Of a DNA stretch of 64,000 bases, positions 1 to 64,000 are shown one piece after another; position 1 is the first letter of the stretch, and the number at the start of each line of letters is the position of its first letter. Origin of the DNA: Barnesiella intestinihominis YIT 11860 (GTDB taxonomy: Bacteria > Bacteroidota > Bacteroidia > Bacteroidales > Barnesiellaceae); contig NZ_JH815206.1 of the NCBI RefSeq assembly GCF_000296465.1, positions 296,200 through 360,199 on the forward strand, read 5' to 3'. The notes beneath the pieces were generated by a model. The model saw only the letters and a list, made by a program, of their open reading frames with translations, had not been told where the DNA came from and did not search any database. A program made the translations under genes and the position numbers.

Positions 1-1512
1 GCGAGTTCCGGTCACTTTGAAGTCCATATCCCCGAGGTGGTCTTCGTCACCGAGAATATCCGAGAGAATGGCATATTTCACATTGTCTTTATCGGTAATC
101 AATCCCATAGCTATACCTGATACCGGTTTCTTGATTTTCACACCGGCATCCATAAGAGCCAATGTCCCGGCACAAACCGTTGCCATCGAGGAGGAACCGT
201 TTGATTCGAGAATATCCGAAACTACACGTACCACGTAAGGATAATCGGCAGGAATCATACGTTTAAGCGCACGGTTCGCCAAGTTTCCGTGTCCTATTTC
301 ACGACGACCTACGCCACGTTGAGCTTTGGCTTCGCCGGTGGAGAAGGGGGGGAAGTTATAGTGCAACAAGAAACGGTCGCGACCTTGATTCAATACGTCG
401 TCGAGAATTTTCTCGTCGAGTTTGGTTCCGAGAGTTACGGTCGATAAAGATTGCGTTTCACCGCGAGTGAAGACTGCCGATCCATGAGGTCCGGGTATAT
501 AATCGACTTCGCACCAGATAGGACGAATTTGTGTGGTAGTACGTCCGTCCAAACGAATACCCTCATCGAGAATACAACGGCGAACAGCTTCTTTTTCTAC
601 ATCGTGGTAGTAGCGTTTTACAAGAGCTCCTTTTTCGGCGGCATCTTCTTCGCTCATGCCGGCTAAGTATTCGTCGACAATCGCGTCGAAAGCGTTTTGG
701 CGGGCATGCTTGTCGGCATTTCCCGAACGTGCGATAGCGTATGCTTTGTCGTAGCATTTTGCCCAAACGTCTTTTCTCAACTCTTCATCGTTGGTCTCGT
801 GGCAATATTCTCTTTTCGCGGTAGAGCCTACGGCTTCTGCCAATTCTTTTTGTACAAGGCAATGAACCTTGATAGCTTCGTGGGCGGCTTTCAATGCTTC
901 GAGCAAATCGGCCTCCGAAACTTCGTCCATTTCGCCTTCTACCATCATAATATTTTCATAAGTGGCTCCCACCATTAAGTCCATATCGGCTTTCTCCAAT
1001 TCGGCGAAAGTGGGATTTATTTTGAATTTACCATCGATACGGGCAACTCGTACTTCCGAGATAGGGCCATTGAAAGGAATGTCCGAAACGGCCAAAGCTG
1101 CCGAAGCGGCAAGACCGGCCAAAGCGTCGGGCATATCTACGCCGTCGCTCGAAAATAACATGATGTTCACGAATGTGTCGGCATGATAATTTTCGGGGAA
1201 CAAAGGGCGCAATACACGATCCACTAAACGGGAAGTAAGTATTTCGTAATCCGAAGCACGGCCTTCTCTTTTGGTGAAACCTCCGGGGAAACGGCCGAAA
1301 GCAGAGAAACGTTCTTTATATTCTACTTGCAGAGGCATGAAATCCACGCCTTCACCGGCTTCTTGGGCCGAACATACGGTAGCCAGCAGCATGGTGTTGC
1401 CCATGCGAACCTCGACGGCTCCATCGGCTTGCTTGGCTAGCTTGCCGGTTTCGATGGTGATGGTCCTTCCATCACCCAAATCGATGGTCTTCTTAATAAC
1501 TTGTTTAATCAT
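1..1512 (-). CDS. pnp: polyribonucleotide nucleotidyltransferase (PNPase), 3' part outside window
   Basis: Phosphorolytic 3'-5' exoribonuclease of RNA turnover, cytoplasmic. The reading frame stays open from the ATG at 1512 to the window edge, giving 504 residues that begin [15 protein letters not shown]. The first RNase PH domain is recognisable by [16 protein letters not shown] and the [15 protein letters not shown] stretch. The last visible residues carry [16 protein letters not shown], the active-site signature of the second RNase PH domain, with its acidic metal ligands. The family is about 700-750 residues, so the end of this domain plus the KH and S1 RNA-binding domains lie beyond the edge. 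A TATCTTTG box on the minus strand sits about 40 bases upstream of the start. Identity is certain; only the C-terminus is unseen. Confidence 0.97.
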
Positions 1513-1552
1513 AAAATCGATTTTTCTTTATTTTTTCCTTCTCAAAATCGTG

Positions 1553-1560
1553 CAAAGATA
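1553..1560 (-). promoter_or_regulatory. -7 box of the pnp promoter
   Basis: TATCTTTG on the minus strand, an exact match to the Bacteroidetes -7 consensus TAnnTTTG. It lies about 40 bases before the PNPase start codon. The -33 element is weak (a TTTT run). Confidence 0.65.
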
Positions 1561-1753
1561 ATGAAAGTTTGAAAGTAAAACTATGATTATGAAATAAAAA
1601 TGCGAAAATAGAATACGTAGAGAGGAGTCTGAGTCGGTTTAATTTCGTTTTTTTATACTTTCTCCTGACATTTTGCTTGCGCGAGCTTCTCGATTATGTG
1701 ACCGTTTACGGCGAATGCGGGAGTAACCTGTACCTCGGTATATGTCGAGTAAA

Positions 1754-1785
1754 CTTGTTTCTACTTTCGATTTGCACTATTTTTG
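1754..1785 (+). promoter_or_regulatory. promoter-like unit 1 of a tandem set
   Basis: CTTG, then a spacer of 20, then TATTTTTG. It resembles the two units that follow, including the shared TTTCTACTTTC-like spacer start and the CACTAT run into the -7 box. It is the most distal of three units before the thioredoxin-fold lipoprotein gene. Confidence 0.45.
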
Positions 1786-1821
1786 CCATTGATAGTGAAA
1801 ATCAATGTAATTGAAATGTGT

Positions 1822-1852
1822 TTTGCTTCTGTCTTCATTTGCATTATCTTTG
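1822..1852 (+). promoter_or_regulatory. promoter-like unit 2 of a tandem set
   Basis: TTTG, spacer of 19, TATCTTTG: both elements match the Bacteroidetes consensus at standard spacing. The spacer is similar to those of the flanking units. Confidence 0.55.
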
Positions 1853-1893
1853 CATAGTGCGAAATAGGTTATGCCCCGGTATAATCAAGTGAA

Positions 1894-1925
1894 TTTGCTT
1901 CTACTCTCGGCGTATACTATCTTTG
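1894..1925 (+). promoter_or_regulatory. proximal promoter of the thioredoxin-fold lipoprotein gene
   Basis: TTTG, spacer of 20, TATCTTTG, ending about 40 bases before the ATG at 1965. This is the best-placed of three repeated promoter-like units. The rest of the 450-base gap between pnp and this gene shows nothing else recognisable. Confidence 0.7.
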
Positions 1926-1964
1926 CAATTGAAGAAAGGAACATAATTTATAACATATACGGAA

Positions 1965-3104
1965 ATGAAAAAGTGGGTATTTGGGTGTGCAATGGCGTTG
2001 GTGATAACCTCGTGCGACAATAAGAAATTTTCCATTCAGGGACGCGTGGCCGATGCCGATGGACAAGTACTGTATTTAGAGTCGTTGGCTGTGAATGGTA
2101 CAGAGCTTCTCGATTCTGTCGAATTGGATAAGGACGGTCGGTTTAAATTCAAGTATCATGCTCCGCAGTATCCTGAGTTTTATCAATTGAGATTAGACAA
2201 GTCCATCATACATTTGGCCATAGATTCGACCGAAACATTGAACCTCTCGGCGAATGCGGCCGATTTTGCCAATGACTATGAACTTACAGGGTCGGACGAA
2301 TGTGTGAAGATGCGCATTGTCGCTCAGGAAAGCGCCAAGTTAAAAAAACGAATCGATGAACTGTCCCGAGCTATGTCTTCCAATAGCGACCGTGTCGACG
2401 ATTTGCGGAAGCTGGCAATCGAAGATTTGGCCGTCTATAAAAAGAAAATGTTCGATTTGGTATTGGAAAATCCGGCCTCGGCAACTGCATATTATATTGT
2501 TTTTCAAGAAATAAACGGAGATAAAATATTTGATCCTTATGATGCCGATGACCGAAAATTGATAGCTGCCGTCGCTACGGGATTCGATTCGCTTTATCCC
2601 GATTCGCCTCGATCCAAACAATTGAAGAACATGACACTGGCTGCTATTGCCGCTGAGCGTGCTGCGCAAAAGGAAAAGTCCGAAATTGAAGCGAGCACAG
2701 CCAATTTTCTGGATATGGAATTATACGATTTGCGAGGACGGAAAAAGGTCTTGTCCAATTTTGTCGATGCTGGTAAAGTCGTTCTTCTGAGTTTTACCGC
2801 CTATCAGGCCGATTATTCTCCGGTGTATAATATGAAGTTGGCCGAGCTCTATAAAAAATACAAGTCGAAAGGGTTGGAAATATATCAAGTTTCTTTGGAT
2901 GCCGACGAGCAGGCTTGGAAAGTTGCGGCCGATAATCTCCCGTGGATTTGTGTGCGAGATCCTCAAAGCGTTTATTCGCATAATGCCGCCATGTATAATG
3001 TGAAGACACTGCCTACATGCTTTGTTATCGATAGGAATGACGGTATTGTAAAACGGATAGAAAAAGTCGATGAAATAGAAAACGCGGTACAGTCTCGGCT
3101 TTAA
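1965..3104 (+). CDS. DUF4369/thioredoxin-fold lipoprotein lacking the CxxC motif
   Basis: Predicted lipoprotein of 379 residues, with signal peptide and lipobox ending in TSC at residue 17. Residues about 22-120 resemble the DUF4369 beta domain found before thioredoxin domains in Bacteroidetes; about 120-240 is helical. Residues about 250-379 form an AhpC/TSA/thioredoxin-like fold: GKVVLLSFTA strand, helix, LEIYQVSLD strand, and a TLPTCFVID segment with the cis-proline. Where active relatives carry WCxxC, this protein has TAYQADYSP, so no redox cysteine pair exists. By family it would face the periplasm. Catalytic thiol-disulfide exchange is unlikely; a scaffold or binding role is inference. 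It stands alone behind a tandem promoter array. Confidence 0.85.
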   Translation: MKKWVFGCAMALVITSCDNKKFSIQGRVADADGQVLYLESLAVNGTELLDSVELDKDGRFKFKYHAPQYPEFYQLRLDKSIIHLAIDSTETLNLSANAADFANDYELTGSDECVKMRIVAQESAKLKKRIDELSRAMSSNSDRVDDLRKLAIEDLAVYKKKMFDLVLENPASATAYYIVFQEINGDKIFDPYDADDRKLIAAVATGFDSLYPDSPRSKQLKNMTLAAIAAERAAQKEKSEIEASTANFLDMELYDLRGRKKVLSNFVDAGKVVLLSFTAYQADYSPVYNMKLAELYKKYKSKGLEIYQVSLDADEQAWKVAADNLPWICVRDPQSVYSHNAAMYNVKTLPTCFVIDRNDGIVKRIEKVDEIENAVQSRL

Positions 3105-3157
3105 GGTTCGATACGAGGTTCGGAAAATGAACTTTTGGACGAATATCGTTGTTTTTT

Positions 3158-3188
3158 TTTGGAAGATAAAAAAAAGAGAGTATCTTTG
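3158..3188 (+). promoter_or_regulatory. greA promoter
   Basis: TTTG at the end of a T-run, spacer of 19, then TATCTTTG. Transcription would begin near 3195, leaving an untranslated leader of about 150 bases before greA. Confidence 0.65.
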
Positions 3189-3212
3189 TCACATTGAAAG
3201 CACAAAAAGGAG

Positions 3213-3240
3213 TCCCGACAAACGGCGGGATTTCTTTTTT
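3213..3240 (+). terminator. terminator-like hairpin inside the greA leader
   Basis: Stem TCCCG/CGGGA with an 8-base loop followed directly by a T-rich run. It lies about 20 bases after the predicted greA transcription start, so it could act as an attenuator or give a short leader RNA. It could also terminate readthrough from the gene upstream. Confidence 0.5.
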
Positions 3241-3345
3241 GTTTAGGAGCCGTTTTGAAATTTCCAAGTGATATTGGAACCTTCGAAAAATTGAAACGAC
3301 ATCTCGATGAGAAAATTATTTAATATAAACTATAGGAGTTAGATT

Positions 3346-3816
3346 ATGGCTATTACGTACATGACCGAAGAAGGTTACAAAAAATTGATGGAAGAGATCG
3401 CTTATCTCGAAAATGTGAAGCGTCCCGAAATCTCACGGGCTATCGGTGAGGCACGTGATAAAGGAGATCTCTCGGAAAATGCCGAGTACGATGCCGCCAA
3501 AGAGGCGCAAGGAATGCTCGAAATGAAAATTTCTCAGTTGAAAGATTTAGTGGCGAATGCACGCTTTATCGACGAGAGTAAATTGAACACCCATACGGTT
3601 CAGATTTTGAATACAGTAAAAATTAAAAATGTGAAGAACGGGGCGGTAATGACCTACACTATCGTATCTGAGTCCGAAGCCAATTTGAGAGAAGGAAAAA
3701 TCTCGGCCACGACGCCTATCGCCAAAGGACTGTTGGGCAAGAAAGTCGGAGACATCGCAGAGATTCAAGTGCCTTCTGGATTGATGTCGTTCGAGATCGT
3801 AGATATTTCTATTTAG
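3346..3816 (+). CDS. greA: transcription elongation factor GreA
   Basis: Binds the secondary channel of RNA polymerase and stimulates cleavage of backtracked transcripts. The 156 residues match the family length. The N-terminal coiled-coil hairpin (about 1-75) carries the tip sequence GDLSENAEYDAAKE with the acidic residues that act at the polymerase active site. The C-terminal FKBP-like domain (about 80-156) includes the IAKGLLGKKVGD turn. The gene is monocistronic between its own promoter and a strong terminator. The ATG at 3346 follows TAGGAGTTAG-type ribosome-binding sequence. Confidence 0.97.
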   Translation: MAITYMTEEGYKKLMEEIAYLENVKRPEISRAIGEARDKGDLSENAEYDAAKEAQGMLEMKISQLKDLVANARFIDESKLNTHTVQILNTVKIKNVKNGAVMTYTIVSESEANLREGKISATTPIAKGLLGKKVGDIAEIQVPSGLMSFEIVDISI

Positions 3817-3821
3817 GCATA

Positions 3822-3855
3822 AGCCGATGTGCGAGTTATGCACACCGGCTTTTTT
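3822..3855 (+). terminator. greA terminator
   Basis: Stem AGCCGaTGTGC/GCACAcCGGCT (one mismatch) followed by a T-run, six bases after the greA stop codon. Confidence 0.85.
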
Positions 3856-4046
3856 ATTATAGATATTCCCCCTTTCTCTCCTATAGTTCGCAGAAAGGGG
3901 GAATATTTTTTGTCACCCTGTTTCTTTTCACATTAATATAGAGTGTCTTGTCGAAAAGTCTCAGCGAGCTTAGCTTTTTTGTGTTTGATTTTCGCTATAT
4001 TTATGGGATACGGTTCGGCATAGCCGAATCGGAAATATGATTTCCA

Positions 4047-4078
4047 TTTGTCTTTGCACTCAACTTTCACTATATTTG
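4047..4078 (+). promoter_or_regulatory. promoter of the HIT-family gene
   Basis: TTTG, spacer of 20, TATATTTG, ending 21 bases before the ATG. A weaker similar unit (GTTTGATTTTCGCTATATTTA) lies near 3985-4012. Confidence 0.7.
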
Positions 4079-4099
4079 TAGACCTAAAATCACGAAATT

Positions 4100-4495
4100 A
4101 TGGCATCTATTTTCAGTCGTATCGTTGCCGGTGAAATACCGTGCTATAAAGTAGCCGAAGATGAAAACTACTTTGCTTTTTTAGACATCAGTCCCGTTGC
4201 CAAAGGTCATACTTTGGTTATTCCCAAACAAGAGGTCGATTATATTTTCGATTTGGACGATGAGACTTATGTGGGTCTTACCCGATTTGCCAAACGGGTG
4301 GCAAAAGCTATCGAGAAAGCGATTCCTTGTAAGCGAGTGGGAGTCGCTGTTATGGGACTCGAAGTCCCGCACACTCATATTCACCTCGTTCCTATTAACA
4401 AGGAAGCGGATATGAATTTTTTCCGGGACAAACTTTCTCTTGAATCTACCGAGATGCAAGCTATTGCCGAGGCTATCGCTCGGGAAATGGAATGA
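4100..4495 (+). CDS. HIT family nucleotide-binding protein
   Basis: Small cytoplasmic hydrolase or transferase of the histidine-triad (HINT/HIT) family, typically acting on phosphoramidate or dinucleoside polyphosphate bonds. The 131 residues match the family. The N-terminal FSRIVAGEIPCYKVAED block is typical, and the triad HTHIHLV near residue 92-98 supplies the catalytic histidines. The gene has its own promoter and converges with the ABC permease gene to the right. The exact substrate cannot be read from the sequence. Confidence 0.93.
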   Translation: MASIFSRIVAGEIPCYKVAEDENYFAFLDISPVAKGHTLVIPKQEVDYIFDLDDETYVGLTRFAKRVAKAIEKAIPCKRVGVAVMGLEVPHTHIHLVPINKEADMNFFRDKLSLESTEMQAIAEAIAREME

Positions 4496-4600
4496 TTCTC
4501 AGTGCCCTTAAAAAGCGTAGGCGTTGGTTTTAATGAATCTTTCGTCGGTCATCATAAGATGAGATAGGGCGGGTGACATGCAGTGACGGAGTGTGGTAGG

Positions 4601-5842
4601 TTATTGTTCGTTTTGTTTGGCTGTCAGAAGTCTTTTTCTCAGAAATTTGGCCGGATACCAAGCGGTCACGAATCCCAAAATGAGGACGATGGCTGTGACT
4701 GCCAGCGTGTCGAGGAGTTCCAGCTTCACCGGATAAGCGTCGGTAATAAACACGCCTTCGGAACTGCCCAATTTCAGTATTCCGTATTCTTGTTGCAGAT
4801 AGCAGAGTATGACTCCCAAGATGAGTCCCGAACCAGCCCCGATAGCCGAAATGAGCCACCCTTCGACGAGGAAGATTTTAGAAATGAGTCTGTCGTCGGC
4901 TCCGAGGTTTTGTAGTGTATCTATATCCCGTTTTTTGTCGATAATAAGCATCGACAAGGCTCCGATTACGTTGAATGTGGCAATCATCAGAATGAACGAT
5001 AAAATAAGAAATGTGATCCATTTCTCTATTTGCACCCATTTGTACCAGTCGTTTTGCTGTATGTGGGTCGCCACCCGATAAGCGTCACCGAGGTGTTCTC
5101 TCAATTTTTTCGCAAATTCGTTTTCATCTGTCGTTGGAGTGAGATGCAATTCGATAGCGGTCGCTTCGGTAGTATAACTGAACATCTCGCGAGCGGTCGA
5201 CAAGGGTATGATGGCGAGCTGGTCGTCATAGATGGCTTGGTTGGCGCAGAATGTCGATGAGACGAAAATACGTCTCCCGTTAAACGACTGTGACGGATTG
5301 GCCAGATTGACTTTTCCCAACCGATTGGGAGCGTACAATTCTACCGGATAAGGAGAGTTGGCGACAACGCCGAGTTGTCCAGCTACGCCGATACCTAATG
5401 ATACGTAGTCGATTCTGCCGTCGTTGAGTTGGAACGTTCCGCTCGTGACAATGTCTTGTATGTGGGAAAGCTCTGTATAATTGTCGGGTACGCCTTTCAC
5501 TAAAACAGGCCGTTGCCGGTCTTTGTATATGCAGAGGGCGTTTTCTTCGATGACGGGTGTGAATGTTTTCACCTCGTTCCATTCGGCGATTTGCTCGATA
5601 GCCTCTTCTTCGGTGTCAAGAGTTTTGCCTTGCAACGGAGTTATTTTTATCTGCGGGTCTATTTGGGAGTAGAGCGATCCTATCAGCTCCGTAAATCCGT
5701 TGTAGACCGATAGCGTGCAGACGAGAGCCAACGTAGTGATAGCCACCCCGCATACCGAGACAATCGATATGGCATTGATGGCGCTATGCGATTTTTTTGA
5801 AAACAAGTAACGCCATGCTATTTTCCGGGCGAGGCGGTTCAT
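4601..5842 (-). CDS. FtsX-like ABC transporter permease (LolC/LolE type)
   Basis: Inner-membrane permease of 413 residues, the family that extracts lipoproteins from the inner membrane in the Lol pathway. A first membrane helix at about 20-45 (INAISIVSVCGVAITTLAL) is followed by a large periplasmic MacB-like core domain (about 50-260). Three more helices (about 270-300, 325-350, 375-400) make up the FtsX domain. It starts 9 bases after rbfA stops, as the last gene of the leftward aroQ-pyk-methyltransferase-rbfA-permease run. The ATPase partner is not in the window. LolC versus LolE cannot be decided. Confidence 0.88.
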   Translation of the reverse strand: MNRLARKIAWRYLFSKKSHSAINAISIVSVCGVAITTLALVCTLSVYNGFTELIGSLYSQIDPQIKITPLQGKTLDTEEEAIEQIAEWNEVKTFTPVIEENALCIYKDRQRPVLVKGVPDNYTELSHIQDIVTSGTFQLNDGRIDYVSLGIGVAGQLGVVANSPYPVELYAPNRLGKVNLANPSQSFNGRRIFVSSTFCANQAIYDDQLAIIPLSTAREMFSYTTEATAIELHLTPTTDENEFAKKLREHLGDAYRVATHIQQNDWYKWVQIEKWITFLILSFILMIATFNVIGALSMLIIDKKRDIDTLQNLGADDRLISKIFLVEGWLISAIGAGSGLILGVILCYLQQEYGILKLGSSEGVFITDAYPVKLELLDTLAVTAIVLILGFVTAWYPAKFLRKRLLTAKQNEQ

Positions 5843-5851
5843 AGGGAGCGT

Positions 5852-6187
5852 TTACTTTTTCAGTAGAGAATCTATGTTTTCGATGTAGTCGAGCGAATCG
5901 TCGAGGAAAAACGATAGTTCGGGAGTTTTTCTCAACTGGTAACGTACCCGCTGTGAAAGCTCGTATCGAATGGTTTTCGTATTGGCATTGATGTTTTCTA
6001 TCATTTCTGCGCTCTTTTCCGGCGGGAAAATACTCAGGTAGGCTTTTGCCGTACTCAGGTCGGGACTTACCCGCACTACGCTTACCGATATGATTATCCC
6101 ATGTGTTTTACGGGTTTCTGCCAAGAATATGTCGCTCAATTCTTTTTGGAGCAGTCGACTTATTTTGTTTTGTCTGGTTGTTTCCAT
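5852..6187 (-). CDS. rbfA: 30S ribosome-binding factor A
   Basis: Small KH-like protein needed for late 30S subunit maturation and 16S rRNA 5' end processing. The 111 residues match the family. The N-terminal helix contains RQNKISRLLQKELSDIF, and the motif VSVVRVSPDLSTAKAYLSIF is the family hallmark, followed by RYELSQRVRYQLRKTPELSFFLDDSLDY. It lies between the O-methyltransferase and permease genes in one leftward run. Confidence 0.95.
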   Translation of the reverse strand: METTRQNKISRLLQKELSDIFLAETRKTHGIIISVSVVRVSPDLSTAKAYLSIFPPEKSAEMIENINANTKTIRYELSQRVRYQLRKTPELSFFLDDSLDYIENIDSLLKK

Positions 6188-6238
6188 AATAGGTGGTTTT
6201 AATAAATAACAAAGTTTTACCCCGTATATCCGGCGAAA

Positions 6239-6874
6239 TTATGGTTTTTTCCATAAGATCGTGAGTCCGTCTCGTAAGGGAAGTATAATTTTTTCTACCC
6301 GATTGTCGGTCGCGACGAAGTCGTTGAACCGTTCTATTCCTATGGTTTGGGCATCGCGGCTGTTCGGGTCGGTCACGACTTTACCGTCCCATAGGGTATT
6401 GTCGGCAAGAATGAACCCTTCCGGTCGCACCTTCGGCAATACGAGCTCGTAATATTTCAAGTAATCCCTTTTGTTGGCATCGATAAACACGATGTCGTAC
6501 GTGTCGGTTAATGCCGGAATGATGTCCGAAGCATCGCCTATAATCAATTTTATCCGGTCGCGTAACGGAGATTTATCGAAATAACTGCGGGTGAAATCTT
6601 CTATCTCGTCGTCGATCTCTATGGTGTGTACTTCGCCGCCCTCGGTCAGTCCTTCGGCCAAGCACAAGGCCGAATATCCAGTGAAGGTTCCCAGTTCCAA
6701 TATTCTGTGCGGCCGGATCATGCGGCAGAACATTTTGAGAATCCTCCCTTGCAGATGACCCGATACCATGCGCGGACGCAAGTGGTAGAGATGGGTGTTT
6801 CTGTCGAGAGAAGCGAGCAGCTCGTCTTCCTTGTCGATGTGGGTCAATATGTATTCTTCCAGTTCGGGCGTCAT
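6239..6874 (-). CDS. class I SAM-dependent O-methyltransferase
   Basis: Cytosolic methyltransferase of the COMT-like O-methyltransferase family 3, 211 residues. The SAM-binding motif ILELGTFTGYSALCLAEGL is at about 59-77. Motif II includes VHTIEIDDEIEDF, and YDIVFIDANKRDYLKYYE carries the metal-binding aspartate, with ADNTLWDGKV following. The start codon overlaps the end of the pyruvate kinase gene by 4 bases (translational coupling). The acceptor substrate is unknown. Confidence 0.92.
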   Translation of the reverse strand: MTPELEEYILTHIDKEDELLASLDRNTHLYHLRPRMVSGHLQGRILKMFCRMIRPHRILELGTFTGYSALCLAEGLTEGGEVHTIEIDDEIEDFTRSYFDKSPLRDRIKLIIGDASDIIPALTDTYDIVFIDANKRDYLKYYELVLPKVRPEGFILADNTLWDGKVVTDPNSRDAQTIGIERFNDFVATDNRVEKIILPLRDGLTILWKKP

Positions 6875-8334
6875 GCTTCGGTATCTTCCATGTTGGGTAA
6901 CGTATAGTGGTCGAAGTTATCGAGTACTTCTCCTACTCGATTGATTTCTAAGAACGTCGTTCCTTTTCCTTCACCGAATCCGCCGCCTAGATAGGCGATT
7001 AAATCGTCGCGGTTTATCAGGTGTTGTTCCATGAGATGGTTTAGCCCGTTGAACAAATATTCGCGGGAAGTGCGGGTTCGTTCCTGATATAACGGAAAGA
7101 CACCGTATGAGAGGGCCAGTAACCGTATTGTCCGCTCGTAATAGCAAATCGCCAATACCGGGTATCTGCCGCGAAAGGCAGCGACATAACGAGCGGTTCG
7201 TCCTGTGTAACTGTCGGTAACGATAGCTTTCGTGCCCAATTTGTTAAACGTTTTTACGGCTTGTTTGGCAAGGAACGAAGTGACATCGGGGTCGTCGGTC
7301 GAGACTACCCGAATGTTGTTTTCCGTGAGTTTGTTGTTTTCGGCCTCTTCGGCTACACGGGCCATAGTCGCCACCGCTTCGACAGGATATTTCCCATAAG
7401 CCGTTTCACCGCTGAGCATAAGCGCATCGGTATGTTGATAAATGGCATTGGCGATGTCGGTAACTTCGGCACGGGTAGGCCGGGGATTTTTTATCATCGA
7501 GTGCAACATTTGTGTCGCTACGATTACCGGTTTCTTGGCCTGTATGCATTTTTTAATCAGTCGAGCCTGTATGCCGGGGATTTTTTCTTGGGGAACTTCT
7601 ATTCCCAAATCGCCTCGCGCGACCATTACCCCATAGGCGGCTTCGAGTATCTCGTCGATATTATCCACACCCTCTTGATTCTCTATTTTGGCGATAATCT
7701 TGATGGGGCTTTTGTACTCGTCGAGTATAGCCTGTATATCGAGAACATCTTGTTTGCTGCGTACGAACGAGTGAGCGATGAAGTCGATATTTTGTTTAAT
7801 GGCATAGCGGATATTGCGAATGTCTTTTTCTGTGAGAGACGGTAGGTTAATCCGTACTCCCGGGACGTTTACGCTTTTGCGTGCACCCAGCTCTCCGTTG
7901 TTGAGCGATTCGCACAGCAAATCGTCGTTCTCTTTTTTTCGCACGACAAATTCGAGCTCTCCGTCATCGATAAGTATGTGGCTGCCTATGGAAAGGTCCT
8001 CTGCAAAACGGGGATAACTCACCCCGATATATCCGTTGCCGGTCAATGTTCCTTCTTTTCCCGTGATGCGAACGATGTCGCCCGTCGAAAACAAAATGTT
8101 TGAATCCCCCGACAATGCGGTAGTACGCACTTCGGGTCCTTTTGTATCCATTAAAATGGCTATTTTGTTCGAAACGGCACGCACGTTGTCGATGATTTTT
8201 TGAAATCCTTCTTCTTGCAAATGGGCCGAATTCATACGCACCACATTCATGCCGCTTTCGTATAGCTGTTTGATAAAATCGACGTCGCAACGAGCGTCGG
8301 AAATGGTGGCTACTATTTTGGTATATTTGGACAT
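6871..8334 (-). CDS. pyk: pyruvate kinase
   Basis: Converts phosphoenolpyruvate and ADP to pyruvate and ATP, the last step of glycolysis. The 487 residues match the family. Visible motifs are VRMNSAHL (substrate-binding loop), MDTKGPEVRT, the active-site signature IIAKIENQEGVDNIDEIL with its catalytic lysine, VMVARGDLGIEVP (metal and phosphate binding), and VATQMLHSMI. The C-terminal domain from about residue 350 is the usual allosteric domain. It lies between aroQ and the methyltransferase gene in a leftward run. Confidence 0.97.
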   Translation of the reverse strand: MSKYTKIVATISDARCDVDFIKQLYESGMNVVRMNSAHLQEEGFQKIIDNVRAVSNKIAILMDTKGPEVRTTALSGDSNILFSTGDIVRITGKEGTLTGNGYIGVSYPRFAEDLSIGSHILIDDGELEFVVRKKENDDLLCESLNNGELGARKSVNVPGVRINLPSLTEKDIRNIRYAIKQNIDFIAHSFVRSKQDVLDIQAILDEYKSPIKIIAKIENQEGVDNIDEILEAAYGVMVARGDLGIEVPQEKIPGIQARLIKKCIQAKKPVIVATQMLHSMIKNPRPTRAEVTDIANAIYQHTDALMLSGETAYGKYPVEAVATMARVAEEAENNKLTENNIRVVSTDDPDVTSFLAKQAVKTFNKLGTKAIVTDSYTGRTARYVAAFRGRYPVLAICYYERTIRLLALSYGVFPLYQERTRTSREYLFNGLNHLMEQHLINRDDLIAYLGGGFGEGKGTTFLEINRVGEVLDNFDHYTLPNMEDTEA

Positions 8335-8345
8335 ATATGATTAAT

Positions 8346-8771
8346 TTATCGTTCGTTTTCAGTTAGAGCTTCTATGGCGAGCCGGTATGAGTCGAGTCCG
8401 AATCCGATGATCGACCCCTTCGCTGCGGCGGCTATCATTGATGTGTGTCGATACTCTTCCCGGGCATGTATATTGGAAATGTGCACCTCTATAACGGGGG
8501 CGGGCACTGCTCGTATGGCATCGCCGATTGCAATAGACGTGTGTGTGTATGCACCAGCGTTAAGGACAATGCCGTCGCAGGAAAAACCGGCTTCTTGAAT
8601 TTTTCCGATGAGTTCGCCCTCTATGTTGGATTGATAGTATGCGATGTGGTGTTGGGCATAACGTTGCTGCAATTCACAGAGATAATCTTCGAAACTTTTT
8701 TCTCCGTAAATGCTTTTTTCTCTCTTCCCCAAAAGGTTAAGATTCGGCCCGTTAATAATAAGAATATCCAT
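8346..8771 (-). CDS. aroQ: type II 3-dehydroquinate dehydratase
   Basis: Dehydrates 3-dehydroquinate to 3-dehydroshikimate in the shikimate pathway, as a dodecameric cytosolic enzyme. The 141 residues match type II enzymes. IINGPNLNLLGKRE starts the chain, with the catalytic arginine and the mobile-loop tyrosine in KREKSIYG. LNAGAYTHTSIAI and EVHISNIHAREEYRHTS complete the active site. It is first in the leftward run ending in the ABC permease and is divergent from the recombinase gene. Confidence 0.97.
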   Translation of the reverse strand: MDILIINGPNLNLLGKREKSIYGEKSFEDYLCELQQRYAQHHIAYYQSNIEGELIGKIQEAGFSCDGIVLNAGAYTHTSIAIGDAIRAVPAPVIEVHISNIHAREEYRHTSMIAAAAKGSIIGFGLDSYRLAIEALTENER

Positions 8772-8778
8772 AAATCAC

Positions 8779-8786
8779 TATCTTTG
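8779..8786 (+). promoter_or_regulatory. -7 box upstream of the tyrosine recombinase gene
   Basis: TATCTTTG on the plus strand in the divergent aroQ/recombinase gap. No convincing -33 TTTG lies at the right distance. The leader would be about 160 bases. Confidence 0.4.
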
Positions 8787-8952
8787 TAAGGAGAAATACA
8801 TGTTTCGTATTCTCTTCGATTTTGCCTATTTTCATCAAGATACGGAATAGTCTGCCATTAGCGTAGCTTTGTTTTGTATAAAAGCTCAAAAAACTACTCC
8901 TGAATTTAGTGCAAAATTACAGAAAAAAAATGAGATATCGGATAAAAAGAAA

Positions 8953-9864
8953 ATGGCATTAGTTGATACGGATAATTTGTTAAAACGTTTTAGTCGTTAT
9001 TTGAGACTGGAACGAGGGCTTTCGGAGAATACGATAGCCGGTTATATGTCCGATGTAGAAAAGCTGGTTGACTTTATCGACTCGGAAAATTTGGATTGGA
9101 GAACCGTTACAGGAGCCGATTTGCATCAGTTTGTCGCTACATTACAAGATTTGGGTATCGGTGCACGGTCGCAGGCTCGTATTATTTCGGGGATAAAATC
9201 TTTTTTCAATTTTTTGAGAATGGAGAAATGCATCGATACGAATCCTTCGGAATTGATAGAGACTCCTAAATTGGGTATGAAATTGCCCGACGTGTTGACA
9301 GTAGAGGAGGTGGACGAGCTAGTCAATTCGTTCGACCTGTCGAAACCGGAAGAACGCCGCAATCGAGCGATTGTAGAAACATTGTATAGTTGTGGCCTTC
9401 GTGTTTCCGAATTGGTGGGGCTTCGTATGTCCAACCTCTATTTTAACGACGGTTATATCATCGTGGAAGGTAAGGGTAAAAAGCAGAGGTTGGTTCCTAT
9501 TTCAGAGAAAGCGATTAAAGAAATTCGTCCTTATATAGATGATCGGCTATCCCTTGATATAAAGCGGGGCAACGAGAATATTTTGTTTCTGAATCGCCGG
9601 GGGACACAACTCACCAGAGTAATGATCTTCTATATTATCAAGAGAGCTTGTGAAAGATGTGGTATTCGTAAAAAAGTCAGTCCGCACACGTTGCGGCATA
9701 CATTTGCTACCCATCTGTTGGAAGGAGGAGCCAATTTACGGGCAATACAACAGATGTTGGGCCATGAAAGTATCACTACGACAGAAATATATACTCATCT
9801 CGACCGGCAGTTTTTACGACAAGAGATATTGCAACACCACCCCAGAAATAAGAAAACCTTATAA
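8953..9864 (+). CDS. xerD: tyrosine recombinase, XerD type
   Basis: Site-specific recombinase of the XerC/D family, which resolves chromosome dimers at dif. An upstream TTG could add 28 residues, but the ATG at 8953 gives MALVDTDNLL and the standard length of about 303 residues. The N-terminal SAM-like domain (about 5-90) contains YLRLERGLSENTIAGYMSDV. The catalytic domain shows the first arginine in YSCGLRVSELVGLR, HTLRHTFATHLLEGGA with the His-x-x-Arg pair, LGHESITTTEIYTH with the third histidine, and the nucleophilic tyrosine in EIYTH. No mobile-element partner is present, so a housekeeping Xer role is likelier than an integrase role. Confidence 0.92.
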   Translation: MALVDTDNLLKRFSRYLRLERGLSENTIAGYMSDVEKLVDFIDSENLDWRTVTGADLHQFVATLQDLGIGARSQARIISGIKSFFNFLRMEKCIDTNPSELIETPKLGMKLPDVLTVEEVDELVNSFDLSKPEERRNRAIVETLYSCGLRVSELVGLRMSNLYFNDGYIIVEGKGKKQRLVPISEKAIKEIRPYIDDRLSLDIKRGNENILFLNRRGTQLTRVMIFYIIKRACERCGIRKKVSPHTLRHTFATHLLEGGANLRAIQQMLGHESITTTEIYTHLDRQFLRQEILQHHPRNKKTL

Positions 9865-9887
9865 ATTATGAAGGTTAGATAAAAAAA

Positions 9888-9921
9888 TTTGTATAAAAAT
9901 AGTGGGAGTGTTCTATTTTTG
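9888..9921 (+). promoter_or_regulatory. promoter of the TPR lipoprotein gene
   Basis: TTTG, spacer of 22, TATTTTTG. A second TATTTTTG occurs ten bases further on. The leader is about 100 bases and AT-rich. Confidence 0.5.
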
Positions 9922-10027
9922 TTTATTTTTGCCTTAAATATTAACCGCAATAGGAGTATTTTGTTTTTAAACAGTTGACTATAAAAGTAATATTTCAAAA
10001 AATAAGTGTAACCAAACAATTATTATT

Positions 10028-11710
10028 ATGATTAAGAAAATCTATCTTCCTCTAATGCTTCTCATGACACTAGCATTTGTAGGGTGTAACAAAGACATGA
10101 AGCCGTTATCGGCCGATTATTTTACGGTAACCCCTTCTCCTCTTGAAGTAGTGGGCGGTCAAGTTCCTGCAACGGTTACTGGAACTTTCCCTGAAAAATA
10201 TTTCGATAAGAAATCGGTTGTAACCGTAACTCCGTATTTGGTTTATGCCGATGGTGAAACTGCCGGAACTCCGTTTGTTTATCAAGGTGAAAAAGTAGAA
10301 GGTAACGACCAAGCCATTTCTTATAAAATGGGTGGCGTTGTTTCAATGCCGGTTAATTTCAAATACATTCCTGCTATGCGGAAATCGGAATTGCAATTGG
10401 CATTTAAGGTACAAAGAGGCAAAAAAACGTATGACCTTCCTCGTGTAACTGTTGCAGAAGGCGTTATTTCTACGGCCGAGATCGCTAACGCACAAGAGTT
10501 GAATCCTGCTATTACGCCCGATAAGTTCCAACGTATCATAGAAGAAAAATATTCTGCCGACATTATGTTCCTTATTCAACAAGCCAACTTGCGTTCTGAG
10601 CAATTGAAATCGGAACAAATGAACGCTTTGCACAATGAAATCAAAGCTGCTACCGAAGCTCCTAATAAGGAATTGACCAATATCAATGTCGCTTCTTTCG
10701 CTTCTCCCGATGGTGGTGTTAAGTTGAATACGACTTTGGCCGAAAACCGTGAGAAAAATACGGTTAACTATATGAAGAAGAGCTTGAAGAAAGGTAAAAT
10801 CGATGCCGATATGACTGCCGAATTTACAGCTCAAGACTGGGAAGGTTTCAAAGAATTGGTTTCGAAATCGAATATCCAAGACAAAGAACTTATTTTGAAT
10901 GTTCTTTCAATGTATTCCGATCCTGAACAACGCGAACGTGAAATCAAGAACATGTCTTCTGTGTTCAAAGTATTGGCCGAAGAAATTCTTCCCCAATTGC
11001 GTTATTCGAGAATCACAGCTTCTGTAAACGTTATCGGTAAATCTGACGAAGAAATTTCGAAATTGGCTAAGGAAGATGCCAAAGCTCTTTCTGTTGACGA
11101 ATTACTTTATGCTGCTACTTTGGTAAAGACCAATAAAGAAAAAGCCGCTATTTATGCAAAAGTCGTTGAAATCTATCCTAACGATTATCGTGGATACAAC
11201 AACTTGGGTATGGTTCAATACGAAGAAGGTGATTTGGCTGCTGCTCAAAACAACTTTGCAAAAGCTGCCCGCATTGCTCCCAATACTCCCGAAGTTGCTA
11301 TGAATCAAGGCTTGATCAGCTTGGCTAATAACGACTATGCTAAGGCAGAACAAGCATTTGGTAAATCTGCTGGTGTAGAAGAATTGAACGAAGCATTGGG
11401 TGTATTCTACATGAAGAAAGGCGACTATAACGCAGCTGTTAAAGCATTCGGCGATGTTAAATCCAACAATGCTGCTTTGGCTCAAATCTTGACGAAAGAT
11501 TACAGCAAAGCAAAAGCTACTTTGGCCGGTGTTGAAGCTCCTAATGCCAATACATACTATTTGATGGCTGTTTTGGGTGCTCGTACCAACAACGAACAAA
11601 TGGTTGTTTCCAACTTGAAGAAATCTATCAGCATGGATTCTTCGAAAGCTCAACAAGCTGCTACCGATCTTGAATTTGCAAAATTCGATATCGCTTCGCT
11701 TGTGAAATAA
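10028..11710 (+). CDS. TPR lipoprotein with an OmpA-like segment
   Basis: Predicted lipoprotein of 560 residues, with lipobox FVGC at residue 20. Residues about 30-150 are a beta-rich domain. Residues about 230-260 (NVASFASPDGGVKLNTTLAENR) look like the peptidoglycan-binding core of OmpA-C domains. From about 365 on, TPR units are clear (IYPNDYRGYNNLGMVQYEEGD, then two or three further repeats). A cell-envelope structural role is inferred. Codon use is strongly biased towards a few codons (GCT, AAC, GAA), which suggests high expression. It is monocistronic with its own promoter and a strong terminator. The specific function is not known to me. Confidence 0.85.
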   Translation: MIKKIYLPLMLLMTLAFVGCNKDMKPLSADYFTVTPSPLEVVGGQVPATVTGTFPEKYFDKKSVVTVTPYLVYADGETAGTPFVYQGEKVEGNDQAISYKMGGVVSMPVNFKYIPAMRKSELQLAFKVQRGKKTYDLPRVTVAEGVISTAEIANAQELNPAITPDKFQRIIEEKYSADIMFLIQQANLRSEQLKSEQMNALHNEIKAATEAPNKELTNINVASFASPDGGVKLNTTLAENREKNTVNYMKKSLKKGKIDADMTAEFTAQDWEGFKELVSKSNIQDKELILNVLSMYSDPEQREREIKNMSSVFKVLAEEILPQLRYSRITASVNVIGKSDEEISKLAKEDAKALSVDELLYAATLVKTNKEKAAIYAKVVEIYPNDYRGYNNLGMVQYEEGDLAAAQNNFAKAARIAPNTPEVAMNQGLISLANNDYAKAEQAFGKSAGVEELNEALGVFYMKKGDYNAAVKAFGDVKSNNAALAQILTKDYSKAKATLAGVEAPNANTYYLMAVLGARTNNEQMVVSNLKKSISMDSSKAQQAATDLEFAKFDIASLVK

Positions 11711-11736
11711 GATAGAAGATAAGTCTTTATTAATAG

Positions 11737-11771
11737 AGCCGGAGTTGCCCAGTGCAGCTCCGGCTTTTTTG
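11737..11771 (+). terminator. terminator after the TPR lipoprotein gene
   Basis: Perfect stem AGCCGGAG/CTCCGGCT with a 13-base loop, followed by a run of T. Confidence 0.88.
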
Positions 11772-11845
11772 TATAAAGGAATAGAAGATAAACGTTTTTG
11801 TTTCAGATTGTTCTTCTTGAAGTGGGATTATTTCGGTTAAACTCG

Positions 11846-11853
11846 TACATTTG
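11846..11853 (+). promoter_or_regulatory. -7 box of the YfhO-family gene
   Basis: TACATTTG, 25 bases before the ATG at 11878. It overlaps the TTG that would otherwise be read as an upstream start, which argues for the ATG. The -33 region holds only a weak CTTGA. Confidence 0.5.
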
Positions 11854-11877
11854 CACAGAATATACAGATTTGGAGAA

Positions 11878-14325
11878 ATGAAAAACCATAGGAATTTTTG
11901 GGCATTGTTGCCGGTATTGGTGTTTGTATTATTATCGTTCGTTTATTTTTGTCCCGATGTAATCGAAGGGAAAATATTGTTTCAACATGACACCCAACAA
12001 GGTTTAGCTATCGGGCATGAGGCGAAAACGTATGCCGAAGAGACCGGAGAAATGCCTCGTTGGACGGGTACGGTATTTTCTGGTATGCCCACGTTCCAAA
12101 TCGCTCCGAGCTATGCGAGCAATGAACCGTTGAAAGGATTGCAAAAGATCTACAACTTGTGGCTGGTTTCGCCGGTGTCTTTGCTGTTTATCATGATGTT
12201 GGGCTTTTATATCCTTATGTTGTCGCTGAATGTCCGTTGGTATCTGGCAGCCTTTGGGGCGATAGCTTATGCGTTTTCTTCCTATTTTTTCATTATTATC
12301 GCGGCGGGGCACATTTGGAAGTTTATTACTTTGGCTTATATCCCGCCGACGATCGCCGGTATCGTGTTGGCCTATCGGGGTAAATATCTGTTGGGTGGAG
12401 CATTGGCTGCTCTGTTCGGGGCATTGCAAATCATGTCGAACCATGTGCAAATGTCCTATTATTTTTTGTTTGTTATCTTTGCCGTAGTAATTGCCTATGC
12501 GGTAGAACATTATCGTTCGCATACGTTGCCTCGCTTTTTCAAAGCCACCGGAGTATTGGTTGTCGCCGCTTTATTGGCTGTCGGAGCGAATGCCTCGAAT
12601 CTGTATCATACCTATAAGTATTCGAAGGAATCCATGCGAGGTGGACATACCGAGCTGACATCGCAAGACAATTCCCAAGAAAATACGGGCAGCGGATTGG
12701 ATAAGGATTATATTACTAAATGGAGTTATGGCAAGATGGAGACGCTTACCCTGCTTATTCCCGACAGTAAGGGAGGAGCCAGTGGACTGCTCTCCGAGAA
12801 CGAGCATGCGACGAAGGCTGCCGATCCTCAAATCCGTCCTTATTTGTCTCAGGTCGATCGATACTGGGGTGACCAGCCTTTCACGTCTGGGCCCGTTTAC
12901 GTGGGTGCGTTGATTTTCTTTTTGTTCGTATTGGGGTGTTTTATCGTTCGTACTCCATTGAAATGGGCATTGCTTGTAGTAACTATATTGACCGTTATGC
13001 TGTCATGGGGGAAGAATATGATGTGGTTTACCGACTGGTTTATCGATTATTTCCCCATGTATAACCGGTTCCGTACCGTTTCGAGTATTTTGGTCGTTGC
13101 CGAGTTTTGTATGCCTCTGCTCGCTGTGTTGGCATTGAAAAAGATATTCGACGATCCCTCGATTCTTAAAAGAGAAAAATGGTCGTTCTATTTGAGCGGC
13201 GGTATAGTGGGGGGGATTGCCTTATTGGCGGCCTTGTTCCCCGGTTTGTTCGATGATTTCTTGAAAGATTATGAATTGGAGGCTATACAGCAACCCGGTT
13301 ATGGAGAGTTATTCGCCGGGATAGCCGAGGCTCGACGAGCTATATTCACGGCCGATGCATGGCGTTCGTTCGTTATTGTTGCATTGGGCTTTGTCGCTTT
13401 GTGGCTTTTGAGGGAGAAGAAGTTAGGTTCGACTGTGGTAATGGTTGCGTTGGTTGTAATTCTTATCGGCGATATGTATCCGGTCAATAAACGTTATCTC
13501 AATAGCGGTAACTTCGTGACTGCTGCCCGGAAAACCAATCCTTTCCCCATGACCGAGGCCGATCGTTATATCTTGCAAGACAAAGATATGAATTACAGAG
13601 TATTGAATGCTGCTGCGGGACCAACTTTGGAGGCAAGTTTCAACGAGCCTCGTACTTCGTATTATCATAAATCGGTGGGAGGATACCATGCCGCCAAGTT
13701 GCGTCGTTATCAAGACTTGATAAAGCATCAGTTGGAGAATGCCAATCCTGCGGTATTGAATATGTTGAACACCCGTTATATTATCCAACCTCTCGAAAAC
13801 GGAAAAGAGACGGTGGTACGCAATCCCGGAGCTTTGGGGAACGCATGGTTCGTCTCGGAAGTGAAATGGGTTGATAATGCCGATGCCGAGATGGAGGCGA
13901 TTACCGATTTCGATCCGTCGTTTACGGCGGTGGCCGATCGTAAATTCAAGAATGAAATCGGTGAGAAAATCATTCCTCCGGTTGCCGGTGACACGATTTA
14001 TGAGACGGCATACAAACCAGACGAGTTGACTTATCGTTACCAATCCCGAAATGGTGGATTGGCTGTTTTCTCAGAGATATATTTCCCGTGGGGCTGGCAA
14101 GTGACAGTCGATGGGAAACCGGTCGATATGGCGAGGGTGAATTATGTGCTGCGGGCGGTAAATCTTCCCGCCGGAGACCACGAAGTCATTTTCCGTTTCG
14201 ACCCACAATCGGTTCATACGACCGAAGCGGTTGCCTATGTTTCTTTGTTCCTTATCTTGGGAGCATTTGTAGTGGTGGGGCTTGGAGCGTGGAAAAGGCG
14301 TAACGATTTGTCTGTGGAAGATTAG
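11878..14325 (+). CDS. YfhO-family polytopic membrane protein
   Basis: Inner-membrane protein of 815 residues related to YfhO, a family near GT-C glycosyltransferases and linked to cell-surface glycosylation. The N-terminal helix is followed by a loop with FQHDTQQGLAIGHEAK and the WTGTVFSGMPTFQI motif, typical of the family's extracytoplasmic acidic loop. About 12 hydrophobic segments extend to residue 540. The remaining 270 residues are soluble, with a final membrane helix near 785-805. The ATG at 11878 is chosen over an upstream TTG that lies in the promoter. The small methyltransferase gene starts 10 bases after the stop. The substrate is unknown. Confidence 0.85.
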   Translation: MKNHRNFWALLPVLVFVLLSFVYFCPDVIEGKILFQHDTQQGLAIGHEAKTYAEETGEMPRWTGTVFSGMPTFQIAPSYASNEPLKGLQKIYNLWLVSPVSLLFIMMLGFYILMLSLNVRWYLAAFGAIAYAFSSYFFIIIAAGHIWKFITLAYIPPTIAGIVLAYRGKYLLGGALAALFGALQIMSNHVQMSYYFLFVIFAVVIAYAVEHYRSHTLPRFFKATGVLVVAALLAVGANASNLYHTYKYSKESMRGGHTELTSQDNSQENTGSGLDKDYITKWSYGKMETLTLLIPDSKGGASGLLSENEHATKAADPQIRPYLSQVDRYWGDQPFTSGPVYVGALIFFLFVLGCFIVRTPLKWALLVVTILTVMLSWGKNMMWFTDWFIDYFPMYNRFRTVSSILVVAEFCMPLLAVLALKKIFDDPSILKREKWSFYLSGGIVGGIALLAALFPGLFDDFLKDYELEAIQQPGYGELFAGIAEARRAIFTADAWRSFVIVALGFVALWLLREKKLGSTVVMVALVVILIGDMYPVNKRYLNSGNFVTAARKTNPFPMTEADRYILQDKDMNYRVLNAAAGPTLEASFNEPRTSYYHKSVGGYHAAKLRRYQDLIKHQLENANPAVLNMLNTRYIIQPLENGKETVVRNPGALGNAWFVSEVKWVDNADAEMEAITDFDPSFTAVADRKFKNEIGEKIIPPVAGDTIYETAYKPDELTYRYQSRNGGLAVFSEIYFPWGWQVTVDGKPVDMARVNYVLRAVNLPAGDHEVIFRFDPQSVHTTEAVAYVSLFLILGAFVVVGLGAWKRRNDLSVED

Positions 14326-14335
14326 GAATACCGTC

Positions 14336-15061
14336 ATGCAAAAAAAGTTCTGGAAGGATTATACGTCGCCGATGAGTCGCATGCGTCAAGCATGGGGATT
14401 CGGTATCCATTCTCCTTTTGCGTTTAGACTTATTACGAAGGTCATACGGGAGAAAGCGAGGTACTATGCCTATGATGACATAGAGGCGATTTGTCACGAG
14501 CATGTGGACGATAGTCTTTCGCATCGACAGAAACATTTGCGGAAGCGGATTTCGACAAGCCGAGGAAGGCTTTTTTTTCGATTGACCAACTTCTTTCGTC
14601 CGGATAACATTCTCGAAATAGGAACTTCATGGGGAATTTCGACTCTCTATTTGAGATTGGCGGGAAGACAATCTGAGATTACGGTTGTAGAACCGTTGCC
14701 CGAGATTCATGATTTTGCCGAGAGCCTTTTTGCCGAGGTTGGAGAGAAGGCCGATTTCGTTCGGGAAGAATATGCTACGTTTCTCTTGGACTATTTTCGA
14801 CAAACACCCGAGCGTCTGTATATTGTCGTGAATCGTTTGCCCAAGCCGTATTATCGGGCATTGCCCGATTTGCTTGCCCCTGTTTTGGATATGCATGCGT
14901 TGTTGATAATAGATGGTATCCGCAGTAATAGCGAAGTGAAATCGTGGTGGGAAAAGCTCGTTAAAGACGAGCGTGTGAGGGTAACTGTCGATATGAAGAA
15001 TGTCGGTTTAGTGTGTTGTGATCCTAAACTGAATAAACAAGATTATCAAGTCTCGTTATAG
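14336..15061 (+). CDS. putative class I SAM-dependent methyltransferase
   Basis: Cytosolic protein of 241 residues. The Rossmann motif NILEIGTSWGISTLYLRL lies at about 86-103, followed by ITVVEPLPE as motif II. The later LLIIDGIRSN resembles the motif IV strand of O-methyltransferases. The ATG at 14336 is preferred over an upstream in-frame start inside the YfhO gene, as it gives a natural N-terminus (MQKKFWKDYTSP) and follows the YfhO stop by 10 bases. The pair is probably co-transcribed. The N-terminal MRQAWGFGIHSPFAFRL segment is also seen in other Bacteroidetes proteins of this type. The acceptor is unknown. Confidence 0.75.
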   Translation: MQKKFWKDYTSPMSRMRQAWGFGIHSPFAFRLITKVIREKARYYAYDDIEAICHEHVDDSLSHRQKHLRKRISTSRGRLFFRLTNFFRPDNILEIGTSWGISTLYLRLAGRQSEITVVEPLPEIHDFAESLFAEVGEKADFVREEYATFLLDYFRQTPERLYIVVNRLPKPYYRALPDLLAPVLDMHALLIIDGIRSNSEVKSWWEKLVKDERVRVTVDMKNVGLVCCDPKLNKQDYQVSL

Positions 15062-15152
15062 CGATTTCGGGTTTCAAGATAAAATAGATAGAAGTTGGAA
15101 TAAATTTGAATTTATTCTCTGCGTCGCGAATCGCTGGAAGTGAGTGAGGAAA

Positions 15153-16076
15153 TTACTCGGATAAGATTTTGCGGATAGTTTCTTTATCTTTAACTAATTG
15201 TGACTGTAAGGCCTTTATATCGGCGAATGTTTTCTCCGTGCGTACATATTCGATAAGTTCGACAGATAAGGTCTTGCCGTATAAATCTTCCGAGAAATCA
15301 AAAATATTCACCTCTATGCTATAATCGTTCGGTCGGTTTAGAGTCGGCCGATGTCCTATATTAAGCATGCCTCCGTAATGTTTGCCGTCTGGTATCCCGA
15401 TTCGTACGGCATAAACTCCATTTGCAGGAATCAGTTTGTCCGGGTAGTCGATATTTAAATTAGCCGTGGGAAATCCTATTTTCCTTCCGACCTGAAAACC
15501 CTTTACCACATTCCCGTGCAACGTATAAGGATATGAAAGTAATCGGTTGGCGGTGCAAACATCGTCCTGCAAAAGATATTTTCGGATAATCGAAGAGCTT
15601 ACCGGCCCGAGGTCGGTCACAAATTCAGGGGCATGGATTATTTCTATCCCTAAGTCCTTGCCATATTTGACGTACTCTTCGAAACCCTCGGCCCGGTTAT
15701 GCCCGAAACGATGGTCATAGCCGATGATAAGCCCTTTTATACAGTATCGGTTTGACAGGATTTTCAAGAAATCGTATGCCGATAATAAGGACATTTCGGG
15801 TGTGAAGTCAAGAAAAATAGTTCGATCTATCCCGGTTTTTCGCAACAGCTCGGCTCGTTCTTCGGGCGATGTCAACATGCGAAAAGGTATTTCGGGGTGA
15901 AGTACCTGCTGCGGGTGTGTGCGAAATGAGATGACTGCCGACGATAAGTTTCTCATAGCCGCTTCTTCTTTTACTTTTTCGATAACGGCTCGATGCCCCG
16001 TATGTACACCGTCGAATACACCGAGTGCTGCAAAAGCGGCTTGATCGTTTGTGATACCTTTATATTCAGAAGTCAT
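15153..16076 (-). CDS. ribF: bifunctional riboflavin kinase / FAD synthetase
   Basis: Phosphorylates riboflavin to FMN and adenylates FMN to FAD. The 307 residues match the bifunctional family. The N-terminal nucleotidyltransferase domain has ALGVFDGVHTGHRAV (the HxGH-like motif) and GYDHRFGHNR. The C-terminal kinase domain (about 185-307) has VGRKIGFPTANLN and NGVYAVRI. The start overlaps the 3' end of the HAD phosphatase gene by 11 bases, so the two are co-translated. No FMN riboswitch is visible upstream. Confidence 0.96.
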   Translation of the reverse strand: MTSEYKGITNDQAAFAALGVFDGVHTGHRAVIEKVKEEAAMRNLSSAVISFRTHPQQVLHPEIPFRMLTSPEERAELLRKTGIDRTIFLDFTPEMSLLSAYDFLKILSNRYCIKGLIIGYDHRFGHNRAEGFEEYVKYGKDLGIEIIHAPEFVTDLGPVSSSIIRKYLLQDDVCTANRLLSYPYTLHGNVVKGFQVGRKIGFPTANLNIDYPDKLIPANGVYAVRIGIPDGKHYGGMLNIGHRPTLNRPNDYSIEVNIFDFSEDLYGKTLSVELIEYVRTEKTFADIKALQSQLVKDKETIRKILSE

Positions 16077-16710
16077 CTATCGATTGGGTATTGAAAAATG
16101 TTACTATATCCCTGTCGGGTGTTACGAGAAAAGTCTTGAATCCGAGGCTGGCCGCAGCATCTAAATTCTTTTGAGAATCATCGAAAAATAAAGTCTCTTG
16201 CGGAACAATACGGGATAGTTCGATCACTTTTTTGAAAATAGCGATGTCTGGTTTACAAGATTTTAATCGGTAGGATAAATAAACGTCATCGAAATAATCG
16301 GTTATCGATAATCCCTCTTGTGCAAAGCACTCGGCTATTTTGGTATCGAACATGATAGGATTCGTGTTGCTCAACATCATAACGTTGAATCGCTGTCTCA
16401 ATTTCCGTAATAGAGTCAAACGGTCGAGGGGAATCCCGATTAAAAGTTCGTTAAGGGCATGGACGATTTCCTCGTCCGAAACGGCTTTCCCTATCTTTTG
16501 GCGCATGCACTTGAAAAAGTCGCTTGGGGATATTTTTCCCTCTTCCAAATCCATGAGTGTTCCCCGTTGGACGGATAGGTCCAGCATTTCATCGGCTTTT
16601 TCATCGCCTAATGCCGTTAAAGCATCGACGCAACGTTGCCGGTCGAGATTTATAATAACTCCACCTAAATCGAATAATAAATTCCGGATACCCGCCAAAG
16701 ACGTATTCAT
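16066..16710 (-). CDS. HAD-superfamily phosphatase, YihX-like
   Basis: Cytosolic haloacid-dehalogenase-type hydrolase of 214 residues. Motif I is LLFDLGGVIINLD near the N-terminus, motif II is MLSNTNPIMF, motif III is the lysine of LKSCKPDIAIF, and motif IV is LFFDDSQKNLDAA. The small helical cap lies between motifs I and II. This pattern fits YihX-like sugar-phosphate phosphatases. Overlap with ribF hints at an FMN-related or housekeeping role, but that is inference. Confidence 0.87.
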   Translation of the reverse strand: MNTSLAGIRNLLFDLGGVIINLDRQRCVDALTALGDEKADEMLDLSVQRGTLMDLEEGKISPSDFFKCMRQKIGKAVSDEEIVHALNELLIGIPLDRLTLLRKLRQRFNVMMLSNTNPIMFDTKIAECFAQEGLSITDYFDDVYLSYRLKSCKPDIAIFKKVIELSRIVPQETLFFDDSQKNLDAAASLGFKTFLVTPDRDIVTFFNTQSIDDF

Positions 16711-16852
16711 AAATACAGTTTTAAGTGCAGCGAAAATAGGGCGAACCGAGGGTAAAATAAATTTGCTTGATTACATTCGGGTGTTACCTATTCTCGCATT
16801 TTATGCAAAAGTAGTGAATTTTGTGCGGTATTCTGGCTGCATAGAAAAATTT

Positions 16853-17050
16853 TTAGAAGCTGTTTTAAATTTATTCCGAGACAGATTAAGACCTATGTTG
16901 AAGCAGATTGGAGTCCGAGATACGCAGTCAATAGCGGGCTATTGACAAAAATCAAGGGATTCAAGATGCGAGACAGGGGCTCAATAGGGCCGGAACATAC
17001 CTGCCTGCAATGATAATATTATTTCTCAATAAATTTAAAACAGCTTCTTA
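16853..17050. mobile_element. MITE-like element with perfect 21-bp inverted repeat ends
   Basis: Left arm 16855-16875 (AGAAGCTGTTTTAAATTT...) and right arm 17028-17048 are exact reverse complements over 21 bases. Both ends are flanked by TTA, compatible with a 3-bp target duplication. About 150 bases lie between the arms, with an internal palindrome (TCAATAGCGGGCTATTGA) and no coding sequence. The size, ends and lack of a transposase fit a miniature inverted-repeat transposable element mobilised in trans. The parent IS is unknown. The rest of 16711-17278 holds only the tRNA promoter and nothing else I recognise. Confidence 0.65.
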
Positions 17051-17221
17051 GTTGACGGAAGCATGACGGTCGATGGTACAACCGTATTGAGCAGAGGAGA
17101 AATGCTTGTACAATTTTTGTTTATGCTGTTTCATGGAAAGGCGAGGTATATTGGGGTACGATAGAGAAGGGGTGATTTCAACCGTCTTTTATATTCCCTT
17201 TGAAGAAAAATAAAAAAATAT

Positions 17222-17252
17222 TTTGGGGTTTCTTTGAAAACATCTATCTTTG
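17222..17252 (+). promoter_or_regulatory. tRNA promoter
   Basis: TTTG, spacer of 19, TATCTTTG, ending 26 bases before the tRNA. Confidence 0.75.
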
Positions 17253-17278
17253 CACACGCTTACGGAAATATCCGTGCC

Positions 17279-17352
17279 GGTCCTATAGCTCAGTTGGTTA
17301 GAGCATCTGACTCATAATCAGGGGGTCCTTGGTTCAAGCCCAAGTGGGACCA
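17279..17352 (+). tRNA. tRNA with CAT anticodon (Ile2 or elongator Met)
   Basis: The 74-nt cloverleaf folds fully: acceptor stem GGTCCTA/TGGGACC, D arm GCTC/GAGC, anticodon stem TCTGA/TCAGG with loop CTCATAA, and T arm CTTGG/CCAAG with loop TTCAAGC. Discriminator A; CCA is not encoded. The anticodon CAT fits elongator Met or, if C34 is modified to lysidine, Ile for AUA codons. C4-G69 and C5-G68 pairs match the E. coli Ile2 tRNA, which tilts the call towards Ile2. It is not the initiator, since the acceptor starts with a paired G1-C72. Confidence 0.93.
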
Positions 17353-17357
17353 CATAA

Positions 17358-17391
17358 AGCAGGTTGCGAGAAAATCGCAATCTGCTTTTTT
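17358..17391 (+). terminator. tRNA terminator
   Basis: Stem AGCAG-g-TTGCGA/TCGCAA-t-CTGCT around a GAAAA-type loop, followed by six T. Confidence 0.85.
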
Positions 17392-17518
17392 GTTTGTCTC
17401 GATAGAAAAAATCTTATATTGAGCCAGTAGATTTTTAGGCTCTGTCGATAATTAATGGGGATTGCCCGTTTTATACTTCTAACTCCTCAATCAAAGATTA
17501 TATAATATCTTCTCAACT

Positions 17519-17696
17519 CCTCCGTCACTTCGTGACACCTCCCCTATATGGCTAACGCCACACTACGGAGCACGGCAGAGGAGGAGGCCAAACACGATCC
17601 ATCTCATTGATAAATAGTGTGATAGAAGGGCATTAAACCTCCTCCTCTGTGTTTTGCAATGCAAAATATAGGGGAGGTGTCACGAAGTGACGGAGG
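17519..17696. repeat. inverted-repeat intergenic element, 31-bp perfect arms
   Basis: The arms 17519-17549 and 17666-17696 are exact reverse complements over 31 bases. Each contains the palindrome TCACTTCGTGA and ends in CCCCTATAT. A second inner pair (GCAGAGGAGGAGG near 17575 and CCTCCTCCTCTG near 17638) extends the symmetry. No coding sequence. Related blocks occur at 17731-18016, 56216-56340 and 61718-62145, so it belongs to a dispersed family. From 17353 to 18290 only repeats, the tRNA terminator and the sigma gene promoter are seen. Confidence 0.7.
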
Positions 17697-17730
17697 GGTT
17701 AGAAAATACCCGCAGTGAAAATAATCAAGT

Positions 17731-18016
17731 TTCTCCTCCTCCTCTGCCGTGCTCCGTAGCATTACGAGGTGTTTCCGTTTTCATAAGGGAATATAGGGAG
17801 AATGCCTATGAGACGAGGGGATTAACCCTTACAGCTAAAAATCTTATGAAATCTTTTCAACCCTTCTCCTCAGAAACTATTGTTTCTTCGGTATCTCTTC
17901 TCTATATTGCGTCACAACGTCCTGTAAGGCTACGGTACACGGCAGAGGAGAAGAGTAGATACAATCCCCTCTCATTCGCTAACATTCAGGGCTATCCCCA
18001 TGAATTTTCTACTGAA
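17731..18016. repeat. dispersed intergenic repeat, copy B
   Basis: It contains CTCCTCCTCTGCCGTGCTCC, GTAGCATTACGAGGTGTTTCC and GGGAATATAGGG blocks. From 17861 it is similar to 61718 onward (CTCAGAAAC-ATTGTTTCTTC). It ends with CCCCATGAATTTTCTACTGA, nearly identical to 62125-62145. No credible gene. Confidence 0.6.
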
Positions 18017-18178
18017 CCCTTATATTCTTAAATGGTCTAATTATAATATTAAATAATTGTGATATTTCTCCAATTTAATTTATTATAATTAACTGTAATT
18101 GTGGGGATAACTGTAATTTTTTATAAGAATTTTTCATTAAGATTTTTTTAATTGGTGATTAGTTTTATAATATTATTA

Positions 18179-18186
18179 TATCTTTG
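18179..18186 (+). promoter_or_regulatory. -7 box of the locus 1 ECF sigma gene
   Basis: TATCTTTG at the end of a very AT-rich stretch. TTGG lies 23 bases upstream, a long spacer. The leader would be about 100 bases. Confidence 0.6.
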
Positions 18187-18290
18187 AGGAAAGAAATTCA
18201 TCACCTAATTTAAAATAAAAAGTTGTATCTGAATAACTTTTGGTATTATCGGTTTTGAATATTCATTTTTAGAAGTTAAGTTATAAGACT

Positions 18291-18929
18291 ATGAATCACA
18301 AAGAAATATATGATTTAAATATTTTATCGGAATCATTGATCTCGAATGACGAAACTTTTCAACAAGCATGTGACGATGATTTGATGCGGAGATTAGCTTT
18401 GGACGATGAAAGATCTTTTGATTCTATTTTTAAATTGTATTATAAGGACCTTCTTCTTTATGCGGGGAGCTATCTTCGCGAAAGACAAGTTTGTGAGGAT
18501 ATAGTTCAATCCTTATTCATGCATTTATGGTATGACCGGAAAACACTGTCTGTGGGGAGATCGTTAAAATCTTATCTGTTAATTTCCGTTCGGAATCGTT
18601 GTTTCGATTACATGAGGCATCAAAATGTCAGGAACGATTATTTTGATTACGTAAATGAAAACTCGGTATTATCGAGCTCCAATACCGAGGAATATATTTT
18701 ATATTCCGAATTACAAGATCATATAAAAAAAGCGATAAATAAATTGCCGAAAGCTCAAAAAGAGGTTTTCGTATTGAGCCGGATAAAAGGTATAAAATAT
18801 AAAGAAATCGCTAAAAAACTGAATGTCTCGGAACGTACGGTTGAAGTTCGTATAAGCCAGTCATTAAAAACATTGCGGACTCTTTTGAAAGATTTTTTCT
18901 TATTGATTGCTGTTTTATTTGTACGATAG
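18291..18929 (+). CDS. ECF-type RNA polymerase sigma factor (locus 1)
   Basis: Sigma-70 family ECF factor of 212 residues, the usual first gene of an ECF/anti-ECF glycan locus. Region 2 spans about 40-110 (SFDSIFKLYYKDLLLYAGSY, then EDIVQSLFMHLWYD). Region 4 spans about 145-205 (LPKAQKEVFVLSRIKGIKYK, then EIAKKLNVSERTVEVRISQSL, a helix-turn-helix). There is an acidic N-terminal extension of about 35 residues. Its partner anti-sigma gene follows after 69 bases. By analogy with Bacteroides it would activate the SusC/SusD genes downstream when the SusC STN domain signals through FecR. Confidence 0.93.
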   Translation: MNHKEIYDLNILSESLISNDETFQQACDDDLMRRLALDDERSFDSIFKLYYKDLLLYAGSYLRERQVCEDIVQSLFMHLWYDRKTLSVGRSLKSYLLISVRNRCFDYMRHQNVRNDYFDYVNENSVLSSSNTEEYILYSELQDHIKKAINKLPKAQKEVFVLSRIKGIKYKEIAKKLNVSERTVEVRISQSLKTLRTLLKDFFLLIAVLFVR

Positions 18930-18998
18930 ATAAAAAAAATTCTGTTTTCATTGTGGATTTTTTGGGGATAAACGTCTTATTAATAGAAAGGGATAAAA

Positions 18999-20036
18999 AT
19001 GGAATTATCGAACGAGAATATTGACCGTCTTATTGTAAGATATCTATCTGGAAATTTGGAATTACAGGATAAGCGTGTGCTTGAAACGTGGATTTCGAAT
19101 AACCAAGATAATTATGATTACTTCTTAAAAATGAAAAATTTGTGGGAGGTGACGCATCCTGCTTTTGATGTACGGTCTATTTCGACGACTAAGGCTTTAA
19201 GTCGGATAAAGTTGAAGATGGGTTTACGAGAAAAACGTGTGATACGCATATATCGTTATTGGAGTAGAGTTGCCGCAGTTTTAATTATTCCTATTTTGTT
19301 TGCGTTGATATATATGGTTGCCGATAGGTTTGTAGAACAAGATTATTCTAAAATAAGTTATCAGAAAATATCGGCTCCTTATGGAACCCGTATACAAATG
19401 AATTTGCCTGATGGTTCTATCGTATGGTTGAATTCTGGTGGTGAATTGAAATATCCTACGAAATTTAAGGCCGGAGAGCGTAGCGTTTACTTGAATGGAG
19501 AAGCCTTTTTCGAAGTCCGTTCCGATAAGAAAAATCCTTTCATTGTATATACCGAGGACATGGAAGTTAAAGCCACAGGTACGGCTTTTAATGTAGAAGG
19601 TTATAGCAATGATACGATAAATGCTGTGACCATGGTTAATGGCGTTGTAGAGGTTGAGTTGGATAGGAGTAAAGAACGGTTGAATTTGAAACCGGGACAA
19701 AGAATAAATTATAATACGAAACGGCAAAATTATCGTGTAGAAGAGGTCGATACTTATAAATGGTGTGCATGGAAAGATGGCAAATTAATTTTTAGAGATG
19801 AACCTTTGGACGATGTATTCCGAAAGATAGGACAAGTTTACAATGCCGATATTGTGGTGATGGACAAAGATTTGGCGAAACATATGTATCGTGCGACCTT
19901 TCAGGGAGAAACGCTCGATGAGATTCTACGGTTAATGAAATTGACTGTTCCCATGAAATACATAGAAAAAACTTCCGAGAAAGCTATGCCTAATGGCGTT
20001 TATTCCAAGAGATATATCGAAGTAGTGAGATTATAG
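18999..20036 (+). CDS. FecR-family anti-sigma factor (locus 1)
   Basis: Inner-membrane anti-sigma/signal relay protein of 345 residues. The cytoplasmic N-terminal part (about 1-85) binds the sigma factor. One membrane helix (about 90-110, VAAVLIIPILFALIYMV) follows. The periplasmic FecR domain (about 130-235) has the GTRIQMNLPDGSIVWLNSGG block and GEAFFEVRSDKKNPF. The C-terminal DUF4974-like module (about 260-330, LIFRDEPLDDVFRKIGQVYN) is the STN-contacting part in related systems. Placed directly between sigma and SusC genes. Confidence 0.93.
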   Translation: MELSNENIDRLIVRYLSGNLELQDKRVLETWISNNQDNYDYFLKMKNLWEVTHPAFDVRSISTTKALSRIKLKMGLREKRVIRIYRYWSRVAAVLIIPILFALIYMVADRFVEQDYSKISYQKISAPYGTRIQMNLPDGSIVWLNSGGELKYPTKFKAGERSVYLNGEAFFEVRSDKKNPFIVYTEDMEVKATGTAFNVEGYSNDTINAVTMVNGVVEVELDRSKERLNLKPGQRINYNTKRQNYRVEEVDTYKWCAWKDGKLIFRDEPLDDVFRKIGQVYNADIVVMDKDLAKHMYRATFQGETLDEILRLMKLTVPMKYIEKTSEKAMPNGVYSKRYIEVVRL

Positions 20037-20123
20037 AAAATAATTATGAATAACCTTAAAAATTTTATATTATGAAGAGAAAGACGGATTAGATAGAATA
20101 GAAAGAATTATCCGCCATATAAA

Positions 20124-20156
20124 GAAGGGTGGAACCTTCCTCCATATCCACCCTTC
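20124..20156 (+). promoter_or_regulatory. hairpin between anti-sigma and susC genes (locus 1)
   Basis: Perfect stem GAAGGGTGGA/TCCACCCTTC with a 13-base loop and no T-run after it. More likely an mRNA processing or stability structure than a terminator. Confidence 0.5.
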
Positions 20157-20224
20157 ATAAGTTAGCGGAAAGATAACACTTAGAGTTTATTATCCTTAAA
20201 TACCAACTAAACTAACACAAATGT

Positions 20225-23200
20225 ATGAACTTTATTTCTATTTTGAAAGGTAGGAAGCAACAATTTCTGCCTAAGAATCTTCTAATTATAAAAATTTGCT
20301 CGCTTTTGTTGGTTTGCTGTAATGTTATGGCTTTCGGTGCAGATAATCATACACGCGATCCATTAGTAAGCGTCAATATGAAAAATGCTACTCTCGAAAG
20401 CGTTTTGAATTATATAGAGGAAACAACCAGTTACTCTTTTTTGTACAATAAACAGCAAGTAGATGTCGGTCAGAGGATCGATATATCGCAGAAAGATCAA
20501 CCTATCTCCGTAATTCTGGATATTTTGTTTAAAGGGAGCGATATTACGTATTCTATAAACGGAAAGCAGATAGTTCTCAGTAAAAGCCGGTCAAATGCTT
20601 CTTCGAAGGTCGATAAGCGCCTGCTTACGGGTACGGTTATCGATAGTAAGGGAGAAGCCGTTATCGGAGCTAATGTGATTGTAAAAGGCGAGAAATCGGG
20701 AAAGGCGACCGATATAGAAGGAAATTTTTCCATCGAAGTCCCCGACAAAGGTGTTCTGTTGGTGTCTTATATTGGGTTTCAACCGCAGGAGGTGAGTTAT
20801 GGCACGAAAAAAAATGTGACTGTGGTTTTACAGGAAAATAATACATCTCTTGACGAAGTCGTTGTCGTGGGTTTCGGTAAACAGAAAAAAGAGAGTGTGA
20901 TCGGTGCTATTCAATCGGTAAAAGCCAGTGAACTTCGTGTGCCCACTACCAACCTTACTAACACGTTTGCCGGTCGTATTGCCGGCGTAATATCGGTTCA
21001 GAAAACCGGGGAGCCGGGAGCCGACGGTGCGAATTTTTGGATACGAGGAGTCAGTACATTCGCTTCGGGTTCAGCTCAGAATGCCTTGATATTAATTGAT
21101 GGAACAGAATCCAGCACGTATGATTTGAATGCCTTAGCACCGGAAACAATCGAGAGTTTTTCTGTCTTGAAAGATGCTACGGCAACGGCTCTTTATGGTT
21201 CGCGTGGGGCGAACGGCGTTCTTTTGGTTACGACCAAGTCGGGTCGAATGAATCAAAAACCTACGATAAATGTTCGTGTCGAAGGGCGAATGTCCATGCC
21301 TACACAGATTCCTGAACTGGCCGATGGTGTCACTTATATGAAAATGTTTAATGAAGCGATCGAAGCTCGTACTCCCGGAGCGAATCCTCAGTTTACCGAC
21401 GATCAGATTCAAGGAACTATTGAGAACCGCAATCCTTACCTTTATCCAAATAACGATTGGTATGATATTATTTTTAAAGATGTCACGTTTAATCAGGCTG
21501 CGAACATAAACGTTTCCGGTGGGTCGAAAAACATGGATTATTTTGTCAGTGCGACATTTAATAACGATATGGGGTTGGTACAAGAAGCAAAAGAAAATCC
21601 GTTAAAGAATAATATTCAGAATTTGCGGTATTCGTTTCAAGCCAATGTAAATACTCATATTTCGTCCACTACCAAAATGGGGGTGAAATTAAATGTTCAA
21701 ATACAAGATTACAAGGGCCCTTATAATAGTATCAATACGATCTTTAATCGGGTAATGTGGGCACAGCCTACCTATTTCCCGGTGAAATTTCCTCAAATCG
21801 AGGGTACGAATTATATCGCATGGGGTAATAAATCGGGTGGCGCCCAACTCAACCGTTATCCGAATCCGTATGCCGAACTGGCTTCCGGTATAAAGGAAAT
21901 GTTCCGCATTACGACGATGGCGACGTTTAATATAGACCAAGATTTGAAGTTTATTACTAAGGGGTTGTCTGTTAAAGGTTTATTCTCTATGAAGCATTTC
22001 TCTTCTACGACTTTGAATCGTACTTATACTCCCTATTATTTCGAAATCGACCCGAACACGATTGTTACCGATCCTATTACGGGAAATCAATCTTGGAAGT
22101 TGAGAAATGTCAATAACGATGGAACCGATGCGTTTTCTTTTACCAAAGCCTATTCGGGTGATAGGTTATTCAATTTTAATGTTTCGTTAGATTATCAAAG
22201 AAAGTTTGCCGATCTTCATGATATTTCAGCGCAACTGATTTATTTGCAACGAGGGGTTTATAGTAGTAATCCGGCCAATTATAACTCTTCTCTCGGAGAG
22301 TTGAATCAAGGTATGGCCGGAAGATTTACGTATGACTTTGATAAACGTTATTTCTTTGAGTTTAATTTCGGATATAATGGGAGTGACAATTTCGCCAAAG
22401 GTAAGCGGTTCGGGTTCTTCCCTTCCTATGCACTCGGTTATATTATTTCGAACGAGGACTTTTTTGCCCCTTTGAATAAGACGATTAGTCTGCTGAAATT
22501 AAGAGGATCGTATGGAACGGTTGGAAATTCTAATTCTTCTGTTCGTTTTCCCGGATATACCAATGTCAATATGAATGGAGCCGGATATGCTTTCGGTGAG
22601 GATTTCAAAGCTACCGAGGCCGGAGCTATCATAACGACATATGGTAATGAAAATGCAACTTGGGAGGTTGCTAAAAAAGCAAATGTGGGTATAGAATTGG
22701 GTTTGTTCGATCAAAAATTCTTGTTGATTGCCGATTACTTTCATGAAAATAGGGACAAAATTTTAATGACTCGGCAAACTATTTCGCCTACGATAGGAAT
22801 TGGTGATGCTAATCCGGTAGCCAATGTGGGAAAAGTGACGAATAGAGGAGTTGATATGTCTTTGGAATATAATCATGCGTTTTCCAAAGATATTGTTCTT
22901 TCGGTTAAAGGGAACTTTACTTATGCTGTAAATAAAATATTGGAGAAAGATGAACCCCATTATCCGTTTAGTTATCAATACGAGAGAGGCGGAGCCTTGA
23001 ATCGTGTCGGTCCGGCTTATATAGCGCTGGGGTTATTTAAAGATGAGGAAGATATTAAAAATAGTCCCAGTCAAGAGGCTATCATGCCTAATATAAAACC
23101 GGGGGATATAAAATATCAAGATTTGAATGAAGATGGGGTGGTTAACGAATATGACCGTACCTATATCGGAAATCCTTATATCCCACAGATTGTATATGGT

Positions 23201-23644
23201 TTCGGAGCCTCTTTCCAATATAAGAATTGGGACTTCTCTGTATTCTTCCAGGGTGCGGGAAAAGTCTCTATTTATTTGGACGATATACATCCGTTCGATA
23301 TCTATCATAAGAATGTTTTGAAATTTGTGGCAGATGACTATTGGTCGGCATCTAATCCCAATCCTAATGCGAAGTATCCGAGATTGGCGCACAATGTAGA
23401 TAATACGAATACATACCAGAAGTCGACGTTCTGGTTGAGAGATGGTTCTTTCCTGAGATTGAAAAATGCCGAGATAGGATATTCCTACAAATTTATGAGA
23501 GCCTATATTGCCGGTAGTAATTTATTGACATTTACGGGCTTTAAGTATTGGGATCCTGAGATCGGAGGCGGATCTAACAGTGGCAATGGATTGGTATATC
23601 CTTTACAGAGAGTTTTCAATCTGGGTGTTCAATTTAATTTCTAA
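20225..23644 (+). CDS. SusC/RagA TonB-dependent outer-membrane transporter with STN domain (locus 1)
   Basis: Outer-membrane glycan importer of 1139 residues. A signal peptide of about 38 residues is followed by an STN domain (about 50-122, NMKNATLESVLNYIEETTSY), a carboxypeptidase-D-regulatory-like domain (about 132-205, LTGTVIDSKGEAVIGANVIV), the TonB-box-like segment LDEVVVVGFGKQKKES, a plug with ATALYGSRGANGVLLVTTKSG, and a beta barrel ending in VQFNF. STN transporters signal through FecR/ECF pairs, matching the genes upstream. The SusD gene follows after 7 bases. The sugar specificity must come from context: nearby GH20, GH109 and GH110 point to host glycans. Confidence 0.96.
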   Translation: MNFISILKGRKQQFLPKNLLIIKICSLLLVCCNVMAFGADNHTRDPLVSVNMKNATLESVLNYIEETTSYSFLYNKQQVDVGQRIDISQKDQPISVILDILFKGSDITYSINGKQIVLSKSRSNASSKVDKRLLTGTVIDSKGEAVIGANVIVKGEKSGKATDIEGNFSIEVPDKGVLLVSYIGFQPQEVSYGTKKNVTVVLQENNTSLDEVVVVGFGKQKKESVIGAIQSVKASELRVPTTNLTNTFAGRIAGVISVQKTGEPGADGANFWIRGVSTFASGSAQNALILIDGTESSTYDLNALAPETIESFSVLKDATATALYGSRGANGVLLVTTKSGRMNQKPTINVRVEGRMSMPTQIPELADGVTYMKMFNEAIEARTPGANPQFTDDQIQGTIENRNPYLYPNNDWYDIIFKDVTFNQAANINVSGGSKNMDYFVSATFNNDMGLVQEAKENPLKNNIQNLRYSFQANVNTHISSTTKMGVKLNVQIQDYKGPYNSINTIFNRVMWAQPTYFPVKFPQIEGTNYIAWGNKSGGAQLNRYPNPYAELASGIKEMFRITTMATFNIDQDLKFITKGLSVKGLFSMKHFSSTTLNRTYTPYYFEIDPNTIVTDPITGNQSWKLRNVNNDGTDAFSFTKAYSGDRLFNFNVSLDYQRKFADLHDISAQLIYLQRGVYSSNPANYNSSLGELNQGMAGRFTYDFDKRYFFEFNFGYNGSDNFAKGKRFGFFPSYALGYIISNEDFFAPLNKTISLLKLRGSYGTVGNSNSSVRFPGYTNVNMNGAGYAFGEDFKATEAGAIITTYGNENATWEVAKKANVGIELGLFDQKFLLIADYFHENRDKILMTRQTISPTIGIGDANPVANVGKVTNRGVDMSLEYNHAFSKDIVLSVKGNFTYAVNKILEKDEPHYPFSYQYERGGALNRVGPAYIALGLFKDEEDIKNSPSQEAIMPNIKPGDIKYQDLNEDGVVNEYDRTYIGNPYIPQIVYGFGASFQYKNWDFSVFFQGAGKVSIYLDDIHPFDIYHKNVLKFVADDYWSASNPNPNAKYPRLAHNVDNTNTYQKSTFWLRDGSFLRLKNAEIGYSYKFMRAYIAGSNLLTFTGFKYWDPEIGGGSNSGNGLVYPLQRVFNLGVQFNF

Positions 23645-23651
23645 AACGATT

Positions 23652-25595
23652 ATGAAAGCAATTAAAAATATATTCTTAGTATTAGGGATACTCGTTACTG
23701 TTTCCGGTTGTGATTATCTGGATTCTGAACCTGAGAAGAAAGGAACTTTGGAAGAGGCTTTTGCCAGCGTAAATTCGGCAAGGAATTTTTTGTACGCTTG
23801 TTATTCTTTTATGCCCGAGTCGAGTGATCATAACGGGGAGCCGCAATTTAATGGAGCCAGTGATGAAGTGTGCATAACTTCTCAGTGGGCTACGACATGG
23901 CATTACTCCAAAGTCGCGAATATTGGGTCTCAAACGGCAGCCGATCCCATATATAATTATTGGTCTTATTTCAAAAGTCCTACACAATCGAGCCGTTGTA
24001 AAGCGTACAATCTTTATGGCGCTATTCGTCAATGCTATACATTTTTGAATCGAGTAGAAAGTGTACCGGGAATATCCGCAGCAGAAATAACCGATTTTTC
24101 ATCGCAAGCCAAATTTCTGATAGCTTATTATCATTATCTGTTGTTAAGATTGTATGGTCCGATTGTGTTGATAGACAGGGAAATTCCATTGGATGCTACC
24201 GGTGAGTTGGCCTTCCCGAAACGTCGTCCTTACGATGAGTGTGTAGAATGGATCGCCGATCGTTTAGACGAAGTGGCTCCTTTACTGCCGCCTATCCAAA
24301 CTTCCGATAAATATGGAGCTCCCACGCGGGCTGCGGCAAAAGGAATAAAATCGCGTATGTTATTGTATGCCGCAAGTCCTTTGTTTAATGGGAATAGTGA
24401 ATATTACAGCGACTTTAAGAATAAAGATGGAGAACAATTAATCAGTTTGCAGTATGATAAGGAAAAATGGAAAAAAGCCTTAGATGCAGCCGAGGACGCT
24501 ATCAATGAAGCGCATGCAGCTGGACATGATTTGTATACCCATTTGCAGGCTCCGGTTGGAATAAGCGATGCTGAAAAAGGATATTTTAATCATCGTTGGT
24601 CGTTGGTGACTATGCCGAGTGCGGGAAATACAGATATTATTTGGGCTTACACAGGATCCCGAATGAATATTCAACAAATGATAGCACCTCGCGGATTGTC
24701 ACAAGGATCTACCACTGTTCCTTATGGGGGCTTGGCTCCTTCAATGCAAATGGTGGAAACCTATTTAACAAAGAATGGATTGCCCATTGATAAAGACCCG
24801 TCTTTCCAATATGATAGAAGATTTGGAGTAACGACCGATCCTGAGACGGGAGAAAAGACCGTGAGATTACATTTGAATCGGGAACCTCGTTTCTATGCCG
24901 ATATTGCATACGACCGGGCAACCAATTTCGAATTGGACGGCAGAGATGGAATAAAAGGAGGAAAAGGTTATACGTTGTATTTGAGAATGGGCGAAATTAA
25001 TCCTGAAACCAATCAGACGAACGGGAATGATCCCTTGAAAGATAATATCACTCCTAATGGTTATTTGTGGAAAAAATATTTACATCCGAATACGAGTTTC
25101 GCTAATAATCAGGTGGCAGTGAGGGCTACGGCTTTTCCGTTGGTTCGTTTGACAGAGCTCTATCTCAATTATGTGGAGGCTTATTATGAATATTATGGAA
25201 GACTTGATGGGCAGGCTCTCATTTATTTGAATGATATTCGTTCCCATGCCGGTATCCCCAATGTCGAGACTTCTTGGCAGGGAATTGCAGGGAAAGACTA
25301 TCGCGAGATTATACGACAAGAAAGAACGATTGAACTCATGTATGAAGGCCATCGATTCTTCGATGCTCGTCGTTGGAAAATTGCGCATCTGACTTTCAAT
25401 AAGGTTCAGAAAAGATGGAATTGTTTTCCGGCAGGATTTACGACTCAATCTCCGCAGTCAGCAGAAAATTATCTGACATTGCGAAACAGTAATGAGCCGA
25501 CGAAAACTTTTAATGTGCCACAACACTATCTCTATCCGCTGGATTCCAGAGATATAAATATCAATCCGAATTTAGTCCAAAATCCGGGGTGGTAG
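23652..25595 (+). CDS. SusD/RagB surface glycan-binding lipoprotein (locus 1)
   Basis: Outer-membrane lipoprotein that caps the SusC barrel and binds the glycan. The chosen ATG gives MKAIKNIFLVLGILVTVSGC with a lipobox cysteine at residue 20; an upstream frame-open start inside susC is rejected. The 647 residues are long for the family (often 500-600). TPR-like helices near YYHYLLLRLYGPIVL, the ATRAAAKGIKSRMLLYAASPLF block and the C-terminal REIIRQERTIELMYEGHRFFDARRW are classic SusD features. It ends NLVQNPGW like its relatives. Placed immediately after susC and before a hairpin. Confidence 0.95.
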   Translation: MKAIKNIFLVLGILVTVSGCDYLDSEPEKKGTLEEAFASVNSARNFLYACYSFMPESSDHNGEPQFNGASDEVCITSQWATTWHYSKVANIGSQTAADPIYNYWSYFKSPTQSSRCKAYNLYGAIRQCYTFLNRVESVPGISAAEITDFSSQAKFLIAYYHYLLLRLYGPIVLIDREIPLDATGELAFPKRRPYDECVEWIADRLDEVAPLLPPIQTSDKYGAPTRAAAKGIKSRMLLYAASPLFNGNSEYYSDFKNKDGEQLISLQYDKEKWKKALDAAEDAINEAHAAGHDLYTHLQAPVGISDAEKGYFNHRWSLVTMPSAGNTDIIWAYTGSRMNIQQMIAPRGLSQGSTTVPYGGLAPSMQMVETYLTKNGLPIDKDPSFQYDRRFGVTTDPETGEKTVRLHLNREPRFYADIAYDRATNFELDGRDGIKGGKGYTLYLRMGEINPETNQTNGNDPLKDNITPNGYLWKKYLHPNTSFANNQVAVRATAFPLVRLTELYLNYVEAYYEYYGRLDGQALIYLNDIRSHAGIPNVETSWQGIAGKDYREIIRQERTIELMYEGHRFFDARRWKIAHLTFNKVQKRWNCFPAGFTTQSPQSAENYLTLRNSNEPTKTFNVPQHYLYPLDSRDININPNLVQNPGW

Positions 25596-25635
25596 GCGGT
25601 CGAATATACAGACACACTTTTTAGATAGATTTGGA

Positions 25636-25679
25636 AAGGCCCGGTCTCGATGTGTTGAGAGACCGAGAGATCGGGCCTT
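25636..25679 (+). promoter_or_regulatory. hairpin after susD (locus 1)
   Basis: Stem AAGGCCCG/CGGGCCTT with an inner CTC/GAG stem and GACC repeats, no T-run. It may protect the upstream susCD message or reduce readthrough into the enzyme genes. Confidence 0.55.
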
Positions 25680-25711
25680 ATAAGTAGAATTCATGCATTA
25701 AACAAATAAAT

Positions 25712-26884
25712 ATGCTCAGGAAACTAATAAGAGTTTGGATTGTAGGAATAGTATTCCCGCTCTATGCCATAGCCGGGCAACCTTCGGTAAAAATTACCCA
25801 CGGTCCCTATTTACAAAACTTGTCGGAGAACGAAGTGACAGTCGTGTGGACAACCGATAAGCCTTGTAAATCGTGGGTGGAATTCAGCAAAAAGGAAGAC
25901 GGTAAGAACTTCTACTCCCAACTGCCGCGAAAAGCCTATGCCTCACAAGACGGGTTGTGTTGTGTCGACACATTGCATCGCGTAACGATTACGGGGCTTG
26001 AAAAAAACACGACCTATTTTTACCGAGTATTGTCACAAGAGGTAAAAGAGTTGCTGCCCTATCGTCCTGTTTTGGGTAACATCGTTTCTACCGATATCTG
26101 GGAAAAACCGTTGACTTTTACAACACTCGATGGCAGACAGGAAACATTGTCGATAGTTATGATAAACGATATACATGGGAAGAACGATTTGCAGAAAAAA
26201 TTGTTGGAAATGGCTCCACCGCAAAATGTCGATATGGTAGTGTTTTGTGGGGATATGTGTAACTATATTAACAAGCAAAGTGATATTTTCACCGGTTTTT
26301 TAGATACATCGGTCGGCCTGTTCGCATCTAGAAAACCATTTGTATATGTAAGGGGTAATCATGAAACTCGTGGAGCATATGCCCGTAATTTCTTCCGATA
26401 CCTTGCCGGTCCCGAAGGGAAGTTCTATTACGCTTTCACCTATGGCCCCATTCGGTTCATCGTGTTAGATAGCGGTGAAGATAAACCCGATACAGATGTG
26501 GAATATTCGGGTTTGGTAGATTTTGATAATTATATACTTGAACAAAAGGAGTGGTTGGCCCGTGAATTGGAAAGTCCGGAGTTTAGAGCTGCCTCTTTTC
26601 GGGTAGTCTTGTCTCATATTCCTTTTGGGAAAGGCAGTTGGTATGGCTCTGAACGACTACGCAAACAGTTGCTCCCCCTATTGGAGAGTGTTCGTATCGA
26701 TTTGATGTTAAGTGGGCATAATCACGCATTCGGATTTATGGATAAGGGGAAAGTTACAGCTTTCCCTATAATAGTGAACTCCAATAACTCTGTGTTGACA
26801 ATGTTTGGTTCGAAAGATCTGCTGAAAGTTCAAGTTAAGCAAATTGATGGAAAAGTATTATTAGAGAAAGAATTCAGTAAATAA
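25712..26884 (+). CDS. exported purple-acid-phosphatase-like metallophosphoesterase
   Basis: Predicted periplasmic or surface phosphoesterase of 390 residues with a cleavable signal peptide (MLRKLIRVWIVGIVFPLYAIAG). Residues about 28-115 form a fibronectin-III-like domain (ITHGPYLQNLSENEVTVVWTT) as in purple acid phosphatases. The calcineurin-like domain has an intact metal centre: MINDIHGK (DxH), VVFCGDMCNY (GD), VRGNHETRG (GNHE), VVLSHIPF and LMLSGHNHAFG (GHxH). It is co-directional with GH20 (11-base gap). The substrate is unknown; a phosphorylated glycan or lipid is possible. Confidence 0.87.
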   Translation: MLRKLIRVWIVGIVFPLYAIAGQPSVKITHGPYLQNLSENEVTVVWTTDKPCKSWVEFSKKEDGKNFYSQLPRKAYASQDGLCCVDTLHRVTITGLEKNTTYFYRVLSQEVKELLPYRPVLGNIVSTDIWEKPLTFTTLDGRQETLSIVMINDIHGKNDLQKKLLEMAPPQNVDMVVFCGDMCNYINKQSDIFTGFLDTSVGLFASRKPFVYVRGNHETRGAYARNFFRYLAGPEGKFYYAFTYGPIRFIVLDSGEDKPDTDVEYSGLVDFDNYILEQKEWLARELESPEFRAASFRVVLSHIPFGKGSWYGSERLRKQLLPLLESVRIDLMLSGHNHAFGFMDKGKVTAFPIIVNSNNSVLTMFGSKDLLKVQVKQIDGKVLLEKEFSK

Positions 26885-26895
26885 CGATAGGAATT

Positions 26896-28563
26896 ATGCA
26901 AAATATACGAACAATACGATATTGTTTTATCTTGTTTTTATCCGTTTTAGTCTCTTGTAAAGGCCAAACCGATAAATTAAATGATAATTGCCCCCTTATA
27001 CCCAAACCATTATCGGTAGACATGCAACCGGGCGAATTTACGTTTGGAGACAGTGTGGTAATTGAATTGAAAACAGATGATGAAGAAATAAAAAGAGCGG
27101 CAAACTTTCTTAAAACCTTTGTGGAACAGACAGGAAGTTGCAAAGCTCAGATAGGAACCGGTGAAGAAGCCCGGAACAAAATCGTTTTTACCGTTTGCGA
27201 TACGATCGCTCATGATGAGGCTTATAGACTCGATGTGTCCCCTCGTACGGTAACTATCGCCTCGAAGGGTGGTGCTGGTGCTTTTTATGCAGTGCAAACA
27301 TTGCGTCAATTGCTTCCGGCCGAATGCGAGAAAAAAATATGTGACGAAAATGTGATACTGCAAGTGCCCTGCGTGAATATCTACGATGAACCTCGTTTCA
27401 AACATCGAGGGTTTATGCTTGATGTGGCACGTCATTATTTCCCGTTGGATTTTATCAAGAAAAACATCGATATAATGACATTGTATAAATTGAATGTATT
27501 GCATCTGCATTTAACCGATGATCAGGGGTGGCGCATCGAGATAAAATCGCATCCGCGGCTTACTTCTGTGGGGGCTTGGCGCAAACAAAGTATTGCCGGA
27601 CATAAAAATGATGTACCTCGTAAATACGATGGAAAACCTCATGGCGGATATTATACCCAAGATGAATTGCGGGAAATTGTCGAATATGCCCACGAGAGAT
27701 TTATTGAGGTTATTCCTGAAATCGAAATGCCGGGACATACTCAATCGATTTTGGCCGCATATCCTCAGTTGGCCTGTTTCCATAAAAACTACGAAGTCTC
27801 GTGCGATTGGGGCGTTCATAAAGAAGTCCTATGTACAAAGGAAGGCAGTTTTAAACTTCTGGAAGATGTGCTATCCGAAGTTTTTGAAATTTTTCCTTCG
27901 AAATATATACATATAGGAGGAGATGAATGTCCGAAAGACCGTTGGTCCGAATGTCCGGTTTGTCAACGAAATATAAAACGATTGGGATTGAAAGATGAGC
28001 ATGAACTCCAAAGCTATTTTATAAAACGAATGGAGGAGTTTGTCAATGCACATGACCGGCAAATTATTGGCTGGGACGAAATTTTAGAAGGTGGCATCGC
28101 GCCTAATGCCGTTGTCATGTCTTGGAGGGGAGAAGCAGGAGGTATAAAAGCGGCAAAAATGAACCATTCTGTTATCATGACTCCTCGGGATTTTTGCTAT
28201 CTCGATTATTATCAATCGGAAGACCGGGATAATGAGCCTTTGGCTATTTATGGTTACCTACCGTTAGATTCGGTTTATTCCTATAATCCTACCGAAAAAT
28301 TAACATCGGAACAGGGTCGATATATTTTAGGCATTCAGGGAAATCTTTGGACGGAATACATTGCTACTCCCGAGCATGCCGAATATATGGCTTATCCGAG
28401 GGCCATAGCGTTGGCCGAAGTTGGGTGGAGTCGGCAAGAACAAAAAGATTTTACAGATTTTATCTACCGTTTGACTATTCAATCGAAGAGGCTTGATTCA
28501 TTGAATGTTAATTATGCGAAACACTTTCTTTTTTCAGTAAAAAATAAAAATGATAAACTATGA
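26896..28563 (+). CDS. GH20 beta-N-acetylhexosaminidase
   Basis: Removes terminal beta-GlcNAc or beta-GalNAc from host glycans. The 555-residue chain carries a lipoprotein-type signal (LFLSVLVSCKGQ, cysteine near residue 17-18). GH20 domain 2 lies at about 35-150. The catalytic (beta/alpha)8 barrel starts at about 155 (FKHRGFMLDVARHYFP, then LHLHLTDDQGWRIEI). The catalytic Asp-Glu pair is in KYIHIGGDECP near residue 340. SWRGEAGG and GIQGNLWTEYIATPEHAEYM shape the active site. The stop overlaps the next start (ATGA), so translation is coupled with the T9SS propeller protein. Confidence 0.95.
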   Translation: MQNIRTIRYCFILFLSVLVSCKGQTDKLNDNCPLIPKPLSVDMQPGEFTFGDSVVIELKTDDEEIKRAANFLKTFVEQTGSCKAQIGTGEEARNKIVFTVCDTIAHDEAYRLDVSPRTVTIASKGGAGAFYAVQTLRQLLPAECEKKICDENVILQVPCVNIYDEPRFKHRGFMLDVARHYFPLDFIKKNIDIMTLYKLNVLHLHLTDDQGWRIEIKSHPRLTSVGAWRKQSIAGHKNDVPRKYDGKPHGGYYTQDELREIVEYAHERFIEVIPEIEMPGHTQSILAAYPQLACFHKNYEVSCDWGVHKEVLCTKEGSFKLLEDVLSEVFEIFPSKYIHIGGDECPKDRWSECPVCQRNIKRLGLKDEHELQSYFIKRMEEFVNAHDRQIIGWDEILEGGIAPNAVVMSWRGEAGGIKAAKMNHSVIMTPRDFCYLDYYQSEDRDNEPLAIYGYLPLDSVYSYNPTEKLTSEQGRYILGIQGNLWTEYIATPEHAEYMAYPRAIALAEVGWSRQEQKDFTDFIYRLTIQSKRLDSLNVNYAKHFLFSVKNKNDKL

Positions 28564-31500
28564 AAACAAATGCTATTTTTAGTAAGAAACAGCTTTTTGG
28601 GGTCTGCTGTGCATTATTGTTGTCCCCTATGGCTGTATTTGGACAACTTATTGTTGGAAAAAGTTTGGGAGCCGATCATACGGCCGATGAACAAAAGGCT
28701 TTGGCCGTAACGAAGAATGGGGATATGTATATATCGATCAATGCCAATTCTTTTCAGATAATGAAAGATGACGGAACTTTCGATGAAATTAAAAATCCCT
28801 ATCAAGAGTCTACTACCCGTGCTGGTATTTTGACGAAAATATCGGCTGATGGAAAACTCCTTTGGAGCAATATGGTGTGTGTGCAGGAGTCTGCCAATAA
28901 TAGTCAGGTGACATCGGTTTGTGAAGTCGGTGATTATCTCTATGTAGTCGGAGGTGTCAGAACCAATGTAAAGGGGGAACACCCGGTATCCGTGTTTGGA
29001 ATTCCATTGGTCTCACAGGGGGAAATGGATTATTATATCGCTAAACTGAATGCTGCTACCGGTGAGGCTGTGTGGGCAAAGACATTCGGTGGCGTTCGTA
29101 ATTGGGAGATGTTCAATTCGGTGGTTGCCGATGAGGCCGGGAACTTGTATGCCGTGGCTACTTTTGGCAATGTATCGAGTGCACCTTTGGAAATGCCTCT
29201 CAAAGACGGTTCTTCTACTTCTTTGGCCGTTACAAACAATTGGGGCGAAGATTATCTACTTGTGAAGTTCAATAAAGACGGTGAAATTTTATGGGCGACC
29301 AGTATCGGTTCTAAATTTCGTGAAAATGGAACTCCTGATGTAACCGTAGGAGAAGATGGGAATCCTGTCATTTGTGGTGTTTTCAATGCTGCGAATGGAA
29401 ATCTAATGAATGAGTCGGAGGAAAAACGAGAGTTTTATATTGGAGAACAGAAATATCTGCTTTATCCCGAGCAGTCCAAAGAGTCGGCATTGGTAAAACT
29501 CAATTCGACCGATGGTTCTGTGATGTGGTCCCGTTATTTTACCGGTACTGGAAATCAAGAAGTGTTGAAGGTACAGGCCGTTTCGGGCTCGAATGCTGTG
29601 GCCGTAACGGGGAAAGCGAATAATCAGATAATCGTGGAAGGATCTGCCGGATTGTCTACCGAAACCGTCACGCATGTATCGGGAGCAGATCATTTATTTG
29701 TTATCTCTTTTGACGTTGATGGAAAGCTCCTGTGGAGCAAATCGGCTTCGGGAGATACATCGAGCGAAGGTAAAGAGATTTCGAGTGATGATTTGGGGAA
29801 TATTTATGTAAGCGGATATTTCAACGGTTCGTTAAATTGGGGTGACAATATCGTTCTTCAAAAGACCGGGTCTAATGAAAAAGAGGGCTTCTTCGCTAAA
29901 TTAAATGGTTCCGGTAAATGTCTGTATGCCGAAACGGTCAAAGGAACAGGTGCGGAGAGTATCAATCTTATAGCGGTAAACGGAGATAAGCTGGCTGTTG
30001 CCGGGGATAGAACGACAGATGTCACGTTGCCTTATGGCGACTCTGAAACTGGCGTCGCTCGATATACTGTCGGAGATCGTAATTATAAATGGTTTGCGGC
30101 ATCCTATACGATGAAACCTTCTGTTTCGGGAATCTCGACGTTGAACGGAAAGAGATTCGTTCCTTTCTCGTATCAAATTGTTCCGGCTTTCTTCGAAATG
30201 CCGGCAGTGTTTGAATACTCTTTGGCTGGCAATTTACCCTCTGGCTGGATATTGGATCCTGCTACGGGTATTATTTCGGGAAAAGCTACCGAAGAAGCGA
30301 GCGGTTCATTCAGTGTGATGATTTCTAATGCCACAGACGGTGAAAGTGTAGAGAAAACCTATACCTATTCTATTGTACCTAAACCCTGCGATATCTTGTC
30401 TATACAACCCGAGAGTCTACCTTCACGGGCTGTGACCGGAGCTTTCTATCAACAATTCACGTTGGAAAATGGAGAGGGAAAAATTGTTTGGACTGCCGAA
30501 AATTTGCCCAAAGGTCTGTCTTTGGATCCTGATAAAGGATTATTGAACGGTATTTTACAACAAACAGGGGAACTTTCGTTCACGATTAAAGCGAGAGAAG
30601 AGAGTGGTTGTGAGACTTCCCGAAGCTATACGATTAATGCCGAAGAATTTAATTATTCTTTGGCTCCGAATCTGAAATGGATTAATCAAATTTATGGAAG
30701 TGAAGCGTTTGACCATGCCAAAGTGAATTCTATCGATAAAGATGGAAATGTTTGGGTAGCAGCAAGTTATTTTTCGGCAACTTTCTCCGATGAAGTTTCA
30801 TTCCCGAACATTGGGAATACCGATGCATTGGTCGCTAAATATAATGGAATCGATGGTAGTTTCATGTGGGCTCGTACGATCGGGGGCTCTCCTGTATCCG
30901 GCAGAAATGAGCAAGGACAGGCGATTGTAACAGATGTAGTGACAGGCGATGGAGTATTTACCGGAATAATTACGCCCGATGCTCGTATAGGAACCCTAAA
31001 TGAAACAGATAGCTTTCCTACAAATGGGGGACGGGATATAGGAGTTATTCGTTTTGATAAAGATGGTAACAAAATTTGGCATAAAGTATTTGGCTCGGCC
31101 AAAGATTGGGAAGCCGGAATCAATACGACTTTTGATAAGAAAGGAAATATTTATGTGATCGGTTATACCAACGATGGAGATATAGTGATACCTATGGCCG
31201 ATGGCTCTTCCGAAACATTAGCGGGAACCTCGGTAGATGTGGTGATTATTAAACTGAATGGAGATGGAGAAGGCCTTTGGGCGAAGCGTTTAGGTACGGT
31301 AAATAAAGGTGAGGAAATATATGGCCTTGTGACCGATGACGCTTGCAATGTATATGTATCGGGTATGGTGAATAACGGTACAGTACCTTTTGGTAATGGT
31401 AAGGTGGTGACAGCTACCGGAATTACTTCGTTTATTGCCAAGTATGACGAGGCCGGAGTTTGCCAATGGGTAACTTCGTTGGGAAGCAATGGTTCGCTTA

Positions 31501-32870
31501 TCAATGGACGGGGAACATCTCTTGTTCGAGATAAAAATGGAAATTTGTATTTTGCTGCAATTTGTAAAGGGTCTTCTTCCATATCGGGAACAACGGAAAC
31601 GATTGAGGCCGATGCTTCGAAAACCGATGGAGCAATTATTAAATTTAATTCCGATGGACAATATGTATGGCATCGCATGTTTGCATCGGTTGCCGATGAC
31701 GGAGTGACCTCTCTTGCGGTTGATGAAAGTAATAATGTCTATGCCGTGGGATATTATGAGGCAGAGTTGCCTGTATATGAGAGTATAAAATTACAGCGCA
31801 ATGGAAATAATCGAACGGCCTTTGTCGCCAAATATTCCGATGAAGGAGAGTATTTATATGCTTTCTCGACAGGAGCTATTATTACCGATGCCGTGAAACC
31901 GACTGGTTTGGCCATTTCGATAGATAAGACTACGAACGACATTATATTGACCGGGCCTACTTACGGAACGATATATCCCTATGGTGTTAGCGGTAGTTCC
32001 AATGCTTTTGGAGGCGGACGTTTTATGTTGGCACGTTATAGCCAAGATGCTGCTTTGTTCGGCATTTTTCCTCAGGGAATAAAAGGGGAGAGCTATTCGG
32101 CTCAATTAAATATTTCTGGTTTCCAAAAGCCCTTACAAGTTGCTTATAGTCTTAAAGTTGGAGATAACCTCCCCGATGGATTGTCTTTGGATACGAATAC
32201 GGGAGAAATTAGTGGAGTATTGAATGAAGCTGGAATATTTAAATTTACAGTCTTGGCTACCGACGGTTTTGTCAATGCTAGTAAAGAGTTCAGCATTTCT
32301 GTTACCGGAGCAGATTGTCAGATGACAGTAGAGGCGATTATTTCGGAAGATGCAGAAAATGGAAAACCTTTTTCTGCGAGAATATATGCCGATAATGCTA
32401 CCGGAGCAGTAACATGGTCTATTGAAGAAGGTAGTTCTCTCCCTTATGGCTTGTCTATAAGCTCGTTGGAAGATGGTGTCGGATTAATTAGTGGAACTCC
32501 TAATGCTCCGGCGAAGGAATATTCGTTTACGATTGTCGCCGAGGACGAAGCGGGCTGTCGTGTCACTCAATTGGTATATCTCAATGTTACAGGCGAAAGC
32601 GGGGTAGAAACCCTTGTTTCCGAAGGCTTTGTCGTATATCCCAATCCGGTAACCGATGGAATGCTTAAAGTTTCTTTGAAAGACCTTGTTTCGGGAAATT
32701 ATGTGATAGAAATTGCAGACCTATCAGGAAAACAAGTCTATAAAGAGGAAGTTAGGGTAGAAGAAAACATGGTAAAAAGTATTTCTGTAAATAATATGCC
32801 TTCTCAATGGTATGTAGTTACCGTTCGGGGAATGGGTGTATCCTATTCGCAGAGATTTATGGTTCAATAA
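28560..32870 (+). CDS. giant T9SS-secreted beta-propeller/Ig-like protein (locus 1)
   Basis: Secreted protein of 1436 residues with a signal peptide (cut near MAVFGQ). Two blocks of SBBP-like propeller repeats, with signatures such as DEAGNLYAVATFG, SDDLGNIYVSGYFNG and DKKGNIYVIGYTN, fill about 30-530 and 700-1150. They alternate with putative-Ig/cadherin-like domains (LPSGWILDPATGIISGKATE, LPDGLSLDTNTGEISGVLNE, LPYGLSISSLEDGVGLISGT). The C-terminal 80 residues (FVVYPNPVTDGMLKV to QRFMVQ) are a type A T9SS sorting domain, so it should be displayed on the cell surface. No enzymatic motif is seen. A similar smaller protein sits in locus 2. A binding role is inference. Confidence 0.85.
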   Translation: MKTNAIFSKKQLFGVCCALLLSPMAVFGQLIVGKSLGADHTADEQKALAVTKNGDMYISINANSFQIMKDDGTFDEIKNPYQESTTRAGILTKISADGKLLWSNMVCVQESANNSQVTSVCEVGDYLYVVGGVRTNVKGEHPVSVFGIPLVSQGEMDYYIAKLNAATGEAVWAKTFGGVRNWEMFNSVVADEAGNLYAVATFGNVSSAPLEMPLKDGSSTSLAVTNNWGEDYLLVKFNKDGEILWATSIGSKFRENGTPDVTVGEDGNPVICGVFNAANGNLMNESEEKREFYIGEQKYLLYPEQSKESALVKLNSTDGSVMWSRYFTGTGNQEVLKVQAVSGSNAVAVTGKANNQIIVEGSAGLSTETVTHVSGADHLFVISFDVDGKLLWSKSASGDTSSEGKEISSDDLGNIYVSGYFNGSLNWGDNIVLQKTGSNEKEGFFAKLNGSGKCLYAETVKGTGAESINLIAVNGDKLAVAGDRTTDVTLPYGDSETGVARYTVGDRNYKWFAASYTMKPSVSGISTLNGKRFVPFSYQIVPAFFEMPAVFEYSLAGNLPSGWILDPATGIISGKATEEASGSFSVMISNATDGESVEKTYTYSIVPKPCDILSIQPESLPSRAVTGAFYQQFTLENGEGKIVWTAENLPKGLSLDPDKGLLNGILQQTGELSFTIKAREESGCETSRSYTINAEEFNYSLAPNLKWINQIYGSEAFDHAKVNSIDKDGNVWVAASYFSATFSDEVSFPNIGNTDALVAKYNGIDGSFMWARTIGGSPVSGRNEQGQAIVTDVVTGDGVFTGIITPDARIGTLNETDSFPTNGGRDIGVIRFDKDGNKIWHKVFGSAKDWEAGINTTFDKKGNIYVIGYTNDGDIVIPMADGSSETLAGTSVDVVIIKLNGDGEGLWAKRLGTVNKGEEIYGLVTDDACNVYVSGMVNNGTVPFGNGKVVTATGITSFIAKYDEAGVCQWVTSLGSNGSLINGRGTSLVRDKNGNLYFAAICKGSSSISGTTETIEADASKTDGAIIKFNSDGQYVWHRMFASVADDGVTSLAVDESNNVYAVGYYEAELPVYESIKLQRNGNNRTAFVAKYSDEGEYLYAFSTGAIITDAVKPTGLAISIDKTTNDIILTGPTYGTIYPYGVSGSSNAFGGGRFMLARYSQDAALFGIFPQGIKGESYSAQLNISGFQKPLQVAYSLKVGDNLPDGLSLDTNTGEISGVLNEAGIFKFTVLATDGFVNASKEFSISVTGADCQMTVEAIISEDAENGKPFSARIYADNATGAVTWSIEEGSSLPYGLSISSLEDGVGLISGTPNAPAKEYSFTIVAEDEAGCRVTQLVYLNVTGESGVETLVSEGFVVYPNPVTDGMLKVSLKDLVSGNYVIEIADLSGKQVYKEEVRVEENMVKSISVNNMPSQWYVVTVRGMGVSYSQRFMVQ

Positions 32871-32875
32871 AGTTT

Positions 32876-32916
32876 CTATGGGGCTATCCAATTGATCTGG
32901 ATAGCCCCATAGTTTT
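32876..32916 (+). terminator. strong hairpin after the propeller gene (locus 1)
   Basis: Perfect 15-bp stem CTATGGGGCTATCCA/TGGATAGCCCCATAG with a 7-base loop, then TTTTG. The short T-run suggests a partial terminator inside the locus. Confidence 0.6.
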
Positions 32917-32939
32917 GAAACAAAAGAGGAGAAATTAGC

Positions 32940-34547
32940 ATGAAGAATCTTATCTATTTCGTATGTCTGGCTTTTGCCGGTATTTTCTTGTTGGGTTGTG
33001 AAAAAAACGATATGCCCGAACCCGAAAAACCAAGAGAGGAAGAACCTGCCGATTCCACGGATATCGTCGATCCCGAAGAGCCCGATACTATTGTAGAGCA
33101 GAAGGACGATCCTGAAAATGGAATTATCTTGGATATGCCGGGTATTACGCTTAAAGGTTGGGTGCATTGCAATCGGGTAGGAATGCCGGGGGTTGTAGTG
33201 ACCGATGGAACTAACGTCACTGTTACCGATGAGAAAGGTATATATAGAATGAAACGAAATACGACGGCTTCTCATGTATATATATCTTCACCGAGCGGTT
33301 ATACCGTATGCGTGAAAAATAGCGTACCCCAGTTTTATGCCGAAATCAATCAGCGAACAGATATTGTCCATAAAGATTTTGAGCTTGTTCGTCTTGAAAA
33401 AGATGATACGAAACATACATTTATTGCAATCGGTGATCCACAGTTATATCGTGATTTTGAGTTGAGTTATTTGAAAGAAGCTGTAAATGACCTTAACAGC
33501 TGGGTAACGCAGAGCCGTAAAGGAGAATGTGTACATTATATTGTGTTGGGAGATTTGGTGTTTGACAAACCAGAGTATCATGAATCGAGTAAAGAGATTT
33601 TTTCGATGTTGAATGCTCCTGTGTATAATGTTATCGGCAATCATGATCATGTGTTCGACAAAAATGAACTTGCTGTGAAGTCCAATGATTTGAAGGCCGA
33701 TACGGTATATAAACGACATTACGGGCCTACTTATTATTCATATAATCGGGGTAAGGTCCATTACGTAGTCCTTGATGATGTGGAATATTGGGGCGGATCG
33801 GGGCCTAAGTATGTCGATGCCGTTTCCGATGAACAAATTGCTTGGTTGCAAAAAGATTTGATGTATGTTGATAAAGATAAGGCGATTGTCCTTTGTTTAC
33901 ATGCACCTACTAAGCGCAGAACCGAGACTCGGTCTTTCGGCAACAGAGAACAGTTGTATGCTCTTCTCCGTGGATATGCCGATGTTCAGATTCTTAGCGG
34001 TCATACGCATTGGAACTCTGTTGTGACAGATGATGGTAGTGGTATGACAGAACACATTGTAGCGGCAATGTGCGGTAATTGGTGGCAACCCGAACTGATT
34101 TGTAGTGAGGGTACACCTATCGGGTATAAAATATTTGATGTGGACGGAACCTCATTTAAATGGAAATATAAATGTGTGGGACAACCCGAACAATACCAGA
34201 TGAGAGTATATCCTTTGGGAGAAAGAATCAACATATTACGTCCGAAAAATGTCGTTCTGAATGTTTGGGATTGGGATCCTTCGTGGAAAGTCGAATATTC
34301 CGAAGATAACGGACAAAACTATCGTTCGATGTTCCGTAGTCTGAATATGTATGATATTACTGCATACAATGCTTTCGGGGCGAAGGGAGATAATACTTTC
34401 CCTGTCGGGCGTACTTGGATACAAGCCTCTGAATCTGATCATATGTTCTATTGTAGGCCTTCTATTCCGTATAATCAACTTAAAATAAGGGTGACTTCCC
34501 GGTTTGGGGATATGTTTTCGACGACCGTAAATATTCAAAATCTTTGA
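32940..34547 (+). CDS. calcineurin-like phosphoesterase lipoprotein with N- and C-terminal beta domains
   Basis: Surface or periplasmic lipoprotein of 535 residues (lipobox LLGC at residue 20), followed by an acidic, proline-rich linker. Residues about 68-140 form the N-terminal MetallophosN-like beta domain (LKGWVHCNRVGMPGVVVTDG). The central phosphoesterase has AIGDPQLY (DxQ variant of DxH), IVLGDLVFD, VIGNHDHVF, LCLHAPTK and ILSGHTHWN, so the metal site is intact. Residues about 400-535 are the MetallophosC-like domain. It is the second phosphoesterase in this locus and is of a different family from the purple-acid-phosphatase-like one. Substrate unknown. Confidence 0.88.
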   Translation: MKNLIYFVCLAFAGIFLLGCEKNDMPEPEKPREEEPADSTDIVDPEEPDTIVEQKDDPENGIILDMPGITLKGWVHCNRVGMPGVVVTDGTNVTVTDEKGIYRMKRNTTASHVYISSPSGYTVCVKNSVPQFYAEINQRTDIVHKDFELVRLEKDDTKHTFIAIGDPQLYRDFELSYLKEAVNDLNSWVTQSRKGECVHYIVLGDLVFDKPEYHESSKEIFSMLNAPVYNVIGNHDHVFDKNELAVKSNDLKADTVYKRHYGPTYYSYNRGKVHYVVLDDVEYWGGSGPKYVDAVSDEQIAWLQKDLMYVDKDKAIVLCLHAPTKRRTETRSFGNREQLYALLRGYADVQILSGHTHWNSVVTDDGSGMTEHIVAAMCGNWWQPELICSEGTPIGYKIFDVDGTSFKWKYKCVGQPEQYQMRVYPLGERINILRPKNVVLNVWDWDPSWKVEYSEDNGQNYRSMFRSLNMYDITAYNAFGAKGDNTFPVGRTWIQASESDHMFYCRPSIPYNQLKIRVTSRFGDMFSTTVNIQNL

Positions 34548-34565
34548 TTAAATAAAGTATTAGTT

Positions 34566-35930
34566 ATGAATCTGATTCTAAGAATTATTATAACAGGAGC
34601 ATTGTTGCTTTTGTTTGCTTGCAAGTCTGTTTATAAAGCCGACCCGTTTCCCGAACCGGAAAGAGAATCGGGACAAACCGATGTCCTTGCATTAAGAGCT
34701 GAACCTTTGGATACAGTACGGGTTGCTTTTATAGGGGTAGGTGCTCGGGGCATGGCAGCCGTGAAACGTTTTATGAATATAGAAGGTGTGAGGGTGGTTG
34801 CGTTGTGCGATGTAGATTCTTTCAAGGTTGCCAAAGCGCAGAGGATTCTGGCTGCGAAGGGACGAGGACCGGCCGTGGAATATTGTGGCCCCGATAGTTG
34901 GAAGAAGGTTTGTGAACGAAGCGATGTAGATTTGATTTATAATTGTACCCATTGGCAGTTGCATACTCCTATTGCGGTCTATGCTATGGAGCAGGGGAAA
35001 CATGTCGCGGTGGAAGTTCCGGCTGCCCTTACGGTTGATGAGTGTTGGCAATTGGTGAATACCGCCGAAAAAACTCGGAAACATTGTATGATGCTGGAAA
35101 ACTGTTGCTACGATTTTTTTGAGTTGGCTACTTTGAATATGGCTCAACAGGGCGTTTTCGGAGAAATTGTTCATGGAGAAGGGGCTTATATTCACGATTT
35201 AAGAGAATATAATTTTGACACTGCATCGGTATCGGGATATTGGGATATGTGGAGATTGAAATATAATACGGATCATACGGGGAATCCATATCCGACGCAT
35301 GGCTTAGGCCCGATTTGTCAAATAATGAACATTCATCGGGGAGATAAAATGAATTATTTGGTGTCGATGTCGAGTGACCAGTTCGGATTGACGGAATATT
35401 CTCGGAGTCGTTTGGGGGAAGAACATGCGTTTGCTTCTAAAAAATATGATTTAGGAGATATGAACACTACTCTTATTAAGACTGAAAAAGGGAAAACGAT
35501 TTTGATTCAACACGATGTGACAAGTCCTCGACCTTATGACCGGCATCATGTAATCGGCGGAACAAAGGGTTTTGCACAGAAATATCCGGTGGAAGGGATT
35601 GCCTTAGAACCGAATGCACATTGTTTCTTACCGGAAGAGAAATTGGATTCTCTCTTGAAGGCTTATGAACATCAGTTTGTGAAAGAAATTGGAAATTTAG
35701 CTCGAAAAGTAGGTGGGCATGGAGGTATGGACTTTATTATGGACTATCGCTTGATTTATTGTTTAAGGAATGGATTGCCTTTGGATCAAGATGTTTATGA
35801 TGCTGCCGAATGGTCTTGCTTGGTCGAATTGACTGAATATTCAGTAAGAAATGGATCTGTTCCTGTACGTATTCCCGATTTCACACGAGGAGCATGGGAG
35901 AAATTAAAAAGTTTGGAGTTTGCAAAATAG
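34566..35930 (+). CDS. GH109 alpha-N-acetylgalactosaminidase (Gfo/Idh/MocA fold)
   Basis: NAD-dependent glycosidase that removes terminal alpha-GalNAc, including the blood-group A determinant. It is a predicted lipoprotein (LLFAC lipobox), 454 residues. The Rossmann motif is FIGVGARGMAAV. Blocks that I recognise from the characterised GH109 enzyme of Elizabethkingia are LENCCY, GEIVHGEGAYIHDLR, NPYPTHGLGPI, GHGGMDF and DVYDAAEWS, and the chain closes with IPDFTRGAWE. These separate it from ordinary Gfo/Idh dehydrogenases. The GH110 gene follows directly. The cofactor is presumed tightly bound NAD, as in the family. Confidence 0.9.
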   Translation: MNLILRIIITGALLLLFACKSVYKADPFPEPERESGQTDVLALRAEPLDTVRVAFIGVGARGMAAVKRFMNIEGVRVVALCDVDSFKVAKAQRILAAKGRGPAVEYCGPDSWKKVCERSDVDLIYNCTHWQLHTPIAVYAMEQGKHVAVEVPAALTVDECWQLVNTAEKTRKHCMMLENCCYDFFELATLNMAQQGVFGEIVHGEGAYIHDLREYNFDTASVSGYWDMWRLKYNTDHTGNPYPTHGLGPICQIMNIHRGDKMNYLVSMSSDQFGLTEYSRSRLGEEHAFASKKYDLGDMNTTLIKTEKGKTILIQHDVTSPRPYDRHHVIGGTKGFAQKYPVEGIALEPNAHCFLPEEKLDSLLKAYEHQFVKEIGNLARKVGGHGGMDFIMDYRLIYCLRNGLPLDQDVYDAAEWSCLVELTEYSVRNGSVPVRIPDFTRGAWEKLKSLEFAK

Positions 35931-35970
35931 TTATAAATTTGCAACATTGAAATATTTAACAAGATTAAGA

Positions 35971-37788
35971 ATGGGAACGAAATTTTCGACACGCGTATGG
36001 GTAAGTGTAGTCGGCATAGCATCGATTTTTTTGGGCAGTAAAGGATATGCGGATACTGTGATTTCGGTAGCCGACTTTGGGTTGAAACCCGATACGAGGG
36101 AGAATGCCGTAGCATATGTTCAAAAAGCGATAGAGGCTTGTAGGGGAAAAGAGCCGGTAACCCTTGTCTTTCCCGAAGGACGTTATGATTTTTGGCCTCA
36201 ATATGCTCATGAGAAAAATTATTATGAGACCAATACCTACGATGTTTTTCCGAAGCGATTGGCAATGCTTTTCGAGGGGCTTCACAATATCACTGTCGAC
36301 GGGAACGGCTCGCAGTTCGTCATGCACGATCGAATACAACCGATAACCGTTGAGAATTGCGATGGCGTTACCTTGAAAAATTTCTCTATCGATTGGGATA
36401 TACCGCTTACGGCTCAGGCTCGTGTGACAAAGGTGGGTAGCGATTTTTTCGAGATCGAAATCAATGTCCTCGAATCTCCCTATATCATTGAAGACGGCAA
36501 GCTGGTATTCGTGGGTGAAGGCTGGAAAAGTGCATTAGGCAGTATGATAGAATTTGAGTCTGATACGCATTTCGTGGTTCCCGGTACGGGTGATTTGGTG
36601 CTGGGGAGGAATTGGAGAGACTATACGGCCGTTTCACCTCGGTATGGTATTGTGCGGTTGAGTCGGAAGGGAGGATTCGAACGATACCCGGCCGAGGGTA
36701 ACTGGTTGGTGCTGAGGCATAGCACGAGAGACCATGCCGGAATTTTTATCTGTGGCAGCCACGATGTGCGGTTGTCCGATGTGCAGGTATATCATACCGC
36801 CGGCTTGGGTATCTTGGCACAATATTCTTCTGATATTGCGTTCAAAAAAGTGAGTGTAGAGCCCAATGCGGCGAAGGGACGCATATTGAGCGGTCACGAC
36901 GACGGTTTCCATTTGATGGGGTGTAAAGGTAAAATTACGGTCGACAGTTGTCGTTGGGCTGGTTTGATGGACGATCCCATAAACGTACATGGAACCTGTG
37001 TCCGGGTGGTGAAAGTCCTTTCTTCCGATAAGGTTGTCTGCCGGTTTATGCACGACATGAGCAAAGGTATGGAGTGGGGATTTCCGGGAGATAAAGTCGG
37101 TATGATCGAAAACAACACCATGCGCACGGTTGCTACTGCAAATATACGCTCGTTCAAGGCGATAGACGAGTATGAGTTCGAATTGGAATTGACATCGGAT
37201 TTGCCGGAAGAAATCGGGGTAGGCGCTGCATTGGAGAATCTCACGTGGACTCCCGATGTCGATATTCGCAACTCGTTTTTCGGTTCTTGCCGGGCGCGGG
37301 GATTACTGGTTTCCACACCGGGAAAAGTAGTGATTGAAAACAATGTGTTCGAGTCGAGCGGGTCGGCTATATTGATTGCGGGCGATGCGAATTATTGGTA
37401 CGAATCGGGTGCGGTAAAAGATGTGCTTATTAAAGGAAACGACTTCCGTTATCCCTGTATGTCTTCCATGTATCAGTTTTGTGAAGCCATCATATCTATC
37501 GAGCCGGAAATTCCCCAGCCCGATACGAAGTATCCGTTCCATAGCAATATCAGGATTGAGAACAATACATTCAATCCGTTCGACTATCCTATTTTGTATG
37601 CAAAAAGCGTAGACGGTATTTCGTTTACAGGGAATGTGATTCAAAGGAATACAACCTATAAACCGTTCCACAAACGAAAGGCCGCCGTAACATTGGTAAA
37701 ATGCCGCCGTGCGAAAATCAAGGATAATAAGATTATAGGCGATGTGCTGGGTGCTCCCGGTGGGAAACTGTCTATTGTGAAAGAATAA
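35971..37788 (+). CDS. GH110 alpha-1,3-galactosidase
   Basis: Exo-enzyme that cleaves terminal alpha-1,3-galactose, the blood-group B determinant and, in some members, linear alpha-Gal. The ATG at 35971 gives 605 residues and a plausible signal peptide (VWVSVVGIASIFLGSKGYA); an upstream TTG inside the GH109 gene is less likely. The right-handed beta-helix repeats and the blocks RYDFWPQYAHEKNYYETNTY, IDWDIPLTAQA, LRHSTRDHAGIF, GHDDGFHLMGCKG, GLMDDPINVHGT and GSCRARGLLVSTPG match Bacteroides GH110 enzymes along the whole length. It is the last gene of locus 1 before a strong terminator. Confidence 0.94.
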   Translation: MGTKFSTRVWVSVVGIASIFLGSKGYADTVISVADFGLKPDTRENAVAYVQKAIEACRGKEPVTLVFPEGRYDFWPQYAHEKNYYETNTYDVFPKRLAMLFEGLHNITVDGNGSQFVMHDRIQPITVENCDGVTLKNFSIDWDIPLTAQARVTKVGSDFFEIEINVLESPYIIEDGKLVFVGEGWKSALGSMIEFESDTHFVVPGTGDLVLGRNWRDYTAVSPRYGIVRLSRKGGFERYPAEGNWLVLRHSTRDHAGIFICGSHDVRLSDVQVYHTAGLGILAQYSSDIAFKKVSVEPNAAKGRILSGHDDGFHLMGCKGKITVDSCRWAGLMDDPINVHGTCVRVVKVLSSDKVVCRFMHDMSKGMEWGFPGDKVGMIENNTMRTVATANIRSFKAIDEYEFELELTSDLPEEIGVGAALENLTWTPDVDIRNSFFGSCRARGLLVSTPGKVVIENNVFESSGSAILIAGDANYWYESGAVKDVLIKGNDFRYPCMSSMYQFCEAIISIEPEIPQPDTKYPFHSNIRIENNTFNPFDYPILYAKSVDGISFTGNVIQRNTTYKPFHKRKAAVTLVKCRRAKIKDNKIIGDVLGAPGGKLSIVKE

Positions 37789-37802
37789 TGGATAAGACGT
37801 TG

Positions 37803-37832
37803 GGCGGAATGTTAATTCCGCCTTTCTTTTTT
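37803..37832 (+). terminator. terminator of locus 1
   Basis: Perfect stem GGCGGAAT/ATTCCGCC with a 4-base loop and a T-rich tail, 15 bases after the GH110 stop. Confidence 0.9.
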
Positions 37833-37874
37833 GAATAGGAATCTTGTTTTATCCCTTTCTCTCTGTTCCAAAGG

Positions 37875-37903
37875 TTTGGTTTTTAAAAATTTGTTTATAT
37901 TTG
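37875..37903 (+). promoter_or_regulatory. promoter of the WG-repeat gene
   Basis: TTTG, short spacer of 17, TATATTTG, about 80 bases before the start codon. Confidence 0.5.
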
Positions 37904-37985
37904 TGATGTTGTAAAAAAGGGGCGAAGATATACGCTTTTATGTTAGAAAAGAGTTTGTATGATAAAACCTTAAAATTCAAATCTC

Positions 37986-38594
37986 ATGAAATACCCGATC
38001 TCGATATTCTTGTTTATTTTCATGTTTTTTGTTTGTTCTTGTGCCGGTTTAGGAGGGTTTCCTCTGTATTCGGGAAGTTATGGTTCGCAGGCGGCTAGTC
38101 GTTTGACTCCGGTCGAAAATCCGGCTACCGGATTATATGGCTATGTCAATGACTTGGGTATGTGGGTAATACAGCCTAAATTCAGATCTGCACAACGTTT
38201 CCGTAACAACGGACTGGCGCGAGTGCAAATTGGTGTGCGGTACGGAGCCATAAATATGGCTGGGAAAGTGGTGATAAATCCGGTGTTCGAGCACAGCTAC
38301 GATGTGGATAACGCTATTACTTCGATGGAGAAGGGGAGATTGCGCGGAATCGATTTATGGGAGACCCGCGATTCCAAGAGTGGATTGTACGGTTATCTTG
38401 ATTATTATGGGAATTGGTTCATTAAACCGCAATATTACAATGCACGAGGATTCAACGACGAGGGCTTTGCCGTTGTGGAGGTCGGGAGAAACCGCTGGGG
38501 CGCGATCGATAGAAACAACAGAATAGTCATTCAACCCAATTTTAAGGCGTCGTATGAGGCGGAAAATGCGCTTAGGCGTCTTTGGGGCTATTAA
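37986..38594 (+). CDS. WG-repeat lipoprotein
   Basis: Predicted lipoprotein of 202 residues; the lipobox-like VCSC falls near residue 19. Three WG (KWG)-type repeats are visible: GLYGYVNDLGMWVIQPKFRS, then RYGAINMAGKVVINPVF, GLYGYLDYYGNWFIKPQYYN and RWGAIDRNNRIVIQPNF. WG repeats form beta-rich, probably propeller-like structures of unknown ligand. It lies alone between the two glycan loci with its own promoter. No function is known to me. Confidence 0.78.
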   Translation: MKYPISIFLFIFMFFVCSCAGLGGFPLYSGSYGSQAASRLTPVENPATGLYGYVNDLGMWVIQPKFRSAQRFRNNGLARVQIGVRYGAINMAGKVVINPVFEHSYDVDNAITSMEKGRLRGIDLWETRDSKSGLYGYLDYYGNWFIKPQYYNARGFNDEGFAVVEVGRNRWGAIDRNNRIVIQPNFKASYEAENALRRLWGY

Positions 38595-38694
38595 TTTCAG
38601 ATTAAATAAAGAATAATATTATTATTTCCATTGGCGAAATAGATATTTATTGGAAAAATAACATGTAAATAATAATATTTTTAGGCAGATGGTT

Positions 38695-38702
38695 TACATT
38701 TG
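38695..38702 (+). promoter_or_regulatory. -7 box of the locus 2 ECF sigma gene
   Basis: TACATTTG. It overlaps the first in-frame TTG of the sigma gene, so the true start codon should lie downstream. Confidence 0.5.
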
Positions 38703-38717
38703 CATATTATATTATTA

Positions 38718-39320
38718 TTGCCAGAGTTGAAAAGTGAATGTGACAATATTATCGTAGGCCTCAAATCGGGTTCTTTCGATGCCTTTGAAAAGGTATACAA
38801 GTTGTATAGTGGTAAATTATACAACTTTGTCATGAGAATATCTGGCGGAGACAGTTATTGGGCGGAGGAAATCGTACAACGTACGTTTGTCCGGTTGTGG
38901 GAGATACACGATCAGGTGAGTCCCGATAAATCGTTGATTTCTTATCTTTGTACCATAGCTAAGAATCTGTTGATGAACGTGTATCAGCGGCAGACTGTCG
39001 AATATATTTATGCGGAATATGTTCTTGAATCTTCGGAAGAATATAGCGATAATGCCGATGGAGAGCTGGACGGTAAGTTGCTGGAAGAATATATCGACCG
39101 ACTTGCCGAGGAACTGCCGCCGTCGCGTAAGAAAATATTTGTTTTGAGTAAACGTAAGCATTTTACGAATAAAGAAATAGCGGTCGAGCTGAATATTTCG
39201 GAGAGTACCGTCGCGACGCAATTGTCGTTGGCGCTTAAATTTATGAGGGATAAATTGATGGCCCATTACGATGAGTTGTTACCCTTAGTGATTTATGCCG
39301 CTTTAATTAAGATAGTTTAA
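38718..39320 (+). CDS. ECF-type RNA polymerase sigma factor (locus 2), non-ATG start
   Basis: ECF sigma factor of about 200 residues. Region 2 (SFDAFEKVYKLYSGKLYNFV, EEIVQRTFVRLWE) and region 4 (LPPSRKKIFVLSKRKHFTNK, EIAVELNISESTVATQLSLAL) are intact. No ATG lies in frame before region 2.1: the candidates are TTG at 38700, 38718 and 38727. The TTG at 38700 falls inside the -7 promoter box, so 38718 or 38727 is preferred. The anti-sigma gene follows after 55 bases. It should control the SusC/SusD genes of locus 2. Confidence 0.88.
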   Translation: MPELKSECDNIIVGLKSGSFDAFEKVYKLYSGKLYNFVMRISGGDSYWAEEIVQRTFVRLWEIHDQVSPDKSLISYLCTIAKNLLMNVYQRQTVEYIYAEYVLESSEEYSDNADGELDGKLLEEYIDRLAEELPPSRKKIFVLSKRKHFTNKEIAVELNISESTVATQLSLALKFMRDKLMAHYDELLPLVIYAALIKIV

Positions 39321-39375
39321 CTATAAACGATTAGACGTGCGAGCCGATTTGCTTTTATACTAGGTAAAGGAACAA

Positions 39376-40350
39376 ATGGATAAGGAATATTTCAAAATAC
39401 TCATCGAGAAGTACCTCGACGGAAACGCTTCGACGGCAGAAGTCAAGGAATTGTGCGAGTGGATAAAAAATAACGATTCGCTCGACCGATGGATTATGCA
39501 AGCTATTGAAAGAAGCGATTCTCATCTCGATGAGGAAGTCTATGAACGTCTGTATACCCGCATTAAAGAGGACATAGAATCCCGGGAGAAAAAGTCGCAT
39601 AGACGATTCTCCTTTGTTCCGATGTTGCGGTGGGCCGCCGTTGTCTGTTTACCGATTATCGCTGCGTTGGCCGTATATGAGTTGGGACTCGATTCAAAGG
39701 TGGATACTCTCCCGTTGGTAGTAACTGCCGAGAGTGGGGAACGAGCCAAAGTCCAATTGCCCGATGGTACGAAAGTAAATATAAATTCAGCCTCTCAAAT
39801 TAGTTATCCGCATGATTTTAATGGGGAAAGAAGAATCGTCGAGCTCGATGGGGAAGCCTATTTCGAGGTGACTCCCGATAAGGAGCGCCCGTTTGTCGTA
39901 AAGGCTGCCGGTCTTGAAATTACAGTATTGGGTACGGCTTTCGACGTGTGTGCTTATAAAGACGATAGCGAGGTGTCGGTCGTTTTGTTGACAGGGAAAG
40001 TCGATGTGGCGTCGGAGAGCGATCGCTATGTCATGCAGCCCGACGAGAAACTGGTGTATGACAGAAACACGGGAACCATGCAGGTCGGTAAGGTTTATTC
40101 GAAGGAATATGTCGAATGGACCGATGGAAATTTACGTTTCGAAAATGAATCGCTGGAAAACATCGTTAAGGTTTTATCTCGTGTATATAACGTAAAAATC
40201 GTTTTCGACTCGGCGTTTCCCGAAGGACAATATTTTTTCACCGGTTCGATAGGAAGCGGAGGCATTACAAATGCTCTCGATATCTTGTCGATGACATCGT
40301 CATTACATTATGAAGTGCGCGATTCTGTCATCATGCTTCATAAAAAATAA
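39376..40350 (+). CDS. FecR-family anti-sigma factor (locus 2)
   Basis: Membrane anti-sigma factor of 324 residues. The cytoplasmic N-terminus spans about 1-75, with a membrane helix at about 80-98 (AAVVCLPIIAALAVYEL). The FecR domain has GERAKVQLPDGTKVNINSAS, GEAYFEVTPDKERPF and TVLGTAFDVCAY. The C-terminal DUF4974-like part (LRFENESLENIVKVLSRVYN) follows. Same role and order as in locus 1: it should hold the sigma factor until the STN domain of the SusC below signals. Confidence 0.93.
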   Translation: MDKEYFKILIEKYLDGNASTAEVKELCEWIKNNDSLDRWIMQAIERSDSHLDEEVYERLYTRIKEDIESREKKSHRRFSFVPMLRWAAVVCLPIIAALAVYELGLDSKVDTLPLVVTAESGERAKVQLPDGTKVNINSASQISYPHDFNGERRIVELDGEAYFEVTPDKERPFVVKAAGLEITVLGTAFDVCAYKDDSEVSVVLLTGKVDVASESDRYVMQPDEKLVYDRNTGTMQVGKVYSKEYVEWTDGNLRFENESLENIVKVLSRVYNVKIVFDSAFPEGQYFFTGSIGSGGITNALDILSMTSSLHYEVRDSVIMLHKK

Positions 40351-40622
40351 TATAACAGCTCCTCTTTTGAATATTTCCCTATGGGGATAAGAATGCTTGG
40401 TGTTTGCGTCGAGCCGGCTCCCCTTTTTGCTTATGAAAATGGCACATGTCGAATCATTTAAGAATTAGATAATTTAATAAATGTTAATTGTAAAATAGGC
40501 TTGGATAAATCTGGGTCGCTACTTGTATACCCAATAGACGATGGAAATTAAAAGTAACACATTATTGCAGATACCTTTTATACTAATATCTTTTTAATCA
40601 AAGAAATAAAAATGAAAAACGT

Positions 40623-43600
40623 ATGAAATCAAACCATTTTAAGATGAGGTGGCTATGCTTGTTGTTTGCGCTTTTTACGCTCAATATTCAGGCGCAGATT
40701 ACGGTAGATATTAAAAATAAGCCGTTGAAAGAAGCCATAAAAACAATCGAACGGTCGAGCAATTATAGCTTCTTTTATAATGTGGAGTTAGAGGGGCTTG
40801 ATAAACTCGTGACGGTGAAAACCGACAATGCATCTTTGGAAGAGACCATGAAACAGTTATTGAAGGGAACGAATATCACATTCCAAAGGAAAGTCGATAA
40901 TGTAGTTGTTTTGCTTTCCAAACAGCAGCAAGCGGCTAAACGGTCCCGTTCTGTTTCCGGTAAGGTAGTCGATGAAAAAGGCGAGGCCATTATCGGGGCC
41001 AGTATTATCGTAAAAGGTTCTTCGATAGGAACTTCGACCGATGTAGATGGAAATTTTACTATCAATAATATTTCGGATAACGCTCTGCTGGTCGTGTCTT
41101 CTATCGGCTATAAAAAGACAGAGGTTCCTGTCACGAATGAAAATCCCATTGAAATTCGATTGAACGAAGATTCCAATTTGATGGACGAGGTAGTGGTGGT
41201 AGGCTACGGTGTTCAAAAGAAAATAAATTTAACGGGATCGGTCGTTTCGGTAGACCATGATGTTTTAGCCAATCGTCCTATCGCTAATGTGACGACCGGT
41301 TTGCAAGGCATGTTGCCGGGTGTCTCTATCGTTAATACGACGAGCCGTCCCGGTGATAATAACTCTTCTATACGGGTGAGGGGTATCGGGACATTGAATA
41401 ACTCCGACCCTTTGATTCTTATCGACGGCGTGGAAGGCGACATGAACACGTTGAACCCCGACGATATAGAGTCTGTATCGGTATTGAAGGATGCCGCTTC
41501 CTCTTCTATCTATGGTTCGAGAGCGGCCAACGGAGTTATTCTTATTACGACGCGTAAGGCCGACCGCGAGGTAAAACCTACGGTCACTTATACCGGATAT
41601 TTTGCCATGCAAAAACCGACGGCCCTTCCCGAAATGCTCGATGCCGTCGAATATCTTACTTTACTGAAAGAAGCGACTTCGAATGTAAATAAAAGTTGGG
41701 GGTATACACAGGAGGATATCGATGCCGTCATTAACGGAACCGATCCGAATTTCCGGGCGAATACGAACTGGATAAAAGAAATCACGAGAGATTATGCTCC
41801 TCAACACGGTCACAATGTAAATATCAACGGTGGGAATAAGAACATGGGGTATTATTTGTCCTATGGAAACTTAACCACTTCGGGACTTATGGTAGGCAAC
41901 GGTTATCATGCTACCCGTAATAATGTGAGAATGAAATTAAACACCGAGCTTTTCGATCGATTGACCATCGAGGGAAATGTGAGTTATACCGATGTGGATA
42001 ATTGGACTCCTGCATCGAGCGATAGCGAAAATTCGGGACTTTTCTATCAAGCTCTCCGTTCTTCTCCTTTGACTCCCGTGAAATTCACCGACGGGCAATG
42101 GGGATATGGCGGTAGCTCGGCAAACCCGATAGCACAAGCCTACGACGGTGGTTTTATCAATTACCATAAACGTGAGACCTCGTTGAATTTCAGTGCCGGA
42201 TTGAGAATTATCGACGGGTTGACGGCAAAGGTTCAATATGCTACCCGGTTGGTCGATGTGTTGCGGAAACAACAACAGAACATCATACAGCACTTTTATC
42301 CCGATACCGAAACGCCATTGGCTTATACGTCGAATACGAGTAAGTTCAGTCAACGCGATATTGCCCAACGATACCAGAATGTGATGGCACAGGTCGATTA
42401 TGATAAGACGATAGGGAAACATTCTTTCCATATTCTTGCCGGCTTTTCTCAGGAGTGGCAGTTGTACCAACAAATGGATGCCAGTCGTCAGGATTTGGTC
42501 TCCAACGATCTCCATGTGCTGAATGCCGGAACCGATTTGCAAACCAATAGCGGCTATGACAATCATTGGGCGATTCGTTCCGGGTTCGGGCGGGTCAATT
42601 ATAATTTCAACGATCGCTATTTGGTAGAGGCCAATTTGCGTTACGACTTGTCGTCGCGTTTTCATAAAGATCACCGGGGAGGCTATTTCCCTTCGGCATC
42701 GGTGGCTTGGCGTTTGACCGAAGAGTCGTTTATGGAATCGACCCGCAGCTGGTTGGATAATTTGAAAATTAGGGCCTCATACGGTACTCTGGGTAACCAA
42801 TATACCTCTTCGTTATATCCTTATATGGCTTTGATTCAACCTTCTACCTCCAACATGCCTATCGGCGGAGAGATAACCTCTTCCATGCAGCAAAGCGAGG
42901 CATCGAACAATATTCTCTCTTGGGAGTCCATAAAGATGACTAATATCGGATTGGACGTTAATTTGTTGAATAATCGTTTGTCGTTGACGGCCGATTACTT
43001 CATTAAGAATACCGACGATATTTTGCTGAAAGTGAAACTTCCCGATGTGCTGGGTGTGAGTGAACCCTACCAGAATGCCGGTAAGGTTCAAAACAAAGGT
43101 TGGGAAATCGCTTTGGCTTGGCAAGATAAAATAGGGAAAGATTTTACCTACGGGGTGAATGTCACTTTTTCCGATGTGAAAAATAAAGTGGTTAGCGTGG
43201 GAAATACGGCCGACGATTTCAGCGGCGATCGCATTCGTGCGGTGGGCTATCCTATTGATGCATTTTGGGGATACAAATCCGACGGGCTTTATACGGTCGA
43301 TGATTTTGATTATGACATTGCCACGAACACTTATACGCCGAAAGCGACGACCCCTATTATCGAGGAATATCGCACGAAGGTACAACCGGGAGATATAAAA
43401 TATGTGGATATAGATGGCGACGGGAAGATTACGCCTACCGAGGATCGTTGCTATATAGGCAGTGCTATTCCTCGATATAATTATACGATCGGACTCAACG
43501 CCGCTTGGCGAGGAATCGATTTCAGCCTCTTTTTACAAGGTGTGGGTAAATGTGACGGATATATCGGAGGCATGGGACGACATGCGTTTACCGAGCTTGC

Positions 43601-43958
43601 CAACTATCCGCAGAAGGCACATCTCGATCGTTGGACTTGGGAAAACCAAAATCCTCATGCATCCTATCCGCGTTTTACGTATGATGAAACATACAATCGG
43701 GACGAATTTTCTTCTTTCTGGCTCGAAGACGCTTCATACCTGCGGGTAAAAAATTTGCAAGTGGGTTACACGGTTCCCCGTAAAGGGATCATTTCCAAGA
43801 TGCATATTGAGAATTTGAGAATATATTTTTCGGGCGAAAATTTGTGGACGTTCACCGACTTCTTCTCGTCGTATGACCCTGAGATTCCTGTAAGCAGTGG
43901 AGGTTACTATCCTATCACGGCCTCGTATTCTTTGGGTTTGAGCATTACATTCAAATAA
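40623..43958 (+). CDS. SusC/RagA TonB-dependent transporter with STN domain (locus 2)
   Basis: Outer-membrane importer of 1111 residues. The signal peptide (cut near NIQAQ) is followed by an STN domain (about 28-100, KPLKEAIKTIERSSNYSFFY), a regulatory-like domain (about 113-185, VSGKVVDEKGEAIIGASIIV), LMDEVVVVGYGVQKKIN, a plug with ASSSIYGSRAANGVILITT, and a C-terminal barrel ending LGLSITFK. The SusD gene starts 24 bases later. The 270-base gap before it is AT-rich, with no TAnnTTTG box at useful spacing, so expression probably depends on the ECF factor. Paralogous to the transporter of locus 1 but not a recent duplicate. Confidence 0.96.
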   Translation: MKSNHFKMRWLCLLFALFTLNIQAQITVDIKNKPLKEAIKTIERSSNYSFFYNVELEGLDKLVTVKTDNASLEETMKQLLKGTNITFQRKVDNVVVLLSKQQQAAKRSRSVSGKVVDEKGEAIIGASIIVKGSSIGTSTDVDGNFTINNISDNALLVVSSIGYKKTEVPVTNENPIEIRLNEDSNLMDEVVVVGYGVQKKINLTGSVVSVDHDVLANRPIANVTTGLQGMLPGVSIVNTTSRPGDNNSSIRVRGIGTLNNSDPLILIDGVEGDMNTLNPDDIESVSVLKDAASSSIYGSRAANGVILITTRKADREVKPTVTYTGYFAMQKPTALPEMLDAVEYLTLLKEATSNVNKSWGYTQEDIDAVINGTDPNFRANTNWIKEITRDYAPQHGHNVNINGGNKNMGYYLSYGNLTTSGLMVGNGYHATRNNVRMKLNTELFDRLTIEGNVSYTDVDNWTPASSDSENSGLFYQALRSSPLTPVKFTDGQWGYGGSSANPIAQAYDGGFINYHKRETSLNFSAGLRIIDGLTAKVQYATRLVDVLRKQQQNIIQHFYPDTETPLAYTSNTSKFSQRDIAQRYQNVMAQVDYDKTIGKHSFHILAGFSQEWQLYQQMDASRQDLVSNDLHVLNAGTDLQTNSGYDNHWAIRSGFGRVNYNFNDRYLVEANLRYDLSSRFHKDHRGGYFPSASVAWRLTEESFMESTRSWLDNLKIRASYGTLGNQYTSSLYPYMALIQPSTSNMPIGGEITSSMQQSEASNNILSWESIKMTNIGLDVNLLNNRLSLTADYFIKNTDDILLKVKLPDVLGVSEPYQNAGKVQNKGWEIALAWQDKIGKDFTYGVNVTFSDVKNKVVSVGNTADDFSGDRIRAVGYPIDAFWGYKSDGLYTVDDFDYDIATNTYTPKATTPIIEEYRTKVQPGDIKYVDIDGDGKITPTEDRCYIGSAIPRYNYTIGLNAAWRGIDFSLFLQGVGKCDGYIGGMGRHAFTELANYPQKAHLDRWTWENQNPHASYPRFTYDETYNRDEFSSFWLEDASYLRVKNLQVGYTVPRKGIISKMHIENLRIYFSGENLWTFTDFFSSYDPEIPVSSGGYYPITASYSLGLSITFK

Positions 43959-43982
43959 TTATCGATATAAATGTCAGAATAT

Positions 43983-45644
43983 ATGAAAACAAAATATTTA
44001 GCAATTCTGCTGTGTGCGGCGTTTGTTTTACCCGGCTGCAACGATTCGTTCCTTGACAGAATCCCGTTGGACGAACTTACCGATGAAACATATTGGGAAA
44101 CCGAGGAACATTTGATATTGGCATCTAATGCCTGCATCAATTATTTGAGAGGAAAAAGCAGGAGTGTCGATATGGAATTTTTGGGAGATAATGTTTTTCG
44201 TGAACGTTCGTCGGAATACAAGACTCTCGGGAGTGGAAATTTTACGAGTGATTTGTCGGTTATCAATTCGGAGTGGACGACCGATTATGACGGTATCAGA
44301 CGTTGTAATCACTTTCTTGAAAATTACGAACGTGCTCAAAAGGTTTCTGCATCTGTAAGAGAAAGATATGCCGGAGAAGCCATTTTCATAAGAGCCTATT
44401 TGTACAGTTATCTGGTGAATTGCTTTGGCGATGTACCCCGTGTAACCAATACGATAGATGTGGGAGACGACGAGCTTTATGGCTCCCGTACCGATAAGGA
44501 AACCATGATCGAGTGGATTCTTGATGAGTTTGACCGGGCAGCTGCGGTATTGCCTTATGCTAAGGATTTGAAAGATAGCGAACTCGGTCGTCCCACAAAA
44601 GAGGCTGCTTGGGCGTTTAGTTCTCGGTTTGCGTTGTACCACGAGCGTTGGGACAAGGCTGTTTCTTCGGCAGAAGAGGTGATGACTGCCGGTTTTCATA
44701 AATTGTACGATAACGGGAATCCCGAAACGACTTATAACGAGTTGTTTACTTTGGCTGCCAATCCGGTGACTAATAAGAACAACCGGGAGTTTATCGTTAC
44801 TCGTCTGTATAGTGAGGAAGCCAATCAAACTCATAACCTCAGCCGGGAATTGCAAGTTCCCAACGAGGAGGCTCGTTCTGCGCCCACTCGTTCGCTCATG
44901 GATGCCTATTTGTGTAATGGGCTTCCCATAACTTTGCCGGCGAGCCGTTACCGCGAGAATACCCACGAAGCTATCTTCAATAATCGGGATCCACGTATGG
45001 CGCAGACGATTTTGAAACCCGGAGCGAAGTGGGGCGGATATCCCGGTAAGACTACCTATGAACAGCCTAAGTTCTCGAATTCGGCTACCAGTTGCCGCAC
45101 GACGACAGGTTGGTATTTTACGAAATTTGTCGAACTCTCCGCAATCTCTCGTTATAACAAAGACCAGAACGCCATTCCGTTGATGCGTTATGCCGAGGTC
45201 TTATTGAACTGGATCGAAGCAAAGGAGATGAGGGGCGATGCAATTACTCAACCGGATATAGATAAGTCGATAAACCTTCTTAGAGACCGGGTTGGAGCAG
45301 ACAAGATGGTATTGACCAAATTGAATGCTTACGGGCTGAATCTGAGAGACGAGATTCGTCGGGAACGCCGGGTCGAACTGGCTCTCGAAGGGGAGCGCTA
45401 TTTCGATTTGTTACGTTGGAAACAAGGAGATTTGTTGGCGAAAGATGTGACCGGTATGCGTAAGAGTACTGTTCCGCCCAGTGAATATGTTTATGTCGAA
45501 GATATTCCTACCGATGATAAAGGGAATTTGATTTTGATGACGGGGCGTACTTTCTCTGATATGAAAAATTATTTATGGCCGATTCCGTTCACACAAACGC
45601 AACGTAATCCCAATTTGCTCCCTAATAATCCCGGTTGGGAATAA
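43983..45644 (+). CDS. SusD/RagB surface glycan-binding lipoprotein (locus 2)
   Basis: Outer-membrane lipoprotein that pairs with the SusC upstream. The second in-frame ATG gives MKTKYLAILLCAAFVLPGC, a clean lipoprotein signal; the first ATG (43971) would add only four residues. Mature length is normal for the family. Visible SusD features are the N-terminal FLDRIPLDELTDETYWETEE, helices near EAIFIRAYLYSYLVNCFGDVP, GRPTKEAAWAFSSRFALYH, and the C-terminal RDEIRRERRVELALEGERYF and LLPNNPGWE. Ligand not deducible from sequence. Confidence 0.95.
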   Translation: MKTKYLAILLCAAFVLPGCNDSFLDRIPLDELTDETYWETEEHLILASNACINYLRGKSRSVDMEFLGDNVFRERSSEYKTLGSGNFTSDLSVINSEWTTDYDGIRRCNHFLENYERAQKVSASVRERYAGEAIFIRAYLYSYLVNCFGDVPRVTNTIDVGDDELYGSRTDKETMIEWILDEFDRAAAVLPYAKDLKDSELGRPTKEAAWAFSSRFALYHERWDKAVSSAEEVMTAGFHKLYDNGNPETTYNELFTLAANPVTNKNNREFIVTRLYSEEANQTHNLSRELQVPNEEARSAPTRSLMDAYLCNGLPITLPASRYRENTHEAIFNNRDPRMAQTILKPGAKWGGYPGKTTYEQPKFSNSATSCRTTTGWYFTKFVELSAISRYNKDQNAIPLMRYAEVLLNWIEAKEMRGDAITQPDIDKSINLLRDRVGADKMVLTKLNAYGLNLRDEIRRERRVELALEGERYFDLLRWKQGDLLAKDVTGMRKSTVPPSEYVYVEDIPTDDKGNLILMTGRTFSDMKNYLWPIPFTQTQRNPNLLPNNPGWE

Positions 45645-45675
45645 GGATAGCTTACACAATTAATGTTATCTATAT

Positions 45676-46515
45676 ATGAAAACTCATTTTAAATTCATTT
45701 TGTGCTTCGTTGGAATTTTATCGATAACTGCTTGCGGTTCGTCCGACCCGGATTTGCCGGGTTCGGGCGGGACCGGCGGTGACGATGAAACTCTGGTCAC
45801 GTTGGCTGGCGACCGTTCGTTTTCTCTTCTGTCGTTGAGTGCCGGTAAAGGGTTAGCCTCTGGGACGTATAATATCCAGCCGTTAGCGGCATTTATTCAG
45901 GAAAATAATACCGATGTCGTAGCATTGCAAGATGTGGATTTCGGGACTGCCCGCACGGGAAAAAAGAATCTGGTTGGCGAGGTCGCTAACCGTTGCAGCA
46001 AGGACGGTCAACGCCGGCAGGGGATATTCGCCTCTACCGGTCGGGAAGATGGCGGAGAAACAGGAGTGGCTTTGTTTGTCCGGGAATGTTTTTATGGTAC
46101 GAATAAAGTGAATTTGAACGATGAATTGGTATTGCTTACTGCTCCTTATGAATTGGGTTCGGGCGAGACGGTTCTTATCGCTACATGCCAGTTCGATAAG
46201 GAGGATGCCAATAAACGGGTGCGTCAGGCCGAAGCTCTTGCCGCTTATGCCGACCAAGTAAAGCAAAACATCGTTATTTGTGCTTCTGTCTATGAAAATG
46301 AATCGGGGAATGTATTCAATATTTTGAAGAAGAAGTATCGCCGTTCCTGCAAGTTCTCTTCGGAAAATACATATCCTGCCGTTCAACCCGAATCGAGATT
46401 CGATTATGTGTTGACTCCTTTGTCCCAGAATTGGGGAACACAGGCGGTTCAGGTTAAGGGAGATCAAACCGTTTCGGATCATAAGGCTCTATTTTTGCGT
46501 ATAGGATTAAAATAA
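45676..46515 (+). CDS. degenerate EEP-fold (endonuclease/exonuclease/phosphatase-like) lipoprotein
   Basis: Predicted lipoprotein of 279 residues (ITAC lipobox at about residue 20) with a Gly/Asp-rich linker. The overall EEP order is preserved, but the catalytic positions are lost: SLLSLSAGKG replaces the Asn-containing SFNIH strand, VVALQDVDF has Asp for the metal-binding Glu, ATCQFDKED replaces DTHxD, and ICASVYEN replaces the GDxN loop. Only the terminal VSDHKALFL His remains. The intact paralogue lies two genes downstream. Probably a non-catalytic partner or binding protein; catalysis is unlikely. Confidence 0.75.
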   Translation: MKTHFKFILCFVGILSITACGSSDPDLPGSGGTGGDDETLVTLAGDRSFSLLSLSAGKGLASGTYNIQPLAAFIQENNTDVVALQDVDFGTARTGKKNLVGEVANRCSKDGQRRQGIFASTGREDGGETGVALFVRECFYGTNKVNLNDELVLLTAPYELGSGETVLIATCQFDKEDANKRVRQAEALAAYADQVKQNIVICASVYENESGNVFNILKKKYRRSCKFSSENTYPAVQPESRFDYVLTPLSQNWGTQAVQVKGDQTVSDHKALFLRIGLK

Positions 46516-46522
46516 AGAACAG

Positions 46523-47263
46523 ATGAAAAAGTATAATTATTTCAGCAGAGTATCCGGCTGGGGAATATGTATGTTATTTCTCCTCACAGGGCTCTTTGCC
46601 GGTTGTTCCGAAAACGAAGAGGTCTATCCGAAGGGACAAAGACCTGCTGGCATTGAGTCGGTTAGAAAGGTAGCTTGCATAGGGAACAGTATAACCTATG
46701 GGGCGAGACAGTTTTTAAACGATAGGGAAAAAGAGTGCTACCCGGCTTTGTTGGGTAATATGTTGGGAGAGGGTTTCGAGGTCGCCAACTTCGGGTGTAG
46801 TGGCACAACCCTTTTGAAGAATGGCAATTCTCCATATTGGAATACCAAAGAATATACCAATGCCAAAGCATTCTTACCCAATATTGTCATTGTAAAATTG
46901 GGCTCGAATGATTCAAAGTCGGGCAATTGGTCTAGTCATGGCTCCGAGTTTGAGTCCGATCTCACGGATTTGGTTCTTTCCTTACGGAGTCTGTCAACTC
47001 GTCCGAGGGTCTTTTTGTGTACGCCGGCCATAGCGTATAGCAACTCGTTCGGAATAGACGACGGTATCATAACGAGCGAAATTATTCCGGCTATTCAGCG
47101 GGTTGCCGCAGCTCAGAATCTCACGGTCATAGATTTGCATACGGCTTTGCGGGGGTATGGAGATTTGTTTCTTGATGGAGTCCACCCCGGATTGGAAGGA
47201 AACAGAGTAATAGCGACCATCATTTACGATGTGTTGGCAAAAGAATATTCTTTGAATAAATAA
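46523..47263 (+). CDS. SGNH/GDSL-type hydrolase lipoprotein
   Basis: Predicted lipoprotein of 246 residues (lipobox FAGC near residue 28). The SGNH blocks are complete: block I VACIGNSITYG with the serine nucleophile, block II glycine in VANFGCSGTTL, block III VIVKLGSNDSK with the asparagine, and block V FLDGVHPGLEG with the Asp-x-x-His pair. Such enzymes are often carbohydrate O-acetyl esterases or lipases. It starts 7 bases after the degenerate EEP gene stops. A role in removing O-acetyl groups from the imported glycan is inference. Confidence 0.87.
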   Translation: MKKYNYFSRVSGWGICMLFLLTGLFAGCSENEEVYPKGQRPAGIESVRKVACIGNSITYGARQFLNDREKECYPALLGNMLGEGFEVANFGCSGTTLLKNGNSPYWNTKEYTNAKAFLPNIVIVKLGSNDSKSGNWSSHGSEFESDLTDLVLSLRSLSTRPRVFLCTPAIAYSNSFGIDDGIITSEIIPAIQRVAAAQNLTVIDLHTALRGYGDLFLDGVHPGLEGNRVIATIIYDVLAKEYSLNK

Positions 47264-47278
47264 CAAATAGAATGAATC

Positions 47279-48022
47279 ATGAAAAAAATTATATCGATAC
47301 TATTAGGAATATGTTTGTGTGGAGGCGTGTTTGCCCAGACTCAACTGAAAATAATCTCGTTTAATATCCATGCAGGTTATGATGCCCCTATCGCCGACAT
47401 CGCTGCTTTCATTAAGGAACAAGATCCCGATATCGTGGCTTTGCAGGAAGTAGAATACTATACGAATCGAACAGGGGCGAATACGCCGAGGCCGATCAAT
47501 AACAATATCAATATGTTGAATGAGTTGGCCTATTTAACAGGCATGCATGGAATGTTTTATGTAACTCTCGAAAAATGCTACGGCGGTAAATTCGGTAACG
47601 CTATTTTGAGTAAACACAGTTTTGACGAGACTCGTAGAATTATGTTGCCATGTGCGGCCGGTACAGAGCAACGTAATGCTGCCATTGCCGATATAAAGCT
47701 CCCCGACGGGACCGAGTTTTCGATTGTCGACACTCACATCGATATGTCTAAATTGGACAACGGCATGTCGCAAATTAAAGAAGTTAACCGTATTCCGCAG
47801 TTGGGGAAACATTATATTGTAGCCGGGGACATGAATCGTCGGGTAGGAACTGCCGAGATTAACGAATTGTCCAGCGTATGGACGTTGGCTCTCAGTCGGG
47901 AGTTCGATCATATCGGTTACTATCCGGCCAATGGGTGGGTGGTAAAAGAAACGAAAGTCTTTTCCGATAACCAGTTGTCCGACCATTATCCCATTATGGT
48001 TATCCTCGAATTTGTCAAATAA
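47279..48022 (+). CDS. exported endonuclease/exonuclease/phosphatase-family enzyme (intact)
   Basis: Secreted or periplasmic EEP-fold phosphodiesterase/phosphatase of 247 residues with a cleavable signal (CGGVFAQ). The full catalytic set is visible: IISFNIHAGYD, IVALQEVEYYTNR (metal-binding Glu), FSIVDTHIDMS (Asp-His), YIVAGDMNRRVG (Asp-Asn), FDHIGYYP and LSDHYPIMV (Asp-His). The fold covers DNases, inositol phosphatases and sphingomyelinases. In this locus a lipid or glycan phosphodiester is plausible but unproven. Follows the SGNH gene closely. Confidence 0.88.
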   Translation: MKKIISILLGICLCGGVFAQTQLKIISFNIHAGYDAPIADIAAFIKEQDPDIVALQEVEYYTNRTGANTPRPINNNINMLNELAYLTGMHGMFYVTLEKCYGGKFGNAILSKHSFDETRRIMLPCAAGTEQRNAAIADIKLPDGTEFSIVDTHIDMSKLDNGMSQIKEVNRIPQLGKHYIVAGDMNRRVGTAEINELSSVWTLALSREFDHIGYYPANGWVVKETKVFSDNQLSDHYPIMVILEFVK

Positions 48023-48109
48023 CGATGTAGATAAAAGTGTATCATGTTATAATATTCAAAAATTAATTTTAATCGTCGTCTAATTAATTTCTATTAAAAA
48101 CATTAAGCT

Positions 48110-50371
48110 ATGAAACTAAGAAAAATTTACACAAGTGCAGGAATCTTGCTGCTCTCTTTATTTTGTATTGGAGATGCGGTAGCGAAAGATGCTAAGTTTG
48201 AAACAGGTGTTTCTTTCGGTAGTACAGGAGCCGATGAGCCTTACAGCTCTCTGACGGATAAAGACGGAAATTATTATATTTCGGGTATGTGCCGTGGAGA
48301 TGTGGAATTTGCCGGTGGAGCTACGATTAAAGGTCGTGGCGGTATGGATGCCGTTATCGTGAAATATGATGCCGAACTTAATTTTTTGTGGGCAAGAGCC
48401 GTGGGTGGCAGTAAAGACGATACCTTCGAACGCATTGCAGTTACCTCTGCGGGCGATATTGTCGCTGTCGGTAAAATATCGGGTGATGTTACTATCGACG
48501 GTACGGACCAGACGTTGAGCGGTACGCAATCTACCGACGGGTGTATCGTCGTTTATGATAAGGACGGTAATTATAAATCGTCGGCTCAGATAAAAGCGGC
48601 GGGAGCATCTTTGTGCTATTCGGTGGCTGTGGACAAGAGCGACAATATTTTTGTGACGGGATCGACTGTCGGAGCGACCGATTTCGGAAATGAAAAAACC
48701 GTGACAATCGAGGGAAGTAATCCGGGAACATTCTTGGCTTGCTATAATAATTCTTTGGTCTGCCAGTGGGCTATTGCCGGTTCAAGCCCCGTTCAATCCT
48801 ATGGCTGGGCCGTGAATTTCGATAAAGAAGAGAATATACTGCTTACCGGACGTTTCGGAACGACGTTCACAATCACCGGGACCGACGGGGAAGCGCTGAC
48901 GACTGCCGTGGGCTCGGAATCTTCGCAAGACACCTATGTGGCTAAATTGTCTCACGAAGGTGTGGGACAATGGATTACGTATGTAACGAATTCCAATCGT
49001 ATCGATACCCGTTCGATAGACTCCGACTCACAAGGAAATGTTTATATTTGGGGACATTGTCAGTCGGCGGTTACTCCCGAAGGACAGTCTCCTCTTGGAT
49101 TTAACGGGAATTTCGATTCGTTTTTGATTAAATACTCGTCTGCCGGAGCCTATTTGGACGGTATGAATCTCGGTGGGAGCGGTCGTGATGAAGCTAAATC
49201 TCTATTTGTCGATGCAGACGACAATATTTATGTCGCCGGTAATGTGAACGGCGACGGCTCGAAAGGAGGAACTGCCGTGAATATGAATCCTCGGGGAGAA
49301 TCCAAAGATTATACGTTCAAAGGTCATGACGGTTATGTCGCTAAATATAACGGTTCTACATGGGAACTTATGCAACTGGAAAAAACGGTTACGCCCGATA
49401 ATGCCAATCAGCACGAAGTCGCTTGGTGTGTAACGATGTCTCCCGATTACAATAAGGTGTATGTAACCGGATATTTTAATAATGGCGCCACCGTTTTTGA
49501 CGGGGCTTCGCTCACTCTTCCGTTTGTACGGGATTATGATATTTATACGGTTCTATATTCCTATACCTTAATGGTAAAGACCAAAACGTTGGAGCCGGGT
49601 GTAGCCAATGAGCCTTATTACAGCAATATCGTTGTGGATAATGTAGAGGGTGCAGTGAAGTTCGAAATCGTTTCTGGCGCGCTTCCCGACGGTATTACGT
49701 TAAGTAAAGACGGTGCTTTTGCCGGTACACCGACGAAGAACGGTTCTTATACGTTCACCGTCAAAATTTCCGATGACGTTTCTTCTATTCAAAAAGAATA
49801 CACGTTGGTTATTAAATCGGGAGAAGGTTGCGATGTATTCATCGTTACCGATCAGTGTCCCGATGCATACATAGGTTATCCCTATTCGCTCCAACTCGAA
49901 ATAGAAGGTGAAGGTATTACCTGCGCTCTTACCGGAGGCTCGTTGCCGGTCGGCCTTTCTTTGACGCCCGAAGGATTGATTTCAGGGACCCCGGCAGAAT
50001 CCAACGAACCGGGAATTTACAGCTTTACGGTGAAAGCTACCGGAGCATCGGGTTGTGACGATGAATTGGAATTGTCGATGATACTTTCCGACGAAACTCC
50101 CAGTGGAATAAACCGTGTAAGTCTCGATTCGTTCCAAGTCTATCCTACGGTTTCTTATGGAGAAATTACGTTGAAAGCCGACTTCGGTAAGGATATGAAG
50201 GCTCGGGTAGCTGTCGTGACTCCACTCGGAACTTGTGTATGGGAAAAAACATATTACGGTGTACAACTCGATGAGGTAATTTCTACTGCCGATATGCAAC
50301 CGGGAGTTTATTATCTGGTATTGTCGACGGAAGAGGGTAAATCGACCAAGCCTTTTATTGTAAAGAGATAA
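48110..50371 (+). CDS. T9SS-secreted beta-propeller/Ig-like protein (locus 2)
   Basis: Surface protein of 753 residues with a signal peptide (CIGDAVAKD). SBBP-type propeller repeats (KDGNYYISGMCRG, KSDNIFVTGSTVG, SQGNVYIWGHCQS, ADDNIYVAGNVNG) span about 30-470. Two putative-Ig domains follow (LPDGITLSKDGAFAGTPTKN, LPVGLSLTPEGLISGTPAES). The C-terminal T9SS sorting domain starts near FQVYPTVSYGEITLK and ends KPFIVKR. Same architecture as the larger protein of locus 1, at the same place after the enzymes. No catalytic motif is visible. Confidence 0.85.
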   Translation: MKLRKIYTSAGILLLSLFCIGDAVAKDAKFETGVSFGSTGADEPYSSLTDKDGNYYISGMCRGDVEFAGGATIKGRGGMDAVIVKYDAELNFLWARAVGGSKDDTFERIAVTSAGDIVAVGKISGDVTIDGTDQTLSGTQSTDGCIVVYDKDGNYKSSAQIKAAGASLCYSVAVDKSDNIFVTGSTVGATDFGNEKTVTIEGSNPGTFLACYNNSLVCQWAIAGSSPVQSYGWAVNFDKEENILLTGRFGTTFTITGTDGEALTTAVGSESSQDTYVAKLSHEGVGQWITYVTNSNRIDTRSIDSDSQGNVYIWGHCQSAVTPEGQSPLGFNGNFDSFLIKYSSAGAYLDGMNLGGSGRDEAKSLFVDADDNIYVAGNVNGDGSKGGTAVNMNPRGESKDYTFKGHDGYVAKYNGSTWELMQLEKTVTPDNANQHEVAWCVTMSPDYNKVYVTGYFNNGATVFDGASLTLPFVRDYDIYTVLYSYTLMVKTKTLEPGVANEPYYSNIVVDNVEGAVKFEIVSGALPDGITLSKDGAFAGTPTKNGSYTFTVKISDDVSSIQKEYTLVIKSGEGCDVFIVTDQCPDAYIGYPYSLQLEIEGEGITCALTGGSLPVGLSLTPEGLISGTPAESNEPGIYSFTVKATGASGCDDELELSMILSDETPSGINRVSLDSFQVYPTVSYGEITLKADFGKDMKARVAVVTPLGTCVWEKTYYGVQLDEVISTADMQPGVYYLVLSTEEGKSTKPFIVKR

Positions 50372-50392
50372 GTAATCGAAGACTTTTTTCGA

Positions 50393-50431
50393 GATGACTC
50401 CGGTTCCTTTGAACCGGGGGCCGGAGTTATC
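50393..50431 (+). promoter_or_regulatory. nested hairpin before the Gfo/Idh gene (locus 2)
   Basis: Outer stem GATgACTCCGG/CCGGAGTtATC with an inner GGTTC/GAACC stem and no T-run. It is similar in placement to the intra-locus hairpins of locus 1. Confidence 0.5.
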
Positions 50432-50454
50432 TTGTATTCATATAATTGATAGAA

Positions 50455-51873
50455 ATGAAAAGAAGTGAATTTTTAAGGTTGATGGGAGCCACTACGGTTG
50501 CAGCCGCTCTTTCCGATTTTCAGGCGATATCGCAGACCGTCGGAACGTTGAAGGGGGGAACGGTCGGGGCAGACAATTTAGCCGACGAACTCTCGTCCGA
50601 TCTGGAAAGTCAAGAGGCTGTGGTTGATAAACCGGTTACAGCGATTGTGATTGGAGCCGGAGCCCGTGGAAGAACGTATGCCAGTTACTCGGAACATTAT
50701 CCTAACTCTTTGAAAATTGTAGGTGTAGCCGACATCAATACAGAGCGTAAGGAGTATATGAAAAATCTGTATCGTATCCCCGATGAGCACTGTTTCAGCG
50801 ATTGGAAAGAAGTATTCAATGTCCCTAAATTTGCCGATGCAGTTATCATCGCCACACCCGATAACTTGCATTATGCGCCGGCTTTAAAGGCTATGGCTGC
50901 CGGATACGATTTGTTGTTGGAGAAACCTGTCGCCCAGTCGATAAAAGAGTGTACGGATATTTTGAAATACGCCAAGCGCTATGACCGTATTGTGGGCATT
51001 TGCCACGTCTTGCGGTATGCCCCTTATTTCATTGCGCTTAAAAAGGTATTGGATTCGGGTAAAATCGGCGAGTTGGTCAGCATACAACATATGGAATGTA
51101 TTCGTTATCACCACATGGCCCATTCCTATGTACGAGGAAACTGGAAAAGCTCGAAGGACACGACTCCCATCATTATCGCGAAATCGTGCCACGATATGGA
51201 TATGATGCGGTGGCTTGTGAACAAACCCTGCAAATCGGTATCGGCTTATGGAGGTTTGAAACTGTTCAAGAGGGAGAATGCGCCCGACGGCTCTACCGAG
51301 CGTTGTCTCGATTGTCCGGTAGAATCGCAGTGTCCTTATTCTGCCAAGAAGATATATTTGCAGAGGAGGCAATTCCTGTATGTGTTCGATATTCCCGATA
51401 ACGATTGTAAAAACCACAAGTACGACAGTTTGATTCTCGATAAGCTCAGAACCTCCGATTATGGCCGATGTGTTTATCGATGCGATAACGATCAATGCGA
51501 CCATTTCGTGGCATCGCTCGAATTCGATAACAATATTACCGGAGCCTTCTCGATGGAAGCCTTTACGGCTACCGGTGGCCGTCTTACCCGTGTTATGGGA
51601 ACGAAAGGCTGGATCGAGGGAGATATGAAAAAATTTACCGTAACCGATTTTCTGACAAATAAGAAATTGGTTTGGAATAAAGATATATCTTCTTTGCCGG
51701 GATATGAAGGTCATGCCGGCGGCGATTTTGGAATCGTGAAAGACTTTGTGCTGGCCGTCGCTCATAGAGATACTTCCTATTTGACCAGTACCATCGACCT
51801 TTCCATTGAAAGTCATGTGATGGGCTTCTTGGCCGAAAAGAGCCGGGTGCTGAAAAAGAGAATCGATATGTAG
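50455..51873 (+). CDS. exported Gfo/Idh/MocA-family oxidoreductase
   Basis: NAD(P)-dependent sugar oxidoreductase-fold protein of 472 residues. The ATG at 50455 is preferred over an upstream TTG. The N-terminus (MKRSEFLRLMGATTVAAALS) resembles a Tat signal with KR in place of RR. The Rossmann motif is AIVIGAGARGRTYA at about residue 60, followed by VADINTERKEY, VIIATPDNLHYAPAL and LLEKPVAQS (the catalytic EKP). The C-terminal domain has a cysteine cluster (CLDCPVESQCPYSAKK, GRCVYRCDNDQCDH) common in a subgroup of the family. It lacks the GH109 hallmarks. Substrate unknown; possibly another retaining NAD-dependent glycosidase or a dehydrogenase. Confidence 0.84.
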   Translation: MKRSEFLRLMGATTVAAALSDFQAISQTVGTLKGGTVGADNLADELSSDLESQEAVVDKPVTAIVIGAGARGRTYASYSEHYPNSLKIVGVADINTERKEYMKNLYRIPDEHCFSDWKEVFNVPKFADAVIIATPDNLHYAPALKAMAAGYDLLLEKPVAQSIKECTDILKYAKRYDRIVGICHVLRYAPYFIALKKVLDSGKIGELVSIQHMECIRYHHMAHSYVRGNWKSSKDTTPIIIAKSCHDMDMMRWLVNKPCKSVSAYGGLKLFKRENAPDGSTERCLDCPVESQCPYSAKKIYLQRRQFLYVFDIPDNDCKNHKYDSLILDKLRTSDYGRCVYRCDNDQCDHFVASLEFDNNITGAFSMEAFTATGGRLTRVMGTKGWIEGDMKKFTVTDFLTNKKLVWNKDISSLPGYEGHAGGDFGIVKDFVLAVAHRDTSYLTSTIDLSIESHVMGFLAEKSRVLKKRIDM

Positions 51874-51958
51874 GCATGAGTAACGGACCGTTAAAAAAAT
51901 GTGATATGTGAATTTTAAGGTGCAAATTGAGTTTTCAAAAGATAGATAAGCGATGACG

Positions 51959-51993
51959 AGCCGGGCACATTGTGATAATGTGTCCGGCTTTTT
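51959..51993 (+). terminator. terminator of locus 2
   Basis: Stem AGCCGGgCACATT/AATGTGtCCGGCT with one mismatch and a 5-base loop, then a T-run. Confidence 0.88.
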
Positions 51994-52077
51994 ATGTGTA
52001 AGATTTTATGTTACAGAGGTTTGATAACGGCTTGGGATAGATGAGCTTGGTTCATGTCTTCTTCTTTCTTTTTTTTA

Positions 52078-52102
52078 AGTGAAAAAAATAGATTTTTTCA
52101 CT
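52078..52102. repeat. AT-rich perfect inverted repeat
   Basis: AGTGAAAAAA/TTTTTTCACT around ATAGA. It lies in the 770-base gap between the locus 2 terminator and the sialidase. A second palindrome (TTCTTAATATTATTAAGAA) is near 52376. Either could be an operator or a weak terminator. Apart from these and a short open frame at 52151, I see nothing else in that gap. Confidence 0.4.
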
Positions 52103-52150
52103 AGGGATAAAGTGCTATTTGGGGTTTTATATAAAAGGAGTTATATAAAA

Positions 52151-52240
52151 ATGCATTTTTATATCATGAAAAACGAAATGGAAACTATGAAGAACCTGTT
52201 TCAACGAAGAAGATCGATCACAAATTATAATTCTTATTAA
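52151..52240 (+). pseudogene. 29-residue open frame resembling a nitroreductase N-terminus
   Basis: A good AAAAGGAG sits ten bases before the ATG, but the frame closes after 29 codons. The translation contains MKNLFQRRRSITNYNSY, a pattern like the N-terminal RRSxRxY motif of nitroreductases. The following 300 bases do not continue the fold in any frame. It could be a decayed gene remnant or a leader peptide; the family match is weak. Confidence 0.3.
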
Positions 52241-52645
52241 ACTATTGAAGGGGAGAGCGTTGCTTAGGAGATGGGTGTACCTGAGGCGCGAAACGTTATT
52301 CTTTTTATTTCCCGAAATCATTTTGATTTTTTAATATTAAAAATATGTGTAGCCTATGGATATAAATTTGACTGTTTCTTAATATTATTAAGAAGGGGCT
52401 ATTGATTTCTGAAAAATTCAAATACCGCGAGAGGCACAGTATGTATGAAAGTAAGGGGTTCGTTTCTATAAATTTTTGTATTGTATGGTGTCTTCTGGGG
52501 TCTCTGAGAATTTCGTGAGTTATTATCTCTTCTTTATTCGGTGAAACTGAATGATTAAAAATAAAAGGTTCTCCGGTAGAATCGTGTCGATATCGAATGG
52601 ATTTTGCCGGTGAGTCAATAATTAACAAAACAATTAAAAATTATC

Positions 52646-55600
52646 ATGAAAAAAAGTGTACAGTTTTTGTTGCTGTTCTTGATGTGCATAAGCGCTTCTT
52701 GGACGTGGGCGTCGGACGCTCCCGAGCGGACCGTCTTGTTTAATATGGGAGACTATGATTCCCAATATTGGCGTATTCCGGCTTTGGTGACTGCTGCCGA
52801 CAATTCGTTGGTCGCTGTGGTGGACAAACGAGGCAGCAGTTTGGGAGACCTGCCCAATACGATTTCCATTATGTCGAGAAGAAGTACCGATAACGGTAAA
52901 AATTGGTCGGAGCCGGTTGTCGTTGCTCAGGGCGGTAACGGTAAAACATATGGCGATCCGGCTGTGGTACTCGATAAAAAGACGGGAAATTTGATTTGTA
53001 TGTTCGTGGGGGATCAAGGTCTATGGAATGCAACGCCATATAACCGACAAGGAATCTATGTCTCTAAGAGTACCGATAACGGTGTTTCTTGGAGCGAGCC
53101 GGTAGCTATTACCGATCAGGTGTATGCTAACCACAGCGGTTGGTATGCCGGTTTTGCCGGATCGGGTCACGGTTTATGCTTGAAAGATGGCCGTTTGATG
53201 TTTGTTTTGGCGATTCGTGCCACTTCTGCTACCGGAGTCCCTCTTCATAATTATGCTATCTATTCCGATGACGGAGGCGATAATTGGACTTTATCGACCA
53301 ATGCAGCTACGACTGTGGGAGACGAGGCCAAAGTGGTGGAACTTGAAGACGGGGATATTTTAATGAGCATCCGCAATCCAAGTAAGGGCAACCGCATTTT
53401 TTGTAAATCCACCGACCGGGGGCAGACTTGGGGCAAAGCCTATTTCGAGACGGAATTGAAAGACCCGGCTTGTAACGGCGATATCATTCGTTACTCCTAT
53501 TCTACCGACGAAGGATCGGAAGGAAAGAGCCGTTTGTTGCACTCTCTTCCGGAAAGTACGACAACCCGTGAGAATGTCACAGTTTATCTGAGCGAAGACG
53601 ATGGCGAGACTTGGCCGATAAAGAAACGTTTGGTAGACGGTTATTCTGCCTATTCTTCTTTAACGGTTTTGCCCGATGGGACAATAGGCGCTTTGGTCGA
53701 AGAGGGTAAATGGGATAGTAATCTTCCGGGTGAAGACGGGTTCCAACTCGTGTTCTATCGATTCACGATGGATTGGCTCACTTCCGATGTTACCGAGCCT
53801 CCTGTGGTTTCGGAAGGTACATTGCAACTGAACGGTACGGATCGCTATATGCGTATTCCCTCTGCCGATGATTTCAATATTGCTATCGGTGAATCCTACA
53901 CGGTTACTTGCAAGGTGAAAATGCCTTTCTCGGGTAGTTCTTGCCGTTTTGTGTCGAAACGTTCTTATACGGGAACGGCCAATAGCGGTACTGTCGGTTG
54001 GGAAATGTGGGGCGATATGAATGCCAGTACACGATTCTCTACCAACCTTTCCCCTGCCGGTTCGCCGTGGGGCGGTAAAGGTAACGGTACAGGTGTCACG
54101 TTCACTGAAAATCAATGGGTGCACTTGACTTGGGTTTTCGACTGGAACGAAAATACGACGAATATTTATGTAGATGGTGTATTGGGTGAATCGAAATCTC
54201 TACACGCCGATTTTCAATCTAAGTCTCTGGAAAATAACTTCGATGTTTTGGTCGGAGCCGGATATTCGAACAGCGACGGTTCGGCATCTGTTCCCTCCTT
54301 TTTTATGAATGGCGAGATGGACGACCTGCGTTTCTATAATAAAGCGTTGACTTTGGACGAAATTAAAGCCGATATGGACGCTACCGTAGACGGAACGACC
54401 GATGGTTTGGTGGCTGCTTATGACTTTACCGATATTTCGGGGGTAGAAGTTCCCGATATCTCAGGTCACGGACATACGGGTACATTGGTGAATTTCCCCA
54501 ATTACAGTACGCTTTATACCGTGACAATCGCTGCTCCCGACCCCGAACAAGGGACATTGAAAGTGATGAATGGTTCCACCGAAGTGGTTAGCGGAACCGG
54601 AATACCCGAAAATACGAGGTTGACTGTCGTGGCAGAACCTGCCGACGGATACCAGCTGAAAGAAATTCGGGTGAACGATGTGGCATTGGAAAGAAACGTG
54701 AACATTTTTACGCTGACGCAAGAGACCACGGTTACCGCCGAATTCGAAGAGGCCGTACCGGAATACTGCACGTACGAAGGGAACTCGTCACATGACCAGC
54801 GGTATGTCCGCAGTATCACTATGAACGGAGGAACTTCTCCTTTCTCGGTATCGGTATATTCCACGACAAGACAAGCGGTTTATGTAGACAAGACCGACCA
54901 TGTGTTCGAAGCATATGCCGGAGAGGAGATACAGCCTGTCGTTAATTGGGCAGGAGAATGGATGCACGGCTACCTATACATCGACTACGACAAGGACTAC
55001 ACGTTCTCTTATACTTTGGGGAGTGACGACTATCCCACGGCCGACGGCGAGCTGGTCTCCTATACGTTTTATAGCCCGAGTGACTCTCAGTGGGGTAAGA
55101 ACAGCAAGGGCGAAACTACGGAGAATAACAGCAGACTGGACGATGTTCCCTCCTTCACATTGCCCGAGAGTCTTGCTCCCGGCGAATACCGCGTGCGTTT
55201 GAAAATAGACTGGTGTCACTTGGATCCTTGTGGGCATCCCGACGAAATCCCCAATACCCTTACCGGCAACGGCGGCAACATCGTCGATTTCACTTTGCGG
55301 ATCGTGGAGCGGCCGGCCACCTATACGGTGACCTTGCCGGAGACGGTAGAGAACGGTACGCTGACCGTGATGAACGGCAGTGTGGCCCTTGTGCCCGGAG
55401 CAAACACGGTGGAAGAAAATTCGGAATTGACCATCACCGCCGAACCGGCCCAAGGATACCGGCTGGAATCGCTCACCGTCAACGGCAGCGCCTTCACGAG
55501 CGGAGATACCTATACGGTGACGGGAAATACGGAGATAGCCGTTTCATTTGCCGAGATTCCCGTTGTGACGCATATCATCACCTATTCGGTTAAGCAAGGC

Positions 55601-56092
55601 GAAGGAACTATCACCTTATCCAACCTCGAAGGAACCGAAACTTACCAGAGCGGAGCATCTCTGAGAGCGGACAAGTCATTCAAGATCACCTTCTCACCTG
55701 CCGAAGACTACATTGTGGAAAAGGTGATGTATGGTCCCACAAGTTTTGGTGCGATCATGGAGTTGACTTTGGACGAAAACAACAGTTACACGATGCCGGT
55801 CGAACAGTTCGTGGGCGACTACACGTTCGAGGCCTATTTCACGTACGATCCGGGAACCGGCATAGCAGAGAACGACCGAGAGGCTATATCTGCCCGCTAT
55901 GCGAACGGTGTTCTCCATGTGGAGGGCGTGACGGAAGGCGAGTTTGAACTCTGCATATACAACCTCACGGGAAAACCGGTGAGAACGGCGACAGAGACGG
56001 TGGTCGACGTGGCCGACTTGGCAAAAGGTTGCTATCTCGTCAAGATAACGACCGCAGAAGCCGAGAAAACCGTGAAATTCATTAAGAAATAA
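52646..56092 (+). CDS. multidomain T9SS-secreted GH33 sialidase
   Basis: Exo-alpha-sialidase of 1148 residues that releases terminal sialic acid from host glycans. The signal peptide (about 1-22) is followed by a six-bladed propeller (about 25-380) with YWRIPAL (arginine of the triad, residue 43) and five Asp boxes (STDNGKNW, STDNGVSW, SDDGGDNW, STDRGQTW, SEDDGETW). A LamG-like lectin domain spans about 388-600. Then come InlB-like repeats (YTVTIAAPDPEQGTLKVMNG), a GEVED-like domain, two further InlB-like repeats and a T9SS sorting tail (LCIYNLTGKPVRT to KTVKFIKK). It stands alone with its own terminator. The C-terminal third is visibly richer in G and C at third codon positions. Confidence 0.93.
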   Translation: MKKSVQFLLLFLMCISASWTWASDAPERTVLFNMGDYDSQYWRIPALVTAADNSLVAVVDKRGSSLGDLPNTISIMSRRSTDNGKNWSEPVVVAQGGNGKTYGDPAVVLDKKTGNLICMFVGDQGLWNATPYNRQGIYVSKSTDNGVSWSEPVAITDQVYANHSGWYAGFAGSGHGLCLKDGRLMFVLAIRATSATGVPLHNYAIYSDDGGDNWTLSTNAATTVGDEAKVVELEDGDILMSIRNPSKGNRIFCKSTDRGQTWGKAYFETELKDPACNGDIIRYSYSTDEGSEGKSRLLHSLPESTTTRENVTVYLSEDDGETWPIKKRLVDGYSAYSSLTVLPDGTIGALVEEGKWDSNLPGEDGFQLVFYRFTMDWLTSDVTEPPVVSEGTLQLNGTDRYMRIPSADDFNIAIGESYTVTCKVKMPFSGSSCRFVSKRSYTGTANSGTVGWEMWGDMNASTRFSTNLSPAGSPWGGKGNGTGVTFTENQWVHLTWVFDWNENTTNIYVDGVLGESKSLHADFQSKSLENNFDVLVGAGYSNSDGSASVPSFFMNGEMDDLRFYNKALTLDEIKADMDATVDGTTDGLVAAYDFTDISGVEVPDISGHGHTGTLVNFPNYSTLYTVTIAAPDPEQGTLKVMNGSTEVVSGTGIPENTRLTVVAEPADGYQLKEIRVNDVALERNVNIFTLTQETTVTAEFEEAVPEYCTYEGNSSHDQRYVRSITMNGGTSPFSVSVYSTTRQAVYVDKTDHVFEAYAGEEIQPVVNWAGEWMHGYLYIDYDKDYTFSYTLGSDDYPTADGELVSYTFYSPSDSQWGKNSKGETTENNSRLDDVPSFTLPESLAPGEYRVRLKIDWCHLDPCGHPDEIPNTLTGNGGNIVDFTLRIVERPATYTVTLPETVENGTLTVMNGSVALVPGANTVEENSELTITAEPAQGYRLESLTVNGSAFTSGDTYTVTGNTEIAVSFAEIPVVTHIITYSVKQGEGTITLSNLEGTETYQSGASLRADKSFKITFSPAEDYIVEKVMYGPTSFGAIMELTLDENNSYTMPVEQFVGDYTFEAYFTYDPGTGIAENDREAISARYANGVLHVEGVTEGEFELCIYNLTGKPVRTATETVVDVADLAKGCYLVKITTAEAEKTVKFIKK

Positions 56093-56118
56093 GACACAGG
56101 GAACGATGCCCTCATAAA

Positions 56119-56162
56119 CAAAGGTCGGCGGGGAAACTCCCCGCCGACCTTTGTCATTTTTT
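56119..56162 (+). terminator. sialidase terminator
   Basis: Perfect stem ACAAAGGTCGGCGGGG/CCCCGCCGACCTTTGT with a 5-base loop, then CATTTTTT. It may also serve the convergent leftward gene. Confidence 0.88.
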
Positions 56163-56215
56163 CACGATGTCCCGCCCGTTTTGTCCTTCGGGGCATCACT
56201 CTCTATTTCATTGCC

Positions 56216-56340
56216 CCATGTAATACAGGGGCTTCGAAAGGTGTCGTGAAATGTTACTTTGAATATTTTACCCTCCTCCTTTGCTGTGCCCCGTAGTATT
56301 ACGGGTGCTTTGCACAGCAAAATATAGGGGAATACATTTA
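56216..56340. repeat. dispersed intergenic repeat, copy C (partial)
   Basis: It contains CCTCCTCCTTTGCTGTGCCC, CCGTAGTATTACGGGTG and AAAATATAGGGGAA, matching blocks in the repeats near 17519-17780 and 61940-62025. The CCGTAGTATTACGG part is itself palindromic. Confidence 0.55.
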
Positions 56341-56378
56341 TTGAGATTTACTGCCGATAAGAATGAATGTAGGGCTTT

Positions 56379-57953
56379 CTATATGGCATCGTATGACTTT
56401 GTGCCGTTTTTGAAAACGATGGCGCCACGAACACCTATTGCACAGCCTTCCGATTCCTCTCTCTTTTCTCCTTTGACTACTATGTTAATGGTGTGTTTCC
56501 CTTCTTCCAAGTTCAAGATGTGGAAGATGTTTATGTTGCGGTGTTCTTGTTTGGCATAGTAGTAAAAGCAGTCTATCGTGCGTTTGAATATACCATCGAC
56601 ATATACGTCGGCTTTGCCTCCGTTTTTAACCCACCAGCCTTCGATAGAAGCTCCTGTTCCTTCGAAAGTGAACATTATTTCATCGCCGGCTTGTTCGCTA
56701 TATTTCACATAACCGTTTTCGGCATCCTGCCAATTCCCTTTCAAAGTCCAGCAACTGTCTTTGTCGGCATCGACGATGGCTGCGCGTTTGCTGTATACCA
56801 AGTTGGGGAACGCATCTTCCATAGGAAGGGCAACCGGTTCTTGCAGTACGATGGAGTAACTGTCTTCGGTTACTTTACCGCCATTTTCCACAATGAGTTT
56901 TTCGGCATAATCCGCAGTGCGTTCCACCGCTTTGTTGAAAGAGTAGTTGGTGTGAACGAACGGTTTGTCTCCGATTTTTTCGATAGCTTCTCTATACTCT
57001 TGGGGGAATGCGCTGAATCCTTTGATGATACCCAAAACAGCCAAAGCGTTGGACGGGTTGCAGTCGGAGTCTTGTCCACAGCGGGTGGATATTTCCAATG
57101 TCTTGTTTATATCTCCTTCTCCATAGAGCAATCCTATAACGATGTAGGCTCCGTTCAGTTTGGCATCGATATTGTATTTCGTACCGGGGTTGCAAATGTT
57201 CGCGCGAGCCCACTTGTTTTCTAACATTTGCCAGCACTTAGTCCAGTCATCGGGATTTTCTTGGTGAAAAGCGATGACATCTTCAATGATTCTGCGATAG
57301 CCGCTTTCGGCCGGTAAAGAGAGCAATGCTTTTTCGATGACAGACCGGATATCGTTCTGCAAATAGGCTTCGCTATACAGCGAGGCTACGAATGCACCGC
57401 CATACACACCGTCGCCGTAGTTCATGATATGACCCATATAATCGGCCATTTTGTTGGCTGTCTGCGGCATACCGGGACACATGAACCCGATATAGTCGGC
57501 TTCAATTTGAAAGTCTATGTCATCGGCATGGAGGTTGAATTCGGGCTGTCCCGATTGGGGCGGAAATATGCTGTCGAAATAATTTTTGCGGGTCTGTACA
57601 TTGGCGTGCCATAGTCTGAACTCGGCTATTGCCAAAGCCTCTTGGTATTTTTTTTGTTCGGCTTGCATACCGTGTTTGTCCATTACGTCCATCAAGGTTA
57701 GCTGTACATACAAGTCGTCTTCCCACAAAGCATCTTTTACTCGGACGGGAGTCCAATGGATAGAATCTTCATACATCTTGCCCAATGCTTTGAATTCGGT
57801 AGGGAGTCCGTAAGATACCCCTATCATTTTACCTGCCCACCCACCGGCGATTTTGTCTTTCAGAGTGTCTTTGCTGATCGTAGCTTGTTGGCTGCAAGCC
57901 ATTAGGAAAAGAGGCATGAGTAACCCCAATCCTTTTTTCATGGTATTCATCAT
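56379..57953 (-). CDS. exported ADP-ribosylglycohydrolase-fold lipoprotein
   Basis: Predicted lipoprotein of 524 residues (LMPLFLMACSQQ lipobox). Residues about 30-370 are an ADP-ribosylglycohydrolase fold: KIAGGWAGKMIGVSYG at the start, an acidic metal site in WEDDLYVQLT, and GQDSDCNPS near residue 295. The C-terminal 150 residues form a separate beta-rich, sugar-binding-like domain (FTFEGTGASIEGWWVKNGGK, then ADVYVDGIFKRT). Cytosolic relatives remove ADP-ribose from proteins; an exported version next to a sialidase may instead act on a glycosidic substrate. It is convergent with the sialidase gene. The specific activity is unknown. Confidence 0.82.
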   Translation of the reverse strand: MMNTMKKGLGLLMPLFLMACSQQATISKDTLKDKIAGGWAGKMIGVSYGLPTEFKALGKMYEDSIHWTPVRVKDALWEDDLYVQLTLMDVMDKHGMQAEQKKYQEALAIAEFRLWHANVQTRKNYFDSIFPPQSGQPEFNLHADDIDFQIEADYIGFMCPGMPQTANKMADYMGHIMNYGDGVYGGAFVASLYSEAYLQNDIRSVIEKALLSLPAESGYRRIIEDVIAFHQENPDDWTKCWQMLENKWARANICNPGTKYNIDAKLNGAYIVIGLLYGEGDINKTLEISTRCGQDSDCNPSNALAVLGIIKGFSAFPQEYREAIEKIGDKPFVHTNYSFNKAVERTADYAEKLIVENGGKVTEDSYSIVLQEPVALPMEDAFPNLVYSKRAAIVDADKDSCWTLKGNWQDAENGYVKYSEQAGDEIMFTFEGTGASIEGWWVKNGGKADVYVDGIFKRTIDCFYYYAKQEHRNINIFHILNLEEGKHTINIVVKGEKREESEGCAIGVRGAIVFKNGTKSYDAI

Positions 57954-58066
57954 AAATTTTAATGTGTTAAAAGTTTATGATAAAGAGACAGAAAGGTTTG
58001 TTAAAAGGATAGTCAAGGTTGAAATATATATCATTTTTTAACTTTTTATATGATAGGTAGTCTCTT

Positions 58067-61000
58067 TTATGTGAAAATTTTTATGCGCCTTTCTACTTCG
58101 GATAGGGCTTGTTCATAGTCCGGTGAATAGAATTTCAGTATTTTATAGATACGCAGAGCTTCTTGATAGAAAGCCATAGCATTTTCAAGGTGTCCTTCTT
58201 CCTTGATTATATCGGCGAAATTCCTGCAACATTCTGCTTTTACCCGATAGGTGTCTTCGGTAAATCCTCCGACGAGGTATTTTTCGCAGATGTCTATTGC
58301 ATCGATATATAACTCTTTCGCTTTCTGCAAGTCTCCCTTGTCAGTATAGCATTTTGCGGCTTCCAGATAGTCCGATGCCGTTTTAAAGCGATGGGCGTTT
58401 TTCTTGGCGATTCTTATGTCTTCTATCGTTCGAGCTTCGTCTGTCTCATTGCCTTCTTTACACTCGCCGTCTTCGTCATCTTCCTCCATGTCCTCATCGA
58501 TTTCGTCTTCCTCATCTTTGTCATCGTTGTAATCCTCCTCATCATCTTCTTCGATAGCTCCGAATTTCAAAGCGATGTCGTAGTACTTTCTCGCCTTTCG
58601 GGCTTTTCCGGTATCTGCGAATGTTTCCGAAAGGCATAGCGCTACCGAACCTAATTCTTCGCCGCATTCTCCTGTTTTCCGGTAGATGGCGTTTAGTAAT
58701 TCGTAGGCTTCGAGATAGAGCGTAATGGCTGTGTCGTATTCTTCGCATACATAAAGTACGATACCGAGTTTCTTCAATACGACTGCCATTTTGTCGATAT
58801 GCAGGGGAACCGGGCAGGCATTTATTTCTCGATAAAGTTTCAACGATTTTTCGAAACATTCGCGGGCAGGTTCGGCTGCTTCCAGATTGCAATGGGTTTC
58901 GCCCAGACTGCAATAGGCTTCCGCTAAGTCGGCTCGATTGTCGTGCCCGTCGTTACAGAGAGATTCGTAAATCGATATACACTCTTCGTATAGCTCACTC
59001 GCTCGGTCATATTCTTCGTTTGCGCTGGAAATTAGTGCCATACAGTTGGTTATGTGAGCCGTCTCTTCTCGATAGTCGGAGTCTGGGGCGTGCAGTTCCT
59101 TGAACATCGATAGTGCTTTTTCATAAGAAGGCACGGCTTGGGGCTTTTCCCAAAGCATATAGAGATCGCCCATGCGGCTCCATGTTCGTGCCATGTCGTA
59201 GCTCGTTTTGTCGTCGGTGAGCCTGCTGTATATGCTCAATGCTTGTTTGAACAGGGATTCGGCCCGGTCGTATTCCTCGGAGTCGAGGCGAGTATCTGCC
59301 CATGCATAAATCGAATCGGCGATGGATACTTTTAGATGTCCGCTTTTTTCGGCGGCATTTGTATATAGCGTTACCGCTTTCTCGAACATCTCGCCGGCCC
59401 GGTCGTTTTCTCCCATATCGACCAGCAAATCTCCGAAGTCCCGGCAGACTTTGGCATGGTCGGCGGTGAAGGAGTATGGGACTTGGGCGTGCTGTCTTTC
59501 GCGAATATCCAGTGCCTCTTTGAGGAACTTTTCCGCGTCTTCGTATTTCTCCTCGTGGCGGCAGATGACACCCAAATTTTGGAGAACGGTGGCGATTGGG
59601 TGGTCGTAAACCGGTTCTTTCGTTTGCAACCGTCTGAATATATCCAATGCTTGGCAGAAACCTTTCCTTGCCTCTTCGTTTTTGCCGAGCACATAGTTCA
59701 GCCCGCTCATTTCCATTTTTGCCGTGGCCAAGTCGGCACTATGAGCCAATGGCATGCGGGAGGCGAGATTCGTAGCCAATTGTAGGGATTTTTGCAAGGA
59801 TTCTTCCGCCTTGTCGAGTTGGTCGAGCCGTGTATAAATCGAGCCTTCCCGATTTAAAATCGAGTACAGTTTGTACTCGTATATTCTCGGAAACTCCTTG
59901 TCCAGCTCGTCGAGTATGGCGTGCGCTTGGGCTATGTATCGCAGAGCTTCTTGGGGGTGGTCCGAAAATTGCAATGCCGTAGCCATATTACAATAAATGT
60001 CGGCCAAAGCCGATCGGGAATCGGGGTCGTTGTCTTTGGCGAGGAGCTCAAATCGTATGCGTGCAGCCTCGTTGAACTCCGATAAGGCTTTGTTATATTC
60101 GTCCCGGTCGGAGTAAAGTGTTCCGAGGTTATTTTTGAGACGGGCTATATCGTCGTCATATATGCCCGGTTCTTCCCGGTCGAGCCAATCATAAATGTCT
60201 ATGGCTTTCAAGTATTTGGATAGGCAGTGGTCGAAATCGCCCTTATCGCTGTAAAGTACGGCCATATTGTTTAATACGCCGGCGTAACCGTAGGCATACT
60301 TCTGAGGAGCTTTGCGATATAAACGTTCGTATATGCCCGATAGTCGTTCCCACGTTTCGAGGGCTTTTGTTTGTTGACCTGTATCTGTAAGCAGTACGGC
60401 ATAGTCGAACAGGTATTCTGCCAATGTTTCTTCGGGCAGTCGTCCCGAAACAAGGTCTATCGCCGTTGACATGAGTTTTACCGCTTGTCGGTATCTCGAT
60501 TCGTCGGCTATTCCACTGACGACGATACGAGCTTTAAGCATGTATTCTCCCGCACATCGTTCTATGTTTCGGGTGAGTTCGGCGGTTGGCTGCGCTGCTG
60601 TATCGAATTTCAATTTTGCGTTCGTGGCATCGGCTTCCATATCGTCTTCTTTGAGAACGGCTTCCGCTTTGTCGATCTCTCCTTTTTCAAACAGTTCGGC
60701 GGCTGTTCTCATACGGGGGCTGCATTCACCGCCCTGCATGCGGGCGATAGACATTGCTGTGTCTACGAGTGCCTTTTCTTGTCGCTCTATCTGTTCGGTT
60801 ACACTCTCGCGTTCTTCCCTCAGATTAGCGAGTTCCTCGTCGGTCATACGGGAACGTTGCCCGAAGAATCCTCTCCGGCCGCCTGACTCGGCATTACCGA
60901 TTTCCCGATCGAGTTGTTCCTTCCGTGATTGCAGTTCTCTGTGCGTGGCATTCTCCGAGGTAAAAGGCACATTGTTCAAGTCGGCGATCGTACTGTCTCC

Positions 61001-61519
61001 TATTTTCACCTGCGACTCTTTTACCTCCACCTTTATCGGGGTGGTGGCCTCTACCATTTGCAATTGTAGGACAAAATGCAGCTGCATGGTGTCGAAGTTG
61101 CTGTATCGACACCAATAGTGCCCCAGCTCTTCGAGCATGAGTCGTTTGAACTCTGCCAGTTCCCTACTTTCGCTTTCGCCTGCTTCGAGGTCTTTTATAT
61201 AGGTGTATATCTTGGGAGAAGCCTGCTCGTCGAACGCTTTTCGGGCGATGTTGAACTCCTCGATGGTAAATTTTCCCGCTTTTTTATGAAATAGTGCCAG
61301 AAACATGTCGCTCGCTCTCACTCGTTCGTTGTATTCGTCTTGCTTGCGCATGCCGTTGTAGGCGGCATCATAGTCTTCCCATTCGAATAATTCGATGCGT
61401 ATGCCTCGTTTCTCATAAATATTGTCCAGTTTTCTAATGAGGTTCCCGAAACGATAACGATCGGCCTCTAACTCCTCGGAGGAGGCGAGAAAAATTTTGA
61501 TGACTCGGTTTGTTTTCAT
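58067..61519 (-). CDS. DUF4062-like / TPR-repeat large protein
   Basis: Cytoplasmic protein of 1150 residues with no signal peptide. Residues about 1-155 start IKIFLASSEELEADRYRFG and continue ELFEWEDYDAAYNGMR and RASDMFLALFHKKAGKFT, a Rossmann-like pattern similar to DUF4062/TIR-like domains at the head of some NLR-type proteins. Residues about 190-260 are a charged coiled coil. From about 300 to 1150 runs a long array of TPR/Kinesin-light-chain-type repeats (KYAYGYAGVLNNMAVLYSDKG, then many more). An acidic stretch lies near 987-1026. No ATPase motif is visible. Function unknown; an NLR-like defence or signalling role is inference. Confidence 0.78.
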   Translation of the reverse strand: MKTNRVIKIFLASSEELEADRYRFGNLIRKLDNIYEKRGIRIELFEWEDYDAAYNGMRKQDEYNERVRASDMFLALFHKKAGKFTIEEFNIARKAFDEQASPKIYTYIKDLEAGESESRELAEFKRLMLEELGHYWCRYSNFDTMQLHFVLQLQMVEATTPIKVEVKESQVKIGDSTIADLNNVPFTSENATHRELQSRKEQLDREIGNAESGGRRGFFGQRSRMTDEELANLREERESVTEQIERQEKALVDTAMSIARMQGGECSPRMRTAAELFEKGEIDKAEAVLKEDDMEADATNAKLKFDTAAQPTAELTRNIERCAGEYMLKARIVVSGIADESRYRQAVKLMSTAIDLVSGRLPEETLAEYLFDYAVLLTDTGQQTKALETWERLSGIYERLYRKAPQKYAYGYAGVLNNMAVLYSDKGDFDHCLSKYLKAIDIYDWLDREEPGIYDDDIARLKNNLGTLYSDRDEYNKALSEFNEAARIRFELLAKDNDPDSRSALADIYCNMATALQFSDHPQEALRYIAQAHAILDELDKEFPRIYEYKLYSILNREGSIYTRLDQLDKAEESLQKSLQLATNLASRMPLAHSADLATAKMEMSGLNYVLGKNEEARKGFCQALDIFRRLQTKEPVYDHPIATVLQNLGVICRHEEKYEDAEKFLKEALDIRERQHAQVPYSFTADHAKVCRDFGDLLVDMGENDRAGEMFEKAVTLYTNAAEKSGHLKVSIADSIYAWADTRLDSEEYDRAESLFKQALSIYSRLTDDKTSYDMARTWSRMGDLYMLWEKPQAVPSYEKALSMFKELHAPDSDYREETAHITNCMALISSANEEYDRASELYEECISIYESLCNDGHDNRADLAEAYCSLGETHCNLEAAEPARECFEKSLKLYREINACPVPLHIDKMAVVLKKLGIVLYVCEEYDTAITLYLEAYELLNAIYRKTGECGEELGSVALCLSETFADTGKARKARKYYDIALKFGAIEEDDEEDYNDDKDEEDEIDEDMEEDDEDGECKEGNETDEARTIEDIRIAKKNAHRFKTASDYLEAAKCYTDKGDLQKAKELYIDAIDICEKYLVGGFTEDTYRVKAECCRNFADIIKEEGHLENAMAFYQEALRIYKILKFYSPDYEQALSEVERRIKIFT

Positions 61520-61596
61520 GGTTCGATTTATCTTGATACAGTCGATAAGCGTTCGATCGCTTGTGTATGTTCAGTCCCGTATGTAGTTCGTATTTA

Positions 61597-61604
61597 CAAA
61601 TGTA
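61597..61604 (-). promoter_or_regulatory. -7 box of the TPR protein gene
   Basis: TACATTTG on the minus strand with TTG about 20 bases upstream. The leader would be about 70 bases. Confidence 0.5.
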
Positions 61605-61717
61605 GCTGAATTTTATTAAAAAACAAGGCGTTATGCGATTAATTTGCTCAGTCGATAATTAGTGAGGATATCGGATCAATAAGAAATCGGAGGGGACTGT
61701 CTTTTCATACCTCTAAT

Positions 61718-62145
61718 CCCTTTTCTCAGAAACGATTGTTTCTTCTGTGTCTCTCCTATGTTGCGAAGCAATAGGAGAGAAGGGAGATACCCACAAAGCG
61801 CCGGAGGGAATAAGGTTCGGAGCAGCACTTTTAATCCTCTCCCTGTCGTGCTCTGCGACATTGTGAGATATTTTACACTCTTCCCTTGTATTTTAACTTA
61901 GAACAGCGGGGGATTGGTATGACACTATCGGTGTATTTTTTAACCTCTTTCCTTGCCGTGTCCCGTAGCATTGCGGGGTGTTCCCGAGGGAATATAGGGG
62001 AAGTGACACGAAGTGGCGGAGGGGTTGATTTTTATCAAAAGCTATTCAGCTACTTTTTTACCGTTCACCGAGGAGATAGGAATGTGTTTGTCGACAAGAA
62101 ATACATCGCTGAAATTCATTTCCACCCCATGAATTTTCTACAGAA
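61718..62145. repeat. dispersed intergenic repeat, copy D
   Basis: Its left end (CTCAGAAACGATTGTTTCTT) matches 17869 onward and its right end (CCCCATGAATTTTCTACAGA) matches 17996-18016. The middle holds CGTGTCCCGTAGCATTGCGG and GGGAATATAGGGGAAGTGAC, then CACGAAGTGGCGGAGGGGTT, as in the other copies. No convincing gene. The gap 61520-62237 holds otherwise only the TPR gene promoter and the hairpin beside kbl. Confidence 0.6.
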
Positions 62146-62178
62146 TCATTAGATTGACCGTCGGCTCGATTTACGAAT

Positions 62179-62216
62179 GACAAAGGTCGTTTCCAATGTT
62201 GGAAACGACCTTTGTC
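62179..62216 (-). terminator. strong hairpin after kbl
   Basis: Perfect 17-bp stem GACAAAGGTCGTTTCCA/TGGAAACGACCTTTGTC with a 4-base loop, just beyond the leftward kbl stop. There is no T-run, but it is the only terminator-like structure there. Confidence 0.65.
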
Positions 62217-62237
62217 TCTGTATGAGGAATCGTAATT

Positions 62238-63431
62238 TTATTTGAGGACTCCCAGATTTTTTCCGACTTTAATGAATGCCTTGATACAAGCGTCGAGTTC
62301 TTCCTTCTTGTGAGCGGCCGAAAGTTGTACCCGTATGCGGGCTTGGCCCTGCGGAACGACAGGATAATAGAACCCCGTTACATAAATGCCTTCGTCGAGC
62401 ATTTGTGCGGCGAACGATTGCGATAGCTTGGCATCATACAGCATGACTGCACAAATGGCCGATTGGGTAGGCTTGATGTCGAAGCCTGCTGCGAGCATCT
62501 TGTCTCGGAAATAGGTGACGTTCTCCATTAAGCGGGTATGGAGTTCGTCGCTTTCGTCGAGCATTTTGAATACTTCTATTCCTGCTCCTACTACGGCGGG
62601 AGGGAGCGAGTTGGAGAAAAGGTAGGGTCTCGACCGCTGACGCAGCATGTCGATAATCTCTTTGCGTCCGGTGGTGAATCCGCCGATAGCGCCTCCGAAA
62701 GCCTTTCCCAATGTCCCGGTGTGAATGTCGATACGCCCGTACAGGTTGTACAGTTCGCTTACTCCTCTTCCTTTGGAGCCTACGACTCCTGCCGAGTGAC
62801 ATTCGTCGACCATGACCAAAGCATTGTATTTTTCGGCCAAGTCGCAAATCTTGTCCATTGGAGCCACATTACCGTCCATCGAGAATACTCCGTCGGTGAC
62901 GATGATACGGAATCGTTGAGCCTGTGCTTCCTGCAAGCACCGTTCGAGTTCTTCCATGTCGGCATTGGCATAGCGATAGCGTTTGGCTTTGCAAAGGCGC
63001 ACGCCGTCTATGATCGATGCATGGTTGAGCGCATCCGAGATGATGGCATCCTCTTCGGTGAACAAGGGTTCGAATACGCCTCCGTTGGCATCGAAACAAG
63101 CTGCATAGAGAATCGTGTCCTCGGTATGGAAATAGCGGGCAATCGCTTTTTCGAGTTCGCGGTGCAGGTCTTGCGCCCCGCAAATGAACCGTACCGACGA
63201 CATGCCGAATCCGTGGGAATCCATCGCCTTTTTCGCGGCGGAGATGAGCCGGGGATTGTCGGATAGTCCCAGGTAATTGTTGGCACAGAAATTCAACACT
63301 TTTCCGCTATGTTCGGTAATTCGTATGGCAGAACTTTGCGGCGTGATAATCGTACGCTCTACTTTATACAGTCCGTTTGCTTTTATCTCGGCAAGCTGCT
63401 TTGCCAGATGATCTTTCATTTGTGTGAACAT
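62238..63431 (-). CDS. kbl: glycine C-acetyltransferase (2-amino-3-ketobutyrate CoA ligase)
   Basis: PLP enzyme that splits 2-amino-3-ketobutyrate with CoA into glycine and acetyl-CoA, the second step of threonine breakdown. The 397 residues match the family (alpha-oxoamine synthases). Visible blocks are NFCANNYLGLSDNPRLI, VRFICGAQDLHRELE, DGVFSMDGNVAPMDKICDLA, MVDECHSAGVVG, and the PLP-lysine block TGTLGKAFGGAIGGFT. The C-terminal FYYPVVPQGQARIRVQLSAAH is typical. It starts 6 bases after the dehydrogenase gene ends, forming a two-gene unit. Confidence 0.96.
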   Translation of the reverse strand: MFTQMKDHLAKQLAEIKANGLYKVERTIITPQSSAIRITEHSGKVLNFCANNYLGLSDNPRLISAAKKAMDSHGFGMSSVRFICGAQDLHRELEKAIARYFHTEDTILYAACFDANGGVFEPLFTEEDAIISDALNHASIIDGVRLCKAKRYRYANADMEELERCLQEAQAQRFRIIVTDGVFSMDGNVAPMDKICDLAEKYNALVMVDECHSAGVVGSKGRGVSELYNLYGRIDIHTGTLGKAFGGAIGGFTTGRKEIIDMLRQRSRPYLFSNSLPPAVVGAGIEVFKMLDESDELHTRLMENVTYFRDKMLAAGFDIKPTQSAICAVMLYDAKLSQSFAAQMLDEGIYVTGFYYPVVPQGQARIRVQLSAAHKKEELDACIKAFIKVGKNLGVLK

Positions 63432-63437
63432 AGGCGT

Positions 63438-64000
63438 TTATTTAAGGAGTTTCTTTTTCAAGTGGTCGATCATGTCTATCGACATCGATTCGAGGTCGTA
63501 GTCGGGTTTCCAGTCCCATTCGGCACGGGCGCACGAATCATCGAGCATATCGGGCCACGAATCGGCTATTTGTTGCCGCACGGGGTCGATACGGTATTCG
63601 GCTACGAAATCGGGATAGAATTTCTTGATTTCGTTGTAGATAATTTCGGGATCGAAGCTCATCGATGCGATGTTGAACGAGTTGCGGTGTTTCAGTCTGG
63701 ACGGGTCGGCTTCCATCAGCATCACCATCGCTTTCAGGGCATCGGGCATGTACATCATATCCATGAATGTCCCCGCCTTGACCGGAATCTCGAACTTCTC
63801 GCCCTTGACGGCGGCGTAGTATATTTCTACGGCATAGTCGGTCGTACCGCCTCCCGGCAATGTCTCGTACGAAATGAGTCCCGGAAACCTTACCGACCGG
63901 GTATCTACCCCGTAGCGATAGAAATAATAATCACTCAGCAATTCGCACGATACCTTGCTCACTCCGTAGATGGTACGCGGCCGTTGTATGGTTTCTTGCG
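63438..64000 (-). CDS. tdh: L-threonine 3-dehydrogenase, SDR/epimerase type, 5' part outside window
   Basis: NAD-dependent oxidation of L-threonine to 2-amino-3-ketobutyrate. The frame is open from the window edge and shows the catalytic YGVSK of extended SDRs just inside the edge, then GVDTRSVRFPGLISY, GGGTTDYAVEIYYAAVKGEK, FMDMMYMPDALKAMVML and SWPDMLDDSCARAEWDWKP. These are the hallmarks of the bacterial short-chain threonine dehydrogenase. The N-terminal Rossmann half (about 130 residues) is missing. The following kbl gene confirms the pathway. Confidence 0.93.
   Translation of the reverse strand, partial: QETIQRPRTIYGVSKVSCELLSDYYFYRYGVDTRSVRFPGLISYETLPGGGTTDYAVEIYYAAVKGEKFEIPVKAGTFMDMMYMPDALKAMVMLMEADPSRLKHRNSFNIASMSFDPEIIYNEIKKFYPDFVAEYRIDPVRQQIADSWPDMLDDSCARAEWDWKPDYDLESMSIDMIDHLKKKLLK

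Follow-up and report, generated by a model that had tools for sequence, protein, structure and literature searches.

The window, that is, the whole 64,000-nucleotide stretch of Barnesiella intestinihominis DNA analysed here, carries a run of genes that opens with an ECF sigma factor and its FecR-type partner and closes with a GH109 and a GH110 glycoside hydrolase (Table 1). The sequence-only reading of this region had placed the two hydrolases next to each other, at the end of an ECF-controlled locus that also has a GH20; all of these elements were recovered, together with SusC, SusD and a terminator-like hairpin that follows the pair, and the two hydrolase genes, both on the forward strand, are separated by a 40-bp gap when GH110 starts at ATG 35971. 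This likelier start yields both that gap and a signal peptide (MGTKFSTRVW...GYA); the ORF finder had chosen TTG 35920, which lies inside the end of the GH109 gene. For SusD, the start was moved from GTG 23580 to ATG 23652, which results in a lipoprotein signal. A tandem SusC/SusD pair, a linked regulator and CAZymes are thus all present, as in Sus-type PULs, and neither a fucosidase nor a beta-galactosidase occurs in the locus. The SBBP/He_PIG protein probably resides at the cell surface.

Table 1. Features of the GH109-GH110 locus (positions in the window)
Feature	Position	Strand	Evidence
ECF sigma factor	18291..18929	+	Pfam Sigma70_r2, r4_2
FecR-type anti-sigma factor	18999..20036	+	Pfam FecR, FecR_C
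SusC-like TonB-dependent transporter with STN domain (FecR/ECF coupling)	20225..23644	+	Pfam Plug, STN, CarbopepD_reg_2
SusD-like surface glycan-binding lipoprotein	23652..25595	+	Pfam SusD_RagB, SusD-like_3; N-terminus
Purple-acid-phosphatase-like metallophosphoesterase	25712..26884	+	Pfam Metallophos, Pur_ac_phosph_N
GH20 beta-N-acetylhexosaminidase, lipoprotein-like N-terminus	26896..28563	+	Pfam Glyco_hydro_20, 414 bits
1436-aa SBBP beta-propeller/He_PIG protein, T9SS sorting tail	28560..32870	+	Pfam He_PIG, Por_Secre_tail; NCBIfam T9SS tail
Strong hairpin separating the last three genes from the SBBP gene	32876..32912	.	Fold -29.5 kcal/mol, z-score -4.9
Calcineurin-like metallophosphoesterase (MetallophosN/C), lipoprotein-like	32940..34547	+	Pfam PF16371, PF00149, PF16370
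GH109 alpha-N-acetylgalactosaminidase-family protein	34566..35930	+	Pfam PF21252, PF01408; structures 6t2b, 2ixa; motifs; lipoprotein-like signal (LLFAC)
GH110 alpha-1,3-galactosidase-family protein, signal peptide	35971..37788	+	Pfam PF23763, PF23764, PF13229; structures 8pvs, 9i4f, 9beh, 8yk3, 7jw4; catalytic D328, D351, D352
Intrinsic-terminator-like hairpin and T-run directly 3' of GH110	37802..37823	+	

From SusC to GH110 the intergenic gaps range from -4 to 116 bp, all genes share one strand, and GH110 is the last gene ahead of the terminator-like hairpin. Orientation and spacing make a single operon likely, and to this extent the earlier claim of one operon stands; it has to be qualified by the strong hairpin upstream of the last three genes, which may split or attenuate the transcript and leave these genes expressed at a different level. 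Promoter-like sites in the locus were no more numerous than in shuffled sequences, and predicted promoters were therefore dropped as a means of judging an operon split. At the equivalent place (L067 1600-1680) the sister species also carries a hairpin, whose sequence is unrelated to that of the window; this suggests that an RNA structure is kept here, be it an attenuator, a terminator or a processing site. A separate observation is that two different metallophosphoesterases occur in one glycan locus and are kept in the sister species, suggesting a phosphorylated substrate or product.

The assignment of the two hydrolases to GH109 and GH110 is borne out by Pfam models and solved structures, far above the cut-offs. 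The family-model check was run with Pfam models, and the significant matches of both proteins rule out the no-match outcome; NCBIfam gave no equivalog above cut-off for either. In the GH109 protein, GH109_C (PF21252) scores 178.8 bits (E 9e-53, cut-off 27) and the Rossmann domain GFO_IDH_MocA (PF01408) 51.8 bits, above its cut-off. Most of its length aligns with the Akkermansia GH109 structure 6t2b (357 bits, E 2e-105) and with the alpha-N-acetylgalactosaminidase 2ixa (253 bits). The motifs GVGARG (residue 57), YPTHG (242) and GGHGG (383) are kept, and the protein thus has both the dinucleotide-binding GxGxxG and the catalytic GGHGG loop that are given as marks of the family (Teze 2020, as cited in PMC10154618). 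The genome encodes three GH109s, this copy included, and the closest branch to it in the GH109 tree is the genus's chromosomal GH109 (SH-aLRT 98), from which it probably arose by duplication. Among characterised relatives, BT4243-GH109 has blood group A as its preferred substrate and cleaves Tn and Forssman GalNAc as well (PMC11992087), and the Akkermansia GH109s act on alpha-GalNAc substrates, Tn excepted (PMC11790493).

The GH110 protein is the only one in the genome. A Beta_helix domain (PF13229) and two GLAA-B beta-barrels (PF23763, PF23764) all score above their Pfam cut-offs, and every solved GH110 matches it (8pvs, 9i4f, 9beh, 8yk3 and 7jw4), with 346 bits (E 5e-102) for Akkermansia 8pvs and 325 bits for the PpaGal structure 9i4f. 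Its D328, D351 and D352 correspond to the catalytic D321, D344 and D345 of PdGH110B, for which catalytic and subsite residues have been described (PMC7939477). Conservation extends to the -1 subsite and to the +1 Arg, which is intact, with N355, W493, E495, R458 and R460 equivalent to PdGH110B N348, W486, E488, R451 and R453; the position of PdGH110B E480 is occupied by Ala in the window protein and by Cys in PpaGal.

The surroundings of the active site tell the window GH110 apart from the PpaGal-like enzymes. In a GH110 tree from which the solved enzymes and several other characterised GH110s are absent, it falls into a separate 66-member clade (SH-aLRT 96) that includes neither a B. fragilis GH110 nor that of another Bacteroidales family (genome G121), which is PpaGal-like with 770 bits to 9i4f. 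Of 64 relatives with at least 45% identity to the window protein, 63 have Glu at position 103 and nearly all have D-D-G at 327-329, whereas distant GH110s mostly have Ile or Val at 103 and A-D-A or A-D-F at 327-329. The E103, T106, D327 and G329 of the clade correspond to I, H, A and A in PpaGal-like enzymes, and the motifs ISNHDQ and QADAT read ETNTYD and HDDGF in the window protein. The position of PpaGal W260, aromatic in PpaGal-like enzymes, mostly holds a small residue in the clade (Ser in the window), and that of Q373 holds Met380, with Met in 23 of the 64 relatives. PpaGal mutants at W260 and Q373 had altered activity, which was lowered by changing Q373 to N (PMC12002104). Family membership does not by itself imply B-antigen activity, since PdGH110B cuts linear alpha-1,3-Gal and not the B trisaccharide (PMC7939477). 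The altered residues leave the specificity of the window enzyme uncertain, and such residues need not exclude activity on B. The clade is drawn mostly from free-living bacteria, including many environmental Bacteroidota, and extends to Verrucomicrobia, Planctomycetes and Hydrogenedentes. We know of no characterised member. The clade is also a candidate source of alpha-1,3-galactosidases.

The linkage of the two families was followed through 80 loci with the nearest GH110s from a genome collection. A GH109 lies within about 10 kb of the GH110 in eight of them (L092, L132 and six from Flavobacterium), against a rough chance expectation of about 0.5 to 2.5 per 80 for one to five GH109s in a roughly 4-Mb genome, a comparison in which the six Flavobacterium loci do not count as independent cases. 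Directly upstream of GH110, as in the window, it is found in two of the 80, from an uncultured Bacteroides (L092) and Carboxylicivirga marina (L132). Within an order-level sample of Bacteroidales, only one other genome of about 31 with GH110 has the pair adjacent, namely G121, where SusC/SusD and an M60 peptidase follow. On the GH109 tree the distribution of the pairing requires four label changes, three of them forced by starred branches, and on the GH110 tree five, including the loss in the sister species described below; both trees come from quick searches, run without bootstrap, and some of their branches are long. The pairing has probably been assembled several times independently, and its recurrence favours functional coupling on mucin-type glycans. 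M60 mucin peptidases also occur near GH110 in Bacteroides (L087, L088 and L091), in L132 and in G121, and SusC relatives with 40-45% identity sit beside M60 in L197, L200, L211 and L212; a GH109 is present in L212 as well. SusC/SusD was considered as a decisive substrate marker and rejected: broader relatives of the pair occupy loci with varied enzymes, which means that the substrate is not defined by the transporter. In Flavobacterium and Carboxylicivirga, the GH109 near GH110 comes together with a DUF3472/DUF5077 protein (L137 12217-13536, L129 18686-20002, L132 3831-5183).

The family comparison covered nine genomes, of which only one other, a sister species (G299), has an orthologous GH110, with 79% identity. 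The whole locus is syntenic there (SusC 91%, SusD 93%, GH20 79%, SBBP 83% and MetallophosN/C 82%), except that GH109 is gone: its last 29 codons are left between the MetallophosN/C stop and GH110, with 76% identity. A chromosomal GH109 is still present. Read from these remains, the arrangement is a deletion that followed a stage at which both species shared the gene. The sister species can therefore dispense with GH109 at this locus, the remainder of which is intact.

The linkage is not unique to the window, and this kind of system is already known. The B. thetaiotaomicron PUL BT4240-50 likewise combines ECF/anti-sigma-linked SusC/SusD with a GH109, but has an M60 O-glycopeptidase, a GH2 and a GalNAc kinase and is without GH110 (PMC11992087). 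The window instead has GH110, GH20, two metallophosphoesterases and the SBBP/T9SS protein, and a profile search for M60 (PF13402) found no match anywhere in the genome. Akkermansia muciniphila supplies the closest solved relatives of both window proteins (6t2b and 8pvs), and its GH109 and GH110 enzymes are active on A and B structures (PMC11790493); compared with these, motifs close to the active site are altered in the window GH110, and the two window genes are neighbours within a Sus-type locus. PpaGal (9i4f, PMC12002104) has its catalytic residues and fold family in common with the window GH110 at about 35% identity, the latter being without the W260 aromatic and the Q373 Gln. The two loci with GH109 directly upstream, L092 and L132, carry a GH110 of the same clade, and the stretches examined are without the window's phosphoesterases or SBBP protein; in L132, M60, DUF3472 and GH2 lie beside the pair, and L092 has an ECF gene in opposite orientation. 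Literature naming GH109, GH110 and PULs together concerned a different system only, and an earlier in-silico listing, for instance in PULDB, is possible.

Overall, we consider it fairly probable that the locus is an ECF/FecR-controlled Sus-type PUL for host mucin-type glycans, either O-glycans or related glycolipid chains, in which GH109 and GH110 remove alternative caps. SusC/SusD would import fragments of glycans or glycopeptides; in the periplasm, a location suggested by the signal peptides and the BT4243 precedent, GH109 would remove terminal alpha-GalNAc and GH110 terminal alpha-1,3-Gal, the two alternative alpha-1,3 caps found on one type of host chain (A/B, Forssman, alpha-Gal). Beta-linked HexNAc would next be taken by GH20, and fucosidases encoded elsewhere would finish the chain; one GH95 and two GH29 are encoded outside the locus, on which fucose removal would have to rely. 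Substrate class and co-expression are what we infer here. The mucin-type reading is favoured by the family matches, catalytic residues, gene spacing, recurrent linkage and genomic GH95/GH29, by M60 near related GH110s and beside SusC relatives, and by the preference of BT4243, from an ECF-linked mucin PUL, for blood group A (PMC11992087). Against it speak the mostly free-living GH110 clade, the loss of GH109 in the sister species, the lack of M60 in the genome and of fucosidase and beta-galactosidase in the locus, and the metallophosphoesterases and SBBP protein, for which it does not account.

Cleavage of A and B antigens by the pair is plausible. It is also possible, if doubtful, that the targets are host glycans other than ABO, as in animals without human-type ABO, with linear Gal-alpha-1,3-Gal(NAc) as the substrate of GH110 and alpha-GalNAc of the Tn, Forssman or another type as that of GH109. 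The cleavage by PdGH110B of linear alpha-1,3-Gal and not of the B trisaccharide, the clade residues E103, T106, D327 and G329 with the small residue at the W260 site and Met380 at the Q373 site, and the cleavage of Tn and Forssman by BT4243-GH109 all point that way; however, the -1 subsite and the +1 Arg are intact, and the nearest solved enzymes by sequence, 8pvs and 9i4f, are B-active, though distant at roughly 35% identity. Less probable is a non-host glycan, such as a bacterial, algal or dietary polysaccharide with alpha-Gal or alpha-GalNAc, possibly phosphorylated, which would make the phosphoesterases central. The spread of the clade over environmental Bacteroidota and into other phyla, the two metallophosphoesterases in the same gene run and the GH110s known from carrageenan loci (PMC7939477) fit such a substrate, while the presence of GH20 and GH109, the T9SS-tailed sialidase-family gene of the neighbouring locus and the M60 mucinases beside related GH110s argue against it. 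Finally, a duplicated GH109 might simply have landed in the locus and be dispensable; its sister relationship to the chromosomal copy, the deletion in G299 and the rarity of the adjacent pair in the order sample agree with this, yet the linkage apparently arose separately in the Bacteroides, Carboxylicivirga, Flavobacterium and G121 lineages and the window GH109 is intact with its catalytic motifs kept, and we regard such an incidental neighbourhood as improbable.

The points of most value are that the pair recurs and has apparently been assembled more than once, that a sister species shows a clean deletion of GH109, and that the GH110 clade is uncharacterised. Host ABO type is reported to be linked with structural variation in gut bacteria, genes for GalNAc use included (PMC10808065). 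A locus with both cap-removing families, and a sister species in which only the GalNAc-side gene was deleted, offer a natural way to ask if the preference for a cap goes with the glycans of the host. More speculatively, and with rather low confidence, the clade may represent a functionally distinct subfamily, widespread outside the gut, whose repeated linkage to GH109, independently assembled in several Bacteroidota, would mark a two-enzyme unit for glycans with an alternating GalNAc/Gal alpha-1,3 cap, the GalNAc half being gained or lost by species as the caps they meet change.

The window contains a second ECF/FecR/SusC/SusD locus (38700-56092), with two endonuclease/exonuclease/phosphatase-family proteins, a GDSL hydrolase, a Gfo/Idh/MocA protein, a second SBBP/He_PIG protein and the T9SS-tailed sialidase-family (BNR) protein. 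The SBBP/He_PIG proteins of the two neighbouring loci (28560-32870 and 48110-50371) are about 25% identical. The sister species is without the sialidase-family, ADP-ribosylglycohydrolase and TPR genes at the place of window positions 52646-61519, and there the aminotransferase adjoins the Gfo/Idh/MocA gene (L066 3831-4004).
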